Source of the DNA: a virus
Strand: one strand, 5' to 3'
DNA: 64,000 nucleotides
Virus record (IMG/VR): IMGVR_UViG_3300006921_000011
Span: 1-64,000 of that record
Shown: positions 1 through 64,000 of the stretch, one piece after another
Layout of the letters: every line of letters begins with the position of its first letter
Position numbering within the stretch: the first letter of the stretch is position 1
Program-made: the position numbers and the translations under genes
The notes under the pieces: model-generated
Told to the model about the DNA's origin: nothing
What the model saw: the letters and a program-made list of their open reading frames with translations, nothing else
The model's database searches: none

Positions 1-171
1 ATGATACTCTTTTATCATCTGCATGATAAGTTTAAAATATTGGTTATCAAAATATCTTGCTTCCATCACATCTATTATGCTAGCTGTGAATTTTTTGTCA
101 AGAATTAATTGATTTAAAAGTTTTATTTGGAAGTTATATCCTAAATAACCAAAACTGTTTTTTCCGCTCAT
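1..171 (-). CDS. Replicative DNA helicase, N-terminal fragment (T4 gp41 / DnaB-like), cut by the window edge
   Basis: An uninterrupted 57-codon frame runs from an ATG at 171-169 to the first base of the window. Its residues (MSGKNSFGYLGYNFQ, then LLNQLILDKKF and DVMEARYFDNQYFKLIM) resemble the N-terminal helical domain of T4 gp41/DnaB-type helicases, in which an x-FQ-x-KLL-x-QL motif precedes a 'YF' segment. The Walker motifs would lie outside the window, so the call rests on the N-terminal pattern and on position: it is the last readable gene of an operon with SSB, recombinase and 5' exonuclease, where T4-like phages keep gene 41. Confidence 0.6.
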   Translation of the reverse strand, partial: MSGKNSFGYLGYNFQIKLLNQLILDKKFTASIIDVMEARYFDNQYFKLIMQMIKEYH

Positions 172-203
172 ATTATAAATTTTTTACACATTAATAAATA
201 TAG

Positions 204-665
204 TTAACTTCTCCATTCTGCCTCGATTGGTGTCGATTTTCTTAGTGACAATGTGTCACTGAGTTCAGATAATATTCCTGGTATTAAAGGTCTTATATCT
301 ACAGTGTATCTTACCCGTGTTGGGTAGATGTGAGAGGGTAAAATAGTGGTAATTATATTTCTTCCATTCTCTTTAATTTCAATTTCAAATACTTCTTTTT
401 CCGAACCTTCTAAGTCTTGCTCTGACAAATTAACCACATTAGTGTATTGATTATATTGGTCATATAAATAATCAATGCTTCTTTTTTTGAGGTAATTTTT
501 TAGTTTAAACTTTATAGTATCTACCTGGTCATGCAGTTCTGCAGATGCTAATGTTCTAGGTTTGTGATTTCTCACATTAAAATATCTCTGACAAATAATA
601 TTTCCATTTATCTTCAATAAGAATTCAAACTTTGAGATTAATTTTTTATCTATTCTATTTTCCAT
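204..665 (-). CDS. Conserved hypothetical protein in the replication operon
   Basis: A 153-residue protein with no motif I recognise. It begins with a lysine-rich segment, has a central charged helix-like region (about residues 45-75) and a beta-like C-terminal half containing YPTRVRYTVDIRPL. Its start overlaps the end of the exonuclease gene by 11 bases, and the helicase follows 32 bases later, so it is co-transcribed with replication genes. The position recalls accessory replication factors such as the gp59 helicase loader, but I see no sequence support for that. Function unknown. Confidence 0.75.
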   Translation of the reverse strand: MENRIDKKLISKFEFLLKINGNIICQRYFNVRNHKPRTLASAELHDQVDTIKFKLKNYLKKRSIDYLYDQYNQYTNVVNLSEQDLEGSEKEVFEIEIKENGRNIITTILPSHIYPTRVRYTVDIRPLIPGILSELSDTLSLRKSTPIEAEWRS

Positions 666-1671
666 TTTTTTTATTTTTAAAATTATACGTTTCTTTTTTT
701 ATTAACTCAATAAACGGTTCAAAAAAGTCTAACCAGTCATTGTCTTTCTGTGGTAAGAATTTATTAAGTCCATCTCTGAGTGTCATTTCAATGACATTTT
801 CTATTCTTCTATCGGTTGGGTCTAAGGGCAATTTAGAAATTGATGTAATTTCTTCTTTTGCTTCTTTAGTTAGGAATGGAATGGAAAGGTCAACTAATCT
901 TTTATTAGTTCGGTAAAATTCATGTCCTCTTTCTCCACTCTTAGTTATACCTTCTAGGATATTAGTAAGAGCTTTCTTATTTTTTGTAGTAGACTCTTTA
1001 AGTTTTTTACTCTTTTCTAAAACAAATTCTAAGTTTATCTCTTTTTCCGCTAACTCTGGAAATAAATTAAATAAAGTTTTTTCCCCCAAATAACTTATCC
1101 CTTCTATGTTGTCACTTTTATCACCAGTTAATAGTTTAAATAAAACAATATTATTAACTGGAATGCTTTGTTTCCCAATTTTTACCATACTATCGTGACT
1201 AATGTATTCTTTTCTTCTTGGTAGGTATTGGGTTACTTTTTTATTTATAAGTTGTATTAAATCCTTATCTGAACTTATTATTGTTTTTTCTTCTTTTGGT
1301 GTGATTTGACAATAATAAGCTATACCGTCATCCGCTTCACAGTATTGGAATTGACATTGTCTTACAAATAATTCTTCAAGATATTCGGATATTCTATTTT
1401 TCTGTTCCATCATTGACTGGAACTTCTCATCATCCATTCTCTTTTTTCTATTCTCTTTGTAAGCTGGATATATTTCTTTTCTAAAGTGGTTACTCTTTGG
1501 TCCGTCCCAAAAAACCACCACTTTATCATAATTTTTCTCTAATAAATGTTTTTGTAATGTAACGATAAAATGATATAGTGCCCCTAAATGTTTATCTTTA
1601 TTATAAACATTTTTTACACCGTGAAAGCCAATTTGTAATATACAATTGCCATCAACAACTAAAGTTTTCAT
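655..1671 (-). CDS. rnh: 5'-3' exonuclease / RNase H (FEN family, T4 Rnh-like)
   Basis: This 338-residue protein carries the FEN/5'-3' exonuclease acidic residues in order: D7 (VVDGNC), D56 in FWDGPKS, E112-D114-D115 in CEADDG, D135/D137 in SSDKDL, and D184/D187 in TGDKSDNI at the helix-3-turn-helix entry. FRKEIYPAYKENRKK matches the basic helical arch that threads the 5' flap. T4 RNase H (305 residues) removes RNA primers from lagging strands. It lies between the UvsX-like gene (34-base gap) and the unknown 153-residue gene (overlap), in one operon. About 30 residues longer than T4 RNase H, mostly at the C-terminus. Confidence 0.9.
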   Translation of the reverse strand: MKTLVVDGNCILQIGFHGVKNVYNKDKHLGALYHFIVTLQKHLLEKNYDKVVVFWDGPKSNHFRKEIYPAYKENRKKRMDDEKFQSMMEQKNRISEYLEELFVRQCQFQYCEADDGIAYYCQITPKEEKTIISSDKDLIQLINKKVTQYLPRRKEYISHDSMVKIGKQSIPVNNIVLFKLLTGDKSDNIEGISYLGEKTLFNLFPELAEKEINLEFVLEKSKKLKESTTKNKKALTNILEGITKSGERGHEFYRTNKRLVDLSIPFLTKEAKEEITSISKLPLDPTDRRIENVIEMTLRDGLNKFLPQKDNDWLDFFEPFIELIKKETYNFKNKKNGK

Positions 1672-1704
1672 CTTTTATCATCTTTATAGGGTTAAAAATT
1701 CTTT

Positions 1705-2715
1705 TTAAAATAACTCTCCAGTATCTTCTACAGCTAAATTATAGTCTCCTTCTGAACCTATAAGTTTGCTCCAATACTCAGCGTTTTGTGTTTTGTAATC
1801 TAATACTGATTTTTTTTCTTCTGTTTGGTCTTTTCCTTTTAGAAATCCATGTGGGGTCACCAATATTTTTCCGTCTTCGTAACCTAAACCGTTAACATGG
1901 TTTTTTAAGATAGATATTTTAGTTCTAGTAGCAAACTTAACTTTTCTCTTATCTTTAGTTGCTGTTATTTTACTCACTCCAGCATTTTTTTGGTTTCCGT
2001 ATAGAAAAACTAATGTTGAGTTTAACCATAAAGATTCACCACCTTTTGCTTTAATTTTAGGTTGACTAAAAGGATTGTCCGCTAACTCCACCCATGGTTG
2101 GTTAACTACTACTAATGTGTTGGTGCGATTAGAGGTATCTTTTCTACTTCCTGAAATTCTTTGATTTATTCCCATACCAATTTTATCCGCTAACGCAGCT
2201 GCATTATGCATTTTTCCACCTTTACCTTCAAAGGTCATTTTACATGGTACAGAACCAACTGAATCCCACATAAATAATAAATCATACTCTATTTCACCTT
2301 TTTCTTGAGCGTCTATTAACTCATTAATGTAGTCAGTAATTTGTTCTATATATTGAAAGTCGTTGTTAAAGAGAAAAAATCCATCCCATTCTACTTCACC
2401 AGTTTTTGGGTCCACCGTCCCTTCACAATCTAATCCCATTAATTTAGCGTGGTCAAAATCCCATTTTTGTTCCGTAATAATAAACACAGGTAAAATTCCT
2501 TTTCTTTGTGCATCTATTGCTGTTTTAACTAATGCTGTGGTTTTACCGGTGTCGGAGTGACCTAAAAACATATTAATGTGTCCCATAGCTGGACCTGGAA
2601 TACCAGAGGCATCTAAAAAGGCATCACCTAAATCAAAAAATCTATCTTGTTTAAATGATGCTTTCTTAGAAAACTTCTCCTTTATATCCTTAAAACTTTT
2701 TTTCTTTATTGCCAT
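1705..2715 (-). CDS. uvsX: UvsX-like RecA family recombinase
   Basis: A 336-residue RecA-fold ATPase. Walker A is GHSDTGKT (about residues 52-59). Walker B is the hydrophobic run ending in MWDSVGS (about 146-154), followed by an NQPW segment typical of UvsX. T4 UvsX is 391 residues, so this is a shorter form. It forms filaments on single-stranded DNA, drives strand exchange, and primes recombination-dependent replication with gp32 and the helicase. It lies 9 bases after the gp32-like gene in the same operon. The acidic C-terminus (VEDTGELF) is common for filament-regulating tails. Confidence 0.92.
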   Translation of the reverse strand: MAIKKKSFKDIKEKFSKKASFKQDRFFDLGDAFLDASGIPGPAMGHINMFLGHSDTGKTTALVKTAIDAQRKGILPVFIITEQKWDFDHAKLMGLDCEGTVDPKTGEVEWDGFFLFNNDFQYIEQITDYINELIDAQEKGEIEYDLLFMWDSVGSVPCKMTFEGKGGKMHNAAALADKIGMGINQRISGSRKDTSNRTNTLVVVNQPWVELADNPFSQPKIKAKGGESLWLNSTLVFLYGNQKNAGVSKITATKDKRKVKFATRTKISILKNHVNGLGYEDGKILVTPHGFLKGKDQTEEKKSVLDYKTQNAEYWSKLIGSEGDYNLAVEDTGELF

Positions 2716-2724
2716 AGTTCTTTA

Positions 2725-3588
2725 TTAAAATGGTAAATCTGAATCCTGTTCTTGATTTGCCTGTGGGTCTACTACTGGTGCAACAACTTTTTCCATATCA
2801 ATACTACTAGCTTCACTATCCGCGTATACATACTTCTTAAGGTTACTATCCCATTCTGGAGTTTCTCCTTTTGAGATTGCTTCTAAATACTCGATAGGTT
2901 TTTGTGCGTACACATCAGTCCATACTTCACTATTTCCTGTCCATTCTTGTACTTTTGAGTTATCCATACTTAATGGTGATGGGTCATCAGCCATAATCAT
3001 ACTCACAGAAGTGTACGTTCCGTTTCCACTTGGTGTTGGGACAGCTTTTAATATAAGACTTAAGTCTCTTCCTTCACTAACATTTGTTACATCTCCTCTT
3101 TTTTGGAATAATGGAATTAATTTATCCATAATACCATCCCCTCTAAAGTTGTGTTTAAATCTCCAAAACTTCACACCATCTTCTTCATTATTTCTATCAA
3201 TAACTTTAACAATGTAAAATTTTCTAGAACGATATTGTCTTGCTAAATCTCTATCTTGTTGATTTCCTGTTAATTTTAATGCCTCCTCAACTTCATTTAA
3301 AGGACTTCTTTCTCCTGAAGGACTCCCATCGGCGTTTTTACCTGGGTCATAGATTTTCATCCATTTTCCTTGTACTTGCATTTCGTGGAACCACACTTCT
3401 TTAAAAGGTGACGTACCATCTGCAGTAGGAAGTATTCTCACATTTGCTTCACCATCAGATTGTCCTTTTGGTAAAAAAGCAGCAAAATACTTTTTTAATC
3501 TGTCTTCGTTACTAACGAATTTCTTTTTTTCTGAGCCAGGTTGTGAATTTTTTTCGTACTGACTCAATATTGCGTCTAAACTACTCAT
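2725..3588 (-). CDS. 32: gp32-like single-stranded DNA-binding protein with a bacterial SSB-type tail
   Basis: A 287-residue protein close to T4 gp32 in length (301) and in position immediately before uvsX. It has a basic, helical N-terminus for self-assembly (about 1-35), a central OB-like core with aromatic residues (VWFHEMQVQGKWMKIYD, KFWRFKHNF), and an acidic tail. Two differences from T4 gp32 are visible. There is no cysteine in the protein, so the zinc site of T4 gp32 is absent. The extreme C-terminus is QDSDLPF, the pattern of the bacterial SSB tip (DDDIPF/DDLPF) that docks DNA-repair partners. Start ATG follows an A-rich leader without Shine-Dalgarno. Confidence 0.85.
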   Translation of the reverse strand: MSSLDAILSQYEKNSQPGSEKKKFVSNEDRLKKYFAAFLPKGQSDGEANVRILPTADGTSPFKEVWFHEMQVQGKWMKIYDPGKNADGSPSGERSPLNEVEEALKLTGNQQDRDLARQYRSRKFYIVKVIDRNNEEDGVKFWRFKHNFRGDGIMDKLIPLFQKRGDVTNVSEGRDLSLILKAVPTPSGNGTYTSVSMIMADDPSPLSMDNSKVQEWTGNSEVWTDVYAQKPIEYLEAISKGETPEWDSNLKKYVYADSEASSIDMEKVVAPVVDPQANQEQDSDLPF

Positions 3589-3714
3589 ACTTATTTATTT
3601 TTTTTTTTGATTAATAATTAATTTTATACATGTAATAGTACACTATATATTAGACTAAGTAAAGTACCATACATTTTATTTTCTTACCAAATATATATAA
3701 AATTATCGCATAAA
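3589..3714 (-). promoter_or_regulatory. Leader and probable promoter region of the replication operon
   Basis: AT-rich intergenic stretch between the terminator and the gp32-like gene. On the minus strand it holds TATATTTG (3695-3688), which matches the Bacteroidota -7 element TAnnTTTG, but no TTTG lies at the expected distance upstream. The 100 bases that follow are A/T-rich and weakly structured, which would suit gp32-type autoregulation, as in T4 where gp32 binds its own unstructured leader. No ATATTTAT late motif is present, in keeping with early or middle expression. Confidence 0.35.
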
Positions 3715-3736
3715 AAAAAGCGATTACTCGCTTTTT
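3715..3736 (-). terminator. Intrinsic terminator after the 3.8-4.8 kb virion genes
   Basis: Perfect 9-base stem AAAAAGCGA (3715-3723) / TCGCTTTTT (3728-3736) with loop TTAC. Read on the minus strand it is followed by a run of eight T's. It lies 22 bases after the stop codon of the acidic 263-residue gene and separates the late virion operon from the replication operon. Confidence 0.85.
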
Positions 3737-3757
3737 ATTATAATATTTTTAAAGTTA

Positions 3758-4549
3758 TTATTTATTAGGATTGTTACCCAATACTTTGAATTCTTCTTCT
3801 TCTTCACTATCTTCATCTTGTTCTTCAGTCGGTGCGTCAAAACTATTTTCAATATCTACATCATTAAAGTCCTCAACGTCGGCTTGGGTTAGAACGTATT
3901 CTGCTTTTCCTTTTTTATCTTTTCCTTCTTCACTTTTTTCTTCCCAATACTCTAATGGTTTTTGACTATAAGGACCACTATCTAAAGATATCATTTCTAG
4001 TCTTTCTTCTTGGGTTGGTGGTGCAGCTGCTTCTATTTTTTCACCTAACTCGTCAATTTGTTGTGTCATATCTTCGATAGTACTTAATTGACTTTCTAAA
4101 TCTGTAAGTTTATTCATTAAATCGTCGATTTTACTAGTTTGTTGGTCTAGGGTGTCTTTAGCCTCTCCCGCTTTTTCCTCAGCTCCCTTTGCCATTGTCA
4201 CTATATCTGTAACATCAACTTCTGTCGCGTCTGATGCGGTATCATCACCTAAATCCTCAACGTCTTCTCCTTCTATCTCTCCTTCAACTTCCTCATCTGG
4301 CATTCCACCTTCTATTTCCCCTTCAATTTCTGCTCCGAAATCTTCTAATTCTTCATCTGCAACTTCTATTGGAGCGTCGTCTTCTACAGCCTCTGGGTCA
4401 TCTTGTTCAGTAAAGGATGATGGTTGGTTTTTAACGAAACCACTACCACTACCTATACCCCCTATCATTTGTTCTGATAAAGAATCCACATAGGAACCTA
4501 TCTGATTAAATCTTTCTAATTCTTCTTTTAAATTGTCTCTTGTTTTCAT
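3758..4549 (-). CDS. Acidic coiled-coil protein, possibly prohead core or virion protein
   Basis: A 263-residue, very acidic protein. Residues about 50-115 are almost continuous D/E with G and A, residues about 125-178 form a coiled coil (LMNKLTDLESQLSTIEDM), and the C-terminus is again acidic (EEQDEDSEEEEEF). The N-terminus MKTRDNLKEELERF has a helix followed by LKE, which fits the [I/L]-x-E cleavage rule of T4-type prohead proteases, though less clearly than the enzymes at 20.8-25.3 kb. Composition resembles scaffold/core proteins, but no homology is recognised. It starts in a TAATG overlap with the 73-residue gene and ends just before a strong terminator. Confidence 0.7.
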   Translation of the reverse strand: MKTRDNLKEELERFNQIGSYVDSLSEQMIGGIGSGSGFVKNQPSSFTEQDDPEAVEDDAPIEVADEELEDFGAEIEGEIEGGMPDEEVEGEIEGEDVEDLGDDTASDATEVDVTDIVTMAKGAEEKAGEAKDTLDQQTSKIDDLMNKLTDLESQLSTIEDMTQQIDELGEKIEAAAPPTQEERLEMISLDSGPYSQKPLEYWEEKSEEGKDKKGKAEYVLTQADVEDFNDVDIENSFDAPTEEQDEDSEEEEEFKVLGNNPNK

Positions 4550-4770
4550 TATCCCATTAAAAGTGTACGACCATCTTCTGTGACCATTCTTTTATTAACT
4601 TTTTCCACTAAACCATCCTTACTTCTAAGAGTGTAACACTCTCCTGTTTGCATATCACAAACTTCCTCTTCTTCTACACCTTCTAGTGAGTTAACTTTCT
4701 TTGGTGATGGTTTATCACTTCCTAAGTAACTATCTAAAGCATTTCCTAAATTATTTTCTTGATTTTCCAT
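4549..4770 (-). CDS. Small hypothetical protein (late operon)
   Basis: A 73-residue protein, hydrophilic, with two cysteines in CDMQTGECYTL and a short basic stretch (KPSPKKVNS). The stop codon and the next gene's ATG share a base (TAATG), so the two are translationally coupled. An ATATTTAT element lies 17 bases upstream of its ATG, making this the probable first gene of a short late unit ending at the 3.72 kb terminator. Function unknown. Confidence 0.65.
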   Translation of the reverse strand: MENQENNLGNALDSYLGSDKPSPKKVNSLEGVEEEEVCDMQTGECYTLRSKDGLVEKVNKRMVTEDGRTLLMG

Positions 4771-4787
4771 AATAATATTGTTTACAT

Positions 4788-4795
4788 ATAAATAT
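4788..4795 (-). promoter_or_regulatory. Candidate late promoter element ATATTTAT
   Basis: ATATTTAT on the minus strand, 17 bases before the ATG of the 73-residue gene. The same octamer precedes many virion operon starts in this window. Confidence 0.45.
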
Positions 4796-4811
4796 AACGG
4801 ATAATGTAAAA

Positions 4812-7800
4812 TTACGACCCTGAATTGTAAGATTGGGGTGTTCCATTAAAATCTCCGCTAATTAATGTAGGTTTTATTGTTAAATTTAATTTTTGACGAA
4901 TCATATCCTCAATTAAATTAGGTTTTATATAACTCATACCGTCTTCCGCAAACCACGTAGTGGACATTCCTACATTATTATTAGCGAATGTTAATAAATC
5001 CGGCCATATTATTTTTAAATACCCATTTAATTTATCTTTTAATTTACCATCTAGTGCATTTTGTACTTTAAAACAAGGACATTTTTTATTACCAAAATCA
5101 TTATGACCTCTAACCACTTGTTTGTAAGTTTCCCCTGCTATACCTTGGATTGGGTTGGTTACATATTGAGGCCATACTGTTGGCCCTTGAGGACCTACAA
5201 CAGCTAATTGAATGACTGCTGGAGAAACACTATCGTCTTTGGTTACTCTTACTATTCCCAATTTAAACAATTGAAGCATTATAAATCTTTCTAAGGATGA
5301 ATTTTGTGCTGAAGTTGATAGGTCACCTGATGTGGAACCATAAGGTCTATCACTCGTACAATTAGAAATGAGTGCAATACTTAACGTGTTAGCGTTAGCG
5401 TCTAGAGTGTGGGCTCCTTGGTAGGTGTCTGGTCTTGCTGTTAATATAGTCCCTACATTATCCCTATTAACTAAATAGTGAAAACCTATTCCCGCATAAC
5501 CTAAATCTTTATGAGTTACATTTAGAGTTTCTACTGGGTCATTACCTAATTCTACATTCCCGGTAGAGTGTATAATTATCATAGTTATCTTACCAGTCAT
5601 TGGTATAGCTGGTGGGTTCGTTCCTGTATCTTTTTCAATACCCTCCGGACCAAAACCACTCACTTGAACATCCGTCACAACTTTTCCTTTTACTCTTTCT
5701 ATAAACGATTTATTAACTTTGGATACAATATCTTCGATGTTTGGTAAGTCAAAGAATGGTGACCTTATTCCTGTAAATGAGGTTTCCATATTATTAGGTG
5801 TGATATTGTGTTCCACATCTGTAATCAAATAAGGTCCAGTAAACATAGGAACATACCGTAAATTAAAATACATTGTAGGTTGGATACATGCGTTACCCAT
5901 TGAGGTGATTTTAGCTGTGTAGGACCTACTTCTATATATGTTAAATAAGTTTAGTCCTTGGGTTGATATGGTTTTATCGTTGGATGAGTCTGCTAGTTGT
6001 TGTGTGAGTCTAAATGACTCTGCTGTATTTCTAAATTCATTTTGGTCTAACGTTACACCTTTAAAGATTCCTTGGTTCTGCACTCCAAAATCTACATTAA
6101 ATGCTACTACCTTATTACATTTTGTGGGGTCGGAACAATTAGAAAATAAAGGATTGTCTGAGGTTCTCCCTAATAGAAAAGAATCAGTGTCATAACGATA
6201 TATGTCTGATTGTACATTCATATGTTGTGATGGTTCTCCAACATACATACATAAAAATTTAGGTGATGAATCTATATAATCTACTTCCATGTGGGTACCG
6301 AATAAAGCATTAGCTTCATCACTGGTATTGTATTTGGATACTTGTTCCCCATCAATGTCTGTCACCCCATAAAAATTTATATAACTAGGTAAAGGTAAAA
6401 ACTGAAAGTTGTTCTCTTTCAGAACTGCACCAATAAAACCTAATAAGGTTGTATTTGCATTACTATCCATTGTTAGTAATTTGAATGGTTCTACATCTAT
6501 AATAGCTTTATTTCCTATATCTCTATTAGCTCTATCAAAAAATAAAAAATCTTCAAATAACGTTTTATCTCCAAATTCTTCCCCTGCTACCCATTTATCG
6601 TTTAACGTTTTAAAGGTTTGGTATATTTCTAGTTTTTGTACATCTGTTTTAAAAATTGGGTCTATGTCATCTATCTGTGCTCTTACAGGTACTTTATCAA
6701 ATACTGTTTTACTCTGTAAAAAAGTTTCATTTATATGTACTGACTGAGCATCATCTAATCCACTTATCAGTTGAGCTATTTTCTCTTTAAACTGTGCTAC
6801 AAACCCTGTAGGTTCCGAGTAGGGTACGACAGTATTTGTACTAACAAGAGCACTAGATACTCTAGTAGAAGAAACTGGTTCTTGTCTTATTCTTTCAGTT
6901 ACATACATTCTAATTACTTTCCTTAAGAGTCTAATATTAGTTATTGTAAAATCTATATCTAAGGAAATAAAGAAATCTGTTATTTCTGACCCTAAATCAT
7001 TATAATGTAATGTCGGTAATTCTGGGTCATCAAAAAATCCAACCTGTAATGTTAAAGCGTCCCATTCGGCGGGATAGTTTGCCTGAGAAGTCGCGACAGT
7101 TACGTTTGGTGGTAAGTTACCTTGGTATGTCCCAAAGTTATAATAATCTTTTTCTCCACTTATAGTACGTAAAACTTTAATATCTATATCATTTTGATTA
7201 TAGAATTTAAAGCTTAATTTCTTATTTAAAAAAGTCCTCAGGGTACTACTAATTTTAGTATTCTGTGCTTTTGCCATATTAACTCCGAACTCACTATCAT
7301 TATTAGCTGGTTGTACAGAGTATTGTGGTACCACTAATAATTCTCTAACTACTGATTGGAATGTCATACCATTTGTTGTTGTTAGATTAGAAGAATTTAA
7401 ACTATTTGTACTGTTGTCACTATTAAAATACTCTAGCCCATCTAACGTATCATCGAAATTACTTTCATTTTCACAGAAATTTAAAAAGTATTCTTCAAAC
7501 TTGTCTAGTATGTCAGGTGAAAAAATGTCAAATAATTCTTCTATACTATTATATGAATTATCATTTAATATTGTAAAAGGGTTTTGAGATGTGGTATTAG
7601 GGTTTACCTTATCAATATATTGCCATGGTTGTGGTTGGGAACGAGTGTCGTGTTCAAAATACCCATACTGAGACATAGGCCATAAAAATCTTACATTTCC
7701 ATTATGTGTACTTTTTTTATTTAAGTAATCCCCTTCTAGTTCATACTCCAGTTGGGTTCTTTTCATTCCACCACTAGATGGATAAACAATATAATTAGGT

Positions 7801-10800
7801 TCTGTATAACCAGATGTGGCTAAATCAGCTGTGGTATCGTAAAATACATTCCAGAATTCCACACTGAGGTCTTGTCCTCCTGTTTGGGGTGGGGTTAGAG
7901 TTAGGTTGGTATTCTTTTGTACATTTAAAGCTCCACCTACAATATATTGGTTTATCTCCAAACTTGTAACTGGAAAACCAGTAATTGTACTATTGTTATA
8001 AAGTAAATCACCTGTTACAAAATAGTGTGTCAGGTTGACTAGTTCTGGGTAAAACCCTAGATTAATTTTTGTAAACCCTCCTCCTACAGGTTGTTCACCA
8101 CCTAAAGTTATAGTACTATTATTGTCACCAATATTAAGGTTATATAAATATGCTAAACTATTAGTACTTGGGTTAAACCCTTGTCCTGCATCATAATCTG
8201 TCCAAATATTAGCTAAAGTATCTACCCCTGTCTGAACATGAGTTTTATAACGGTTCCATATACTTCCATATTTAAGTATCCATGCATATGGAAGGGGATG
8301 AATTGCTGAAACTTGGTTTAATGTGGCAAATATATAATCACCATACACACTACTTCCATTTTCTACATCAAACAATGCTTTATCTCTTAAAGAAGCAAGT
8401 GGTAAAGAATTAAGAAAAAGATAAGCTGCATTTATATATGGGTTAGGTATGTTATTAAAATCGTTTAATACACCTTCTCTAAAAGCATTAACAAAATATG
8501 GTGTATTTAACATGGAGACAATTTGTTGGTTATCTGGTGTAATGTTACTCTTTTCTCCCCCGTAGGATATGGTACTTTCTGTTAAAAAAAGTTTATTATT
8601 ATTTAATATGTGTGATGCCGGTTGTGAGGCTTCCTCATAAAAACCACTCCAAGATGGTTTATTATCTATTATAGTCTCATATCTTGTGACCAACATATTA
8701 TCATAAGTTGTTATAAAGTTAGGTAATAGTGGTTTAGGGTCTGAATAAAATGGTGCAGCACCAAAAGTGGATAATTCCCCTTCAGTTTTAATTTGTGATG
8801 TAAAGGTTCGTAAGTTATCGGAAACTGTTAAACTTTTAGATATATTATAGAGTTCTTGGAATGAACTAAGTGAAGCACCCCCCGCAAGATTTCTTTTAAC
8901 CCAAGGTACCGAATTACCGTTTATACCCTCACTCGAATCAAAATCTCTAAAAGGAAAGGTATCTAAAATTAAATCGTTACTATCATTTTTAGAGTATGTT
9001 AAATATTCTTTTAATCTAACAATAGCTTTATCCGTAGCTGTATCCTCATTCCCATAGTTGGTACTTATTAAATCAATAAAAGGGTAGAAAGATGCCCTTG
9101 CATTATTAACCATCGTACGTATATATGGAGTATTAATTTCATCTCTTAAAAGTAATTGCCATTTGGTCAATGGTGCGAGACTTTGTAAAAAGCTTTGGTT
9201 ATTACCTTCGTACCCTGTAGTTGAAAAAGTATTATATTCTAAATTCTGATTCTTTAATTGTTCTTGTAAATCAAAAGACCCTGCTGTTTTAGTTTTCATA
9301 TCTACACACTCAATGGTAGACATTGCTTGGAAGGTTGGGTAACTTGTATTATCCATAAATCTCGTATATATTCCTGAATAGAAAGTATGTAGTGTTGACC
9401 TATCCCATAACTCATAATAAAATGGTACATAACTAGTATCCGCATAAAGAGAATTTTCTAAAAAGTCTGCCGCGGTTACTGGTGACCATTCTTCACCCAA
9501 AGCAGAATTCTCACCACTAATCTGAGGGAATTGTTCCCTTATTGTCATAGACCTAAGATATTCTTCTACAAATTCTACTTCAGGCCAAACATCTGGAATG
9601 TAAGCTTTGGTTTGGGTTAGTACGGATGTTGCTCCAGGGTAAGTGGATACGAAATTCTGACCTCCTTGTTCATTATCCTCTCTTACATAATATGCAGGCC
9701 AAGGATAAACAAATTCATCTTGTTGTAACTGTGCATCTGGAGCTCCCGAACCTTTTAATGCGTTTAATCTGTCAGAATTATCTCTTAATTCCATAGACTT
9801 TAAATGTGTCTCATTCATTAACCTTAAGAAGGTGTCAGTACCCGCTAATACGATTGCAAATAAGTTTCTTATAGTGGGTCTAAACCCTAAACCTTCATTT
9901 CCACTCACTACTCTATTTATAATGTCTGAAAGGTTTTTTTCTATTTTAACTTTTTTCTTATTAAACATTGTTTGGATTACACCTATTTTTTCCTCAAATG
10001 AATTTCTTGGTCCTTTAAATACAAACCACTCTTCGGTAGTCGCAGGCATTCCTTCTACTTTGTCCGCAATAAAATATTCATATTTTATATCAACTGGTAT
10101 GAATTCTTCTTTATCCTCTCCAAAAGTTAGATTTTTTAATAAACCCTCATTACCCTCTTTAATATATTTCTTCAATGAGTCAATTGCTTCTTGTTTTTTA
10201 TCTGGATTTTCTGCTATCGCTTTCTTCCAAGTATAAAAAATATAATCCGTACCACCTCGGTCCACATACACCCCACTCTGTGATGTATCCAAAAATCTAT
10301 TTCTCCATCCCGCTTGCCCTAATATTCTCGTGGTGTATTGGTCGAGAAATTTAGCATAGGAGTCTATATTGTCTAATGCATCTAAATTGTAATTCTGTAA
10401 AGCATTTTCTATCGCTGTCTCTAAGGTACTTACTTTTGTTACCAATTCTTTGACAGTCATATCTTTAAAATTTTCATCTATTAACCCCTTACGTCTATAT
10501 ATGTTAAAAACTTCATGTTGTATTTGTGCTCCTCTAGTTGTAGTAATCTTAGTTACTCCTTCATCTTCACTATTACTCTCATATAGTCTGGGGTACATAT
10601 AAGGGGCATTCATAATTTCTTGAATGGTAATATCTGCTAACAATGCAGAGACTCTACCTATAAAATTACATGTGACATTATAGTTTCCAGTTGAGGGGTC
10701 AAAACTAGCATTAAATTTATGCATCATTAGTTGGTATCTTACAGCTTTACCGTAAAATCCTTTAACTGTTAACATAAACAAGGGATATGGTAGTTGGAAG

Positions 10801-11339
10801 AATGCTGCGTACGGTGAGTTTTGTCCTTGTTCGAATAAAGTCTTACCTCTTACATCCACAAAATTAATAGTAACTGTGGGTATATAAGCAGAATTTAAAC
10901 TTATTTGTATATTTTCAATTCCAAAAGACTCGGGGTCTCTGTTATTTATGATGGTTTCTTTTGAATAGTCTTTACCGGTTAATGGGTCTCTGGTAGTACT
11001 ATTTACTCGTTGATTAAAGGGACCATTTTCATCACCACCACCCGTCATAGTATCCGTCCAATCAGCAGTTAAATAATCTTTACCACTAGGTTTCATAAAA
11101 TTAATATTGCCTTCAAATATATCAACTAAGGCCTCGGTTTCTACACCAGCACCACTTATAACCTTACTCCTAGGCACCACCCTAGCTTGTAAGTTAACAT
11201 ACATAGTAAGATTCTCATGTTTTACTAATCTTTCTTGTGGTTCGTCGTTAACTAATATTTTATTAGGGTCTACAAGAACTATATTTTGTTCTGCAAACTC
11301 TACTAATATGTTATCTGTTCCGGTTATCTCATTTGCCAT
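4812..11339 (-). CDS. Giant baseplate/hub protein with C-terminal N-acetylmuramoyl-L-alanine amidase domain
   Basis: A 2175-residue virion protein. Residues about 130-240 (PTVTINFVDVRG, LFMLTVKGFYGKAVRYQLMM) resemble baseplate or hub domains, and a segment near residue 1840 (PTMYFNLRYVPMFTGPYLIT) resembles gp27/VgrG-type hub folds. Residues about 1913-2110 are a type 2 amidase of the T7 lysozyme family: IIIHSTG (H1924), RGHNDF (H2079) and C2087 match zinc ligands H17, H122 and C130, and K2085 matches catalytic K128. The residue at the position of catalytic Y46 is F1953 (GFHY). This is probably the tail lysozyme that opens peptidoglycan during DNA entry, the role played by gp5 in T4. It overlaps the gp53-like gene by 11 bases. 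Confidence 0.85.
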   Translation of the reverse strand: MANEITGTDNILVEFAEQNIVLVDPNKILVNDEPQERLVKHENLTMYVNLQARVVPRSKVISGAGVETEALVDIFEGNINFMKPSGKDYLTADWTDTMTGGGDENGPFNQRVNSTTRDPLTGKDYSKETIINNRDPESFGIENIQISLNSAYIPTVTINFVDVRGKTLFEQGQNSPYAAFFQLPYPLFMLTVKGFYGKAVRYQLMMHKFNASFDPSTGNYNVTCNFIGRVSALLADITIQEIMNAPYMYPRLYESNSEDEGVTKITTTRGAQIQHEVFNIYRRKGLIDENFKDMTVKELVTKVSTLETAIENALQNYNLDALDNIDSYAKFLDQYTTRILGQAGWRNRFLDTSQSGVYVDRGGTDYIFYTWKKAIAENPDKKQEAIDSLKKYIKEGNEGLLKNLTFGEDKEEFIPVDIKYEYFIADKVEGMPATTEEWFVFKGPRNSFEEKIGVIQTMFNKKKVKIEKNLSDIINRVVSGNEGLGFRPTIRNLFAIVLAGTDTFLRLMNETHLKSMELRDNSDRLNALKGSGAPDAQLQQDEFVYPWPAYYVREDNEQGGQNFVSTYPGATSVLTQTKAYIPDVWPEVEFVEEYLRSMTIREQFPQISGENSALGEEWSPVTAADFLENSLYADTSYVPFYYELWDRSTLHTFYSGIYTRFMDNTSYPTFQAMSTIECVDMKTKTAGSFDLQEQLKNQNLEYNTFSTTGYEGNNQSFLQSLAPLTKWQLLLRDEINTPYIRTMVNNARASFYPFIDLISTNYGNEDTATDKAIVRLKEYLTYSKNDSNDLILDTFPFRDFDSSEGINGNSVPWVKRNLAGGASLSSFQELYNISKSLTVSDNLRTFTSQIKTEGELSTFGAAPFYSDPKPLLPNFITTYDNMLVTRYETIIDNKPSWSGFYEEASQPASHILNNNKLFLTESTISYGGEKSNITPDNQQIVSMLNTPYFVNAFREGVLNDFNNIPNPYINAAYLFLNSLPLASLRDKALFDVENGSSVYGDYIFATLNQVSAIHPLPYAWILKYGSIWNRYKTHVQTGVDTLANIWTDYDAGQGFNPSTNSLAYLYNLNIGDNNSTITLGGEQPVGGGFTKINLGFYPELVNLTHYFVTGDLLYNNSTITGFPVTSLEINQYIVGGALNVQKNTNLTLTPPQTGGQDLSVEFWNVFYDTTADLATSGYTEPNYIVYPSSGGMKRTQLEYELEGDYLNKKSTHNGNVRFLWPMSQYGYFEHDTRSQPQPWQYIDKVNPNTTSQNPFTILNDNSYNSIEELFDIFSPDILDKFEEYFLNFCENESNFDDTLDGLEYFNSDNSTNSLNSSNLTTTNGMTFQSVVRELLVVPQYSVQPANNDSEFGVNMAKAQNTKISSTLRTFLNKKLSFKFYNQNDIDIKVLRTISGEKDYYNFGTYQGNLPPNVTVATSQANYPAEWDALTLQVGFFDDPELPTLHYNDLGSEITDFFISLDIDFTITNIRLLRKVIRMYVTERIRQEPVSSTRVSSALVSTNTVVPYSEPTGFVAQFKEKIAQLISGLDDAQSVHINETFLQSKTVFDKVPVRAQIDDIDPIFKTDVQKLEIYQTFKTLNDKWVAGEEFGDKTLFEDFLFFDRANRDIGNKAIIDVEPFKLLTMDSNANTTLLGFIGAVLKENNFQFLPLPSYINFYGVTDIDGEQVSKYNTSDEANALFGTHMEVDYIDSSPKFLCMYVGEPSQHMNVQSDIYRYDTDSFLLGRTSDNPLFSNCSDPTKCNKVVAFNVDFGVQNQGIFKGVTLDQNEFRNTAESFRLTQQLADSSNDKTISTQGLNLFNIYRSRSYTAKITSMGNACIQPTMYFNLRYVPMFTGPYLITDVEHNITPNNMETSFTGIRSPFFDLPNIEDIVSKVNKSFIERVKGKVVTDVQVSGFGPEGIEKDTGTNPPAIPMTGKITMIIIHSTGNVELGNDPVETLNVTHKDLGYAGIGFHYLVNRDNVGTILTARPDTYQGAHTLDANANTLSIALISNCTSDRPYGSTSGDLSTSAQNSSLERFIMLQLFKLGIVRVTKDDSVSPAVIQLAVVGPQGPTVWPQYVTNPIQGIAGETYKQVVRGHNDFGNKKCPCFKVQNALDGKLKDKLNGYLKIIWPDLLTFANNNVGMSTTWFAEDGMSYIKPNLIEDMIRQKLNLTIKPTLISGDFNGTPQSYNSGS

Positions 11340-11649
11340 AATAGAAGAAATAATTATCTGCCCTTTGTTTATAATCTTGTAGTGAAGCTATTAAAGGATA
11401 CGGCACAGTCAATAGTCTACCATCTGGAATATCCCATTCTATACTTCCAATGCCAGGATTTGCTTCCATTATTAACCAACCAAAGTATGGTGAGTTATAA
11501 TAAAGTTGACTAATTTTGTCCAATCTAGACTTACCGACCTTATAAACTACTTTTTTATCACTAGGTTTTGAGGGTAGTCCTAAGAATGGTACGGTGATGT
11601 TTTCTCCATTAATAGTAAACTGTTTATATCTATTATAATATTGTGACAT
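11329..11649 (-). CDS. 53: Baseplate wedge protein, gp53-like with LysM-type fold
   Basis: A 106-residue protein with the LysM-like pattern of small baseplate proteins: VVYKVGKSRLDKISQLYY, then YFGWLIMEANPG, and a closing IPDGRLLTVPYP. T4 gp53 and P2 gpX-type proteins carry this fold and tie the wedge to the hub. It starts 2 bases after the OmpA-domain gene and overlaps the giant hub gene, consistent with a baseplate assembly cassette. T4 gp53 is 196 residues, so this is a compact form. Confidence 0.75.
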   Translation of the reverse strand: MSQYYNRYKQFTINGENITVPFLGLPSKPSDKKVVYKVGKSRLDKISQLYYNSPYFGWLIMEANPGIGSIEWDIPDGRLLTVPYPLIASLQDYKQRADNYFFYYGK

Positions 11650-11651
11650 AT

Positions 11652-14600
11652 CTATTCTCTATTAAATTTCCAATTAAAATTATTATCCGGATTATTACTT
11701 TTATAACTTAACGCCAATAAATTAGCTTCACAAGCCGCAACAAACGGACCAACGGTTTTTTCATAATACGTCTTTCTTTCTTTGTCCAGTGATATGAATT
11801 GAGTTGTGAGACTATCTCCTGCTGTGGTTAACCCTTCGGTAATTGAGTCACCTTCAGCAACAAATCTATCTTTAATTTGTTTAGTTATAGCTTGAAGATT
11901 TTTAAGGTAGTAGTCTTCATTTTTTGCAAAAGCGAGACTTAGGTCTCTTCTTGCATTTACCCACCAAGTTTCATCAGTGTCCATGTTTAATTTATCATAT
12001 ATCTCTTGAAATAGTGGACTACTTCCGGTATTCAAACTATACACATCTTGATAGTAATAGAAATTCTCTGTAGAATCCATATCTATTGCGTCTTTATATA
12101 TTATTTCTTGGTTAAATATCAAGTATTCTACAGCCATTGTTGTAGGGTCTAGTGTTCCTCCCGGTGCAACCTCAAAAGAGGTAGGAGAAACATATTTTCC
12201 TAATTTAGTTAAACTTCCAGATTCTGTTTCACTTAAACTACTAGAGGCATTTTCACATGGTAATTCATTAATTGTACAAGTCACACCCGCGTCACCATTT
12301 AAAGCGTCCACATAATAGTTTAAGGTATTAATCATATAAAGGTAATCATTACCTAATTCCTGGAGGGTATCTGTTGGTGGTGTGGTTTGTTGAGCTGAAG
12401 AACTGTGTATCTCTGTTAATCCTGTCAAAGCGAAGGATACTGGTTTTGCACTTTCGACATAACCATCACATGAAAATGCTACCGTATTAAGTCTTTCTAT
12501 AAAGGGACTTAATTCTACCACTTTTTCTCCTAAATTAGTTGCTACTTCTTCTAATTCATTAGTTAAAGCATCTCTGGATTCTTCTAACTTTTGTTTTAGG
12601 AGTCTTCTTAATTTTCTTTTTCTAGCGTTAGTTGGGAAGGCTTCTACATCGTGTTTTCTTTGGATATAGGTATTGTCATTATCTATTTCATTTTTAGCCC
12701 AATCGTATAAAGCGTTAATTCTTCCTGAAACATCAACTGGTTGTCCCAACATTTTTCCTGGTACATTTGCAAATTCACCTGGAGTTGTAGGATAGTAATA
12801 TTGTCCATCTGTCCATTGTCTTTCTGCCATTACTAACTGTAATAACCCATAATTTCTACTAGTTAATAATAATTCTAATTCCGATAATGTACCTGTAATA
12901 TAAACAGCATTTTGTTTAAGATAATCATTAAATGTTGATTTATACGTTATAAATCCTGTTTCACCAGAGGTCGTCGTTTGGATTGTTGTTCTATCTCCAA
13001 TAGTTTGACCATCATTTGCTGAACTATCTAAGTCATCCGTTTTTGCTGCTTCTTCTTCTAGGTTAGCCCCTACTTGATTTATAAGGTCTTGATTTTCTTG
13101 TAACCATTTTTGTTCATCTGGGTCATCGTCAGTAACAGTAGGAACAGCTCGTGAGTCGTACATTTCGGTATTACCGTAGAAGTTAAATGATAAAGCATTT
13201 TGTAATCTCTCTACTGGTCCTTTCAGTCCTTGACCCCCCACATAATTAAATGTAAGATTTACACTAGCTATCATAGGTTGTACTCCAATTCCTTCTGGGT
13301 TGAAGTCTAATAAGTTATCATCATAACTTATACTAAGGTTTTGTATTATAATTTTGGTATGGTAAAAATCTCCAATTCTGAGAACACATACTGGTGGTGC
13401 ACCAAATGAAGTATTTTTTGCATCAGTACTGTAATCTAATTCACCTGTTCCTTTCTTTGTAGGTATTGTCGCTCCTGGTCTTACACATTGATTTAAAAAT
13501 GTTAATCGACTATTTAAACCTTCTGGTGTTATAGCGTGAAATGCTGGATGAAAATATTTGAATTTATCTTTCAAACTGTCATAAATAAATGGGTCTTCTT
13601 CTTTTAACATATCAAAATAATCACACTCTGTAACCATTTCTCGGAGAACTTTGTTTGCTATTTCTCTCCTTGTATTCATTTGTTTCTCAGTTTTCTTATT
13701 TACGATTGGTGGTGTAGGGTTAGGCCTATCGTATCTAAATCCTGTTGCTGTTGGTGGTGTTGTGTATGTCTCCGGTATGTCATCACCTGGTATTGCTTCC
13801 ACGTCTATACCAACTAACGCAACAAATCTACAATTTGCCGCAGCTGCATTATAGACTGACGCTGCTCTATTTCCTGCATCATCCGAAACACTTTCCACAC
13901 ACTCACTTTCACCTAAAGCATCCCCTTCTGGAAATATTAATAATCCTTTTTCTAGGTATGATTTAAATGGTTGGTCACTTGCGAGTGAATAATCTTGTAC
14001 CATTTGTCTAACAGAATCTAATCTACGTTGTGATAAGTTTACATTATAGTCACTTGGGGCTAGATTACTTGCTCCACCCACAAAAGTAAGTGTTACTCTA
14101 TTTTTACCGTCCTTTAACGCATTATTTAATTCTACCATAAATTGGTGAAATCTATCAGCTTCTTCACAACATTGAGATGTAGCTTGGTCAAAAAATGAAA
14201 CTAGCCCTTGTTTAAGGGAGGCGTTGGGTTGTTTGTCCTGATAAGTTTGTTGGTTGGATTGTGAATAGTAGACGTCCGCAAGAGCATTATAAGGTGATGA
14301 TGATGTCGTTTGTCTAGTATTTGGGTCTGGAAAATCGTTTTCAAAATAGAAACTTAGAGCTGGGGATGCAAATGCAACTAATGGTCCCGAGTCATAAGTG
14401 TCTTCAACCACTTCTGGTTCCGTAGTATTAGTACCATCACTAATTTCGGAAATAGTTTCTTTATCTACACCTACCGTATTTATTATCGCTTCAATTTCTT
14501 GTATTTTAGTTACACCTAAATTCCATTTTCTTGCTAAATCATATATGTCGTAGGTTTTACATCCAGAGTGAAAGGAATTTATTATTCCATTAACTTCTTC

Positions 14601-16673
14601 ATCTGTAAGTTTATTTAATTCTTTCCTTACTAACATATTTAAAACACTAGCGTGGTCAACTACTATTTTAAATCTTAAAGTTCCTGTTCTATCAGTATTA
14701 TTGTAACTATATATTGGTTCAGGTCGACCTAAAAAATTATTTTGTGTCCAATTAGCTGTACTAGCTTCATCTACTTGTAAATCATAAGGTGGAAACCACA
14801 TTACTCTCCCACCATTCGACCCTTTTTCACAAGCTGGTAAATCATCATAAGTAAAACCTTTTTCTCTACTAGTTCTCCAAGCTAAATTCTCAATAGAGAA
14901 CATATATTTTTTGGCTTTACCGTTCACTATGTTACTCGAACCACTACCACCTTCGTTAGTTCTCCAAGGTGCAATGTTTAAATTAAAGGGACTATCTAAT
15001 ACTGAATAAGTTTCTTTCCTGTGATTCATTTGAGTTTTTTGTAGTCTACCATATGTCCAATATGGTATATCTTTAGTCCATAATCTACAGTATTCTTTAG
15101 CTACTTCCACACCTCTACCAGATGTAGCATCTGTATTTTCATATTTTCTAACTCTAGAACCTTTTGTTAATTCTTTATATCCATCATTAAAAACCTTACT
15201 AGCTTGATTGATGGCATGACCTACATGTTTTAATCTTTTACCACCCACATTAGGAACAGACTCCATTATCTGTTGGGTCACATTCATAATACTATTATCT
15301 ACATAATCATAATTTGTAGATTTGGTATCATTATATTGTGGGGGAATTTCTTTATCTGTATACACTGTTGTCCCATCTGTACTACCTTCTGGACCTTGTG
15401 TGGTTCCGGGTACTATACCTTCTTTACTTCCATACCATGTAAAACCACCAGGAACTGTACCTTTATTTATTAAAGATTTTCCTTTTAATCCAAACCTATA
15501 ATCGTTACTATCAAAATCTTTGGCTACTTCATCTGGTCCATAAACAGGTACATAATTTTCACCAGCGTAGGTGTTATCTGGTGGACTAGTCATGTCAGAA
15601 ACTTTGTTTCTATTACTTCCCACATATTGTGGCGGGTTAGGTGGATAGTTACCTGCACCTAATATTCCCCCACCTACAAAATCAATTACTTCACCAAAAA
15701 CAGCACCTACAGCTGTTTGTGCTTGAGCACCTTCACCGTATTGTGGTCCATAAGTATTATATCTAATATGTTTAAATAATTGGGATTTGGTTCCTCCTCC
15801 TGTATATTCTAAAAATCTATCTGATGGTGATTGTCTTCTTCTAGGTATTCCTATTAAGCTACCCAATATTCCTGTTATGTCGGATATAATTTTTCCACCC
15901 ATGGAAAGACCTCTAGGTTCTTCCAATTCAAAATAATCTCCTGGTATATAAGAAAATGGTAATCCCACTCCTGTCAAACGAGAAACAAAATCTAAACCTC
16001 TACCTACAAGAGATTTAGGAACGGTAATTTGCCAATCTCTTTCAATTAAAGACTCATCACCTCTTAAAATGTCTATAGCGGTATAAGGGTCTTTAAACCC
16101 TTCCAATAAATTTAATCTTCCTACTGTTTGTTGTTCTAATTCTTGGCCTATCCTATATTGAAACTCTTTTTTTAGTTGTATGGCTCCTATTTGTTGGAGT
16201 ATACTATCGTCTATTAAGTCAGAGTCGGTTAACAATCCTTCTGCTGTGACTCCTAGTAATATTTGACCTGGTGAATATAATTGACCTACACTATTATGAC
16301 TAGTTATTCCTCCACCTTCTGGTGATATAAAACTTGTAGTATAAACACCCACATTTGTAGTGTCATTAATAATCGTGTTAATTTCAGTCATGTCGTCATA
16401 ACCACCAACAGGACCATATTTGTTTGCTAAGAATATTTGGTCAATAAAAAATTCATTCATATACTCAGATGAAGGTTGGTCGACTACACTCATGTCCCTC
16501 ATTGGGCTTACGATAACCGTCCCTGGTTTTTCCACACCCCCTTGATTTATCAAAAGGGTTCCAGTAGGTGTAAACTCATTAGCCACCCCTCCCATAGGGA
16601 TGCTTTCAAGATTTTTTGAAAGAATCTGTTTTCTGAGGTAATCAGTTGCGGAAAAACTTAATTCACTTGCCAT
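11652..16673 (-). CDS. Large baseplate/tail protein with internal OmpA-like peptidoglycan-binding domain
   Basis: A 1673-residue structural protein. The first 700 residues are rich in G, P, Y and N, with a segment near 640-670 (YSYNNTDRTGTLRFKIVV) that looks like a beta-rich baseplate domain. Residues about 760-935 hold an OmpA/MotB-like module: VTLTFVGGASN followed by NVNLSQRRLDSVRQMV, the N-LS-x-RR motif that contacts diaminopimelate in peptidoglycan, then a YNAAAANCRFVALVGID strand. The C-terminal third is helical with charged coiled-coil stretches. It probably positions the baseplate on peptidoglycan next to the amidase-bearing hub protein. No exact T4 counterpart is recognised. Confidence 0.75.
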   Translation of the reverse strand: MASELSFSATDYLRKQILSKNLESIPMGGVANEFTPTGTLLINQGGVEKPGTVIVSPMRDMSVVDQPSSEYMNEFFIDQIFLANKYGPVGGYDDMTEINTIINDTTNVGVYTTSFISPEGGGITSHNSVGQLYSPGQILLGVTAEGLLTDSDLIDDSILQQIGAIQLKKEFQYRIGQELEQQTVGRLNLLEGFKDPYTAIDILRGDESLIERDWQITVPKSLVGRGLDFVSRLTGVGLPFSYIPGDYFELEEPRGLSMGGKIISDITGILGSLIGIPRRRQSPSDRFLEYTGGGTKSQLFKHIRYNTYGPQYGEGAQAQTAVGAVFGEVIDFVGGGILGAGNYPPNPPQYVGSNRNKVSDMTSPPDNTYAGENYVPVYGPDEVAKDFDSNDYRFGLKGKSLINKGTVPGGFTWYGSKEGIVPGTTQGPEGSTDGTTVYTDKEIPPQYNDTKSTNYDYVDNSIMNVTQQIMESVPNVGGKRLKHVGHAINQASKVFNDGYKELTKGSRVRKYENTDATSGRGVEVAKEYCRLWTKDIPYWTYGRLQKTQMNHRKETYSVLDSPFNLNIAPWRTNEGGSGSSNIVNGKAKKYMFSIENLAWRTSREKGFTYDDLPACEKGSNGGRVMWFPPYDLQVDEASTANWTQNNFLGRPEPIYSYNNTDRTGTLRFKIVVDHASVLNMLVRKELNKLTDEEVNGIINSFHSGCKTYDIYDLARKWNLGVTKIQEIEAIINTVGVDKETISEISDGTNTTEPEVVEDTYDSGPLVAFASPALSFYFENDFPDPNTRQTTSSSPYNALADVYYSQSNQQTYQDKQPNASLKQGLVSFFDQATSQCCEEADRFHQFMVELNNALKDGKNRVTLTFVGGASNLAPSDYNVNLSQRRLDSVRQMVQDYSLASDQPFKSYLEKGLLIFPEGDALGESECVESVSDDAGNRAASVYNAAAANCRFVALVGIDVEAIPGDDIPETYTTPPTATGFRYDRPNPTPPIVNKKTEKQMNTRREIANKVLREMVTECDYFDMLKEEDPFIYDSLKDKFKYFHPAFHAITPEGLNSRLTFLNQCVRPGATIPTKKGTGELDYSTDAKNTSFGAPPVCVLRIGDFYHTKIIIQNLSISYDDNLLDFNPEGIGVQPMIASVNLTFNYVGGQGLKGPVERLQNALSFNFYGNTEMYDSRAVPTVTDDDPDEQKWLQENQDLINQVGANLEEEAAKTDDLDSSANDGQTIGDRTTIQTTTSGETGFITYKSTFNDYLKQNAVYITGTLSELELLLTSRNYGLLQLVMAERQWTDGQYYYPTTPGEFANVPGKMLGQPVDVSGRINALYDWAKNEIDNDNTYIQRKHDVEAFPTNARKRKLRRLLKQKLEESRDALTNELEEVATNLGEKVVELSPFIERLNTVAFSCDGYVESAKPVSFALTGLTEIHSSSAQQTTPPTDTLQELGNDYLYMINTLNYYVDALNGDAGVTCTINELPCENASSSLSETESGSLTKLGKYVSPTSFEVAPGGTLDPTTMAVEYLIFNQEIIYKDAIDMDSTENFYYYQDVYSLNTGSSPLFQEIYDKLNMDTDETWWVNARRDLSLAFAKNEDYYLKNLQAITKQIKDRFVAEGDSITEGLTTAGDSLTTQFISLDKERKTYYEKTVGPFVAACEANLLALSYKSNNPDNNFNWKFNRE

Positions 16674-16710
16674 ATATTATTTTATATATAAGTATTTTTA
16701 TTTATCATTA

Positions 16711-19041
16711 TTATGTCATTAACACACCCCCACCTTTTTGCATGGATTTATAACCTGGTTTACCGTCTAAGGCGGTTTCTTCTAATTTATCTTTTAACCA
16801 CATCAACACTAAATTCTGGTCTAGTAGTTGTTTTGCATCTATGTTCATATTAAGACCTGCAGCATTTAATGTCGCTGTCCCTCCTAAATTAACATCTACT
16901 TTTACTGTACCTCCTGGAGATTGACCCCCTTGTCCTCTGATTTGACGACCAAAATTTTCCATATCGGTAGCTCCGATAGCACCTGCTGGTAAAGCCGTAT
17001 TTATCTTAGTACTATCGAATGCAGCAATTATGTCTGTAGGTTGGGTCCTGACTCTTCCTGCGGAATTAGAAATGTCTGTAACACCTTGGGTAAAATAATC
17101 TTCCACATTTACTGGTGGTGACACATTTGCTGGGTCTGTACTAGAAAAGAATTGTAAAGCTGAATTTAAGTATTGTTCCCATTTAGCTCCAAAGGTAGTT
17201 TGGAATTGGGCTTCTAGTCCGGTCCTCACTTCTCCAAAAGCAGCGTCCACACTTGCTTCATTACCAGCACCTGGTACCACCACCTCTTTTAAAACTTCCC
17301 TAATTGTCACAGCACCAGCTTTTAAACTATCTTGAAATACGTCGACTAGTGGGGTCTGCAATAATTTAATTGTACTTTCTGCTAATTGTTGTCCTTGTGC
17401 ACCTAATTCCATTTCAAACCCTAACTGACCTTTGGTTGCTTGTGCTTGAATTGCTTCCAATGCGGTCATCGACCTAAACATTATTTCTTTCTCCGATGCA
17501 GCGTCCATTTCTTTTGCTCTCTCTTCGTCACCTTTCATGGATTCTCTTAGAAGTTTTACTTGGGTGTCTTGTAGGTCTTCTAATGCAGTAAATTTACCAG
17601 GTTCTAACTCTATCTGATATTTTCCATCTTTAAATTGGGCCATACTTGCAGCAAATTGTTGGAGTTGTTCTGCATCTTCAGACCCTGCAAATGCTCCTAA
17701 GTTCATTTGGGACATTGCTAGTGTTTCTTGTTTGGCCATTTTTACTGAGTTAACATATTCTTCATAACCCATACCTAATTGTTCTGCCATGGCTCTCATT
17801 CTCCTCATTTCTGTAGGAGAAATTCCCATCTCACCAGTTTCTTCATTAAAGGTTATTGCTGACTCCCCAGCCTCAATAATAGCGTTTTGTAGACCTTCGA
17901 GGTCGGATGTCGCCATATACATTAGTTTAAACGGGTCGGCTAAATCTCCCACAGCACCCCCTATAACTTGTAAATTTGCAGCTAAATCTATCGCTCCTTC
18001 TGGGTCGATTACTTTGTCCATTAAAGTTTTAACACTTTGCATACTCAGACCGAGTCGTTGTGCCTGGGCAGCCATTCGTGTAAATCCTTGTACACCATCT
18101 TTAAAATTGTAGGCATTAACCATAGACATATTTTCCGCCACAGTTTTCATAAACTTACCAACATTAAGACCCATGCCCTGTGCAACATCTCTCATCTCCA
18201 TACCTTTTTCTAAGGCGGCATCGACACCAACACCCATTTTGTCAAACCCTTGTACTAATCGTGCTGTAGCATCTGCACCCAATTCCGTAGCGTCTGCGAA
18301 GATAGCAAGTTTTGTCATTGTATCGTCATCAATAGATAAGTTTCTACCAATAACTTCACTTAGAGTAGAGACAGCTCTTAAAGTTTCTTCAAAATCTATC
18401 CCGTATTCCGATGCTTGGATGGTGGCTGATGCAATATTTTTTTGGTAGGTCGTTTGCATTGAACCCTGCATTCCTAAATTCTTAACAACAGTTTTTCTTA
18501 TCGCCCCTTCTTTCTCTAAAGAATTATTCGCTAATCTTAGTAATGCATTAATTTTCTCTTGGCCTTCTACCATTGGGTTAAGTAGATTACCTATGTCATC
18601 ATAAAATGCTTTACTCTTACCTAATAATAAGTTGGATGCCGTTTGTAACTCAATTTGTGTGCTTACTTCCTTTACAATTTTCTTTTGTTCACCATAAATC
18701 TTCTCGTATTGCTTTTTTTGGGTACTGGTTAGGTCGGAAATCTTTTTTTGTTCTAGGTAAACTTGTTTATATAATTTGAGGTCTGCTGCTGATGGTCCTG
18801 TCGGTTCATCTACATAGGAAGGTAACGGCATATTAATACCAAACATCTTAGCAAGTTTAATAGAAAGTTTGTTACCTTCTTTACCTTGTTTTAAAATGGA
18901 ATTTACTCGGGATTGGTGATTTGGTTCGTCTTTTCGGTTAAATATCCCTAATGGAACACCTAATTCAGGGTGGGATGCTAGGTATGGTTGCCCACCAGAC
19001 AATAATTTCTCAATATATAATTGTATTAATAACCTAAACAT
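16711..19041 (-). CDS. Tail tape measure protein
   Basis: A 776-residue, largely helical protein in the slot after the chaperone pair and before the baseplate genes. Long heptad-like helices (about 90-200) are followed by an alanine/methionine/glycine-rich region with repeated LGM/GMGL pieces (VAQGMGLNVGKFMKTV, RMRAMAEQLGMGYEEYV) typical of tape measures. At about 1.5 A per residue the helical length predicts a tail near 115 nm. T4 gp29 is 590 residues. One of the few genes here with a visible Shine-Dalgarno-like sequence (GAAAGGT before the ATG), plus an ATATTTAT element 15 bases upstream. Confidence 0.82.
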   Translation of the reverse strand: MFRLLIQLYIEKLLSGGQPYLASHPELGVPLGIFNRKDEPNHQSRVNSILKQGKEGNKLSIKLAKMFGINMPLPSYVDEPTGPSAADLKLYKQVYLEQKKISDLTSTQKKQYEKIYGEQKKIVKEVSTQIELQTASNLLLGKSKAFYDDIGNLLNPMVEGQEKINALLRLANNSLEKEGAIRKTVVKNLGMQGSMQTTYQKNIASATIQASEYGIDFEETLRAVSTLSEVIGRNLSIDDDTMTKLAIFADATELGADATARLVQGFDKMGVGVDAALEKGMEMRDVAQGMGLNVGKFMKTVAENMSMVNAYNFKDGVQGFTRMAAQAQRLGLSMQSVKTLMDKVIDPEGAIDLAANLQVIGGAVGDLADPFKLMYMATSDLEGLQNAIIEAGESAITFNEETGEMGISPTEMRRMRAMAEQLGMGYEEYVNSVKMAKQETLAMSQMNLGAFAGSEDAEQLQQFAASMAQFKDGKYQIELEPGKFTALEDLQDTQVKLLRESMKGDEERAKEMDAASEKEIMFRSMTALEAIQAQATKGQLGFEMELGAQGQQLAESTIKLLQTPLVDVFQDSLKAGAVTIREVLKEVVVPGAGNEASVDAAFGEVRTGLEAQFQTTFGAKWEQYLNSALQFFSSTDPANVSPPVNVEDYFTQGVTDISNSAGRVRTQPTDIIAAFDSTKINTALPAGAIGATDMENFGRQIRGQGGQSPGGTVKVDVNLGGTATLNAAGLNMNIDAKQLLDQNLVLMWLKDKLEETALDGKPGYKSMQKGGGVLMT

Positions 19042-19056
19042 ACCTTTCGTTTAAAT

Positions 19057-19064
19057 ATAAATAT
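19057..19064 (-). promoter_or_regulatory. Candidate late promoter element before the tape measure gene
   Basis: ATATTTAT on the minus strand, 15 bases upstream of the tape measure ATG, between that gene and the end of the chaperone reading frame. Confidence 0.4.
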
Positions 19065-19068
19065 CTAC

Positions 19069-19278
19069 CTAAAGATTTCTTTTGTTTTTGGCTTTTTCCA
19101 TGTTCTCTTGTTTTTGTTGTGCCTCTTGTACCATTTTGTCTACAAAAAACCTACGTTCATAAACGGGCATACTTAAACAATCCTGATAGGAAAAATGTGC
19201 GTGCTTTACTAAATAATACAGTTCATCGAGTAGTGAAAGCCTATACTCCGAAGAAAGGGCGAAAAAAGGCGACCCCAA
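19069..19278 (-). CDS. Downstream frame of a tape measure chaperone pair, probably made only by +1 frameshift (gp51/gpT-like)
   Basis: A 69-codon open frame that begins inside the end of the 255-residue gene. Its only early start codon is a TTG at 19278 with no ribosome binding site, and the first internal Met comes about 40 residues in. The residues (LSLLDELYYLVKHAHFSYQDCLSMPVYERRFFVDKM) look like the small helical domain that binds tape measures in gpT-type chaperones. The frame becomes joined to the upstream protein if the ribosome shifts +1 at TTT_CGC (19264-19259), giving a fusion of about 312 residues. Position directly before the tape measure matches the lambda gpG/gpGT arrangement. 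Confidence 0.7.
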   Translation of the reverse strand: MGSPFFALSSEYRLSLLDELYYLVKHAHFSYQDCLSMPVYERRFFVDKMVQEAQQKQENMEKAKNKRNL

Positions 19279-20008
19279 ATGAAATTCTTGTGCTCACTTG
19301 GTTGCCGGAAGGCGCTGTTACGGTTCTTTCTAAATCTAAACCTGGTTTATTTTGAATAATGTATTTTCTTAATGCTTGTGAGTCCTTTATTGGCATTGCT
19401 TGTATACGAGTCGCTATAACCCCTAGGTCTTTTTCTCCTTCTATTTCTACAATATGTTTTTCTAATCTTTTAGTAACTGTTGGTACAATTTGTACACCAC
19501 TATATTGTTGTGGTAAATCTTGTAATTCACTTTCCTCTTGCCCTGAAAGAAATCTAAACTTTATATTTTTTTGAGAAGATGGTAAAGTAAAATCAAAATT
19601 GTTATTACTATCTGGTTTTAACTTAAATTCTTTAGTTCCTACAGTAGATAAATCTACAGTGTGAGTAAAATTAGTACTGTTTTCTGGGTCCACTAATGTA
19701 ATTTCGTATTGGGAACCGTAAGCTGTGTTTCTTAAGAATAGTAGGACCGCTTCTTTATCACATTCTAACATATCGTTAGTGTGGAAATCAGGTTCTAATA
19801 TTTTTCTTCTTAATAGTACATCTACCATTTCTCCAGATTGTACTAAATTCTGTGACATAATAATGTTTTCGTCAGCTGCTGTTAGATAGGAAACTTTTAT
19901 ACTAGATTTTTTATTTTTGTAGAACATACCCTTAGATGGTAATTCAATAACATCATAAGGTACGTTTCCTTGAAGGTCTGCTTGTGCTTGTACTTTTGTT
20001 GGGTCCAT
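19241..20008 (-). CDS. Tail/baseplate hub assembly chaperone (T4 gp26-like family)
   Basis: A 255-residue protein. VIELPSKGMFYKNKKSSIKV near residue 20 is the N-terminal signature of the T4 baseplate protein family (gp26-like). A beta-rich domain and a region with an LRNTAYGSQYEI-type motif follow. It lies between the tail tube and tape measure genes. In its last 12 codons the frame overlaps the 69-codon gp51/gpT-like frame, so this is probably the short, unshifted product of a frameshift pair. An A-rich leader (ATATAAATTAAATG) precedes the ATG. Confidence 0.78.
   Translation of the reverse strand: MDPTKVQAQADLQGNVPYDVIELPSKGMFYKNKKSSIKVSYLTAADENIIMSQNLVQSGEMVDVLLRRKILEPDFHTNDMLECDKEAVLLFLRNTAYGSQYEITLVDPENSTNFTHTVDLSTVGTKEFKLKPDSNNNFDFTLPSSQKNIKFRFLSGQEESELQDLPQQYSGVQIVPTVTKRLEKHIVEIEGEKDLGVIATRIQAMPIKDSQALRKYIIQNKPGLDLERTVTAPSGNQVSTRISFGVAFFRPFFGV
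19259..19267 (-). other. Putative programmed +1 ribosomal frameshift site TTT_TTT_CGC
   Basis: In the frame of the 255-residue protein the mRNA reads GCC UUU UUU CGC. Slipping of tRNA-Phe from UUU to UUC moves the ribosome +1 onto GCC CUU UCU. UUU_CGN is the known +1 shift motif of influenza PA-X, and CGC is expected to be a rare codon in this AT-rich genome. The zero frame stops 17 bases later (TAG at 19243-19241). Confidence 0.65.
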
Positions 20009-20166
20009 TTAATTTATATTTTATACAAAGATTCTTTATTTGTTATTATATGTAAACATTTATCAGTAGCATAAGTATAGATACTAACAAAAATTTTACA
20101 TTTATTGTATACCTTGTCTCTCTAAAGATACTATAGTGGTTGGAAAAGAAAATAATAGCATATAAA

Positions 20167-20190
20167 AAATCCATACCTAAATATGGATTT
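20167..20190 (-). terminator. Intrinsic terminator after the tail tube gene
   Basis: Perfect 9-base stem AAATCCATA (20167-20175) / TATGGATTT (20182-20190) with a six-base loop, followed on the minus strand by a T run. It lies 28 bases after the tail tube stop codon. The rest of the 209-base gap (20009-20217) holds AT-rich leader sequence of the chaperone gene, including a near match to a Bacteroidota -7 element (AATCTTTG), and nothing else I can name. Confidence 0.8.
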
Positions 20191-20217
20191 AATATTATAT
20201 ATGTAGTAATGTCTAGT

Positions 20218-20706
20218 TTAGTAAACTAAGATACATCTATCCGGTCTTAAAGTTGCTGCGATATTTGCAATTCCTTCATCACCATAAGATAAATCATTAA
20301 AGTTAACATCTGTTAGGAATGTTCCTTGGAGAATCCACTTCTCAACTACAACCCCTGTAGGGTCTAACATTTCTAAGTCAATATCTTTTTTGTATCCTGC
20401 AGCGTATCCCATTCTTCCAGTAACTGACTCAGCGTGTAATCTAGCCCACTCCATTAAAGCTTGTGCTGCGGAAGGACCAATAGGGTCTCTAAATGTTACG
20501 TTAATTGTATTCCACACAAATCTACCAGCTACATAAGTAGATGTATTTAAAAAAGGAATCTCTACAGAACCAATACTAATATTAGGTCTAGATGTACTTT
20601 CCACATACCATTCATTGATTCCTAAAGACGAAGGAAATCTCAATATAAACCTATTCTTTTTCTTAGGTTCGTAAGGTATGGGCATTTTCATTAATAAGTC
20701 AGCCAT
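20218..20706 (-). CDS. 19: Tail tube protein (T4 gp19-like)
   Basis: At 162 residues this matches the length of T4 gp19 (163). The body shows the tube fold pattern: N-terminal KKNRFILRFP strand, the NEWYVESTSRP loop, IEIPFLN-type strand with RFVWNTINVTFRDPIGPS (typical of gp19 families), and a C-terminal NFNDLSYGDEGIANIAATLRPDRCIL. It stacks as hexameric rings inside the sheath. It is flanked by a terminator downstream and has an ATATTTAT element 35 bases upstream, so it is probably a single-gene late unit expressed at high level. Confidence 0.93.
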   Translation of the reverse strand: MADLLMKMPIPYEPKKKNRFILRFPSSLGINEWYVESTSRPNISIGSVEIPFLNTSTYVAGRFVWNTINVTFRDPIGPSAAQALMEWARLHAESVTGRMGYAAGYKKDIDLEMLDPTGVVVEKWILQGTFLTDVNFNDLSYGDEGIANIAATLRPDRCILVY

Positions 20707-20741
20707 AATTTTTTATTCTTTTTTGTAATTCTTATTTATCA

Positions 20742-20749
20742 ATAAATAT
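20742..20749 (-). promoter_or_regulatory. Candidate late promoter element before the tail tube gene
   Basis: ATATTTAT on the minus strand, 35 bases upstream of the tail tube ATG, in an AT-rich 118-base gap after the HAD gene. Confidence 0.45.
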
Positions 20750-20824
20750 AAACAACTTTGAAAATTTCTCATTTTTTGTCTTTACTTGCTTTATTAGTTT
20801 TAGTTATATATAATATAGCCGCTT

Positions 20825-21475
20825 TTAAATCTTAGCTTTCATTACAAATAGCTTATTAGCTTTATTACTTTCTAAAGTGCTTTTTAATCGCTTTACTGCT
20901 TTTAAGTTCTTTATATCATCGTCTAAAAAAATGATTTCGTCATACTCATCTAGTAACCCATTTATTATCTCCGCTTTCTTATCAAAATCAGCTACTGCTG
21001 TTAGGTTGGACGCTGTAACCTCATCGTTAACAGCATAAACCAAATTTCTATCTAGTTTGTCCCCTATTGGGACTAATCTACCTTGTTTATCTCTATACAT
21101 TAACCACTCTCTTAAAGTGTCGTAGACGGTGTCCTCGTGACCCCTGGCAGTCAATATACCAATTTTATACCCCCTATTTATGAATTCATCCATAACATTA
21201 AGGTTTGCTACAATAGGTTCTCCTGCCATTATGGAATCAGTAATAGATTTAGGGTCAGCAAAATCTCTATAGTCGTAATATTGTTTGGTGTCGTCAGTAA
21301 CTTTCTCGTTACGATATTCTGCTGGGGTTAAAGCGATTTCCTCTTCACCTGGAAATTGTCTATAAATGTATATGTCGTCAGCTTCCACAACCGTATCATC
21401 CAAATCTAACAATACTAACTTATTTAGATTTGCAAGTTCTTTTAAAATAAATCTATGGCTTACGTTTTTAATCAC
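20825..21475 (-). CDS. HAD-family phosphatase with capsid-targeting-like N-terminus
   Basis: A 216-residue protein. Motif I is LLDLDDTVVE (about residues 20-29), motif II is ILTARG (about 114-119), a lysine (DKKAEI) serves as motif III, and FLDDDIKN is motif IV, so all catalytic parts of a HAD hydrolase are present. The long insert between motifs I and II is a cap. Before the domain sits MIKNVSHRFILKEL, an amphipathic helix ending in LKE that matches the [I/L]-x-E cleavage rule of T4-type prohead proteases. Substrate unknown; nucleotides or sugar phosphates fit the neighbouring deoxyribosyltransferase and aldolase. Last gene of the minus-strand cargo operon. Confidence 0.8.
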   Translation of the reverse strand: MIKNVSHRFILKELANLNKLVLLDLDDTVVEADDIYIYRQFPGEEEIALTPAEYRNEKVTDDTKQYYDYRDFADPKSITDSIMAGEPIVANLNVMDEFINRGYKIGILTARGHEDTVYDTLREWLMYRDKQGRLVPIGDKLDRNLVYAVNDEVTASNLTAVADFDKKAEIINGLLDEYDEIIFLDDDIKNLKAVKRLKSTLESNKANKLFVMKAKI

Positions 21476-21482
21476 TAATTTT

Positions 21483-22463
21483 CTATTTAAAATTTTCTAA
21501 GAACGGCCATAACTCATCACCAACTAAGATTTTAGTGATTGAAGGCATCATCCATGGTGATATATTAGAGATTTTCATCCCATTAGTTAACCAGATAATG
21601 ACTTGTGAATTCTTTAATGCACTAATTTGAGCCTCTCCAAAAGTACCCGCACCTGCAGTTCCGTCAAAATTTATTAAGTTAGTGTCACAAATTTTTAACA
21701 TGTATAAATCTTGCACCACTATCTTTTCTCTTATTTTTTCTCTAAATACTTTAAATTGTTCATCATTTAAATCATTGGATTTCCATGCTTTGAATAGTTG
21801 TTGGAATTCCTCGTCCTCGTCTCTTACAGTTTCAGCTCTCAGAGGGTTAAGGAGGACTGGTGTGTCTAATCCTTTAAAATCCATTTTACCGTCAGTTATT
21901 AAATCTAGAAGTCTTTCACCTTTAACTACGTGGTCCGGACCAAAAAATTCTTCTACCTGTGTTCTCCAAGATAATGCATCCTCCGCAAAATCAATACCCC
22001 CACCTAAATAAATGGCTCTAGGTTTAAATACACCCTCCATATCTGTAGGGTCTAAAACATCTATTAAATGTATAGTATCTTTCATTTCATCTGCACTTGC
22101 ATTAATAAGAAAATCTGAAGCTTTATCTGTTAGATATCTTTTTAACCATTTCCCCATTTTAGAAAATAATCCATCAGCTTTAAGTTCTGGTATTCCACCA
22201 TAAGAAATTTCATTTAATTCTTCTCCCTCCTCTTCCTCTTCTTCACCACCATCTCTCATTTTTCTAAATTCATCATCATAAAAATAATCAGGATTATATC
22301 CAGGTAATTGTCTCCAATTATCTGGTCGGTCATCATCAGTGTTAACTATAGTTGTCAATGCTTTCCGTACTTCTTCTCTCTTTTCAGGAGATAACGAAAC
22401 TATTTCATCATAAAGACTATTTTTATCTTCTACAAATTCACGTATAATTCTTTTAGTATTCAT
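21483..22463 (-). CDS. Nucleoside 2-deoxyribosyltransferase-like enzyme with capsid-targeting-like N-terminus
   Basis: This 326-residue protein has two parts. Residues 1-95 are charged and disordered, beginning MNTKRIIREFVED (helix plus IRE cleavage-type site) and including an acidic run (GGEEEEEEGEE). From about residue 145 a Rossmann-like domain shows AIYLGGGIDFAEDALSWR, LLNPLRAE, ICDTNLINFDG and AGTFGEAQISAL, the order of glycine-rich loop, Asp and catalytic Glu (GT-x-GE) seen in nucleoside deoxyribosyltransferases and Rcl-type dNMP hydrolases. Exact substrate cannot be told. The stop is adjacent to the aldolase gene, suggesting coupled expression and a shared deoxyribose pathway. Confidence 0.72.
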   Translation of the reverse strand: MNTKRIIREFVEDKNSLYDEIVSLSPEKREEVRKALTTIVNTDDDRPDNWRQLPGYNPDYFYDDEFRKMRDGGEEEEEEGEELNEISYGGIPELKADGLFSKMGKWLKRYLTDKASDFLINASADEMKDTIHLIDVLDPTDMEGVFKPRAIYLGGGIDFAEDALSWRTQVEEFFGPDHVVKGERLLDLITDGKMDFKGLDTPVLLNPLRAETVRDEDEEFQQLFKAWKSNDLNDEQFKVFREKIREKIVVQDLYMLKICDTNLINFDGTAGAGTFGEAQISALKNSQVIIWLTNGMKISNISPWMMPSITKILVGDELWPFLENFK

Positions 22464-23270
22464 TTAATAATCAGTTTTTTCTATTTTATTTCCTTTCATA
22501 ATATCTTTTGCAGCTGAGGTACCTAATCTAGTGGCCCCCGCATCTATCATTTTTTGTGCATCTTCTTTACTATAAATACCACCAGATGCTTTAACTTGTA
22601 ATGGACCAGAATTGGACTTCATAATACTTACAGCTTCTGGTGTTGCACCTATGGGTCTGTCATCATCCGCTTTATAAAAACCAGTAGAAGTTTTCACAAA
22701 AACATTACTAGCTTTTTCAGGTCCAACAGTTTCTATCACTATTTTACTAATTAATGTTGTAAGGTCAGCGATTTCATCAGGAGATAAAGCTGCGGACTCT
22801 ATAATCCACTTAACCGCTTTTCCCGCAGAGACCCCTATAGACGTACCCTCACTAACCTCTTTCCAAATTGTATCCAAGTCACCTTTTTGAAAGGCTTTGT
22901 AATTGACCACATAGTCTAATTCATCAACCCCATTTTGTATAGCTTCTATAGCCTCATCGAATTTTTCACCCATCCATGTGTCACCATGGGGAAATCCTAT
23001 AACAGTACCCACTAATACATTAGCTCCCTTACTATCTATAAATTCACGAGCTGACTCGACATATTCCGGTCTTATCATCACTAATTTCATATTATGGTCT
23101 ATCGCGTCTTGGATGGTGTTAAAAACAATAACGTCAGTTTCTTCTTCTCCTATACCCGCTTGTTCTGGGGTTTTTAAATATGTCGAATCTAGATATGACC
23201 CTAAATCTAACTCTTCTTGTTCCCTTATTAACATTAAATCCTGTATTCTTTTTATTTGTTCGTTTAACAT
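22464..23270 (-). CDS. deoC: Deoxyribose-phosphate aldolase (DeoC) with N-terminal extension
   Basis: A 268-residue class I aldolase that splits 2-deoxyribose 5-phosphate into glyceraldehyde 3-phosphate and acetaldehyde. Schiff-base lysine K193 lies in FVKTSTGF and the second lysine K227 in VKASGGI, 34 residues apart as in E. coli DeoC (K167/K201); D119 in ELDYVVN matches D102. GTVIGFPHG is also typical. An extension of about 20 residues (MLNEQIKRIQDLMLIREQEE) precedes the domain; it is an amphipathic helix closed by IRE. First gene of the minus-strand cargo operon, with a late-promoter-like palindrome 17 bases upstream. Confidence 0.93.
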   Translation of the reverse strand: MLNEQIKRIQDLMLIREQEELDLGSYLDSTYLKTPEQAGIGEEETDVIVFNTIQDAIDHNMKLVMIRPEYVESAREFIDSKGANVLVGTVIGFPHGDTWMGEKFDEAIEAIQNGVDELDYVVNYKAFQKGDLDTIWKEVSEGTSIGVSAGKAVKWIIESAALSPDEIADLTTLISKIVIETVGPEKASNVFVKTSTGFYKADDDRPIGATPEAVSIMKSNSGPLQVKASGGIYSKEDAQKMIDAGATRLGTSAAKDIMKGNKIEKTDY

Positions 23271-23286
23271 ATAGTAATTGTTTAGT

Positions 23287-23302
23287 TATAAATATATTTA
23301 TA
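23287..23302. promoter_or_regulatory. Palindromic divergent late promoter candidate
   Basis: The 16-base perfect palindrome TATAAATATATTFATA-type sequence (TATAAATA joined to its complement TATTTATA) sits between the two divergent cargo operons. It places an ATATTTAT element 5 bases before the plus-strand ATG and 17 bases before the minus-strand ATG, so a single element could drive both operons at the same time. (The centre reads TATATTTA; the only symbols are A and T.). Confidence 0.5.
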
Positions 23303-23306
23303 TTAT

Positions 23307-24014
23307 ATGAAAAATATAATTAAAAAAATATTAAGAGAAGAAACAAGGTATTTAAACGAAGCTAAAAAGAAAACTAAAAAAGATGCGTGTTATCACAAAG
23401 TCAAAGCAAGATACGATGTTTGGCCTTCTGCCTACGCATCTGGTGCTTTATCTAAATGTAGAAAAGTAGGTGCTTCTAATTGGGGAAAGACCTCAACCAA
23501 AGAAGAAAAAGAATTAGAAGAAAAAAGAAAACTAACATCAAAACCTAGTTCGGAAACTAATTTAAGAGATTGGTTTAAAAGAAAAGGAGCTCCGGGTAAA
23601 ACTGGTGGTTGGGTTGATTGTAATACCTGTAGGGATGGTAAATGTAAACCTTGTGGTAGAAGTGAAGGTGAAAAAAGAGAAAAACCTAGGTGTCGACCAA
23701 CACCGTCCGCTTGTAAAGGATTTAAAACTGAAAGTATTATAGAAGAAGCAGAGTATAGAGGAAGGAAAGTTAAACTTAACAAACCAACAAGAGGTGATGT
23801 TAAAAAGTTTAAGGTGTATGTTAAAAATGATAAAGGTAATGTAGTTAAAGTTAACTTTGGTCATGGTGGGACTTCCGCTAAAAAAAGAGGAGAAAAGACT
23901 ATGAAAATTAGAAAATCTAATCCTAAAGCAAGAAAATCATTTAGAGCAAGACATAATTGTGATAATCCAGGACCAAAATGGAAAGCAAGATATTGGAGTT
24001 GTAGAAAGTGGTAA
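23307..24014 (+). CDS. Basic Cys-rich internal-type protein (DUF5872-like), capsid-targeting-like N-terminus
   Basis: A 235-residue, strongly basic protein. N-terminus MKNIIKKILREE followed by YLNEAKKK carries two [I/L]-x-E type sites. Residues about 25-60 (KVKARYDVWPSAYASGALSK) match a module common in marine phages. Residues about 85-140 have paired cysteines (CNTCRDGKCKPC) that look zinc-binding and fit DUF5872. The C-terminal module ends in RKSFRARHNCDNPGPKWK with further cysteines. High charge and Cys pairs suggest nucleic-acid binding, as for T4 internal head proteins packaged with DNA. First gene of the plus-strand cargo operon. Confidence 0.75.
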   Translation: MKNIIKKILREETRYLNEAKKKTKKDACYHKVKARYDVWPSAYASGALSKCRKVGASNWGKTSTKEEKELEEKRKLTSKPSSETNLRDWFKRKGAPGKTGGWVDCNTCRDGKCKPCGRSEGEKREKPRCRPTPSACKGFKTESIIEEAEYRGRKVKLNKPTRGDVKKFKVYVKNDKGNVVKVNFGHGGTSAKKRGEKTMKIRKSNPKARKSFRARHNCDNPGPKWKARYWSCRKW

Positions 24015-24667
24015 TGAAAGATTTAATTAAAAATATAATAAGAGAAAGTCTAGTAACAGAAGCTAAAAAATCATTTTTTAGACGGGTAAGTTTACCTTAC
24101 GATTATAATTCTATGAAAGATTTTGTAGGGTATGAAACAATGTGGGAACATTACAATAAACACTATAAAGGTTATACAACTAAGTTAAACGAAACCTTAT
24201 CTAAAAGAAAAAACCCTTCTACTGATATTGAAAAAATTATTAGAGGAATTAAAAACTACAATACTTTTACTAGAAACAACGCTGGAGGTTACTATAATCA
24301 TAGTTTATTTTTTAAAGATTATATAACACCAGATAAAACAGAACTTTCAGAAAAACTTAGAAAAAAAATAAATAATGATTTTAGTAGTTTAGATAACTTT
24401 AAAAGACAGTTCGATGAAGAATCAGCTAAAGTGTTTGGTTCAGGTTGGTGTTGGTTAGTTATAAAAAACGGCAGACTTAAAATAGTTAGTACCCCTAATC
24501 AAGATAATCCGTTAATGGATAACTTGGGAGAACCTTTATTAGGTTTAGATGTTTGGGAACATGCTTATTATTTAAATTATATGGCAGATAGAAAAAAATA
24601 CATAAATAACTTTTGGAAAGTGGTGAACTGGGAAAATGTATCAAAAAAATATGAAGAACTTAATTAA
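24014..24667 (+). CDS. Superoxide dismutase, Mn type, with capsid-targeting-like N-terminus
   Basis: A 217-residue Fe/Mn superoxide dismutase. Metal ligands are all present: H46 (WEHYNKH), H96 (YYNHSLFF), D179 and H183 (DVWEHAYY). Gly-Gly at 91-92 and Gln163 in NQDNPLM follow the Mn-type rather than the Fe-type pattern. The enzyme turns superoxide into peroxide and oxygen. A 20-residue extension, MKDLIKNIIRE followed by LVTEAKK, precedes the domain and parallels the N-termini of both flanking genes. A GTG at 24008 is in frame, but the ATG at 24014 overlaps the upstream stop as TAATG and gives the matching leader, so I chose it. Confidence 0.93.
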   Translation: MKDLIKNIIRESLVTEAKKSFFRRVSLPYDYNSMKDFVGYETMWEHYNKHYKGYTTKLNETLSKRKNPSTDIEKIIRGIKNYNTFTRNNAGGYYNHSLFFKDYITPDKTELSEKLRKKINNDFSSLDNFKRQFDEESAKVFGSGWCWLVIKNGRLKIVSTPNQDNPLMDNLGEPLLGLDVWEHAYYLNYMADRKKYINNFWKVVNWENVSKKYEELN

Positions 24668-25304
24668 AAATATATTAAAGGAAGAACTTCTGTTGGAGGA
24701 GAAAGTGGTTGGTTTTAGTAACCCTTCTAATAACTTTGTGGTTATAGCTGGTGGCCCTGGTGCTGGTAAAAGTTTTATAACTAGAAATTTAATTGACTTA
24801 AATAACGTAAAGGAATTTAATGTTGACCAGGTTAGGGTTATGACGGCTAAGAAGTTATGGGGAGACGAATGGGAAGAAAACATATCGACCCCTGAAGGAT
24901 ATCAAGAAATACTTGACCGAACCTATACTACTTCTGACCCTAGAAATCTTACTGTTAGATTCTTAAAACAATTTTTACAAGCAGAACGAGGCCAATCAGT
25001 TAATGTTGTATATGATGCAGGTGGTGGTCAAGAACAAGTAATGAAGGATGTTTGGTCTATTGCGAAGGAAAATGGATTTGATACTACCTTGGTTTATGTT
25101 AGAACTCCTTTAGAATTAGCACAACTAAGAAATAGTGAAAGACCTCGAAGTTTACCACCAGATATGGTTGCACAATACCACCAAAAAGTTAAAGATAATA
25201 TGAGAAACATGATACCTCTTTTTGATAATGTATGGACGGTGGATAATAAAGAACTTATAGACCTATCAGATAGGCCTTCAGAAAATATCGAAAAAATTAA
25301 ATAG
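24651..25304 (+). CDS. P-loop kinase, zeta-toxin/polynucleotide-kinase type, with capsid-targeting-like N-terminus
   Basis: A 217-residue protein with Walker A GGPGAGKS (about residues 34-41), an acidic strand NVVYDAGGG near 125 and an arginine-rich lid (RNSERPRSLP). This arrangement fits zeta-toxin-like or small-molecule kinases of the P-loop class. MKNLIKNILKEE precedes it, almost the same as the leaders of the two upstream genes. An ATG at 24636 is in frame, but the one at 24651 gives the conserved leader. The gene overlaps the dismutase by 17 bases. Substrate unknown: UDP-sugars, nucleosides or RNA ends are possible. Confidence 0.75.
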   Translation: MKNLIKNILKEELLLEEKVVGFSNPSNNFVVIAGGPGAGKSFITRNLIDLNNVKEFNVDQVRVMTAKKLWGDEWEENISTPEGYQEILDRTYTTSDPRNLTVRFLKQFLQAERGQSVNVVYDAGGGQEQVMKDVWSIAKENGFDTTLVYVRTPLELAQLRNSERPRSLPPDMVAQYHQKVKDNMRNMIPLFDNVWTVDNKELIDLSDRPSENIEKIK

Positions 25305-25306
25305 AG

Positions 25307-25747
25307 TTAAACCAACTTAGTTTTCTTAACCTCAAATTTAATTTCTGGGTATTCCTCCATTACTTCTTTTACTGAATTAATGTGTTTATCCTTATCCTCC
25401 CAATACGTTATACTCTTACAATTCGGATACCTTTTTAATATTTTCTTTACTCTCTTACCTTTATTTCGGTCTTCATCCTCTATGAGGTAATAATCTTCGA
25501 AATCATAGTCAAGTTTGTGTAGTAAATTTTTTAAGGGTTCTTTAACCTCAGATATTCTATTAGACAAGATGAGAAATAATCCATCTGGGTCATACTTGGA
25601 TATCTCTTCATAATCATTTTTTGTTTCTTTTATTTCCGTAAACTTAAGGTTAGGACTCAAACTCTCTTCTTGGTCTAAGTACTGGATTGTTTCTTCGTAG
25701 GGTAAATTGACAATGGTGTTGTCAAAATCGAATAGGTATATGTTCAT
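25307..25747 (-). CDS. Small HAD-superfamily protein (Swiss-army-knife-type HAD)
   Basis: A 146-residue protein with motif I LFDFDNTIVN at residues 5-14, a Ser/Asn motif II (FLILSNR) and a WEDKDKH segment that takes the place of motif IV. Short HAD proteins of this build are linked to RNA repair or end-processing in phages; the substrate here is unknown. It is convergent with the kinase gene (2-base gap, no terminator). A complete Bacteroidota-type promoter lies 23 bases upstream of its ATG, so it is probably transcribed early by host RNA polymerase. Confidence 0.75.
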   Translation of the reverse strand: MNIYLFDFDNTIVNLPYEETIQYLDQEESLSPNLKFTEIKETKNDYEEISKYDPDGLFLILSNRISEVKEPLKNLLHKLDYDFEDYYLIEDEDRNKGKRVKKILKRYPNCKSITYWEDKDKHINSVKEVMEEYPEIKFEVKKTKLV

Positions 25748-25769
25748 ATAGTGTGTTTTATTGTTAGTA

Positions 25770-25800
25770 CAAAGATACGAAAAAAACTATAAATGACAAA
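25770..25800 (-). promoter_or_regulatory. Bacteroidota-type promoter for the small HAD gene
   Basis: On the minus strand TTTG (25800-25797), a 19-base spacer, then TATCTTTG (25777-25770), matching the consensus TTTG-N19-TAnnTTTG. The ATG lies 22 bases after the -7 box. Confidence 0.8.
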
Positions 25801-25820
25801 TAAAAAACAAAGGGAATATA

Positions 25821-25852
25821 TTTGGTAGTTATGAAACTTTTTATTATCTTTG
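25821..25852 (+). promoter_or_regulatory. Bacteroidota-type promoter for the small membrane protein gene
   Basis: TTTG (25821-25824), a 20-base spacer, then TATCTTTG (25845-25852). The -7 octamer is identical to that of the divergent promoter 70 bases away. The ATG lies 43 bases after the -7 box. Confidence 0.82.
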
Positions 25853-25895
25853 TAGTATAATATAATAGAAAATAATACTTATAAAATAAAAAACT

Positions 25896-26129
25896 ATGAC
25901 TTACCTACTAATTTACCTACTAATATCAACAGTCGTGATGGCTGGATTTGTTCTTTTAAATGAAAAACAACTACAAGAAAATTATCTTAAGATTGAAGAA
26001 GAGCGTAACGGTACTCCAACTAACGGGTGGTATAATTTCTATATCTTAACCCACTTTCTAAAAGCTCCCTTATTATTTCCTTTAGTATTGGTGTTGATAC
26101 TACGTAATGGTGGTAAGATTATAAAATAA
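25896..26129 (+). CDS. Small membrane protein, two predicted transmembrane segments
   Basis: A 77-residue protein. Hydrophobic residues 2-21 (LLIYLLISTVVMAGFVLL) and about 52-70 (FLKAPLLFPLVLVLIL) could both span the membrane, joined by a charged loop. It has its own host-type promoter and its own terminator, so it is a free-standing early gene. Small phage membrane proteins of this kind often act in superinfection exclusion or lysis timing, but nothing here decides. The start follows AAATAAAAAACT, with no Shine-Dalgarno. Confidence 0.75.
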   Translation: MTYLLIYLLISTVVMAGFVLLNEKQLQENYLKIEEERNGTPTNGWYNFYILTHFLKAPLLFPLVLVLILRNGGKIIK

Positions 26130-26156
26130 AAAAAGGTCCTATAAGGACCTTTTTTT
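26128..26156. terminator. Bidirectional intrinsic terminator
   Basis: 13-base stem: seven A's plus GGTCCT (26128-26140), loop ATA, then AGGACC plus a T run (26144-26156). It serves the plus-strand membrane protein gene and the minus-strand acidic gene that ends at 26175. Confidence 0.92.
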
Positions 26157-26174
26157 TAAATTATAAAGTTATTT

Positions 26175-27458
26175 TTATTCTAATTCTAAATCTTCTTCAT
26201 TCATATCAATCTCATCATCTATATCTTCCAGAGCTTCATCTTCTTCTACTTCTGGGTAAGGAAGTGGTTTCGACACGGAGTCATAACTTCTAGGACCTCT
26301 TTGGTCTCTTCCCGAACCTACTAACTCTGCTGTATAAGTCATAAAATTATCTAATTTAGTCAAAGTATTCATTATTTGATGTCTAGTTTTTTCATCCTTA
26401 ATAAAATTCCAAGCTTTCTTTAGGTTAGCTACTATATTCTCTATTCCAGATGCTGCAGATGAACCAGGATTACGACCTTGCCATTCTGATTGTTCATTTA
26501 ACATATAATCAGTTCTTTTTAACCCTCTGATTCTTTCTCTAATAATTGAACTTTTTATTGCATCAAATGTTTCCATAATCATTAAGTCTATTTGTTCTAA
26601 TTGACTCTTTTGATATAAATTGTCTACAGACTCAAAATGAGTACCGTATTCTCCTCTATATTCATGGTCTTCATCGTAGGCCATATCTTTTGCAAGGTTA
26701 TGTCTATGACTTCTACTCATATGGTCATGTTTTAATCTGTACTCATCACGTCCTTCGTCTTCACCATAATTATAAGTTTCTTCACCTTCACTATCTTCTT
26801 TCATATCCTGTTTAATGGCTTTGTCTCTCGCAGCTTTCCAATCGTCCGAATCAATGTCCCCATCACCATCATGGTCCTTCTTCTTCCCTTCTTCTAATTT
26901 ACCTTCTTTTTTATTGTGAGCTTTGATGGCAGCGGCAACTTCTTCTTTGGACATCTTTTCGTCTTCTTGTAATCTTTGGTCTTTAATATTTGAATACACT
27001 CCGATAACTTTTCCTGGTCTTCCGTCGTATGTGTCACGTTTTTCTACCTTATCAGGTGCTCCCATATACTCTTCTTCACCTAACTCATAATCTCTTAACT
27101 TATCCATGTTTAAATAAGCTCCGATTTCATCTTCATCAAAACCTTCTTCACTTTGGTCTTCAACATAGCCAGGGTTAAATTTACCTTTTTCATAGCTAGG
27201 TCTTCCACCATGTCTATAATCATCAAAAATCTCTTCTTCGTTGGTAACTGTCATATCAGTATAGAAATCTTCTGAATCTCCGACTGCTGCGTCTACTGGA
27301 GGTGTTAACTGTTCGTTATATTGTTTTTCCATTAAACGAGTTAGTTGTTCCTCACTAACCATTATTTCCTGAGGTGTAGACCCATAAGTTTCATGAATCT
27401 TCTTGGTTTTACCCAACCCTTCTAATATATTAGATTTTTTTAAATTAATTTTCTTCAT
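26175..27458 (-). CDS. Acidic protein with EF-hand-like calcium loop, downstream of the sheath gene
   Basis: A 427-residue acidic protein. A DHDGDGDIDSDDW loop near residue 200 fits the EF-hand/dockerin pattern (Asp at 1, 3, 5, Gly at 6, Ile at 8, Asp at 12). Residues about 75-150 and 210-280 are rich in E, D, Y, G and H and look disordered; the last 30 residues are very acidic (EEDEALEDIDDEIDMNEEDL). The N-terminus MKKINLKKSNILEGLGK contains an ILE site, a weak match to the cargo leaders. It starts 2 bases after the sheath stop. Possibly a head core or virion protein; function unknown. Confidence 0.7.
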   Translation of the reverse strand: MKKINLKKSNILEGLGKTKKIHETYGSTPQEIMVSEEQLTRLMEKQYNEQLTPPVDAAVGDSEDFYTDMTVTNEEEIFDDYRHGGRPSYEKGKFNPGYVEDQSEEGFDEDEIGAYLNMDKLRDYELGEEEYMGAPDKVEKRDTYDGRPGKVIGVYSNIKDQRLQEDEKMSKEEVAAAIKAHNKKEGKLEEGKKKDHDGDGDIDSDDWKAARDKAIKQDMKEDSEGEETYNYGEDEGRDEYRLKHDHMSRSHRHNLAKDMAYDEDHEYRGEYGTHFESVDNLYQKSQLEQIDLMIMETFDAIKSSIIRERIRGLKRTDYMLNEQSEWQGRNPGSSAASGIENIVANLKKAWNFIKDEKTRHQIMNTLTKLDNFMTYTAELVGSGRDQRGPRSYDSVSKPLPYPEVEEDEALEDIDDEIDMNEEDLELE

Positions 27459-27460
27459 TT

Positions 27461-30400
27461 TTATACGTTCTCAAAAGATGCTCCTGTTGGAGTTATTAGG
27501 AATTCAACACTAATGAATTCAAGTGACCTAGTTGGTTTGATGTAAATCTTACCTTCTAAAGTATTTTGGTCTATTAACTGTGGGTCGTCAGATAGTACAA
27601 CTCTAAAGTCAGTTAATCCTCTTTCTCTTCTAATTGAATCTAGAATTGGATTTACTAAGTCTAAGAACTCATTTCTAACTTGTTCGTCATTTTGTTCGAA
27701 TAACAATCTAACCGCAACAGCCGATATAAGTTTTCTAGCTTGTAATAACAATCTTCTCACATTTATTCTATCTAACGCAGATTCTGCTACTTGTAAAGTT
27801 TTGTTACCCCAAATTACCGTACCCACATCTGAATAAGTTGCGATTGGGTTAATTCTTCCTTGGTAAAGTGTGTCTCTCTCATCTAAAGTAAGTTTCTTTC
27901 TCGCTTTAACCGCATTTACAATACCACGAGTATAACCTGCCGATGCGAACCATGGGAATGATATATTATCAGTCAACGCGATGTTTCTCATTACTTCATA
28001 CGTTGGTGGTATATATATTCTTACATTATTCTCTGTGTCATTATTAAGAACCCATGGATAGTAAGTAGCCGTATAGTTGGAATCTATTCCTGTATTTTCT
28101 AAAGCTTGAACCGCATTTAGTGGTGAAACTATACTTGTTGCGTCACTTGGTGTTGCTACAAACATGTTATAGTCTGGTGTCGTAGTCACATAAAGTGAGT
28201 CAGCTCTATCATCTTCAATCATCTCTATAGATTCTTCTACTAGATTACTATTGTTTACATAGTCAATACCAGGAGTAGCGAAAACGTTAATGTTAACCGC
28301 TTCTGGATTTGCAAATGTTTGGATAGCATCTAAGTATGGGTAATAATCTGTACTTGCATCTAACGTACCGATTGGTTTAAATGAACCGTCTCCTGTAGCG
28401 TTAGGATATTCTGTAGTTGGACAAGCTCCTGCTAAATAACCACTTTGACCTCTTCTGTACGCATCTGAGTTACTTCTAGTTTTTCTATAAATGTCCCAAC
28501 CATCAAATCCACCATATGGTAATATTGTGAACTTTCTAGAGTTTAATCTGTAGTAAGGGTCAGTAACTAAAGTAGGTTCTTTTCTAAATGTAGCGTCACC
28601 CACAACAAATTGGTCAGTTAAACCTGATGTTCCACCTGCTGGACATCCACAATTGATAGTTGCACATAACTCACCTTGTGTGTAAAGACATGTCGCGTCC
28701 ATATCCATGTGGAATCCTTGTGTTAAACAAGGCCAATCATTACCTGTTGGGTCTGCACATTTATCTGTTGGTGCTTGTTTTCCTTTATATGTAAAGAAAT
28801 CTGGGTCAATTCCAATAGTATCAGATATACCTAAATAAACCTGTCTTGGTTTATCACCCGCACTTATCACTTCGTTACTACCTCCTGACGATGTTCCGAA
28901 AGGTGGGTTATAAATTACCTCTCCTGGATAATCATATTTTCTTTTGTAAAGAACTGTTGGGTTCTTTCTATTTGCATATTTTCTAAATTGGTAACCTTCG
29001 AATCCACAAGGTAATGCTGTCCATAAAGTGTCATCCACTTCAATATCTGGATTCATTTCTAACATTGCGTATCTACTCATTAATTCGTAAGTTCCATCTG
29101 ATGTACCTATCTTTTTACCAATGTAACTGTTTAGAGTTGGGTTTAAACTACATCTACTGTATTTTTCCAATACAATAGGGTTAGAGTCTGTATCGTTAAA
29201 GTCTCTAATTACAAAATCAAATTCTTTTCTTTCAAAACTAATATTAATTATTGAGAACTTAACCGCTCGGTTTGCAGCGTCTCCATCAGGGATTGTTATA
29301 AATCTAAATAATTGGTATACTTTGAAACCTCTTAATTCCGATACAATCCAAGGAGTTACTGGAGTTTGCCATTTTTCTTGGTAGAATGCTATAGTGTCTG
29401 TATTTGCTGCCTCTCTAAATGATGGTAACGCTTGTAACGTACATCTTAATCCTCTTACATAACCTTTTTTCCAGAAATGAGTTAACATTTTAGGATAGGC
29501 CTCCTCAACAAAAATAGGTACCTGAGTTGTGTCTCTATCAAAATTACCTACACCGTAAACTCTTTTTATGTAGTTAGTAGAACTTTCATTCATAGAAACA
29601 TCAAACATTCTACTTACACCTGTTTTATCTATTACTCTCATTCCGAAATCCGAGAATGGGTCATTTAATACTTCACTCCATGTCGACCCTGTACATACAA
29701 AAGCCACATCAGTAGAACCTGTTACTTCATACTCAGGACCACCTGAAGATAATGTACTTAATCCTCTTGAACGGAAAGTTGCTACTACTTGGTCATGGTA
29801 TTCACAATATGTGTCTGCACTTAATGGACACATTGTGACTGTTGTTACCGCACTATATTGTGATTGTTGTATACTAGTTCCTGTAGTTGATATATCCATC
29901 GCGGAAGTTACCACTCCAGTTCCACCACTTTTTTGACCTAATGTAACTAAAACAGAATAACCGTCATATTGTTTTGTTACAGAATTATAATTAAAGAAAT
30001 TATAAGTCCAACTATCATTTTTATCATTACATCTATTTGAACAGTGACTACTTAATCTATCTGACACACCCCATCCATTTGTTCCTGTTACTGAAGAATA
30101 AGGTATTGGTGCTGCTTGTGATGGGTAGTTAATAGAACTAGCTGAACAACTACCAGAATACTCACCAAAGTTGTGACATCCATAAGACCATCCTAACCCT
30201 GTTCCAGAAACTGCTACATCTGCTGGTGAACCATCTAAGGTTGCTGGGTGTTGTCCATTTAATTTTCCAGATGCGTAAGTATAAAAGGATGTTAAATCCG
30301 CTCTTAATGTTGTAGTACTTCCATTATACAATTCTATTGTGTTATCCATCATATTACCTAAGAAAGTTGAACCAGCGATAATACTATCTATTACTGAACC

Positions 30401-30904
30401 ACCTGCCGCATTTTTAACTGTATTAGTAGAAGCTGTAAATACGGTAGTAAATGAAGTTTGTTGAGTACAAGCTTCCGTAAGACCGGTTACACCATCACAA
30501 CAGTTTCCACCGTGTGCGCTTGTCTCACAAATGTGTTTTAATGTGGAACAATCTATATCACCTAAAGTTACAACTGACCATGAAGGTCCAGCGTCATAAC
30601 CAGAGTAACCTAATACTCTTGTTACAAATAATTGATTTGATTGTTGTAAATAAGCTTTTGCGATATACCCTAATTCGTATTTAGGTATTTGTGAACCTGT
30701 GTACTTTTCTGCACTTACTCCACCGAAATACGTGGTAAAATCACCGTATGAACTTATAAAAATCGGCTCAAAAGCCGGTCCTCTTAATGTTTCACCTGCG
30801 AGACCTAATGTTGTAACCCCAACACTCTGGGATACGAAACTAAGGTCTTTCTCTGAAGTATACACTCCAGGGGAAACAAAAACTCTGTTAGAATTGTTAG
30901 CCAT
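27461..30904 (-). CDS. 18: Contractile tail sheath protein (gp18-like), greatly enlarged
   Basis: 1147 residues against 659 in T4 gp18. The N-terminus (VFVSPGVYTSEKDLSFV, LVGPAFEP-like GETLRGPAFEPIFI) and the last 250 residues (GTVIWGNKTLQ, RINVRRLLLQARKLI, then EGKIYIKPTRSLEFISVEF) are classic sheath parts, the latter holding the arm that links subunits. The extra length lies between them, mainly residues about 110-450, rich in Cys, Gly, Ser and Thr (CETSAHGGNCC, HCSNRCNDKN), and probably forms surface domains. The sheath contracts to drive the tube. An ATATTTAT element lies 41 bases upstream. Confidence 0.92.
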   Translation of the reverse strand: MANNSNRVFVSPGVYTSEKDLSFVSQSVGVTTLGLAGETLRGPAFEPIFISSYGDFTTYFGGVSAEKYTGSQIPKYELGYIAKAYLQQSNQLFVTRVLGYSGYDAGPSWSVVTLGDIDCSTLKHICETSAHGGNCCDGVTGLTEACTQQTSFTTVFTASTNTVKNAAGGSVIDSIIAGSTFLGNMMDNTIELYNGSTTTLRADLTSFYTYASGKLNGQHPATLDGSPADVAVSGTGLGWSYGCHNFGEYSGSCSASSINYPSQAAPIPYSSVTGTNGWGVSDRLSSHCSNRCNDKNDSWTYNFFNYNSVTKQYDGYSVLVTLGQKSGGTGVVTSAMDISTTGTSIQQSQYSAVTTVTMCPLSADTYCEYHDQVVATFRSRGLSTLSSGGPEYEVTGSTDVAFVCTGSTWSEVLNDPFSDFGMRVIDKTGVSRMFDVSMNESSTNYIKRVYGVGNFDRDTTQVPIFVEEAYPKMLTHFWKKGYVRGLRCTLQALPSFREAANTDTIAFYQEKWQTPVTPWIVSELRGFKVYQLFRFITIPDGDAANRAVKFSIINISFERKEFDFVIRDFNDTDSNPIVLEKYSRCSLNPTLNSYIGKKIGTSDGTYELMSRYAMLEMNPDIEVDDTLWTALPCGFEGYQFRKYANRKNPTVLYKRKYDYPGEVIYNPPFGTSSGGSNEVISAGDKPRQVYLGISDTIGIDPDFFTYKGKQAPTDKCADPTGNDWPCLTQGFHMDMDATCLYTQGELCATINCGCPAGGTSGLTDQFVVGDATFRKEPTLVTDPYYRLNSRKFTILPYGGFDGWDIYRKTRSNSDAYRRGQSGYLAGACPTTEYPNATGDGSFKPIGTLDASTDYYPYLDAIQTFANPEAVNINVFATPGIDYVNNSNLVEESIEMIEDDRADSLYVTTTPDYNMFVATPSDATSIVSPLNAVQALENTGIDSNYTATYYPWVLNNDTENNVRIYIPPTYEVMRNIALTDNISFPWFASAGYTRGIVNAVKARKKLTLDERDTLYQGRINPIATYSDVGTVIWGNKTLQVAESALDRINVRRLLLQARKLISAVAVRLLFEQNDEQVRNEFLDLVNPILDSIRRERGLTDFRVVLSDDPQLIDQNTLEGKIYIKPTRSLEFISVEFLITPTGASFENV

Positions 30905-30945
30905 CTGTTATTATTTTAATTGTTGTTTATTCGTTTTATTTCTTA

Positions 30946-30953
30946 ATAAATAT
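30946..30953 (-). promoter_or_regulatory. Candidate late promoter element before the sheath gene
   Basis: ATATTTAT on the minus strand, 41 bases upstream of the sheath ATG, in the 110-base divergent gap with the small plus-strand gene. Confidence 0.42.
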
Positions 30954-31014
30954 GAATCTCTTAACGAAAAGAATTACATAAAACTAGGTATTTATGATTA
31001 AGTATGAATAAAGT

Positions 31015-31200
31015 ATGACTATTTTCTACCTTACGACCATGAATGACAAGAAACCCATAAAAAACCTTAAAATTAAACCTGAGATACATAAGGTCCTAAA
31101 AGACTATTGTAACGATAAGGGTTTGAAAATGTTTAAGTTTGTAGAAAAACTAATATTAGAGAAATGTAGCCCTAAAAAAGACATATATGGGGACTTATAA
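31015..31200 (+). CDS. Small ribbon-helix-helix-like protein
   Basis: 61 residues from the first ATG; a second in-frame ATG at 31039 gives 53 residues beginning MNDKKPIKN and is an equally plausible start. The core (LKIKPEIHKVLKDYC, then LKMFKFVEKLILEKC) has a short strand followed by two helices as in Arc/MetJ-type DNA-binding proteins, so a small regulator is possible. It is read divergently from the sheath and overlaps the end of the converging 389-residue gene by 6 bases. Confidence 0.6.
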   Translation: MTIFYLTTMNDKKPIKNLKIKPEIHKVLKDYCNDKGLKMFKFVEKLILEKCSPKKDIYGDL

Positions 31201-32364
31201 TATCTTACCACAAAACTCAATAGACGCAGGTTGATATGGATTAGTTGGGGTAATAACTAAACTTAAGACGTCCCCACTACTAATCTCTATTATTTGGTTG
31301 TAGTCTATTCCCAAGAATGTCGCGTTCTGATAAACTGTATATGTGTCTATATTATCCTGAGTTGCTATCTGTAAATTAATATTATAATCATAAGTTTTAG
31401 TAATCGAATGTGATGTGGTAATTGTATATCCACTACTAGACACTCCGGTTTGTCCGTTTGTACAAGTACTACCAGTTTGTCCATCATAGGTACACCCACT
31501 ATAAAAGTCCCAAGACTCACACACCTTATCAGGATTTTCATCATTTATACTATGTGGTTTCTTTTTCTTAGTTTTTGTTCCCGTTTCAAAGAGTAATAAA
31601 GACCTAGAGATAGCTGGTGTCACCTCAAACTCTTCTTCGTCTATTAGAAATCCTTGCATTTGGAATGTATAATTCTGCATATAGTATTTCCTACTTTCTA
31701 AATCTGATATTTGACTTTCATCACTAATAGTTTCTAATATGATTGGAATGTAGTGTCCTTTAACGAAAGTATAAGCTTGTCTCGAACTAAATTTTTGTAG
31801 TACTACTCTATTAAATTGATTTAATTCTCTCATTCTATTACATATTAACCTCACCTCATAGGTTATATCTACTGGAACTGGTTGTGGTATCTTATAAAGG
31901 TCCATTCCTTTTCTTTGTCCATCCCACGTAGGTACCTTTGCATAGTGAAAAGTTTTTCTATTAGGTATTGTATATTGTAGGGACGGGTTTGTACCAAACT
32001 GTACATCTGGTCTTCTAACTACACAAACAAAAGGTAGGGTCACATTTTCGTCACCATCTACAAATTCCCATGTATTAGTAAATTCTCCCCATCTTTGTGT
32101 TGTTAAAATTTGTTTAATTACTGGTACTTCTTTTCCTTGTAATGTTATAGGAATTTCTGATGTAACAAAATCTAACATCCCCAAATCTAGGTCTGCATGT
32201 AAAACACTTTTAGGTAAATAAGTGCCATCCTTAGTTATAAACTCCGCTAATTGTTTTCTTCTTTCAGGTGTGGTATAACCATTATAACCATATGGGTAGT
32301 TTTCCTGATTTCTTACTACCGGATAGATATCTAATGATTTTTTTACTTTTTTAGGTATTGCCAT
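31195..32364 (-). CDS. Virion protein of the head-tail connector region, unassigned
   Basis: A 389-residue protein. Residues about 60-230 are beta-rich with conserved-looking segments (LTTQRWGEFTNTWEF, RLICNRMRELNQFNRVVL, FVKGHYIPIILE) that I associate with structural proteins of this phage type. The C-terminal 100 residues carry Cys and Gly/Thr-rich strands (CESWDFYSGCTYDGQTG) that look like an added surface domain. It follows the 171-residue gene by 2 bases and lies near sheath and neck genes, so a neck, terminator or collar role is likely. No specific T4 counterpart recognised. Confidence 0.65.
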   Translation of the reverse strand: MAIPKKVKKSLDIYPVVRNQENYPYGYNGYTTPERRKQLAEFITKDGTYLPKSVLHADLDLGMLDFVTSEIPITLQGKEVPVIKQILTTQRWGEFTNTWEFVDGDENVTLPFVCVVRRPDVQFGTNPSLQYTIPNRKTFHYAKVPTWDGQRKGMDLYKIPQPVPVDITYEVRLICNRMRELNQFNRVVLQKFSSRQAYTFVKGHYIPIILETISDESQISDLESRKYYMQNYTFQMQGFLIDEEEFEVTPAISRSLLLFETGTKTKKKKPHSINDENPDKVCESWDFYSGCTYDGQTGSTCTNGQTGVSSSGYTITTSHSITKTYDYNINLQIATQDNIDTYTVYQNATFLGIDYNQIIEISSGDVLSLVITPTNPYQPASIEFCGKIL

Positions 32365-32366
32365 GA

Positions 32367-32882
32367 TTATATTCCTTTAAATTCGTCAGGTTGTGTTGGT
32401 ACACAAACTAAAGTTCTGTAAAAAGATTTATACCCCAATATGGTGTGTGTATTATCTGAAGTCACTTTACCGTCATTTGCGACAGTATAATAATTTACTT
32501 TATCTTCAGATTCTGCATAACCAATATAGTCTCCATACCTTACGTCTATATCTAATTCTTCTAAATGTCTTTTATAAACACTAACTCTAAGATTTCCAGG
32601 TTCATTATATCTTGCAAGTCCACTCGCATAAGATGAATTAGTTGGTTCAGCAATCTGTACATAAGCTTTAAATTCAACCGGTGGAAAGAATCTTATTTCT
32701 TCTGATGAAGCTTCACCGTATACGTCATCAACATTTGTCTTACTTCTATCCACACTATATAATACTAATGTAAAATTTAACCAACCATGCAACCACTCCA
32801 TCCCCATTCTTTCTTGGAGACGAAAATCTTCAGAACCGAAAAATTTATTTACCCTAGTTATTGGTATTTTTTTATCACTCAT
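32367..32882 (-). CDS. Probable neck / head-completion protein, unassigned
   Basis: A 171-residue protein, mostly beta with a conserved-looking aromatic N-terminus (RVNKFFGSEDF, EWLHGWLNFTLVLYSVD) and a core FFPPVEFKAYVQI, followed by VRYGDYIGYAESEDK. Size and position beside neck genes fit a T4 gp14- or gp15-like connector protein, but this is inference from context. An ATATTTAT element and a TATAAATA lie just before its ATG, with GAGG as a possible Shine-Dalgarno. Confidence 0.6.
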   Translation of the reverse strand: MSDKKIPITRVNKFFGSEDFRLQERMGMEWLHGWLNFTLVLYSVDRSKTNVDDVYGEASSEEIRFFPPVEFKAYVQIAEPTNSSYASGLARYNEPGNLRVSVYKRHLEELDIDVRYGDYIGYAESEDKVNYYTVANDGKVTSDNTHTILGYKSFYRTLVCVPTQPDEFKGI

Positions 32883-32897
32883 GACCTCTTTTTATTT

Positions 32898-32926
32898 ATA
32901 AATATCATATAATCCCTTATATTTAT
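32898..32926. promoter_or_regulatory. Pair of divergent late promoter elements
   Basis: ATATTTAT occurs on the minus strand at 32905-32898 (15 bases before the 171-residue gene) and on the plus strand at 32919-32926 (20 bases before the helicase start). Both are in the 64-base gap between the divergent genes. Confidence 0.45.
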
Positions 32927-32946
32927 GATGTAAAAATTTATATATT

Positions 32947-34689
32947 TTGGAAGTTAAGATACCTGAAAGAGAAGCATCAGCCATCCTAGAGTCATATTCT
33001 GGGGCAAATAACTACATCTTAGGAATAAAGGAGAGATGTAAAAGCAAATACTATAAACTTAGTAGAAAACAAGCAGAGTACATTATTGATTACCAACATA
33101 CGGTACCTAAAATTGCAAGAAAATGGGTTAAAGTAGATAAGTACTATGGTATACAGTTACAGGAAAAAAAATTATTGACTACTGTCCCCGAACAAATATG
33201 GGTGGAAAAGATATTAATAGAAAAAGACAAATCATACCAAATCTGGGGAAAAGTACTACAGAACGAGGAACTGTATAGCTTTTGGGTTCCAAAGTCTCAA
33301 ATTGTACCGAATAACCCAACCAAAAAAATCGAAGAGGTAGATTATTCAGAATTTAACCATAGACCACCACTACCACATCAAAAACCTGCGATAGAAAAAC
33401 TAATTAATAATGAAAAGTATATTTTAGCGGATGATATGGGATTAGGAAAGACAACCTCAGCGGTTATCGCATCTAGGATTCAGAAATGTAAAAAAACACT
33501 AATAATCTGTCCTGCATCTCTTAAATTAAATTGGAAGAGAGAAGTGGAGAATTATTTTAAGGGCACTATTAGTATTATAGAAGGTAAAAAGTGGGTCGAT
33601 GGTGATTATGTAATAATAAATTATGACATATTAAAAAACTTTCACTCTTTAGATGATAAACAAAATAGACAGATATTAGAAAATAATTTCGATTTAATTA
33701 TCATCGATGAAGCCCACTATATCTCCAACTCCAAAGCTCAACGTACAAAAATAGTAAATCAAATAACTAATAAGATAAAAAATGTTTGGTTACTATCAGG
33801 TACTCCTATGACCTCCCGTCCTATTAATTATTATAATTTATTAAAAATTGTGGAAAGTAGAGCGACCAGTAATTGGGTGGGATATGTTTTAAGATACTGT
33901 GCAGGTAGACAGTTTAGAGGTCCGGGAGGTAGAAAAATTTGGGATGTAAATGGTGCGTCTAACTTGGATGAACTTAGAGAAAGAACTCAAAATAAGGTTT
34001 TGAGGAGATTAAAGGAAGAAGTCATAGACCTTCCGGATAAAATCATCACTCCAATATATCAAGAACTAAAATCAAAAGAGTATGAAAAAGAAGTGGGTGA
34101 ATATGTTGATTGGTCAGGTGACCACCAAAATCAAGGAATTGCCATTCACTTAGCTAAATTAATGAAAGTTAGACAAATAATAGCAAATGATAAGATTGAC
34201 ATAACTTGTGATTTAATCAGTCAAGCTTTAGAACAAGAGAAGAAAGTAATTGTATTTACGAATTTTACAGCTCCTTTAATGGCAATGCATGAAAAATTTA
34301 AAAAAAATTCTGTTGTCCTACACGGAAGTATGAAAAAAGAAGAAAGACAACAAAGTGTCGACGACTTTCAAAATGACCCAGAAAAAAAAGTATTTATTTC
34401 TAATTTAAAAGCGGGTGGTGTTGGTATTACCTTAACAGCCGCAGAAGTAGTCATTATGAATGATTTAAGTTTTGTACCTTCCGACCACTCACAAGCGGAG
34501 GATAGAGCTTTTAGAATTGGACAGAAAAAAAATGTATCTATCCTTTATCCCCTGTATGAAAATACCATAGAACAAATAATTTATAACATCCTACAAAAGA
34601 AAAAAAATATAATAGATACTGTTATGGGTGATAATATGTCGGAGAATGACATATTCCAAGAAATCTTAAGTGAATTGAAGGCATTATAA
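32947..34689 (+). CDS. SNF2-family DNA helicase/translocase
   Basis: A 580-residue superfamily 2 ATPase of the SNF2 type. Motif I is ILADDMGLGKTTS (about 159-171), motif II DEAH (about 254-257), motif III LLSGTPMTSRP, and the C-terminal RecA lobe has VVLHGSMKKEERQ, AGGVGITLTAA and QAEDRAFRIGQ (motif VI). The N-terminal 140 residues are a substrate-recognition part. It resembles SMARCAL1-type annealing helicases and may do the branch-migration work of T4 UvsW, which is also expressed late. The start is a TTG at 32947; no in-frame ATG occurs before the conserved region. Confidence 0.88.
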   Translation: MEVKIPEREASAILESYSGANNYILGIKERCKSKYYKLSRKQAEYIIDYQHTVPKIARKWVKVDKYYGIQLQEKKLLTTVPEQIWVEKILIEKDKSYQIWGKVLQNEELYSFWVPKSQIVPNNPTKKIEEVDYSEFNHRPPLPHQKPAIEKLINNEKYILADDMGLGKTTSAVIASRIQKCKKTLIICPASLKLNWKREVENYFKGTISIIEGKKWVDGDYVIINYDILKNFHSLDDKQNRQILENNFDLIIIDEAHYISNSKAQRTKIVNQITNKIKNVWLLSGTPMTSRPINYYNLLKIVESRATSNWVGYVLRYCAGRQFRGPGGRKIWDVNGASNLDELRERTQNKVLRRLKEEVIDLPDKIITPIYQELKSKEYEKEVGEYVDWSGDHQNQGIAIHLAKLMKVRQIIANDKIDITCDLISQALEQEKKVIVFTNFTAPLMAMHEKFKKNSVVLHGSMKKEERQQSVDDFQNDPEKKVFISNLKAGGVGITLTAAEVVIMNDLSFVPSDHSQAEDRAFRIGQKKNVSILYPLYENTIEQIIYNILQKKKNIIDTVMGDNMSENDIFQEILSELKAL

Positions 34690-34690
34690 G

Positions 34691-34698
34691 ATATTTAT
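34691..34698 (+). promoter_or_regulatory. Candidate late promoter element before the neck gene
   Basis: ATATTTAT 34 bases before the ATG at 34733. A TATAAATA (T4 late consensus) also lies at 34720-34727, 5 bases before the ATG, which is too close for a normal leader. Confidence 0.4.
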
Positions 34699-34732
34699 TG
34701 TTATAGAAAAATAACTATTTATAAATAAAGAT

Positions 34733-35854
34733 ATGTCGACAATAATAACAAATACCGAAAGAACCAAACTATATACCCAATTAAAACACCAATTAGGAGC
34801 ACCTATTATTGGTGTAGAATTAGAAGACGAGATGTTAGACTCTCTATTAGAACTTGCTGTTTTAGATTATGGTATGTATGTACAAGATTGGTTGATAGAA
34901 AACCAGTGGTCCTCACTTTATGATATTAGTATAGATGAGGCAGACTTAACAAGAGCTTTTATGACTAGAAGTCTAGACTGGGAAACATCATTCACATATG
35001 CCTATTCAAAGATTGTGGGATTACAAACTGCGGGTCCTTGGGAACTTAAAAAAGATTTTGTCTCTTTAAGTGCCAACACTCAAATTTATCAAATTCCTGC
35101 AAATAGAGAGATAAACGAAATAATGTGGTATACTCGTCCTGAATTAAATGAGATGTTAGTGGACCCCTTTTTAGGTGGTTTTGGTGGTCTTGGTGGTATA
35201 GGTATGGGTGGTGGACTTGGTGGTTGGGCACAAATGGGTATTGTAGGTTCTTATTATATGATGCCTGCTAACGACTTACTATTAAGAATGGCAGATAGAA
35301 ACATTAAAAATAGACTTATAGGTTCAGAATTAACTTATAGGGTGACAGCTGGTCCTAATGGTACTAAGTTTTTACATCTATATAATGTTCCTGGTGGTAC
35401 TTTTGATTTTGGTAGTCAGGAAATTCATGACTCTAGGTGTTGGTATTGGTACTATGACACTGATGGAAATAGAGACGATTGTTTAGCAGCAAATAAAGAT
35501 GTTGTTTTACTACCTTCCGATGTTCCAATAGACGCAATTAAGTATGTCGACCTTAATCCACCGGCGAGAGCTTGGATTAGACGGTATTTTACCGCTCTTG
35601 CTAAAGAAACGTTAGGTAGGGTTAGAGGAAAATATAGTGGAGCATTAAAAGTACCAGATAGTGAATTAACCATGGACTACTCTAGTTTACAAACTGAAGG
35701 TGTTGATGAAAAAGCTAAACTTATAGAAGAATTAACTGGTAGACTTGAGAGACTTAGACAAGATAGTATGATGGAAAGAAAAGCTAATGAGGCTGAGAAT
35801 CTTAATAAAGCATTAACATATCGTCCTTTTCAGGACCCTTATAACGTAATTTAA
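34733..35854 (+). CDS. Neck / head-tail adaptor protein (T4 gp13-like)
   Basis: A 373-residue protein. The N-terminus (ERTKLYTQLKHQLGAP, DEMLDSLLELAVLDYGMYV) forms the helical bundle of adaptor proteins. A glycine-rich hydrophobic loop (GGFGGLGGIGMGGGLGG) near 145-165 is striking, and the C-terminus has PDSELTMDYSSL followed by a coiled coil (KLIEELTGRLERLRQD), common in gp13-like neck proteins. T4 gp13 is 309 residues. It would seal the head after DNA filling and dock the tail. The following fibre gene starts 1 base after its stop. Confidence 0.7.
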   Translation: MSTIITNTERTKLYTQLKHQLGAPIIGVELEDEMLDSLLELAVLDYGMYVQDWLIENQWSSLYDISIDEADLTRAFMTRSLDWETSFTYAYSKIVGLQTAGPWELKKDFVSLSANTQIYQIPANREINEIMWYTRPELNEMLVDPFLGGFGGLGGIGMGGGLGGWAQMGIVGSYYMMPANDLLLRMADRNIKNRLIGSELTYRVTAGPNGTKFLHLYNVPGGTFDFGSQEIHDSRCWYWYYDTDGNRDDCLAANKDVVLLPSDVPIDAIKYVDLNPPARAWIRRYFTALAKETLGRVRGKYSGALKVPDSELTMDYSSLQTEGVDEKAKLIEELTGRLERLRQDSMMERKANEAENLNKALTYRPFQDPYNVI

Positions 35855-35855
35855 T

Positions 35856-36746
35856 ATGGGATATCCTTATGGTGGTACAGGTTTTTATACAAGAGCCGAT
35901 TTAAGTAGACAAATTTATCAACGATGTCAGACAGTGGCTACCTTATCCGGTTCTTCGGACTGGGGAGATAATCTACGTGTTAATTACTTAAGTGCAGACA
36001 CATATAATTTTACAATCTCCGCTACTACAGGTACTACCGTAGTTATGGGTCTCAACACACAACCAAGACTAAATGGGTCAGCTTTACAAATTAGTCCTTA
36101 TACACTACATTCGGGAACCGGTACCGATTTAGAAATAGACCTAACAAATGGGAACGTAGTTAGAACCTCATCATCAAAAAGGTATAAAGAAAATATAAGA
36201 AATTTAGAATTAGACCAACTTAAAAACTTTCTTAAATTAAGTGCAAAAAAGTTTGTCTGGAAAGGAAATCAAAGAGAAGATATTGGTTTAATCGCCGAAG
36301 AATTACATTATTTAGGTTTAGGAGATTGGGTTATTTACAATGGGGCCCCGTCCCTAGAAACTGTAGAAAGTATTAAATACAAACAGTTGGGTGTGGGTCT
36401 CTTAGAATTAGTTAAAGATTTATATAAAATAGTTGGTAAGACTGATGAACCTTTAGTTGATACTAATGATAACTTTGAAAATGTTAAAGTTGTAAAAACG
36501 GACTATGTAACTAATGACGTTAGATATATTATAACTAAAGAAAATGATGTCACCATTACTCTAGACCCTTCTAAAACAAATAGATTTTATATTAAAGCGA
36601 TGACACCAACAGTAGTTAAACCCCATTATGGCCTTATAGATGAAGAATGGGAGGAAATTGCAATGGGAACACAAAGTAGTATAGAATTATTGTGGGAAGG
36701 TACTTCTTGGTATATATTATCTTCAGACGGACTCAAGAACTCCTAA
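35856..36746 (+). CDS. Fibre protein with internal S74 intramolecular chaperone domain
   Basis: A 296-residue protein. Residues 1-100 are a beta-rich fibre stub (GYPYGGTGFYTRADLSRQIY). Residues about 105-195 match the Peptidase S74 chaperone: SSSKRYKENI at the self-cleavage site, FVWKGNQREDIGLIAEEL, then IKYKQLGVGLLELVKDLY. S74 domains trimerise the fibre and then release themselves by Ser/Lys-driven cleavage. Here a further 100 residues of beta-type sequence follow, while in most fibres the chaperone is the very C-terminus. The 3' end overlaps the converging DNA polymerase gene by 24 bases. Confidence 0.85.
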   Translation: MGYPYGGTGFYTRADLSRQIYQRCQTVATLSGSSDWGDNLRVNYLSADTYNFTISATTGTTVVMGLNTQPRLNGSALQISPYTLHSGTGTDLEIDLTNGNVVRTSSSKRYKENIRNLELDQLKNFLKLSAKKFVWKGNQREDIGLIAEELHYLGLGDWVIYNGAPSLETVESIKYKQLGVGLLELVKDLYKIVGKTDEPLVDTNDNFENVKVVKTDYVTNDVRYIITKENDVTITLDPSKTNRFYIKAMTPTVVKPHYGLIDEEWEEIAMGTQSSIELLWEGTSWYILSSDGLKNS

Positions 36747-39443
36747 GTCACTTAAAAACTTTTCAGGGTGTTCACCAATCTTATCCCAAAACACCAATTC
36801 CTCATCACTAAGTTGTAATATCTCTTCTAAAGTATCTTGGTCTCCTTCTCTTCTTGGTAACCCGTTTATGAGTTTACATTGTTTCTTAGTGAAAAATTGT
36901 ATATCTTCTGGTTTTTTAACTAATAGGTTATCTCTAACATCTGGAGAGAAAACAACTAGTAATGGTTCTATTCTTTTATTAAAAACATTTACATATCTTG
37001 CAACATTATATTCACCTTTTAAATCTGGATTCCTTTGAATATCGTCTTCTTTTATTCTATAACATCGTAACAAAGTTTCTGAAGTCCCGTCTTTTAGTTT
37101 TTTATTCTGTACGTCACCATGAGAAACAGCTGTACCATTATTTACATAAAAAATAGTGTCACCCAAACTAACACTTAAATTTTCTTTTAATATTAATTCC
37201 ATGTGTGCCATTTTTGACATCGGGTTCCCGGCTTTATTTTTCTTTTTAGAACGAGCAATATACTCATCAACTGTTAATTTAACTCTAGACTTATTAGCAA
37301 TTTTAGATAGTGGAATATCTTTATTATAAATTCTTTCTATATATTCGTAATAATAATCTACAAATTCTTTTCCTTGTCCCTTTAATAGAAACCCTAATCC
37401 TTTATCTAAAAAATCTGATATGTATTCTGAAAGTGTTTTTGATTTAATTGTGTTACCTGTTAATTTAATTTTACCCTTATCCGTTAATAAAGCATAATTT
37501 TTTCTAGCAACATTAATACATGATGGCCATTGTCCGTCAGTGTCTAACCCCATTTCACCTCTCATAAATAAATCATTATATTCAGCAACATCAGCTTCGG
37601 ACCCAAAGTATTTCTTACCCTCTACAACCAATTCATTATTACCTAATCCCACATACTGTCTAGTCTCCACATCTTCTGGACAAGAAAAATTCACCCCATC
37701 CGTATCCATAACTAATGGGTCATAACCTTTTTTAATAAAATACTTAACCATTTGTCTTAAATACTGTCTCGCTGTACAAGTAACTTTTTCACCCATATTC
37801 ATATCACCCCAAGGAAATACTTGTGGGGCAGACAAAGAACCGAACATTGAGTTAATGAAAATCTTAATCGGTAGTTGTTTCCTACCAAAAGACTCTGATT
37901 TTTTCTTATCTGTGACATAGTACTTTCCAGCTAAATTTTTATACTTAATTCTAGTATCTCTAAAATATTTTAACATCCCCTTCATAGCGTGTGTTATGTC
38001 ACATGTTGGGAACACGTCGTGAACTAATTGTATAGATGGATATAGTGAACTAAAATCCAATTTAAGGACGTTTTCTGAATAACCTGTTTTAACTAATCGG
38101 GATAAACCTCCAACAAAAGGTCTTTTTTCATCCTTTACGGGTATTGCCAATCCTTTATGATAAGACCATGCACACATTAACATTTTCCATAATGTAGCGG
38201 TACCCATTGTTGATACTCTTTCATAAGTGGTTGGGACCATAGTGGACAATAAAAAAGATGCTTGATTAAATTGTTCATCAACTACCATTGTTTCATCTAA
38301 ATCGTCCCCAAGATATTTTTCCACAATTTCAGCACCACCTATTTTTTTATAAGTGTTCGGATACCTAATTAATAAATCTTTTAACCCATCTTCATTACAA
38401 AGTTTAAACTTACCAGTTTTAGGATTAAAATAATGTTCTAAATCTTCTTCATATGTTTTGTAAATTTTATCTCCCTGGACATAAACACGATTCTTTTTAT
38501 TGGCCCCTACAAATTCAGTTATGTATTTTAACCCCCAAGACTTAATATCAGAATTAATTGTTTGAGCTCTTCTAACCGCATGAGCCACGTCCACAATATT
38601 ATAACCCCACATCTGTGTGGAAGTATAGTCTTCTATTTCAGCACCTAATTTTAATATAGAATCTTTTCTTCTTAATCTCACATTAGGATTTAAAGTTTTA
38701 GCTACATCTCCAATATCTAAACCTAATATTTCTGCTCTACGAATAATCCATTCCCAGTCAAAAAATGCAGAGTTATAACCTCCAATTATTGTTGGTTTTA
38801 TTTCGTCAATATATTTAAAGAAATCCACAATCATTTTTCTTTCACTTTCATCATCATTGGCAAACAAAACTTTTCTATTTCCTCTATTGTCTGACATACC
38901 AATTAGAAACATTGTTCCATCATCAGGTCTAAGAGATGTGGTTTCAATATCAAAAACAAATCTATGAATTTCATCATATTCAAAAAATCCTTTAAATAAC
39001 CTTTTTCCTCTTTGTGTTAAATATTGTTCTACTGGGGACATAATTAGTATAGAGTCTCTACTTTCTTTATCCCATGGATTTAAACCCCCTTGTGTAAAAA
39101 AACTTACAAGACTTCTATAGGTTTTAGTACTTTTTACCAAATACCTTAAACCATCTTCTAATCTTTCATGGTCTCCAGTCTCTAGAGGTTCAATAATAAT
39201 CCCATGTTTAGACATAGCTTGTTTTTGCAATGCTTTGCTATTACTATAAAAGTTTTTCTTACGTAAATCACCAACCCAACAAAAAGGAATGAACTTATCC
39301 TTTTGGATGTGTTTACCTTTTTCGGGGTCTTCTTTTATTTTATAAATGGAATTGGTTCTGTAATCGTATTCTACAGCTACTATGTATTTTTCGGGGTCGG
39401 TTCCTTCTAGGAAATTTTGTATTTCTTCTTGTGTGGGTGTCAT
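36723..39443 (-). CDS. 43: DNA polymerase, family B (T4 gp43-like)
   Basis: 906 residues, close to T4 gp43 (898). The 3'-5' exonuclease has FVFDIETTS (Exo I, near 165) and GGYNSAFFDWEW (Exo II, near 224). Polymerase motif A is LDFSSLYPSI (near 464), motif B KIFINSMFGSLSAP (near 531) and motif C VMDTDGVNF (near 581). Motif C has Gly where DTDS is usual. It replicates the genome with gp32, the helicase and the clamp, the last not in this window. A 7-base dyad lies in its leader. It is separate from the other replication genes, inserted between a neck cluster and the fibre module. Confidence 0.95.
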   Translation of the reverse strand: MTPTQEEIQNFLEGTDPEKYIVAVEYDYRTNSIYKIKEDPEKGKHIQKDKFIPFCWVGDLRKKNFYSNSKALQKQAMSKHGIIIEPLETGDHERLEDGLRYLVKSTKTYRSLVSFFTQGGLNPWDKESRDSILIMSPVEQYLTQRGKRLFKGFFEYDEIHRFVFDIETTSLRPDDGTMFLIGMSDNRGNRKVLFANDDESERKMIVDFFKYIDEIKPTIIGGYNSAFFDWEWIIRRAEILGLDIGDVAKTLNPNVRLRRKDSILKLGAEIEDYTSTQMWGYNIVDVAHAVRRAQTINSDIKSWGLKYITEFVGANKKNRVYVQGDKIYKTYEEDLEHYFNPKTGKFKLCNEDGLKDLLIRYPNTYKKIGGAEIVEKYLGDDLDETMVVDEQFNQASFLLSTMVPTTYERVSTMGTATLWKMLMCAWSYHKGLAIPVKDEKRPFVGGLSRLVKTGYSENVLKLDFSSLYPSIQLVHDVFPTCDITHAMKGMLKYFRDTRIKYKNLAGKYYVTDKKKSESFGRKQLPIKIFINSMFGSLSAPQVFPWGDMNMGEKVTCTARQYLRQMVKYFIKKGYDPLVMDTDGVNFSCPEDVETRQYVGLGNNELVVEGKKYFGSEADVAEYNDLFMRGEMGLDTDGQWPSCINVARKNYALLTDKGKIKLTGNTIKSKTLSEYISDFLDKGLGFLLKGQGKEFVDYYYEYIERIYNKDIPLSKIANKSRVKLTVDEYIARSKKKNKAGNPMSKMAHMELILKENLSVSLGDTIFYVNNGTAVSHGDVQNKKLKDGTSETLLRCYRIKEDDIQRNPDLKGEYNVARYVNVFNKRIEPLLVVFSPDVRDNLLVKKPEDIQFFTKKQCKLINGLPRREGDQDTLEEILQLSDEELVFWDKIGEHPEKFLSDLGVLESV

Positions 39444-39472
39444 ATTTTAATTTTAACGTTTGTACTATTAGC

Positions 39473-39491
39473 TTCATGTTCTTTACATGAA
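39473..39491 (-). promoter_or_regulatory. Inverted repeat in the DNA polymerase leader, possible operator
   Basis: TTCATGT, five bases, ACATGAA, a perfect 7-base dyad ending 29 bases before the polymerase ATG. In RNA it would form a hairpin. T4 gp43 represses its own translation by binding a leader hairpin, so this is a candidate for a similar control. Confidence 0.4.
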
Positions 39492-39521
39492 TTTTACTTA
39501 ACACTACTAAAATATAAAACT

Positions 39522-39549
39522 AAAAAATATGATTGTCAATTAACAATCA
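39522..39549 (-). terminator. Weak terminator at the end of the fibre operon
   Basis: Stem TGATTGT / ACAATCA (39549-39543 with 39536-39530) and a six-base loop that contains the stop codon of the 128-residue gene, followed on the minus strand by TATTTTTT. The stem is short and AT-rich, so some read-through into the polymerase gene is likely. Confidence 0.5.
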
Positions 39550-39926
39550 CAAGAACTATTCACAAAACTATCTGTTATATTAATATACAAATCTTCTCGG
39601 ACAGGAACTATCAAATCACTACAGTCATCTATTAAAGATATATTAAATTGTGCTTGATATCTACCCACTTCACTTACATCACTAGGTTGCCATCGATAAT
39701 AGATATAATATTCAGTCGGGGAAAGTTCATCAATATTGGTTTTAGCTACAATACCTGCAGCTTTATTTAAGATGACAAACGCCCCGTTTTTAGTATCCTT
39801 CATAGAAAAAGAAATAGCAGAATTTACCAGTTTTTGATAAAAACTATCAAAATCATTTCTTCCATCCTGTACTAATTGCATCTTCAGGATTGGTTCTGTT
39901 GAATTTTTTCTTATAAAGAATTCCAT
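39540..39926 (-). CDS. Small virion protein of the fibre module (unassigned)
   Basis: A 128-residue, beta-type protein (ISFSMKDTKNGAFVILN, EYYIYYRWQPSDVSEVGRYQAQF, EDLYINITDSF), ending in a cysteine cluster SSCDC. The alternation of strands and the GRYQAQF segment resemble baseplate-upper or fibre-connector domains in phages of Bacteroidota, but I cannot assign a family. It is the last gene of the fibre operon, 5 bases after the 437-residue fibre gene. Confidence 0.65.
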   Translation of the reverse strand: MEFFIRKNSTEPILKMQLVQDGRNDFDSFYQKLVNSAISFSMKDTKNGAFVILNKAAGIVAKTNIDELSPTEYYIYYRWQPSDVSEVGRYQAQFNISLIDDCSDLIVPVREDLYINITDSFVNSSCDC

Positions 39927-39931
39927 ATTTT

Positions 39932-41245
39932 TTACTCGTGATTAATTATCAAAAAGTGTATCCATCCAGCTGTTGTTAAATCAACTGTCCCATCTCCGGA
40001 ATTAAACAATCTTACATCAAAAAATCCTGCTTGTACATCATATAATGAAGCCGTTAGATTTGCATCCGCTGGTGAATCATTATTTGTACATGTTAATAAT
40101 ACCACTGAATCTGTATTTCTACACTTATTGTTGTAAACTCTAAAAATAGCTCCTGTTTGAGTTGTTAAGACGGAACCACCAGCATTATATGCTCTTATTC
40201 TACCTGTACTAGAATTTAGTGTCACAGTTGTTGTGGTACTTGCTGATTGTGTAACTGTTCTTCCAGTACCTCCCGCATGTACAAAGTCACCTGGCCATGT
40301 AGTTCCTGTAGTTCCTGAATAACCAAAAACTAGTTTGTCTTGAGCTGTTACATTATTTAAACCTTTTAAATTTCCTGTTACTGTTATTCCTTCATCTTGG
40401 TTTAACTCTATTTTTTCAGTACCACCATTAGCTTGTAGTTTTACTTGTGTGTCACCTTGGGTTCCTCCATCGGTTAATTCTATTAGACCTCTATTAGTTG
40501 CTTTTGAGTATATTTGTCCAGTCTCTCCGAATTTTATAAAAGTACTGGTACCACTCAGAGGTGGGCTCATTGTTAAAGACCCAAACGTCGTAGTATCTCC
40601 CGTTTGTGTAACATTACTGTCTATTTGTAGAGTACCTGAACATCCAGATACTTTGGTAACTGTAAGTGTGGTAGTGACAGCTGTCGTTCCTGTATTTGCA
40701 GAAGTTGCACCTGTAAAGTTCTCGTCAGTTAAAACACAACATAGATTTAAATCACCACATATGTCAACATTATTACTAATTGATAGTGTTCCAGTACACG
40801 CTGAAATTTGAGTTACGTGAAGAGTTGGTGTTGTTCCTGTGTCACAACCACATAAGTTCATATCACCACATACGTCTGTATTTCCACTTAGTGTTATACC
40901 ACCGGTAAATGTTACTGGACAATTAAAAGTACTTGTTGCATTTACTAATAAAGTATTAACACATGTCGTTCCTAAAGTAGTGTTAGCGACTACGGTATGG
41001 TCTGTTCCCACCCAAAGATTCCCACTTACGTCTATACTTTGTTGGAAGTTATATCCTGTCGCTACTGTTAAGTTTTCTTCTAAGTAAGGTACTCTAAGTA
41101 GGGTACCTGCAGAATTGATTACGCTTAAGTGTTCATTAGTAAACGGAGCTCCTGCGTCTGCACCCGCAAATAATGAAATATACCCTGAAGGTGGGGTAGT
41201 TATTACTGATTTATTCTCTAAGTTAATTCTAAGTTTTGCCGGCAT
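39932..41245 (-). CDS. Tail fibre protein with repeated Cys/Gly/Thr-rich segments
   Basis: A 437-residue protein beginning with a basic N-terminus (MPAKLRINLENKS) that could attach to the virion. Residues about 80-230 contain imperfect repeats of the type 'G-D-hydrophobic-N-L-C' (CGDMNLCGC, CGDLNLCC) and 'S-x-C-T/S-GTL' (SACTGTLSIS, SGCSGTLQID), typical of a triple-stranded beta fibre shaft. The C-terminal 120 residues form a receptor-tip-like domain (VYNNKCRNTDSVVLLTC). A receptor-binding role is likely. Confidence 0.75.
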   Translation of the reverse strand: MPAKLRINLENKSVITTPPSGYISLFAGADAGAPFTNEHLSVINSAGTLLRVPYLEENLTVATGYNFQQSIDVSGNLWVGTDHTVVANTTLGTTCVNTLLVNATSTFNCPVTFTGGITLSGNTDVCGDMNLCGCDTGTTPTLHVTQISACTGTLSISNNVDICGDLNLCCVLTDENFTGATSANTGTTAVTTTLTVTKVSGCSGTLQIDSNVTQTGDTTTFGSLTMSPPLSGTSTFIKFGETGQIYSKATNRGLIELTDGGTQGDTQVKLQANGGTEKIELNQDEGITVTGNLKGLNNVTAQDKLVFGYSGTTGTTWPGDFVHAGGTGRTVTQSASTTTTVTLNSSTGRIRAYNAGGSVLTTQTGAIFRVYNNKCRNTDSVVLLTCTNNDSPADANLTASLYDVQAGFFDVRLFNSGDGTVDLTTAGWIHFLIINHE

Positions 41246-41290
41246 GTTTTTGTTCTTTATTAATTATTTTATTTTTTATTATCTTTCATA

Positions 41291-41608
41291 TTATGGGATG
41301 GAGACCACTACAGCTTCACCATCTAGGTTTATTTGACCATTTATAATCCACTCATCCGCATGTATAACTTGCATGTTTGTTTTAATGCAATAAATATCAT
41401 TCCAATCTACAGGAGATGGGTGTGCTCCCATTGTCAACATGTCCTCTAATCTTTTGAGTCCACCTTGTACTTGACAACTATTATTAATATTAATGTGAGT
41501 AGCAAAACTAGTTTCTCCACTAAAATTAACCCAACTAAAAAATGTGGTAGGTAAAGGTACATCACCTCCCTTCCAATTCTCTATTATATTTTTACATTTA
41601 CACCCCAT
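41291..41608 (-). CDS. Small protein of the fibre module, unassigned
   Basis: A 105-residue protein starting MGCKCKNIIENW. Trp, Asn and Gly are frequent, and a conserved-looking IYCIKTNMQVIHADEWIINGQINLDG lies in the C-terminal half. It sits between two fibre genes with 6 and 45 base gaps, so it is part of the adhesion cassette. It may be a hinge or accessory fibre protein. No family recognised. Confidence 0.6.
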   Translation of the reverse strand: MGCKCKNIIENWKGGDVPLPTTFFSWVNFSGETSFATHININNSCQVQGGLKRLEDMLTMGAHPSPVDWNDIYCIKTNMQVIHADEWIINGQINLDGEAVVVSIP

Positions 41609-41614
41609 TATATT

Positions 41615-44188
41615 TTATTTATAATAATTTCCATATATGACCATTTTTGAATCTATATCATCGTTTATCTTATTAATAACTATTTTGACGACGTCATTTG
41701 GCCCCGCACAAAAGGGGAAAGTAACACTTTTTCCCGCTCCATGACCCATTTCACTATGAATATACATAGAATACGACGAAATATTGTCCGTAATTGCGTT
41801 AGTAAATTTAACCCCAGACCAACCCCCAGCAGATAAATAATGGTCTAATCTATCTACCGCTAATGTTAAAACTGGATTAGATGTATATCCAGTTACTTCC
41901 ACTTTATTAATCATACATGTATCACCCGTAAACATTGTTTCTGTACAAAATACGTCAAACTCTAAAGATATATCTAAAGAATCTCCTTCTGTTAAATATA
42001 ACACTTGTCCAGGCCTGCACTCAGTAAAGTTACATCTACAATCTACTAAGTTATATCTATCTTTATCCACTAAATAATTATGAATAATCTCATCATTTGT
42101 TAGTGGTTCTAAATAATATCTCATTTGTGAGATTCCCCCGTCAAACGTCCCAGCAAAATATTTTTCTATTAATAAACCTAAATCTTTGTTGTCTTGGTGG
42201 TAAGGATAACACGTATCTCCAGATATAAAAGTTAAACTTTCTAATAATCCCTGAGAACCACCACCCCAAGACATGTTATAGGGAACACCCACTTGTAACT
42301 CAGGTTCCGTATTTAATCTTCTAGGTATTATCTCTTCAAAATTAGGCACTTCTAGTACAGGCCTCCCATTAACAAATAATGTTAAGGTTCCCTTTCTAAA
42401 ATTAATTTCATCTAACCATACTTTATTAAAATCGATTGTTGTTTGTTCTTCAACCTTAGCTGTTATTACCGCAACACCTGGTGTTACAATTTGTCTTAAG
42501 TCATTAACTCCACCATAATTTTCTAAATCACACCCTTCATAACAATAATCTCGTTCAAATCTTGCTGTAATTTCTAACCAAGGTTCTTGTCCTATTTGGG
42601 TGCTTCCACTTAAACCACAAATTGCTTTAGATGTATATTTTTCACTAATAGTATATCCTGTCGTGTAGGTGTACCCTGTTACACATGTACCTGTCATTAT
42701 ACAACTTCCAGTATAATAAAGTGCCCTATAACCCAATCGGTAATCTGGGGTCAAACGTAACCCAAAGGCATTACTCATGGAATCTACAATATTAGGATAG
42801 GTCCACTTTTCAAAAATTGTTTTTTTGTTATTACAACCATCCACCACTATTTTTTTCTTACTTCTTTGTATTGGTAGTGTGTCCCCTGAACACGAGTAGT
42901 TCATATTGTCACATGTAGTTACTCCAGATTCACCGGAGAATACATTCCAAAACTTATTTTCCGCTCTAGTTCCCATATACCAGAAAAATCCAGCATTATC
43001 GGGGTATTTGGCGTTTAATGTGTTTTCATATCCCGGACATATATCTGGGTCTTGTCTTACCTTTAATAGACAATCTACTGTCCATCCACATTCCGTTCTT
43101 GCGGGAAGTGCTTCATACTCATAATCGTATAGTTTAAAAAACCCTTGATAGAATCCACCGTCTAATTCTTGGTATTGTCCAGCACATGAACCAGTTACAC
43201 TCACTATATTATAGTTGTATGGGTTTTTAGTGTACCCAGTAACAGCATGCATTTTTAATCTTTTATCGTAATGTAAAGGGTCGTGTTTGTATTGGTCTGG
43301 TAAAGTTTCCCACAACTTAAGTGACTCAATACCACATGGTACCTTCCAGTAACCTTGTTCTACTAAAGTAGTAGCGGTGAACACACCATTAGGTAGTCCT
43401 CCACCAGCTGGGATGGTAACCGCCGCATCACTCAGTGTAAATTTATAGGCTGTTCCCCCCGTAAAGAAACAACATGTAACATATTCAATATTATCACAAT
43501 TAAATGCAGTAAGATTATTGTTGGTTGTTTTAGCTGTATAAGATAAGGTTATAACACCACTATCGATTGTATATGGGAATTCACAACCAGTAGAACAACT
43601 AGGTGGATTTAAGATATTATTAGACCAGTTAGTTGGGATGAAGTACTTAGTGGTTCCTAGTGTGGTTCCGGTTACGGTTCCTAGGAAAGTTGTATTGGCA
43701 GTAAATGATACGTTACAAAAATCACATATTGATGGGTCTTCTTTCATATACCTGACCAGTCCGTTATCTGTCCCAGTTAAACCGATTCCACATACGGATT
43801 CCACAAATTTAGTATATCCACTGTAGTCTCTCGTTTCACATTTTATACATCTACATAGAGCATCATGTTCATTAGGTCTAGCTTTATCCCAGTAAGATAA
43901 ACTTAATAATGTGTTTGCGGAATAATATTTATTACACGCAAGATTAAAAGTTTGTGTACACCCTGTTCTATTTAAATCAAACCACGCACCCAATTTACTA
44001 GAAGAAAATGGAGTGCCTGTTTTTACTGAACTTTCATTCCCCAGAACTCCTATAGGGGATTTAGAGTATATAACCTCCATATTATAGTCTTTTTCATCAG
44101 ACGCTAAAAAGAAATCATAGTAAGAGCTATAATTAATATGTGCATCTAATTTATTGAAAAAATAGTTATTTAAATTTTGTGGTCCCAT
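41615..44188 (-). CDS. Large Cys-rich tail fibre / adhesin with LamG-like domain
   Basis: An 857-residue protein, first gene of the fibre operon. It holds an unusually large number of cysteines for a virion protein, many in CxxC or 'CTGT/CVTG' settings (CRCIKCETRDYSG, SCSTGCEFPYT). Residues about 580-720 resemble a laminin-G/concanavalin fold: VPYNMSWGGGSQGLLESL, then FDGGISQMRYYLEPLTNDEI. Such a domain would bind sugars, a fitting role for host recognition. The last 130 residues form a further beta domain. N-terminal MGPQNLNNYFFNKLD is probably the virion anchor. Confidence 0.75.
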   Translation of the reverse strand: MGPQNLNNYFFNKLDAHINYSSYYDFFLASDEKDYNMEVIYSKSPIGVLGNESSVKTGTPFSSSKLGAWFDLNRTGCTQTFNLACNKYYSANTLLSLSYWDKARPNEHDALCRCIKCETRDYSGYTKFVESVCGIGLTGTDNGLVRYMKEDPSICDFCNVSFTANTTFLGTVTGTTLGTTKYFIPTNWSNNILNPPSCSTGCEFPYTIDSGVITLSYTAKTTNNNLTAFNCDNIEYVTCCFFTGGTAYKFTLSDAAVTIPAGGGLPNGVFTATTLVEQGYWKVPCGIESLKLWETLPDQYKHDPLHYDKRLKMHAVTGYTKNPYNYNIVSVTGSCAGQYQELDGGFYQGFFKLYDYEYEALPARTECGWTVDCLLKVRQDPDICPGYENTLNAKYPDNAGFFWYMGTRAENKFWNVFSGESGVTTCDNMNYSCSGDTLPIQRSKKKIVVDGCNNKKTIFEKWTYPNIVDSMSNAFGLRLTPDYRLGYRALYYTGSCIMTGTCVTGYTYTTGYTISEKYTSKAICGLSGSTQIGQEPWLEITARFERDYCYEGCDLENYGGVNDLRQIVTPGVAVITAKVEEQTTIDFNKVWLDEINFRKGTLTLFVNGRPVLEVPNFEEIIPRRLNTEPELQVGVPYNMSWGGGSQGLLESLTFISGDTCYPYHQDNKDLGLLIEKYFAGTFDGGISQMRYYLEPLTNDEIIHNYLVDKDRYNLVDCRCNFTECRPGQVLYLTEGDSLDISLEFDVFCTETMFTGDTCMINKVEVTGYTSNPVLTLAVDRLDHYLSAGGWSGVKFTNAITDNISSYSMYIHSEMGHGAGKSVTFPFCAGPNDVVKIVINKINDDIDSKMVIYGNYYK

Positions 44189-44193
44189 TATAC

Positions 44194-44224
44194 ATAAATA
44201 CTTCTTGAATTAGTTAATATTTAT
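44194..44224. promoter_or_regulatory. Divergent late promoter candidates between fibre operon and plus-strand genes
   Basis: Plus strand ATATTTAT at 44217-44224, 15 bases before the ATG at 44240. Minus strand has the one-mismatch form GTATTTAT at 44201-44194, 5 bases before the 857-residue gene. Confidence 0.4.
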
Positions 44225-44239
44225 AGTAAAACAACTATT

Positions 44240-44917
44240 ATGATTAATGAAGAAACAAAACATGATTGTAACGAAATACACCCTGACTCATCTCATGATG
44301 ACTGGTTAGCAGAAAATCCCCAAATAGAGGAAGTTGGGGAAGATGAAGAATTAGATGAATTGGTGGATTATGACGGTTCAATATTAAGTTCCAAAGTTCC
44401 TAATAACTTTACTAAAGCTACTAAAGTTAGTAGAAGTACAAGTGATGATGTAGAAAAAGCTTCTCATATGAAGTCCCGTAATTTTTATTATAAGAGATTT
44501 TGGGCAGAAGGATATATGGGAGCAGGGTTAGGTGATAATACCGAAACCGACACTATGAATGGTGATGAAACCATAGACATGTATACAGATGAAGAAGAAG
44601 GTTATGGACTTTCCCTATCTAAAGCAGTGGAAAAAGCAGAAGAAAAAGGGAAAATTGTTAAAGGAACTAAAAAACAATTAGAAGGTAATAAAATGAGAAT
44701 TACCGAAAAAGAAAAAATTAAAAAAATAGTAGAGAAATTATTAACTAATAAAGATAGTGATGCTAGTGTAGGTGATAAAGAGCAAGAATTACATGATGAG
44801 GGAGAAATAGACCCTATTATTAAAAGAAAATTTAAAAGTCTAGTAAAATCAATTAATTCAACATCTGACCTTAGTGTCGATGAAGTTATAAAAAACCTAC
44901 TCAATAATGCCGGATAA
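44240..44917 (+). CDS. Acidic hypothetical protein, possible head/core protein
   Basis: 225 residues. The first 50 are acidic (EEVGEDEELDELVDYDG), residues about 75-100 have an aromatic segment (KSRNFYYKRFWAEGYMGAG) and another acidic patch follows. The C-terminal half is lysine-rich and helical (RITEKEKIKKIVEKLL, SLVKSINSTSDLSVDEVI). Such mixed acidic/basic helical composition is seen in head core proteins, but there is no family match I can name. Late-type promoter upstream; the next gene overlaps by 11 bases. Confidence 0.65.
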   Translation: MINEETKHDCNEIHPDSSHDDWLAENPQIEEVGEDEELDELVDYDGSILSSKVPNNFTKATKVSRSTSDDVEKASHMKSRNFYYKRFWAEGYMGAGLGDNTETDTMNGDETIDMYTDEEEGYGLSLSKAVEKAEEKGKIVKGTKKQLEGNKMRITEKEKIKKIVEKLLTNKDSDASVGDKEQELHDEGEIDPIIKRKFKSLVKSINSTSDLSVDEVIKNLLNNAG

Positions 44918-45359
44918 AGCTCTCAATGGTAAAACATTTAAAGTATCTGATAAGGTAATTGAAAAAATTAAATTAGCTCTAGATGCGTTTGATGGTCCTA
45001 GAACCACCGAAGGTTATGAACGAGCTACTAATATTATAAAAAATCCAATTATTAGTCTTGCTTTATTAAAAAAAATAAATAATTTTTTTAGAAATGCAGA
45101 TAAAGAAAGTTGGTCTTATAAGTTAACTGGTGGAGACTTAGGAGAAAAGTTTTTTTCTATTTTAGAGGACAAAGTTAGGGATGGTGAGAATTCTAGTAAA
45201 AAAGCTAAGTCAAGAAGTGGTTTAGAAAATATTTATAAAGATGAACATACTAAAGATGGCTTTGGGAACCCAACACAAGTTAATGTCCCCGGACCTCCTA
45301 AAGTAGGTGAACTAAAAGAAGAAATAAAAAGAATAAAAAAATTAATAAACTTAAATTAA
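44907..45359 (+). CDS. Hypothetical helical protein of the late plus-strand cluster
   Basis: 150 residues. Begins with LNGKTFKVSDKVIEKIKLALD and then FDGPRTTEGYERATNII, helical and charged. Its C-terminus is ELKEEIKRIKKLINLN, an amphipathic helix like the N-terminal extension of the aldolase (EQIKRIQDLMLI), so the same type of helix appears at an opposite end. Overlaps the gene before. Function unknown. Confidence 0.65.
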   Translation: MPDKALNGKTFKVSDKVIEKIKLALDAFDGPRTTEGYERATNIIKNPIISLALLKKINNFFRNADKESWSYKLTGGDLGEKFFSILEDKVRDGENSSKKAKSRSGLENIYKDEHTKDGFGNPTQVNVPGPPKVGELKEEIKRIKKLINLN

Positions 45360-45370
45360 ATTAAATTATT

Positions 45371-45703
45371 ATGGCAACTAACGAACCAAGTGCAGCACAA
45401 CAAATGAGTGAACTGGCGGAAGCAGAAAGAAAAAAAGCTTTTGCTCGTAACGAATATAACCCAGTAAAAGAAAATGATGGTTATGATGTAAATCATCCAA
45501 ACGCTAATTCTGATGGGGATAATAAAGGTAGAGGAACAGCTTCTTTTTTAGGAGTACATGGTGATGCTGGTACACAAACCGACCAAAAACTTAGAAAAGA
45601 TTTAATAAAAGGTAATCTTTATAATTCTAAGAATGAATATTACTCTAATATTGCATCTAATGAAGCTACAAGCAGTAGTAGTACTATCGAATTAACACCT
45701 TAA
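45371..45703 (+). CDS. Hypothetical hydrophilic protein
   Basis: 110 residues, low in hydrophobic residues and rich in N, S, G, D and K (HPNANSDGDNKGRGTASF), ending with a Ser run (EATSSSSTIELTP). Probably flexible. It lies 11 bases after the previous gene in the same direction and 13 before the WYL-type gene, so it is co-expressed. No family recognised. Confidence 0.6.
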   Translation: MATNEPSAAQQMSELAEAERKKAFARNEYNPVKENDGYDVNHPNANSDGDNKGRGTASFLGVHGDAGTQTDQKLRKDLIKGNLYNSKNEYYSNIASNEATSSSSTIELTP

Positions 45704-45716
45704 CTAATATAGAAAG

Positions 45717-46124
45717 ATGAAGCTTTACAACTCATTAAAAGGTCTTATATTAGAAGCAACGAACCGTGTGGATATTGAAAAAGCCATTAAAGGTAGAAAT
45801 GTTGTGTCAATATATTATGCAGGTGATACTACATTGAACCCTGGTTGGAGAACTATTGAACCAGTGTGTGATGGAATGAGTAGAACGAAGGTAGGTCCTG
45901 GTAATTTAGTTGTGAGAGCTTGGCAACGAGATGGAGCGACTGACCGACCTAGAACAATGCCTGGATGGAGATTGTTTAGAGCAGACAGAATAACAGCGTG
46001 GAATCCTACGTTAGATACTTTTGAGGAACCTAGACCTAACTTTAATCCTACCGGTGATAAGACTTTAAGAAATAATGCGTGTTTTGTAATAGCAGATTTT
46101 AAAACCGCACCACAAACAGTATAA
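45717..46124 (+). CDS. WYL-domain protein with capsid-targeting-like N-terminus
   Basis: 135 residues. From residue 17 it follows a WYL-domain pattern: IEKAIKGRNVVSIYYAGD, WRTIEPVC, NLVVRAWQRDG, then PGWRLFRADRITAW. WYL domains are ligand-sensing modules of bacterial and phage regulators that bind nucleic acids or nucleotides. The N-terminus MKLYNSLKGLILEATNR resembles T4 internal-protein leaders (MKTYQEFIAEA) in having M-K-x-Y, a hydrophobic helix and [I/L]-x-E-A. It may be packaged and injected as a regulator. Alone it has no helix-turn-helix. Confidence 0.72.
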   Translation: MKLYNSLKGLILEATNRVDIEKAIKGRNVVSIYYAGDTTLNPGWRTIEPVCDGMSRTKVGPGNLVVRAWQRDGATDRPRTMPGWRLFRADRITAWNPTLDTFEEPRPNFNPTGDKTLRNNACFVIADFKTAPQTV

Positions 46125-46127
46125 AAA

Positions 46128-46817
46128 ATGGCAGATTTAACCTCTTTAGAGACATCTTTATTAGCAGCAAAACAATTCATGAATCATGAAAAATTACAAA
46201 AAGGTGTAGACCCTAATAGTAGAACAGTATCACAACATAGTATACCTGTTCAAGAAGCAGTTAGTGCACCAGTACCTTTTCCACAAAATACACCACAACA
46301 CCAACCTATGAATATGGCTCAACGTCAACCAGCCCCACCTAACATGAAACCACACGCTAATATTACAGAAGAATCTATTAGAAAATCTAATCTTCCTGCA
46401 GCGATTAAAGAGGCCATGATAACTCACCCAATACCAGATATTCAAACTGGAGCAGATTTAAATTCGGACTTTATAAATAAGGTAGCAGAAAAAATGAATA
46501 GTGAACAATTTTCAGTTCAAGGTATGAGAAATACAGCAAATTCAACAATACAAACACCCCAACAACAACCACTCAGAGAGTCTAGACCGACCATACCTCA
46601 AAACTCACCAATACCTTCCCCAACAAGAAATTTAGATTCTAATGATTTAAAGAGTGAAATCAAAGCTTTAATATCGGAAAGTCTAGATGAATTAATAGAA
46701 ACAAAAATTAATAAAGTATTACTTGAAACTAAGAATGCAAAAGAAAATATACATTTTAGAGTAGGTAATAAAATATTCACAGGAAAAATTTCAAAAGTTA
46801 AAACATTAAAAAGTTAA
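46128..46817 (+). CDS. Pro/Gln-rich protein with helical C-terminus, possible prohead core protein
   Basis: 229 residues. Residues about 40-85 and 135-165 are Pro/Gln/Asn-rich and disordered (TPQHQPMNMAQRQPAPP). The C-terminal 60 residues form a charged helix (DLKSEIKALISESLDELIE) with several [I/L]-x-E triplets, then a short beta tail (IHFRVGNKIFTGKISKVK). Head core proteins of T4-like phages are cut at such triplets, so a scaffold role is possible but unproven. It starts 3 bases after the WYL gene. Confidence 0.6.
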   Translation: MADLTSLETSLLAAKQFMNHEKLQKGVDPNSRTVSQHSIPVQEAVSAPVPFPQNTPQHQPMNMAQRQPAPPNMKPHANITEESIRKSNLPAAIKEAMITHPIPDIQTGADLNSDFINKVAEKMNSEQFSVQGMRNTANSTIQTPQQQPLRESRPTIPQNSPIPSPTRNLDSNDLKSEIKALISESLDELIETKINKVLLETKNAKENIHFRVGNKIFTGKISKVKTLKS

Positions 46818-46869
46818 AGGTTGACATAGTAACGATTTTTAGGTACCATTTACTTAAATAAAATTTATT

Positions 46870-48102
46870 ATGTCAAAAATTAATGTACTCGTAATCCCAA
46901 GTGATAGAACTGGGGTTTCAAAATTCCGGTCAGTTGACCCACACTTGTATCTTCAAAAAATGTACCCAGATGATTTTTGGGTAGACATCGACTACGAACC
47001 AAAATTAGAAGATGAAAACTTTCTTAAAAAATACCAAATCATACATTACCACAGAAGTTTATCTCCAGATTATAATAGGTCATTATCTTCTCTTCCTTTA
47101 ATTAAAAAATTAGGAATTGTAGATATAATGGATTTAGATGATTATTGGTTACCTAATAGAGAACATCCGGCCTTTATGTTGATTAAACAAAATAATATGG
47201 ATAAAATGATATTAAAAAATCTTCAAGCTGCTGGTCACGTAACCACTACAACTCCAATATTTGCGGGAGAAATTAAACCACATTGTGAAAAAGTATTTGT
47301 ATTACCAAATGCGGTTGACCCAAGTGAAAAACAATTCATGCCTAATTATGAAAAATCAGATAAGGTTCGTGTTGGTTGGTTGGGTGGTTCTTCACACATG
47401 GCGGATTTAGAAATATTAAATGGAATAATCGGTAAATTAGGAACATCAGCTTCTAAATCTCAATTTGTGTTATGTGGTTTTGATACTAGAGGAAGTGTAA
47501 CCATGATTAACCAAGATACTGGAGAACAAACTCAAAGACCTATCACCCCTACCGAATCTGTATGGTATAAATACGAACAGATTTTTACTGACAATTATAG
47601 AACTGTAGGTGAAAAATATAAAAAGTATTTAATGGAATTTAAAAGAGACGAATACACAGATGATTTTAATGAATTAAATTATAGGAGAGTATGGACTCGT
47701 CCTATAACTACCTACGCAGAAAATTATAATCGATTTGATATCAGTTTGGCTCCCTTGAAACATCATACGTTTAATAGAGTAAAATCACAATTAAAGGTTA
47801 TCGAAGCTGGTTTCCATAAAAAAGCATTAATTGCTCAAGATTTTGGACCTTATCAAATAGATTGTATAAATGCGATGGAAAGAGGTGGGACCATAAATGA
47901 TAGAGGAAATGCCTTATTGGTGGAAAAAACTAAAAATCATAAATTATGGGGTAAATACACTAAATTATTAATTAACAACCCGGATTTAAGAGAACAATTA
48001 GGTGAAAATCTATATCAAGATGTACAACCTTACCACATTAAAAATGTTACAGCTAAAAGAGCTGAAATTTATAAAGAATTAGTTAGACAAAAAAATAAAT
48101 AA
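46870..48102 (+). CDS. Glycosyltransferase, GT4-like (GT-B fold)
   Basis: A 410-residue protein. The N-terminal Rossmann lobe begins INVLVIPSDRTGVSKFRS; the C-terminal lobe has KVRVGWLGGSSHMADLEIL and, near residue 300, ISLAPLKHHTFNRVKSQLKVIEAGFHKKALI, where the K-x-x-x-E-A segment is the GT4 nucleotide-sugar motif. Sugar donor unknown. It opens the carbohydrate region and is separated from the previous gene by a 52-base AT-rich gap. T4-like phages use such enzymes for DNA or virion glycosylation. Confidence 0.85.
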   Translation: MSKINVLVIPSDRTGVSKFRSVDPHLYLQKMYPDDFWVDIDYEPKLEDENFLKKYQIIHYHRSLSPDYNRSLSSLPLIKKLGIVDIMDLDDYWLPNREHPAFMLIKQNNMDKMILKNLQAAGHVTTTTPIFAGEIKPHCEKVFVLPNAVDPSEKQFMPNYEKSDKVRVGWLGGSSHMADLEILNGIIGKLGTSASKSQFVLCGFDTRGSVTMINQDTGEQTQRPITPTESVWYKYEQIFTDNYRTVGEKYKKYLMEFKRDEYTDDFNELNYRRVWTRPITTYAENYNRFDISLAPLKHHTFNRVKSQLKVIEAGFHKKALIAQDFGPYQIDCINAMERGGTINDRGNALLVEKTKNHKLWGKYTKLLINNPDLREQLGENLYQDVQPYHIKNVTAKRAEIYKELVRQKNK

Positions 48103-48120
48103 AATTAAAAATTAAAAAAA

Positions 48121-48552
48121 ATGGCAGAAGTAGTAATTAACGACAAAGTAAAGACCCACGAAGAGGGCAAACACACTTATATTGGAAAATATAAAGGAAA
48201 AGATTTTAAAGCAAGTATGCAAGACATGAATGATGATAGAGAACTTGTTTATATGGAAGGTGAAGAAAATTTCACTGATGAAGATAAAGATGTTATTTTT
48301 GAACAATTAGATGAAATGACTTACGTAGATTCTATTGAGGAGGCTGGTAATGATAAAGTATACATTGAAAATAATTATGAAACTTGGTTCGCTTTTAAGT
48401 TTGAAGCTTATGGTTCTTATGGTGAAAATAAATTTATCGTGGAGGAATATAGTGATGAACATGGTGGTGACGCAACATTCATAGAAGGGGAAGACAACTT
48501 TAATGAAGAAGAACAAGAACTAATTTACGAAGCAGTTAACGAATATATGTAA
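48121..48552 (+). CDS. Acidic protein with internal duplication
   Basis: A 143-residue, highly acidic protein in which one unit appears twice: residues 42-65 (VYMEGEENFTDEDKDVIFEQ) and 118-141 (TFIEGEDNFNEEEQELIYEA), each preceded by a strand-rich stretch. It appears to be a tandem repeat of a beta-hairpin plus helix. The start follows AAATTAAAAAAA, and the CDGSH gene uses nearly the same leader. The next gene begins 1 base after its stop. Function unknown. Confidence 0.65.
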   Translation: MAEVVINDKVKTHEEGKHTYIGKYKGKDFKASMQDMNDDRELVYMEGEENFTDEDKDVIFEQLDEMTYVDSIEEAGNDKVYIENNYETWFAFKFEAYGSYGENKFIVEEYSDEHGGDATFIEGEDNFNEEEQELIYEAVNEYM

Positions 48553-48553
48553 G

Positions 48554-48802
48554 ATGAGTAAATTACCTGATTGGTTTGATGGAGAGTTGTATGAAGAAGG
48601 AGATGAAGTAAGTAACCGATTTTCTGGTGAAAAATATACCTTGACAGCGGAAGAATTATCCATGTATGATTTTATTATGGGTGCACAGATAGTTCTTGAA
48701 ATGGGTATGGGAGATAATTCTAAAATTATTGAGGACCTACGTAAGGGTTTAGATTGGTTTAGAACAAATAACAACAAGGCCTATATGGTCTTATTAGATT
48801 AA
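48554..48802 (+). CDS. Conserved small phage protein
   Basis: An 82-residue protein: LPDWFDGELYEEGDEVSNRF, then LTAEELSMYDFIMGAQIV and a C-terminal RKGLDWFRTNNNKAYMVLL. I recognise this pattern from hypothetical proteins of marine phages, but no function is known. It lies between the acidic repeat protein and the CDGSH gene, within the accessory cluster. Confidence 0.65.
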   Translation: MSKLPDWFDGELYEEGDEVSNRFSGEKYTLTAEELSMYDFIMGAQIVLEMGMGDNSKIIEDLRKGLDWFRTNNNKAYMVLLD

Positions 48803-48817
48803 AAATTAAAAAAAAAA

Positions 48818-48997
48818 ATGGCAGTAGAAATTAACATTATGGAAAATGGACCAATTTTGGTCAAAGGAGAAACCACAGTAACAAAAGGTGGGGAAAAAGT
48901 AGTAGTTAGTGAAAATTATGCATTGTGTAGATGTGGCAAGAGTAAAGCCCAACCAATGTGTGATGGAGCACATAAATCAGAAAATTTTAAAGGATAA
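48818..48997 (+). CDS. CDGSH iron-sulfur domain protein
   Basis: A short 59-residue gene found by reading the gap. It has C37, C39, C48 and H52 in LCRCGKSKAQPMCDGAHKS, the exact spacing (2, 9, 4) of the 2Fe-2S CDGSH motif of mitoNEET. The ATG at 48818 follows an A-rich leader nearly identical to that of the 143-residue gene. CDGSH proteins are small redox or Fe-S transfer factors. The next gene starts 4 bases after its stop, consistent with one operon. Confidence 0.88.
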   Translation: MAVEINIMENGPILVKGETTVTKGGEKVVVSENYALCRCGKSKAQPMCDGAHKSENFKG

Positions 48998-49001
48998 AAA
49001 T

Positions 49002-49235
49002 ATGTACTATCAAGCAATCGTAGCATTTGAAACTGGAGTCATCGATAATAACGGTGTCCCAAAAGTTAAAAAATTTAAATATATTGTGGAGTCGGAATCT
49101 GTGTTTGAAGCAAATAAAAGACTTGCACATTACCTTTCTGAAGACACTAGAGATTCAGAAATTATATCGGTCGTTAAAGCACCTTACGAAGATATCTTAC
49201 ACCCAGAACTAACACCAAATTATTATAAACAATGA
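49002..49235 (+). CDS. Small conserved protein (DUF4494-like)
   Basis: 77 residues: MYYQAIVAFETG, then VKKFKYIVESESVFEANKRL, and a C-terminal VVKAPYEDIL. Two strands followed by an 'E-A' helix resemble DUF4494, a small family that I associate with Bacteroidota and their phages. A longer in-frame reading from 48909 would run through the CDGSH gene in another frame, so the ATG at 49002 is the better start. Overlaps the next gene by 4 bases (ATGA). Confidence 0.6.
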   Translation: MYYQAIVAFETGVIDNNGVPKVKKFKYIVESESVFEANKRLAHYLSEDTRDSEIISVVKAPYEDILHPELTPNYYKQ

Positions 49236-49936
49236 TTGACAACATAAACAAATTATTATTTCTAGATATAGAAACCGTAGGTCTTTATGACGATTTAGAT
49301 GATTTAAATCACCAGTCCCCACAACTTTATACTGTTTGGGAGGATAGTGGTTATGAATATTTTAAAAGACATTATCCTGAGGATTCTAATTTAACAAGTA
49401 ATGAGATGTTTAGTAAACGTGCTGGTCTTCTAGCAGAATTTGGAAAAATTGTTTGTGTTTCTGTTGGTTTTGTTTTGGAGAATGGAGAAACTAAGTTAGA
49501 TAGTTTTACTGGTGAAGAAAAAGAAATTTTAACTAACTGCTCCAACCTTTTAAATAGGGTGGATAAGTTAGGATTTCTTATTTGTGGTCACAATGTAAAA
49601 AACTTTGATTTACCATATATTGGAAAAAGGATGACTATAAATGGTATTGGAGTACCTGATATAGTACCTAACTATAAAATCAAACCTTGGGAGTCTAGAG
49701 TGTTAGACACTAAAGAGGTCTGGAATTTTAATTCTTATAGGGGATTATCCTCCTTGGAGTTGGTGTGTGCCTCCTTAGGAATTCCCAACCCTAAAGATAA
49801 TGAAGTAAATGGAGCAAACCTCCACTCTTTCTATTATGGTGATAACTTAAATATGAAAGAAAAACTAGAAAAGATTAAGAACTATTGTGAAGAAGATGTT
49901 CTATCTTTAATAAAATTTGTACAAAAAATAAAATAA
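49232..49936 (+). CDS. 3'-5' exonuclease, DnaQ/PolB-exonuclease type
   Basis: A 234-residue DEDD exonuclease: LFLDIETVG (D12, E14), GHNVKNFDLPYI (second Asp) and YCEEDVLSLI near the C-terminus (YxxxD, DEDDy type). Similar stand-alone domains occur in phages as predicted PolB-like 3'-5' exonucleases. It may remove 3' ends in recombination or process nucleic acid. It overlaps the small gene upstream and ends 1 base before the dUTPase gene, in one operon. Confidence 0.82.
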   Translation: MIDNINKLLFLDIETVGLYDDLDDLNHQSPQLYTVWEDSGYEYFKRHYPEDSNLTSNEMFSKRAGLLAEFGKIVCVSVGFVLENGETKLDSFTGEEKEILTNCSNLLNRVDKLGFLICGHNVKNFDLPYIGKRMTINGIGVPDIVPNYKIKPWESRVLDTKEVWNFNSYRGLSSLELVCASLGIPNPKDNEVNGANLHSFYYGDNLNMKEKLEKIKNYCEEDVLSLIKFVQKIK

Positions 49937-49937
49937 T

Positions 49938-50546
49938 ATGATAGACGGATTAATGGGTAAAATAAAAACCTTACAAACCATGGCAAAAGCAAACCCTAAG
50001 GATTTAATGAATGAAATGATGGACATACAAAATGACGCGAATCTTTTAAAAGATTTAAATAATTTACAAATGGAAGACTTAAATCCTGAACCACAGAAAA
50101 TACCGGTGAAGTTTATAAATAAAAGTAACCACCCAGACCCTGTGTTCCAACATAAAGATGATAGTGGATTTGATTTAAGAGCTAACATACCTGGGGATAG
50201 ACTAACGTTAAAACCAATGGCAAGACTTGCGGTTCCCACAGGTTTATACTTTGAATTACCTGAACACTATGAATTACAAGTAAGACCTAGAAGTGGTTTA
50301 GCTTATAAACATGGTATAACAGTACTTAATACTCCAGGTACTGTGGATAGAGGATATAGGGGGGAAATTAAAATAATTTTAATTAACCTTAGTGATGAAG
50401 ATTTTATTATCAATGACGGTGATAGAATTGCACAAGGAGTAATAAACGGAATATTATCACAATACTGGTCCGACTTTATTAAAGTTAATGAGGTTTCGGA
50501 TTCAGAACGTGCTGATAATGGTTTTGGAAGTACAGGTAAGAAATAA
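49938..50546 (+). CDS. dut: dUTPase with N-terminal helical extension
   Basis: A 202-residue enzyme that hydrolyses dUTP to dUMP and keeps uracil out of DNA. All five trimeric dUTPase motifs are present: SGFDLRA (76-82), PRSGLA (117-122), GTVDRGYRGE (134-143), GDRIAQGV (161-168) and RADNGFGSTG (191-200). Residues 1-55 are an added helical extension (MIDGLMGKIKTLQTMAK) not seen in standard dUTPases and without a clear [I/L]-x-E site. Stop and start of the epimerase gene overlap (TAATG). Confidence 0.95.
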   Translation: MIDGLMGKIKTLQTMAKANPKDLMNEMMDIQNDANLLKDLNNLQMEDLNPEPQKIPVKFINKSNHPDPVFQHKDDSGFDLRANIPGDRLTLKPMARLAVPTGLYFELPEHYELQVRPRSGLAYKHGITVLNTPGTVDRGYRGEIKIILINLSDEDFIINDGDRIAQGVINGILSQYWSDFIKVNEVSDSERADNGFGSTGKK

Positions 50547-51526
50547 TGAAGAATATATTAATAACAGGTGGACTAGGGTTTATTGGGTCCTCTTTAACAA
50601 AAAGATTACACGCCAAATATCCAGAATATAGTTTGGTGGTTGTGGATAAGAATAATGACTTAAGTAGATTAGAGGATATAAAAGATGATATAAAAATTTA
50701 TTCATATGATATATGTGAACAAAGAATGATGGATAAATTATTCGAATTATATGATTTTGATGGAGTTTTTCATTTAGCTTCTAGAAAACCTAAATTAAAT
50801 GAGGAGTATAAGGAAACTGAATTTATTAAAACTAACATTCTAGGAACAACTATAATACTGAATAATTGTGTAAAACAAAAAAGTAGACTACTCTACACTT
50901 CTAATACTGAGGTATATGGAAGTTTAGATATGGATAAACGAACACACCTCTACGAAACTAATTGTTACAACCCATCAACACCCTATGCAGCATCTAAAGC
51001 AAGTGCAGACCATCTAATTACAGCTTACCATGAAAAATATGGGTTAGATACACTAATCGCAAACATTTCTAACACCTATGGTCCCGGTCAAGATTCAGAA
51101 GATTTTGTCTATGTCATCATTGATTCTCTACTTAATAAAAAACCTATACCTGTTTTTGGAACGGGTGAAAATGTTAGAGATTGGGTTTTTATTGATGATG
51201 TTGTGGATATGTTGGATTTGGCTTACCATAAAGGGGTGTCAGGTGAAAATTATAATGTAGGGGGTGGTACCCTTAATGAATTTAATAACGTAGAATTAAT
51301 TAATCAGATTAGTAGAAGTGTAACTACCATTTTAGATGGAGAGGACGCAAATCATAGACTTATTGACCATCTCTCTGATATGGGCGGTCACGATTTGAGA
51401 CATTCTGTTAATTACGATAAAAGTACTCTTAGGTTACGTTGGAAACCTAAAACTCGGATAGAAACGGGTATAAATGATACAATACAATGGCACATAGATA
51501 AAAATGGGATTAACAATAACATTTAG
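50546..51526 (+). CDS. NAD-dependent sugar epimerase/dehydratase (extended SDR)
   Basis: A 326-residue SDR enzyme. GGLGFIGS (7-14) binds NAD, TSNTEVYG replaces the STDEVYG of dTDP-glucose dehydratases, and YAASKASAD holds the Y-x-x-x-K catalytic pair. GTGENVRDWVFIDDVV is the usual C-terminal motif of nucleotide-sugar epimerases. The absence of the DE pair in the TSNTEVYG segment argues against a 4,6-dehydratase and for an epimerase or related enzyme. Substrate unknown. First gene of the tight glycan operon. Confidence 0.85.
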   Translation: MKNILITGGLGFIGSSLTKRLHAKYPEYSLVVVDKNNDLSRLEDIKDDIKIYSYDICEQRMMDKLFELYDFDGVFHLASRKPKLNEEYKETEFIKTNILGTTIILNNCVKQKSRLLYTSNTEVYGSLDMDKRTHLYETNCYNPSTPYAASKASADHLITAYHEKYGLDTLIANISNTYGPGQDSEDFVYVIIDSLLNKKPIPVFGTGENVRDWVFIDDVVDMLDLAYHKGVSGENYNVGGGTLNEFNNVELINQISRSVTTILDGEDANHRLIDHLSDMGGHDLRHSVNYDKSTLRLRWKPKTRIETGINDTIQWHIDKNGINNNI

Positions 51527-53018
51527 TACAAAAGAAATAGATGAGACATTTATTTCACACCTAAAAGATAGTTGTGGAGTTAAAGATGTTGAGGTTCTAG
51601 CTTATGAAAATAAAGGAACTATGTCTTTAACCGAAGTTTATAATAAAGCTCTTAATGAGGCTACTAACGATATAATTGTATTTACACATGACGACGTAAT
51701 ATTAGGTAAAAATAACTGGGGTAAAAAATTGATAAAACAATACACTAATTCAGATTTTGGAATTTTAGGTGTAGCTGGTACCACTCATATGGCATCTACT
51801 GGAAGATGGTGGGAAGATAATTCTAAAATGATTGGTAGGGTTAGTCATTCACACGAAGGTAAGACTTGGACTAATAGTTACAGTAACACTTTTCCAGGTA
51901 AAATATTAGAGGTGTGTTGTTTAGATGGTGTGTTTTTTTCATGTCATAAAAAAAGAATCAATAATAATTTTGACGAAGGTGTCGAAGGTTTCCATTTCTA
52001 TGATGTAGATTTTAGTTTTGGAAATCATTTAAGTGGTGTAAAGTGTGGAATAATTTTTGATGTTAAACTAACCCACAAATCGATAGGTATGACTAATGAT
52101 GAATGGGAAAGTAATAGAGTAAAGTTTGTAGAAAAATACAGTTTTATCCCTAATACAAAAGAACCTTGTCTCCCATATAATATCAAACCTAGTATAATTT
52201 ACAGAGATAAAACTTTAAAAATAAAAAACCCACCTAAAGTAAGTATAATAATTCCTACCATTGATAATATCGACATGTTATTTAGATGTGTGGATTCTAT
52301 ATTAGAAAAAAGTACTTACAAGAATATTGAAATTTTTATAGCCGATACTGGAAGTAGTGAAGAGAATCTTAAAGAGATAAAGGGTAGATACACCCAAGAC
52401 TTTATAAAAATATTAGAATATGATTACTATCATTTTGCAGAAATAAATAATGATGTTGTTAATAATCATGTAAGTGAGGATAGTGAACTTTTATTGTTTT
52501 CTAATAATGATATCGAGTTAATAAATGATGCTATAAGTGAAATGGTAAACTTATGGAGTAAAAATAAAAAACGTTGTGGTACTGTAGGTGCAAGATTACA
52601 CTTTGAAGACAACACCCTACAACATGCTGGAATGTTTTTATTTGGTAGAAGAGATGGTGAAAATGTAAATCTAGGGTTAACACACCATGGTCATCGTTCT
52701 CCATACACCTACCCATTCGAAAACGTAACCGGAACTATCGGAAACACCGCAGCTTTTGTTTTAATGAGTAAATCGGTCTTTAAAGAGATGGGAATGTTTA
52801 ATGAACGATATATGGAATGTCTAGAAGATGTAGAATTAAATCTAGCATGTGTGGTTAACGGAAGAATTAATTGTTTTGCAGGGAATGCTGTAGCTTATCA
52901 CTATGAAAGTATAACACGAAAAACTGATGGACAATTAAATCCACAAGACTGGCAACAACTAGTGGGGTATATTAGAAATAACCCCAAACTAAATAATGTA
53001 ATACAAATATTAAATTAA
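51504..53018 (+). CDS. Two-domain glycosyltransferase (GT-A, GT2-like)
   Basis: A 504-residue protein with two GT-A-like modules. Residues 1-225 contain IVFTHDDVILGK (DxD-like) and GFHFYDVDFSFG. Residues about 240-495 form a typical GT2 domain: VSIIIPTIDNIDML, IFIADTGSSEENL, SNNDIEL and a C-terminal MECLEDVELNLACVV (acid/base region). It could add two sugars in sequence. The ATG overlaps the epimerase end by 23 bases. Confidence 0.85.
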   Translation: MGLTITFSTKEIDETFISHLKDSCGVKDVEVLAYENKGTMSLTEVYNKALNEATNDIIVFTHDDVILGKNNWGKKLIKQYTNSDFGILGVAGTTHMASTGRWWEDNSKMIGRVSHSHEGKTWTNSYSNTFPGKILEVCCLDGVFFSCHKKRINNNFDEGVEGFHFYDVDFSFGNHLSGVKCGIIFDVKLTHKSIGMTNDEWESNRVKFVEKYSFIPNTKEPCLPYNIKPSIIYRDKTLKIKNPPKVSIIIPTIDNIDMLFRCVDSILEKSTYKNIEIFIADTGSSEENLKEIKGRYTQDFIKILEYDYYHFAEINNDVVNNHVSEDSELLLFSNNDIELINDAISEMVNLWSKNKKRCGTVGARLHFEDNTLQHAGMFLFGRRDGENVNLGLTHHGHRSPYTYPFENVTGTIGNTAAFVLMSKSVFKEMGMFNERYMECLEDVELNLACVVNGRINCFAGNAVAYHYESITRKTDGQLNPQDWQQLVGYIRNNPKLNNVIQILN

Positions 53019-53019
53019 T

Positions 53020-53796
53020 ATGAAAGTAGGAATATCTTATAATCTGTTTGATGGTGAGGAACTTTTAGAAAGTTCTATTAAAAGTATTCGGGATAATGTA
53101 GAATACATAAGTGTAGTATACCAAACTATATCTAATTTTGGAAATCCTTGTAGTGAGGATTTAGTGTCACACCTGGAGTCTTTAAAGGAGGAAGGGTTAA
53201 TTGATGAATTATATCTTTACAAACCCAATCTAAAAGCTGGTGGTCATTTTAATGAAATAACTAAAAGAAATATAGGATTATTCTTATCGGAACGTCATAA
53301 CTGTACCCACCATATGGCTATGGATTCAGACGAATTTTACACTACAATACAATTCATAAACATGAAAAACATTTTGAAAGAAGGTGGATATGACTCCAGT
53401 GCGTGTCAAATGACAACATATTATAAAGAACCAATATATAGACTTGAACCAAAAGAAGATTATTACGTGTCTCTACTTTTTAAAATTAAACCTGGTAGAA
53501 GATATGAACTAAATTGTCCTTTCCCGGTTTTAGTAGACCCAACTAGAAGAATGGAGTTTGGTAAGTGTAAAGTATTCAAAAGAGAAGATATTGAGATGCA
53601 CCATATGAGTTATGTTAGGAAAGATATAAGAACTAAACTAACTAATTCATCTGCCTCACCTAATTTTAAAAATATCGATAGGTTGGTTAATTATTATAAT
53701 TCCTGGGAATATCCAAAACAGGCGTTGATGGGTGGTGCACCAGATAAATTTTACGATATAGTAAAAGAAGAAAAACTATTTAATTCATGGGAGTAA
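53020..53796 (+). CDS. Glycosyltransferase-like protein (GT-A)
   Basis: 258 residues. Begins MKVGISYNLFDGEELLESSI, the usual opening of GT2-like folds in which a nucleotide-sugar site follows, and has MAMDSDEFYTT near residue 105 as a D-x-D-type metal motif. The C-terminal half has MEFGKCKVFKREDIEMHHM. Probably transfers a sugar in the glycan locus; donor unknown. It starts 1 base after the two-domain enzyme. Confidence 0.75.
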   Translation: MKVGISYNLFDGEELLESSIKSIRDNVEYISVVYQTISNFGNPCSEDLVSHLESLKEEGLIDELYLYKPNLKAGGHFNEITKRNIGLFLSERHNCTHHMAMDSDEFYTTIQFINMKNILKEGGYDSSACQMTTYYKEPIYRLEPKEDYYVSLLFKIKPGRRYELNCPFPVLVDPTRRMEFGKCKVFKREDIEMHHMSYVRKDIRTKLTNSSASPNFKNIDRLVNYYNSWEYPKQALMGGAPDKFYDIVKEEKLFNSWE

Positions 53797-54419
53797 TCGA
53801 TGAGTATTTCGATAAAATATATTGTGTAAACCTTGATGAAAGGAAAGATAGGTGGGAACAGGCTAAAAAAGAATTTGATAAATTAGGAATAGAAGATGTT
53901 ACTAGATTTTCAGCTGTTAAACATGAAAATGGTGCTATTGGTTGTAGGGATAGTCATTTAGGAATTATTAGAGAAGCTAAAGAATTAGGACTAGATAATG
54001 TTTTAATATTTGAAGATGATTTATTAGTCTTAGATGAACATGTTGATAAGATACATTTGGCTTTAAAAGATTTGGATACTGTGGATTGGGATTTGTTTTA
54101 TTTTGGTGCTACGGTTGACCCTAATGTGGGTAGACTACAAAGAGCTACAGATAATTTAGTTCTTACGAACTGGGCTTATACTACCCATGCTTATGCAGTA
54201 CCCTCTAGACTATTCGATTTTATTTTAAATGAAGCACCAAAACACGGAATAATAGATGTTTTTCTATGTAGAGCTGTTGTTCCTAGAGGAAAAACTTTTA
54301 TCATGAATCCTTTGTTGTGTATACAACAAGAAAGTTACAGTGATATAGAAAAACATCACGCTGACTACTGGTGGATGGTAAAGTTTTTTAATAACGTATT
54401 AGAAAAAGAAAATAAATAA
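53787..54419 (+). CDS. GT25-family glycosyltransferase (LPS galactosyltransferase type)
   Basis: A 210-residue protein. IYCVNLDERKDRWEQAKKEF is the GT25 opening, AIGCRDSHLGIIREAKE the conserved mid-motif, and VLIFEDDLLV the D-x-D-like site; all in order and spacing. GT25 enzymes build lipooligosaccharide cores in Gram-negative bacteria. It overlaps the previous gene by 10 bases and the sulfotransferase gene by one (TAATG). Confidence 0.88.
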   Translation: MGVIDEYFDKIYCVNLDERKDRWEQAKKEFDKLGIEDVTRFSAVKHENGAIGCRDSHLGIIREAKELGLDNVLIFEDDLLVLDEHVDKIHLALKDLDTVDWDLFYFGATVDPNVGRLQRATDNLVLTNWAYTTHAYAVPSRLFDFILNEAPKHGIIDVFLCRAVVPRGKTFIMNPLLCIQQESYSDIEKHHADYWWMVKFFNNVLEKENK

Positions 54420-55102
54420 TGGCATATAATCACGATAAAGGTACCTGTTGGTACAATGAGAACACCTGTTGTTATATTGGTGTACCTAAAACCGCTTCCA
54501 CCACTATGAGAAGAGTTTTTAGTTTAGATAATGTAGATAATTACCTACAACCAGAGAATGGTGACATAAAAAAATTAGACTTAATTACTATTTTTAGAAA
54601 CCCATTAGATAGGTTAGTGTCCGCTTATAATGAAGTAGTAAAACGAGGAGGACACCCAATAGAAGGTGAAGGAATAAGAAAAGCGTCTTTTTGGGAAATG
54701 CCTGAAGGTAGAGAAAGGTTCTTAACTTTTTTAGATGATGTTGAAGAGGAGTTTTTTGATTCACACGTAGAAGAACAAATGTTTTATATGACTGATGATA
54801 ATGAAGAATTATTACCTTTCACTCATATTTTAGATTTCGATAATCTGGATGACCAGTTTATTAATATCTTAGGTTTACGTACTACAGAAAATCCAGATTA
54901 TTTTTTAAAACATGATGGTATGGTACAAATAAGAGTACACCAAAAAAGTAGTGAAGAAGATAAAAAAAGAACTGAGAATTATTTAGATGAAAAAATAATA
55001 GAAAGAATTAAGAAAATATATGCTAGAGATTTTGATTTTTTTAACTTATTAAATAATCCACAACCAACACCTAAACTTTTTAATACTAATCTAAAATGGT
55101 AA
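54419..55102 (+). CDS. Carbohydrate sulfotransferase (PAPS-dependent)
   Basis: A 227-residue sulfotransferase: YIGVPKTASTTMRR is the 5'-phosphosulfate loop and FRNPLDRLVSAYNEV the 3'-phosphate-binding motif, as in membrane-type carbohydrate sulfotransferases. It moves sulfate from PAPS to a sugar hydroxyl. PAPS must come from the host. It sits between GT25 and the fucosyltransferases, so the target is probably the glycan made by this operon. Confidence 0.88.
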   Translation: MAYNHDKGTCWYNENTCCYIGVPKTASTTMRRVFSLDNVDNYLQPENGDIKKLDLITIFRNPLDRLVSAYNEVVKRGGHPIEGEGIRKASFWEMPEGRERFLTFLDDVEEEFFDSHVEEQMFYMTDDNEELLPFTHILDFDNLDDQFINILGLRTTENPDYFLKHDGMVQIRVHQKSSEEDKKRTENYLDEKIIERIKKIYARDFDFFNLLNNPQPTPKLFNTNLKW

Positions 55103-55866
55103 CATCTAACCTAATAGGTGGTTTAGGAAATTACCTATTTCAAATAGCAACAGCATATTCTTTAGCGAGTGACAATAAAGATACAATAATGTATGACCCA
55201 GAAAAAAGTGTTATTGTACATAATCACATTAGTACTTATATGGATAATATACTTTCTAAGGTGCCTTTTGGAGAGGTGAGGGTAGACCATGAGTATGAGG
55301 AACCCCACTTTCACTACTCTCCTATTTCCTATAAAAACAACTTAAAAATAAACGGATACTATCAAAGCGAAGAATATTTTACACATAATAGAGATAAAAT
55401 ATTAGATTTATTTTCATTTGATTCATCTCACCTCACTTTAATTGATGAAAAATATGGTGAGTTATTAAAAACTAAAACTTGTGCTATCCATGTAAGGAGA
55501 GGCAATTATCTAACCCTACCCAACCATCACCCTGTTTGTAATTTTGATTACTACCAACACGCTATTTCATTAATGCCAAAAGACTGTGAATTTTTAGTTT
55601 TTTCGGACGATTTAGAGTGGTGTAAAGACAATTTTACCAATATAGATAGAAGGTTCCACTATATAGAAAACAATGTGGATTATATAGATTTATTATTAAT
55701 GTCAAAATGTGACAATAATATAATAGCAAATTCTAGTTTTTCATGGTGGGGTGCTTGGTTAAATAACAGTAACACCAAATTAGTTGTTGCACCTAAAAGA
55801 TGGTTTGGGAATGCTATTAACCATAATACTGAAAATTTAACACCAAAAACATGGATAAGACTATAA
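55096..55866 (+). CDS. GT11 fucosyltransferase (alpha-1,2 type)
   Basis: A 256-residue GT11 enzyme with GGLGNYLFQIA at residues 8-18, IHVRRGNYL as the GDP-fucose-binding motif and ANSSFSWWGAWLN near the C-terminus, all canonical. It adds fucose in alpha-1,2 linkage. GDP-fucose can be supplied by the GDP-mannose dehydratase and fucose synthase at the end of the window. It overlaps the sulfotransferase gene by 7 bases and the GT10 gene by 16. Confidence 0.92.
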   Translation: MVTSNLIGGLGNYLFQIATAYSLASDNKDTIMYDPEKSVIVHNHISTYMDNILSKVPFGEVRVDHEYEEPHFHYSPISYKNNLKINGYYQSEEYFTHNRDKILDLFSFDSSHLTLIDEKYGELLKTKTCAIHVRRGNYLTLPNHHPVCNFDYYQHAISLMPKDCEFLVFSDDLEWCKDNFTNIDRRFHYIENNVDYIDLLLMSKCDNNIIANSSFSWWGAWLNNSNTKLVVAPKRWFGNAINHNTENLTPKTWIRL

Positions 55867-56600
55867 GAGCAAAAACATATGGATGTTTAGAACCGGAATT
55901 ATATTTTAACAAAAGTGTTAGTATTTCCTCCGATACTATAGAACGTGATACTAATGCAGAATTTAAAGTATTATTACAATTAGAACCACCAAGTATTGTA
56001 GACTTAACCACACCTATAATCCAAAACCAACATTACTTTGATTTGATTTTGGCGTGGAAACAAGAAGTGTTAGATGCTTGTGAAAATAGTGTATTTCTTC
56101 CTTTTGGTTCTTGTTGGATTGAGGATGAAGACCACGGGGTTCATGAAAAAAATAAACTTGTATCTATTATTGCTTCTCAAAAAAACATAACTATAGGTCA
56201 CAAATTACGTCACTCTATTATAGCTACAGATAAAACATTAGATTTATTTGGGAGAGGCTATAAACCTATCGATAATAAAATTACAGCTTTAAAAGATTAT
56301 ATGTTCTCTGTTATAATAGAGAACTCGACAACTAAAAACTATTTTAGTGAAAAAATAGTGGATTGTTTAATCACTGGGACGATTCCTGTTTTTTGGGGTT
56401 GTGAAAATATTGCGGACTTTTTTGATGAAAGAGGTTTTATATTTTTCAACAGTGTTAAAGAATACAAACAAATAAGAGATAGTCTCACCAAGGAAAAATA
56501 TTTAGAAATGTTACCGTTTATTCAAAAGAATTATAAACTCTCTTTAAATTATATTAAATTTGCTAAAAGAGTAGAAAAAGAAATTAATAAAAGACTATAA
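55851..56600 (+). CDS. GT10 fucosyltransferase (alpha-1,3/1,4 type)
   Basis: A 249-residue protein. The GT10 signature is clear in LKDYMFSVIIENSTTKNYF, followed by SEKIVDCLITGTIPVFWG, which binds GDP-fucose. It is shorter than bacterial Lewis-type enzymes such as those of Helicobacter, having only the core. Paired with the GT11 gene it suggests a glycan with fucose in two linkages. It overlaps GT11 by 16 bases, so translation is coupled. Confidence 0.88.
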   Translation: MDKTIRAKTYGCLEPELYFNKSVSISSDTIERDTNAEFKVLLQLEPPSIVDLTTPIIQNQHYFDLILAWKQEVLDACENSVFLPFGSCWIEDEDHGVHEKNKLVSIIASQKNITIGHKLRHSIIATDKTLDLFGRGYKPIDNKITALKDYMFSVIIENSTTKNYFSEKIVDCLITGTIPVFWGCENIADFFDERGFIFFNSVKEYKQIRDSLTKEKYLEMLPFIQKNYKLSLNYIKFAKRVEKEINKRL

Positions 56601-56601
56601 G

Positions 56602-58089
56602 ATGAAAGAAAAGGTATTGGTAATTATGGGACAACACAGAAGCGGTACGTCCGTTCTTTCAGGTTGTTTAAAGATATTGGGAAGTTACTTAGGTGCTGAC
56701 TATCAAGAAGAAAAAGACCAGTATAATGAAAAGGGATATTTCGAGGGTAAGTGGACAGACCATATTAATAATACTATTTTAAATAAGGTAGGTATGGAAT
56801 GGAACCATGCGATTGATTTACCCAACAACTGGTACAACCACCCAAAACTAGAGGAATTGTATGGTATAGTAAGAACTCACATACTGAAAGATTTAGAAAA
56901 TAAACCAGAAGGAAGTTTCTATACTATAAAGGACCCACGAATCTCATTAATCTTACCTTTTTATATTAGAGTGTTTCAGCAGTTAAATCTGGACCCTAAA
57001 TTTATATTTTCCGACAGAGAAAATAGTGAGATGATAGAATCTTTAGTTAAAAGAGATAATTTAAATCCTGATTCCCTTGAGCCTTTACTTAACTACCACC
57101 GACTTTATTGTAGAAAATACATTGGTGAGGAAGATATAATTTGGACCCACACATTTAAAAATATACTATACAAACCCATAAATTTTTTAAGTTATATTAT
57201 AAAAAGATTTGATTTACCTAATAACATTAATGATAAAACTAAAAAAGAAATATTAGATTTCATTGATGTAAAATTAAAACATCACCACACTAAAACTAAT
57301 GTTAAAGTTATATGTACCTATTTTGGTCAGAGAAGAACTAATGTTGTCTATGGTCGTAGTGATACCCATAGTGGTCACATACCAAAACATTCTGGGGTAG
57401 AAAATACTATTAATTTTGTAAAAAATTTATTAGAGTTTGAGCGGGTGGTAGATTCTGGGGTGTTTATGGATACAATCCTTATCAATCACGATGTAAGTGA
57501 TATCACCAAAGATGAAACTGCTAAAAAATTCTTAGAAGAAATAGACGGTACCCCAACTAGAAACGGAGTGATAAAAGTAATAAATAGACCTTTTAATAAT
57601 GGTATTGGTGGTGGTTTTGGTTCGTTTAATCACGTTTATCAGAAATACAAAGAAGATTACGAATATTGGTATTTTACAGAGGATAATGTGGTACAAACTA
57701 GAGATTTTTATTTTATCCAATCTATAGTACAATTAAATGAAGATGAAAGGGTTGGTTTTATCTGTGGATACAGACACACGCCTTTAAGAGATAATCCCCA
57801 CCCAAAAATGCATTGTCATGGAGGTTGTGGTGCTACCCACATATCTCATTTAAATAAAGTAAATGACTCTCACGGTTCACTATCATATTATGGTGAACCA
57901 TTTAATGAAGCTATGTTAGAAAATATTAACGATATGGAGGCTTTTGGAAGTCATGCTTGGGCATGGTACCGTGGGTTTGAGGATGAGGGAGAGGTAGGTT
58001 TTACACATACTTTTATTGAAGCTGGTCTAGTATTACAAGATATACAAAGAGATGATAAATTTTGTTGTTATTATGGAGACTGTTACTAA
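56602..58089 (+). CDS. Fusion of sulfotransferase and glycosyltransferase-like domains
   Basis: 495 residues in two parts. Residues 1-225 are a sulfotransferase domain: VLVIMGQHRSGTSVLSGCLK is the PAPS 5'-phosphosulfate loop, and KFIFSDRENSEMIESLV takes the place of the 3'-phosphate motif. Residues about 230-495 look GT-A-like, with a nucleotide-sugar opening (VKVICTYFGQR), WYFTEDNVVQTRDF in the D-x-D position and GGFGSFNHVYQKYKED. It could attach and sulfate one residue. Ends in a TAATG overlap with the next transferase. Confidence 0.78.
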   Translation: MKEKVLVIMGQHRSGTSVLSGCLKILGSYLGADYQEEKDQYNEKGYFEGKWTDHINNTILNKVGMEWNHAIDLPNNWYNHPKLEELYGIVRTHILKDLENKPEGSFYTIKDPRISLILPFYIRVFQQLNLDPKFIFSDRENSEMIESLVKRDNLNPDSLEPLLNYHRLYCRKYIGEEDIIWTHTFKNILYKPINFLSYIIKRFDLPNNINDKTKKEILDFIDVKLKHHHTKTNVKVICTYFGQRRTNVVYGRSDTHSGHIPKHSGVENTINFVKNLLEFERVVDSGVFMDTILINHDVSDITKDETAKKFLEEIDGTPTRNGVIKVINRPFNNGIGGGFGSFNHVYQKYKEDYEYWYFTEDNVVQTRDFYFIQSIVQLNEDERVGFICGYRHTPLRDNPHPKMHCHGGCGATHISHLNKVNDSHGSLSYYGEPFNEAMLENINDMEAFGSHAWAWYRGFEDEGEVGFTHTFIEAGLVLQDIQRDDKFCCYYGDCY

Positions 58090-58877
58090 TGATTTCTATT
58101 TGTATACCCACATATAATCTTAAAGGAGATAAACATGATGAGAGTTATAATAATCTCACTATGTTGATTGACTTATTTAGAAGTATTGAAATTCAAACAT
58201 ATACTAACTATGAGGTTATTATATCCGACCACTCAGTTGATGGTAGTATTAAAGAAATTTGTGATATGTGGGCTGATAGGATTAATATAAAATATTTTCT
58301 AAATGAAATAAACCATGGTAGTTGTGAGGCTAATCTTAATAATGCAATACTAAAAGCTAAGGGAGATTATATAAAACCTATGTTACAGGATGATTATTTT
58401 AGTTCACCAGAGTCTCTAACGATTTTAGTTAACACATTAAAAAATAATAAGAATAAATGGATAGCTTGTGGTTGTTTACACATTAACGAAAATGACCCTA
58501 CACCATTTAATCCCCACCCACCTAGATTAAATGACCCACGACAGTTATTAAATGGTATAAATCTTATTGGGAGTCCAGTGGTTGTGATGTATAAAAAAGA
58601 AATGGATTTATTGTTTGACCATAACTTAATTTGGTTAATGGATGTTGAGTTTTATTATAGGGCTTTAAAGAACTATGGTCCTCCCATTCTTATAGATGAT
58701 ATGTTACTAATAACCAGACTAAGAAAAGATGGGATAACTAATACTATGATAACTCAAGATATTATTGATGAGGAGACCGACTACTGTAATCGTAAAAATA
58801 TAGATGGTGTAAATATTAACCTAGAAGACTACCCATCGATGAATAAAAGAATTAAAAAATTCAAAGGTCTTGATTAA
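58089..58877 (+). CDS. GT2-family glycosyltransferase
   Basis: 262 residues. Opens ISICIPTYNLKGDKHDESYNN, then YEVIISDHSVDGSIKE, LQDDYF as the D-x-D site and DVEFYYRALKNYGPP as the acceptor-side helix, a complete GT2 order. An in-frame ATG 27 bases earlier exists, but the ATG at 58089 overlaps the upstream stop (TAATG) and gives the normal GT2 N-terminus. Last gene of the first block of the operon; a 111-base AT-rich gap follows. Confidence 0.88.
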   Translation: MISICIPTYNLKGDKHDESYNNLTMLIDLFRSIEIQTYTNYEVIISDHSVDGSIKEICDMWADRINIKYFLNEINHGSCEANLNNAILKAKGDYIKPMLQDDYFSSPESLTILVNTLKNNKNKWIACGCLHINENDPTPFNPHPPRLNDPRQLLNGINLIGSPVVVMYKKEMDLLFDHNLIWLMDVEFYYRALKNYGPPILIDDMLLITRLRKDGITNTMITQDIIDEETDYCNRKNIDGVNINLEDYPSMNKRIKKFKGLD

Positions 58878-58988
58878 TCCCTATAGACCTGAAAAAAACG
58901 AAGGAAAAACTTTATTTCATATAAAAAATAGAGTATGATTATAATGAAAAACAATACCCTTTAATGGGAAAAAGAAAAGTAAAAATTT

Positions 58989-60182
58989 ATGAAAAGAGAA
59001 CAAATTAATTTATTTAAAGTAAGAATGTCAAAAGAAGCTGCAATCGATGCTTCTAAAATTTTAAATTCTGGGTATATTGGACAGGGACCCGTAGTAGATG
59101 AATTTGAAGAAAAATTAAAAGAAAGGTTTAAAACTGATTATGTTGTAACAACTAATGCTGCAACTTCTGCAGAACACTTAGCTATTCACATGTTAAAAAC
59201 ACCTAACACAATAAGAAAAGATGTACAGGAATATGGTTATGGTGTTCAATCATATTGGCCTGGTATTGAAGAAGGTGATGAAGTACTTGCAACCCCACTA
59301 ACTTGTACCGCTACTAATTTTCCAATCTTAGCTAATGGTATGAAAATTAAATGGGTGGATGTAGATGAAAAAACCTTAAATATGGATTTAGATGATTTAG
59401 CAAGAAAAATCACACCAAAAACAAAAATAATTTTTGTTGTTCACTGGGGTGGTTATCCTCTAGATTTAGATAAACTTAAAGAAATACAAGAACAAGCAAG
59501 AAAAGATTTTGGATTTAAACCGGCAATTATTGAGGATTGTGCTCACTCCTTTGGTAGTAAATTTAAGAATCAACCTATCGGTAGTCATGGTAATATTTGT
59601 ACTTTTAGTTTCCAAGCTATTAAACATATGACTACCGTAGATGGTGGGTGTTTAGTTATTCCACATCAAAAACTCTATAATCGAGCTAAATTATTAAGAT
59701 GGTATGGAATAGATAGAGAAACTAATAGTAAAGATTTTAGATGTGAAGCAGATATTCCAGAATGGGGTTTTAAATTTCACATGAATGATGTTAATGCTTC
59801 TATTGGGTTGGCAAACTTAAAAGAGGTGGATGAAGAAGTACTTGCTAAACATAGAGCCAATGCAAAATTCTATGACGATAATCTTAAAAATGTTTCAGGT
59901 ATTACATTATTAGAAAGAGATAAAAGAATGGATTCTTCGTTTTGGATATATTCTTTTTTAGTGGATAGGAAAAGTGATTTTATGGACTATATGAAAGAAT
60001 GTAAAATAATGGTTAGTCAAGTACATGAAAGAAATGATATACACTCCTGTGTTAGAGAATTTAAAACTCAATTACCTACCTTAGATAAAATCCAACCTCG
60101 TTTGATTTCTATACCTGTTGGTTGGTGGGTAACAGAAGATGATAGACAATACATCGTTGACTGTATAAAAAAGGGATGGTAA
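58989..60182 (+). CDS. PLP-dependent sugar aminotransferase (DegT/DnrJ/EryC1/StrS family)
   Basis: A 397-residue enzyme that makes an amino sugar from a nucleotide-linked keto sugar. The PLP lysine is K212 in SFQAIKHMTTVDGG, D183 in IIEDCAHSFGS supports the ring nitrogen, and NAATSAEHLAIHML is the phosphate-binding segment. It starts the second block of the sugar operon after a 111-base gap that holds an A-rich leader but no clear promoter. Substrate unknown. Confidence 0.92.
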   Translation: MKREQINLFKVRMSKEAAIDASKILNSGYIGQGPVVDEFEEKLKERFKTDYVVTTNAATSAEHLAIHMLKTPNTIRKDVQEYGYGVQSYWPGIEEGDEVLATPLTCTATNFPILANGMKIKWVDVDEKTLNMDLDDLARKITPKTKIIFVVHWGGYPLDLDKLKEIQEQARKDFGFKPAIIEDCAHSFGSKFKNQPIGSHGNICTFSFQAIKHMTTVDGGCLVIPHQKLYNRAKLLRWYGIDRETNSKDFRCEADIPEWGFKFHMNDVNASIGLANLKEVDEEVLAKHRANAKFYDDNLKNVSGITLLERDKRMDSSFWIYSFLVDRKSDFMDYMKECKIMVSQVHERNDIHSCVREFKTQLPTLDKIQPRLISIPVGWWVTEDDRQYIVDCIKKGW

Positions 60183-60394
60183 TGGCTGTAGATTTAGAAT
60201 CATCAATAAAAGAACAAGGACAATGGGTTACTAAGATAATTCATTTTGTCCATGGAGAAAAAAGAACTATAGAAGGAGTCCATACATATACCGTTAGACA
60301 AGGACAATTCACCAAATTTAAACTAAAAGATAATAGTTACCTTATGGTGAATGATAAAAACGTACTCATGATAGAAGTATTTAGTGAAAAATAA
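60182..60394 (+). CDS. Small hypothetical protein
   Basis: 70 residues (MAVDLESSIKEQGQWVTKI), beta-rich with FTKFKLKDNSYLMVNDKNVL in the C-terminal half. I take the ATG at 60182, which overlaps the aminotransferase stop (TAATG); an in-frame ATG at 60176 lies inside the previous gene. Function unknown; position suggests a partner in sugar modification. Confidence 0.6.
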   Translation: MAVDLESSIKEQGQWVTKIIHFVHGEKRTIEGVHTYTVRQGQFTKFKLKDNSYLMVNDKNVLMIEVFSEK

Positions 60395-60399
60395 AAATT

Positions 60400-60990
60400 A
60401 TGCCATATTCAACAGAAACATATTTAGAACCAAAACACATTGTATCTTCATACAATGTTAATGATATAGGGAGAGACCTATACGATTTAGTAATTCAACA
60501 CAAACCATTAAAAATAATAGATTTTGGTGTCCTCTATGGGTACTCAACCGTTTGTCTTGCACAAGCTGTACATGATAATGGTTTTGGTGAAGTAATAGCT
60601 TATGACCTTTTTGAGGATTATGAATACAAAAATGGAGTTAAAGAAGTGGTAAAACACAATCTAGACTTTTATAAGTGTTCACATTTAGTTAAATTAGAAC
60701 AAAATGATTTTTTTAAATGGTTGGAAAACCCAACTCCTTTTGACTTATTACATGTGGATATCTCTAATACTGGAGATATATTAATTGATATCAAAGAAAA
60801 ACTGGGTAAATTTATTGACGATGGTTCTATAGTAGTTTTTGAAGGTGGTGGTCAAATAAGAGATGAGGTAGAGTGGATGGAAAAATATAATGCGACCAAA
60901 ATGTTTCCTCTAAGAGAAACACTAAACTATAAAGTCTTAAGAGATGACTATCCTACTCTTTCCGCTTTTAAAAATAATAAAATAAACTAG
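60400..60990 (+). CDS. Class I SAM-dependent methyltransferase
   Basis: A 196-residue Rossmann methyltransferase. KIIDFGVLYGYSTVCLA is motif I (glycine loop slightly altered), EVIAYDLFEDYE motif II with the acidic residue for SAM ribose, and LLHVDISNTGDI motif IV. It belongs with sugar methyltransferases in the Methyltransf_24 group. It probably O-methylates a residue of the glycan. Confidence 0.8.
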   Translation: MPYSTETYLEPKHIVSSYNVNDIGRDLYDLVIQHKPLKIIDFGVLYGYSTVCLAQAVHDNGFGEVIAYDLFEDYEYKNGVKEVVKHNLDFYKCSHLVKLEQNDFFKWLENPTPFDLLHVDISNTGDILIDIKEKLGKFIDDGSIVVFEGGGQIRDEVEWMEKYNATKMFPLRETLNYKVLRDDYPTLSAFKNNKIN

Positions 60991-60991
60991 T

Positions 60992-61537
60992 ATGTCCCCA
61001 ATCTCCCAACTAGGGCAAGAAGTTTTTGTCCTTAATCAAACTAACCACAAAAAAGAAGGCACATTTGTAGATATTGGTGGTGGACATCCAGAACTTATTA
61101 ATAACACATTAACCTTAGAGAAAGATTATGAGTGGAAAGGAATATCTTTAGATATTGGTCCACCTTATACACATGAATGTGATAAAATGACTACTGAGGA
61201 GTATATTGATTTATGGAACTCTCGAAGAAACACCCCAATAATAATTGGTGATGCTTTAAAAATAGATTTTATAAAACTTTTCGAGGACAATTCTTTACCA
61301 ACCACTATTGATTACTTATCTCTAGATTTAGACCCTCCGTTGGTGACTTACGAATGTCTTAAACGTCTTCCTTTTGATAAGTATAAATTTAATATTATTA
61401 CTTTTGAAACTGATTACTATAGAGAAAAGAACACTAGGGGACCTTCTAGGGAATTATTAGTGAGTCATGGATATAAGCTTTTATCCACAATGGGTGGACA
61501 ATTAGAGCAAGAAGATTGGTATATTAGAGAAAATTAA
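60992..61537 (+). CDS. FkbM-like methyltransferase
   Basis: 181 residues. QLGQEVFVLNQTNHKKEG followed by TFVDIGGGHPELINN is the FkbM opening, with EKDYEWKGISLDIGP as the second SAM motif and TIDYLSLDLDPP as the third. FkbM enzymes methylate sugar hydroxyls. One base separates it from the previous methyltransferase, so the glycan may carry two methyl groups. Confidence 0.82.
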   Translation: MSPISQLGQEVFVLNQTNHKKEGTFVDIGGGHPELINNTLTLEKDYEWKGISLDIGPPYTHECDKMTTEEYIDLWNSRRNTPIIIGDALKIDFIKLFEDNSLPTTIDYLSLDLDPPLVTYECLKRLPFDKYKFNIITFETDYYREKNTRGPSRELLVSHGYKLLSTMGGQLEQEDWYIREN

Positions 61538-61539
61538 AT

Positions 61540-62679
61540 ATGATAAAATTAGTAAACGACACTATAAATGAAAAAGATATTGATAAGTTAATTGAGTGGT
61601 TAAAAACTTATCCTAGATTAACTAAGGGACCTTTAACTTTAGACTTTGAGAAAAAATGGTCAGAGTGGTTAGGTTCTGATTTTACAATATTTTGTAATTC
61701 TGGTTCCTCAGCAAATCTTCTAATGTTGTGGGCACTTATTGAATGTGAACGAATTAAAAGAGACGCTAAGATAGTAGTTCCTTCAGCATCTTGGGCAACT
61801 GATTTAGCACCTGTAATACAGTTAGGGATGACACCAATCCTATGTGATGCAAACCTACAAGACTTATCTGTAGATTTAGACCACCTAGAAAGAATATTTA
61901 AAGAAACTAATCCAGATGTTTTATTGTTGGTTTCTGTTTTAGGGTTAGTACCAAAAATGGAAAAAATTGTAGAGTTATGTGAGGAATATGATGTAATATT
62001 ATTAGAAGATACTTGTGAAAGTATGGGTTCTACATTTGAGGATAAAAAACTGGGCACTTTTGGTTTAATGTCTAGTTTCTCTACATATTTTGGTCATCAC
62101 ATGTCTACTATAGAAGGTGGGTTGATATCTACAAATGATGAAGAATTGTATGAAGTATTAAAATGTATTAGAAGTCATGGATGGGATAGAGATTCTAGTA
62201 AAGAATATAGTGAACATTTAAGAAGTTCTTGGGGCACATCGGATTTCGACGCTCTCTATACTTTCTATCACGCTGGATTTAATTTAAGGTCTACAGACTT
62301 ACAGGCATTTATAGGAATGGGACAAATAGACAAATTAGATAAGATATGTGAAAAGAGGAATAAAAACTTTAAAATTTATAACGAGTTACTCTCAGATTTT
62401 TTACCCTATATTACAGATAATGGTTTTATATCTAATTTTGCTTACCCCGTAATAACTAAAGATAGAGATAAAATTATTAAAAAGTTACAAGATGCTAACA
62501 TAGAGGTCAGACCTATGATTTGTGGTTCAATGGGCACTCAACCTTTTTATGTAAAAAGATTTGGTAAAAAAGAGTTACCTAATGTATCGATGATTGATAG
62601 ATATGGTTTTTATATTCCTAATCATCCAGAACTTACTAGGAAACAAATAAATAAAATAGTTAATATAATAAAAGAATAA
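61540..62679 (+). CDS. PLP enzyme with His in place of the catalytic Lys, ColD-like 3-dehydratase
   Basis: A 379-residue DegT-fold enzyme. The segment that holds PLP lysine in aminotransferases reads TYFGHHMSTIEGG, with H186 in the lysine position. GDP-4-keto-6-deoxy-D-mannose 3-dehydratase (ColD) has exactly this change and removes the C3 hydroxyl to make colitose precursors. NSGSSANLLMLWAL, LLEDTCESMGS (D157) and the rest of the fold are intact. The next gene, GDP-mannose 4,6-dehydratase, makes the substrate. Confidence 0.82.
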   Translation: MIKLVNDTINEKDIDKLIEWLKTYPRLTKGPLTLDFEKKWSEWLGSDFTIFCNSGSSANLLMLWALIECERIKRDAKIVVPSASWATDLAPVIQLGMTPILCDANLQDLSVDLDHLERIFKETNPDVLLLVSVLGLVPKMEKIVELCEEYDVILLEDTCESMGSTFEDKKLGTFGLMSSFSTYFGHHMSTIEGGLISTNDEELYEVLKCIRSHGWDRDSSKEYSEHLRSSWGTSDFDALYTFYHAGFNLRSTDLQAFIGMGQIDKLDKICEKRNKNFKIYNELLSDFLPYITDNGFISNFAYPVITKDRDKIIKKLQDANIEVRPMICGSMGTQPFYVKRFGKKELPNVSMIDRYGFYIPNHPELTRKQINKIVNIIKE

Positions 62680-62680
62680 T

Positions 62681-63733
62681 ATGAAAGACGGTTGGGTTGA
62701 GATTTCACCGGAAGAAACAAATTTAGGTATACTAGATGTAGGTGAAAAACACTATAGAAAAAAAGTTGCATTAATAACAGGAATAAATGGTCAAGATGGT
62801 TCATATCTTGCGGAATTATTGCTTGATAAAGGTTATGAAGTGTGGGGTATCCTTAAAAGGAATTCAGTATCCGAAAATCAAACATCTAGAATTCCTGATG
62901 ATGTATTTAAAAGAATAAATTTAGAATATGGGGATATGTTAGATATGCCTTCATTACTTAAGGTTCTGCAGAAATCAAATCCTGATGAGATTTATAATTT
63001 AGCAGCACAATCACATGTTAGGATATCATTCGACCAACCGGTATATACCACACACTCTATCGCGACAGGAACCTTAAATCTACTAGAGTCGATAAAAACT
63101 ATTTGTCCAAAAGCCAAAATGTACCAAGCTAGTAGTTCTGAAATGTTTGGTAATAATATAGATGAAGATGGTTACCAAAGAGAAACAACTCCAATGGACC
63201 CAGTATCTCCATATGGGTGTGCAAAAGTATACGCTTATAATTTATGTAGAAATTATAGAAATTCTTATGGAATGTTTATATCTAATGGCATTCTATTTAA
63301 TCATGAATCCCCTAGAAGAGGAAGTAATTTTGTAACTGGTAAGGTAGCAAAAGAAGTTGCTAAAATAAAACTTGGTTTGTCAGACAAATTAAGTTTAGGT
63401 AATTTAGAAGCTAGTAGAGACTGGGGACACGCTAAAGATTATGTGGAGGTTATGTGGTTAATGTTACAACAACCAAAAGCCGATGACTATGTGTGTTCAA
63501 CTGGGATTTCCCACACAGTACAAGACCTTGTAGAACACGTATTCAATAAGGTTGAGTTGAACTGGGAGGACTATGTAACAACTAACGAAAAATATTATAG
63601 ACCTGAAGAATTAAAACATTTAAAAGGTGATTGTACAAAAATAAAAAATAATTTAAACTGGAACCCTACCTATACTTTCGAATCTATGATGGATGAGATG
63701 GTAGACTACTGGTTAGATAAACTATCTAAATAA
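62681..63733 (+). CDS. gmd: GDP-mannose 4,6-dehydratase
   Basis: A 350-residue enzyme forming GDP-4-keto-6-deoxymannose, the common precursor of GDP-fucose, GDP-colitose and GDP-perosamine. ALITGINGQDGSYLAELL starts at residue 30, QASSSEMFG and SPYGCAKVYAYN carry the catalytic Ser-Glu and Y-x-x-x-K, and LFNHESPRRG is diagnostic. The first 25 residues (MKDGWVEISPEETNLGIL) are an extension that standard Gmd lacks. It begins 1 base after the ColD-like gene. Confidence 0.95.
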   Translation: MKDGWVEISPEETNLGILDVGEKHYRKKVALITGINGQDGSYLAELLLDKGYEVWGILKRNSVSENQTSRIPDDVFKRINLEYGDMLDMPSLLKVLQKSNPDEIYNLAAQSHVRISFDQPVYTTHSIATGTLNLLESIKTICPKAKMYQASSSEMFGNNIDEDGYQRETTPMDPVSPYGCAKVYAYNLCRNYRNSYGMFISNGILFNHESPRRGSNFVTGKVAKEVAKIKLGLSDKLSLGNLEASRDWGHAKDYVEVMWLMLQQPKADDYVCSTGISHTVQDLVEHVFNKVELNWEDYVTTNEKYYRPEELKHLKGDCTKIKNNLNWNPTYTFESMMDEMVDYWLDKLSK

Positions 63734-63734
63734 A

Positions 63735-64000
63735 ATGAAAAGATTAATTACTGGTGGAAGTGGTCTTGTTGGTTGTACTATAGATGCAGAAATAAAGTTA
63801 GGCTCTAAGGATGGGGATTTAAGAAATTGGTCTGAGGTTTTACAAGTTTTTGACACTCACAAACCAACCCATGTTATTCATGCCGCAGCTAGAGTAGGTG
63901 GTGTAGGTGGAAATATAAAAGCTAAAGGAGAATTTTTTACTGATAATATACTAATGAATACTCACGTATTAGAAGCTTGTCGAATACATAATGTAAAAAA
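63735..64000 (+). CDS. GDP-L-fucose synthase-like protein, N-terminal part, cut by window end
   Basis: 88 complete codons. RLITGGSGLVGC is the NAD(P) loop, and the segment HVIHAAARVGGVGGNI followed by FFTDNILMNTHVLEAC is the signature of GDP-fucose synthase (Fcl/WcaG). ColC, which completes colitose, belongs to the same family and cannot be told apart from the N-terminus alone. Start ATG 1 base after the gmd stop. Confidence 0.85.
   Translation, partial: MKRLITGGSGLVGCTIDAEIKLGSKDGDLRNWSEVLQVFDTHKPTHVIHAAARVGGVGGNIKAKGEFFTDNILMNTHVLEACRIHNVK

Follow-up and report, generated by a model that had tools for sequence, protein, structure and literature searches.

A gene for a superoxide dismutase (SOD) is found at positions 24014..24667 on the plus strand of the window, a 64,000-nucleotide stretch of viral DNA that forms the largest part of a 69,881-bp IMG/VR record, itself fragmentary. 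The gene encodes a 217-amino acid protein assigned to the Mn-type Fe/Mn SODs, in which a catalytic domain (residues 21-217; 24074..24664, plus strand), delimited by Pfam, PDB alignments and an alignment to SodA, is preceded by an N-terminal leader. The ATG start codon at 24014 lies within the TAA stop codon of the preceding gene, which gives a TAATG overlap. The leader, MKDLIKNIIRESLVTE, comprises 16 residues (24014..24061, plus strand) and is followed by a predicted prohead-protease cut after Glu16 (SLVTE|AKK).

The enzyme part of the protein is readily recognized. Matches to Sod_Fe_C (2.2e-40) and Sod_Fe_N (3.6e-14) both exceed the curated Pfam cut-offs; a search of PHROGs v4 with the same protein returned no family. 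A preliminary description of this DNA had stated that all metal ligands are present, and the alignment to E. coli SodA bears this out, with H26, H81, D167 and H171 of SodA corresponding to H46, H96, D179 and H183 of the window SOD. The same alignment reveals that H30, Y34, G76, G77, W128, Q146, E170 and Y174 are also retained, and that the gateway residues are in place. Among these, Gly77 and Gln146 (E. coli SodA numbering) identify the protein by sequence as Mn-type, as had been proposed. The dN/dS ratio of the SOD domain is 0.02-0.05, which indicates strong purifying selection. An AlphaFold2 model of the protein has a mean pLDDT of 89.7, and its top fold match in the PDB is the MnSOD of Sphingobacterium T2 (6gsc). 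The gene product is predicted to be a catalytically competent Mn-type SOD.

The leader does not belong to the SOD fold, as judged from where alignments start and from model confidence. PDB alignments obtained by sequence search begin at residues 20-27, mostly at residue 22, and residues 1-20 of the AlphaFold2 model form a low-confidence helical tail (mean pLDDT 58 for residues 1-10 and 49 for residues 11-20, with values below 50 across residues 10-17). The 20-residue leader first described as arising from the TAATG start is retained as to its start and shortened as to its length, to about 16 residues up to the predicted cut. Start codon and leader are kept in eight IMG/VR relatives (84-88% identity), in which in-frame stop codons occur 1-3 codons 5' of the SOD start. 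The 16-codon leader evolves faster than the SOD domain and is too short for a firm dN/dS estimate. The eight residues that follow the cut are also conserved, so part of the conservation at this junction may be structural. Among the readable proteins in a set of 80 cellular SOD homologues, no such leader was found; these begin at the SOD domain or with a longer N-terminal stretch, in several cases resembling a secretion signal. This agrees with the earlier statement that the leader is absent from bacterial enzymes.

The leader resembles the propeptides of T4 internal proteins. In T4, gp21 cleaves after L/I-x-E, and internal-protein propeptides have 10-19 residues (PMC9026906). Residues 1-10 of IPIII are sufficient for targeting to the T4 head (PMC9026906), and T4-type targeting sequences can package foreign proteins (PMC3012670). 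The window SOD and its relatives carry N-terminal sequences with the form of such a propeptide, 10-19 residues long and ending in [L/I]-x-E, with V at P3 of the window site (SLVTE) as a conservative departure from the T4 rule. The window junction is MKDLIKNIIRESLVTE|AKKSFF, and relatives have LLVE|AKK, LLTE|VKK, LLTE|AKK, FLSE|AKK or IIAE|AKK, with sites at 16-20 residues; in one of them (L002), four additional residues separate the helix from the site. Further SODs (L081-L085) have a leader of another class, ending in ILE or LLE.

A matching protease is encoded by close relatives. Three large contigs whose SODs are 84-85% identical to that of the window (G004, G006 and G007) each encode a gp21-type prohead protease (PF03420, E-values 2e-27 to 4e-26) and a gp23-type major capsid protein (MCP; PF07068). 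The protease was not detected in the 69.9-kb window record, which is a fragment, and the protease and MCP of the window phage are expected from these relatives. The sequence LINE|A occurs at the expected propeptide end in all nine MCPs that were read. Of 20 contigs whose SODs are more distant, 8 contain PF03420 and 10 contain PF07068; many of these contigs are fragments. Host contamination as the source of the IMG/VR SOD matches was ruled out by head genes on many of the same contigs. Comparison of MCPs places Flavobacterium phage immuto, Microcystis phage Mel-JY01 and Rhodothermus phage RM378 closest among cultured phages. Phage immuto was set aside as a check on virion content, since no SOD is annotated in it and its structural annotation is sparse.

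The genes on either side of the SOD gene begin with the same leader. The upstream gene (23307..24014, plus strand) encodes a 235-amino acid basic, Cys-containing protein that starts MKNIIKKILREETRYLNE|AKKK, and the downstream gene (24651..25304, plus strand) encodes a P-loop (AAA_33/zeta-like) kinase domain, recognized by Pfam, that starts MKNLIKNILKEELLLE. A matrix of the leader assigns the two neighbours 26.6 and 25.5 bits, respectively, and the top score among 20,000 shuffled N-termini is 20.3 bits, in keeping with the earlier observation that the leader is common to the flanking genes. Leaders are exchanged among relatives of both proteins: the G006 relative of the basic protein bears a different leader, and the G004 relative of the kinase has one of a different class, ending LMTE|AKVVGF. 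A leader-bearing relative of the basic protein is found in the cultured Flavobacterium phage immuto (L061, 111184-111654). In G007 (45839-51202), a relative of the kinase forms the C-terminal part of a 1787-amino acid protein.

Both the leader and the adjacent 235-amino acid protein are rich in Lys, and lysine mediates the DNA contact of T4 internal proteins (PMC3012670). The packaged protein might serve chiefly in the structure of the head core or in DNA binding, with dismutase activity as a mere by-product. This seems very improbable in view of the fully conserved metal ligands and second-sphere residues and the dN/dS below 0.05.

Other window genes have related features. A DeoC-type aldolase gene (22464..23270, minus strand; Pfam DeoC, 4.1e-8) encodes another class of N-terminal leader (MLNEQIKRIQDLMLIRE, EQIKRIQDLMLIRE), which is also found on its relative in G006 (2 N-terminal matches, with 0.07 expected). 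This aldolase is possibly a further packaged metabolic enzyme. A WYL-domain-like protein (45717..46124, plus strand; weak Pfam match) has the leader-like start MKLYNSLKGLILE|A, and its relative in G004 begins MKLYNTVRELILE|V. From about 46870 to 63733, the window contains a long run of genes that, from the N-terminal sequences of their products, look like genes for glycosyltransferases, aminotransferases and methyltransferases.

The leader is found on many proteins unrelated to SOD. The matrix was trained on six SOD leaders only and run over 723 predicted proteins from the window record, G004 (297.6 kb), G006 (136.8 kb) and G007 (232.0 kb). Twenty matches exceed 16 bits, and 16 of them begin at residues 1-12, compared with 0.76 expected. 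These 16 comprise 4 SODs and 12 non-SOD proteins, so that among the non-SOD matches 12 of 16 are N-terminal, with 0.6 expected. Two of the remaining four directly follow an internal Met, one begins at residue 13 and one is C-terminal. The last, KKLIKRILKEQ at the end of a 170-amino acid protein (G004, 291800-292312), is the sole strong match away from a start. One leader-bearing non-SOD protein has M23, SLT and peptidoglycan-binding domains, and a PAP2 phosphatase carries the leader at a lower score (15.5 bits). Leader-like starts also occur on a phage lysozyme, a DHH-like protein and the WYL-like protein. A further leader class, LTE..L..LI..V, has 11 N-terminal cases, compared with 0.33 expected. 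When the position of [LIVM]-x-E-[AGS] was examined in all proteins of the relatives, the N-terminal excess was weak, and the whole-leader matrix was used instead. In the window phage group, leaders of this type are thus found on otherwise unrelated cargo, and by sequence the leader is a phage-specific, modular element.

Most SODs of the phage clade are multidomain (L103, L106, L086 and others). One fused form of about 366 amino acids has an N-terminal region with an HExxH motif followed by SOD, forms of 512-550 amino acids have SOD with a C-terminal domain, and larger forms reach 884-922 amino acids. In a second sample, further forms of about 700-740 amino acids bear both extensions. Genes on the metagenomic contigs were called mechanically as the longest open reading frame, and the fused forms predicted in this way agree across several independent contigs. 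The HExxH region has no Pfam match and is zincin-like in a reading by eye. In the C-terminal domain, E, D and QxK positions are invariant; it has nothing above the Pfam cut-off, and its top Foldseek match is the PD-(D/E)xK homing endonuclease I-Ssp6803I (E = 3.5e-3), which is suggestive only of a PD-(D/E)xK-like nuclease.

Candidate cut sites flank the SOD domain in these proteins. In an independent motif sample, [LIVM]-x-E lies directly before SOD in 63 of 65 distinct junctions; the junctions are related by descent, so these counts do not represent independent events. In the junction logo, P1 is Glu in 60 of 64 and P3 is I, L or V in 63 of 64, and P2 is variable. A second site lies 25-31 residues past SOD in 43 of 50 fused proteins. 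The predicted cut motif beside SOD is therefore conserved even where the upstream sequence has been replaced. A broader proposal, which is tentative and to which we give a little less than an even chance, is that an extensive lineage of T4-like phages of the Bacteroidota type packs the dismutase as a [zincin-like]-[SOD]-[PD-(D/E)xK-like nuclease] polyprotein module. The prohead protease would cut this module into separate enzymes in the capsid, and one gene would supply antioxidant, nuclease and peptidase at injection. The window phage would then have a trimmed, single-module form.

The phage SODs constitute a large group outside of cultured isolates. The preliminary description held that SOD genes are rare in tailed phages. 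This is true of sequenced isolates, since SOD was found in 28 of 50,697 INPHARED records, several of them evidently bacterial sequence. Records that resemble bacterial sequence include OR850395, OR845917 and AGRM01000004, among others; E. coli SodA is present in OR845917, and L070 is E. coli SodA. The claim does not extend to uncultured contigs. A conserved-pattern scan detected at least 411 SOD relatives among viral contigs, a lower bound taken, like the other collection scans, from the best matches of longer lists. The idea of rarity needs correction accordingly, because the SOD gene is the mark of a fairly large lineage of uncultured phages. The best 80 of these relatives are 49-88% identical to the window SOD, and the best cellular matches reach at most 48%. 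A phylogeny against host sodA had been suggested, and in a tree with cellular SODs 25 distinct phage SODs are separated from 38 cellular SODs by a branch with 99/99 support. The tree has no outgroup, its cellular sample consists of matches to a phage-led query, and the SOD of Pseudomonas phage PA5oct was omitted as too divergent. Within those bounds, the separate phage clade rules out recent transfer from a host sodA gene, and places the window SOD in a phage-only clade found across hundreds of IMG/VR contigs.

We consider it probable, at roughly 70%, that the window SOD is a head-packaged, protease-trimmed and co-injected enzyme of a large uncultured T4-like phage. Packaging and cutting are suggested by the motif, the protease and the modularity of the leader, and the role against superoxide by the enzyme class. 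During head assembly, the amphipathic leader would dock SOD in the prohead core. The gp21-type protease would then cut after Glu16, at a site of the form [L/I/V]-x-E|A, and free SOD within the head; the same protease would split the fused forms into separate chains. SOD would be ejected into the host together with the DNA and may remove superoxide early in infection, ahead of new phage protein synthesis. It might in this way dampen an oxidative burst, as the preliminary description had suggested.

Alternately, SOD might be an ordinary auxiliary metabolic enzyme that is produced in the infected cell and works there, with the leader an unrelated localization or interaction helix that is neither packaged nor cut. 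The SOD genes of PA5oct and Vibrio phage 2.275.O adjoin cytosolic metabolic and host-takeover genes, and a related phage-type SOD without a leader exists (L088, 4001-4621). Moreover, the generic motif [LIVMF]-x-E occurs near the N-terminus as often in PA5oct proteins detected by mass spectrometry as in those undetected (20/91 and 67/300; odds ratio 0.98, p = 1.0). By itself the motif is thus no proof, and no conclusion here depends on it alone. However, an unrelated helix would be unlikely to recur on both neighbours and on many unrelated proteins, to keep a cut-type motif beside SOD across differing upstream sequences, and to occur in a phage whose relatives encode a gp21-type protease and an MCP with the corresponding cut site. 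We regard this alternative as unlikely.

The evidence for packaging applies equally if the enzyme acts in the free virion, where it might keep oxidative damage from the packed DNA and proteins as long as the particle is outside a host, and not act after injection. The Cu,Zn-SOD of Megavirus, which is listed with the proteins of the virion, is a viral precedent (PMC9405923). T4 internal proteins with such leaders, however, are ejected and work in the host (PMC9026906), and relatives of the window phage encode SOD on the same polypeptide as nuclease-like and zincin-like regions, which would be expected to act in a cell. Action in the virion is accordingly judged quite unlikely.

The tag on SOD and the matching cut sites in its fused relatives thus suggest that an antioxidant enzyme is injected with phage DNA. 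If the co-injection reading is correct, superoxide control at phage entry becomes a directly testable infection step, and head-packaged cargo would include a classical antioxidant enzyme. The leader could also serve as a sequence rule to list likely injected proteins in many uncultured phages. The fused relatives point to a possible role of prohead proteases in the processing of polyproteins.

Several known systems share parts of this arrangement. IPI-III and Alt of T4 likewise have a short N-terminal propeptide ending in [L/I]-x-E, with varied cargo behind similar leaders, and a T4-like gp21-type protease is also present in the genomes of window-phage relatives. The T4 cargo of known role consists of a restriction inhibitor and an ADP-ribosyltransferase and includes no SOD, and packaging in the window phage is proposed from sequence. 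A literature search that covered few subscription papers yielded no account of phage SODs that follow a prohead-protease leader, nor of SOD fusions.

The PA5oct-like Pseudomonas phages (Arenbergviridae) and Vibrio phage 2.275.O are large phages that have gp21 and gp23 homologues and the same Fe/Mn-SOD fold. Their SODs are shorter, and tblastn identity to the window SOD is only about 29% (PA5oct) and 27% (Vibrio phage 2.275.O). The divergent PA5oct protein (L010, 8001-8549, equivalent to PA5oct 172979-173527) is annotated as a hypothetical protein with an ESI-MS/MS tag. It begins MNDSIKKYISIAE|A, a short IAE|A start only, and has His at the Gln146 position. The SODs of the Arenbergviridae and the Vibrio phage lack the window-type leader, and the Vibrio copy lacks any N-terminal leader. 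Bacterial SodA proteins, such as the Sphingobacterium sp. T2 enzyme 6gsc and Staphylococcus SodA, have the same fold and active site at about 44% identity. They lack this leader type and fall with the cellular set on the other side of the 99/99 split.

Phage polyvalent proteins (Iyer et al. 2017, PMC5512222) are multidomain, likely packaged and include zincin-like domains, which parallels the fused SOD relatives; the main text of that report does not mention superoxide or dismutase. In contrast, the window SOD has a single domain, and several unrelated effector domains in one polypeptide are predicted in the fused relatives only. The Megavirus Cu,Zn-SOD is also virus-encoded and cited among virion-packaged enzymes (PMC9405923), but differs from the window SOD in its unrelated fold and metal, in its origin in a eukaryotic virus and in having no prohead-protease leader. 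Neither the family to which this enzyme belongs nor the principle of its packaging is new.
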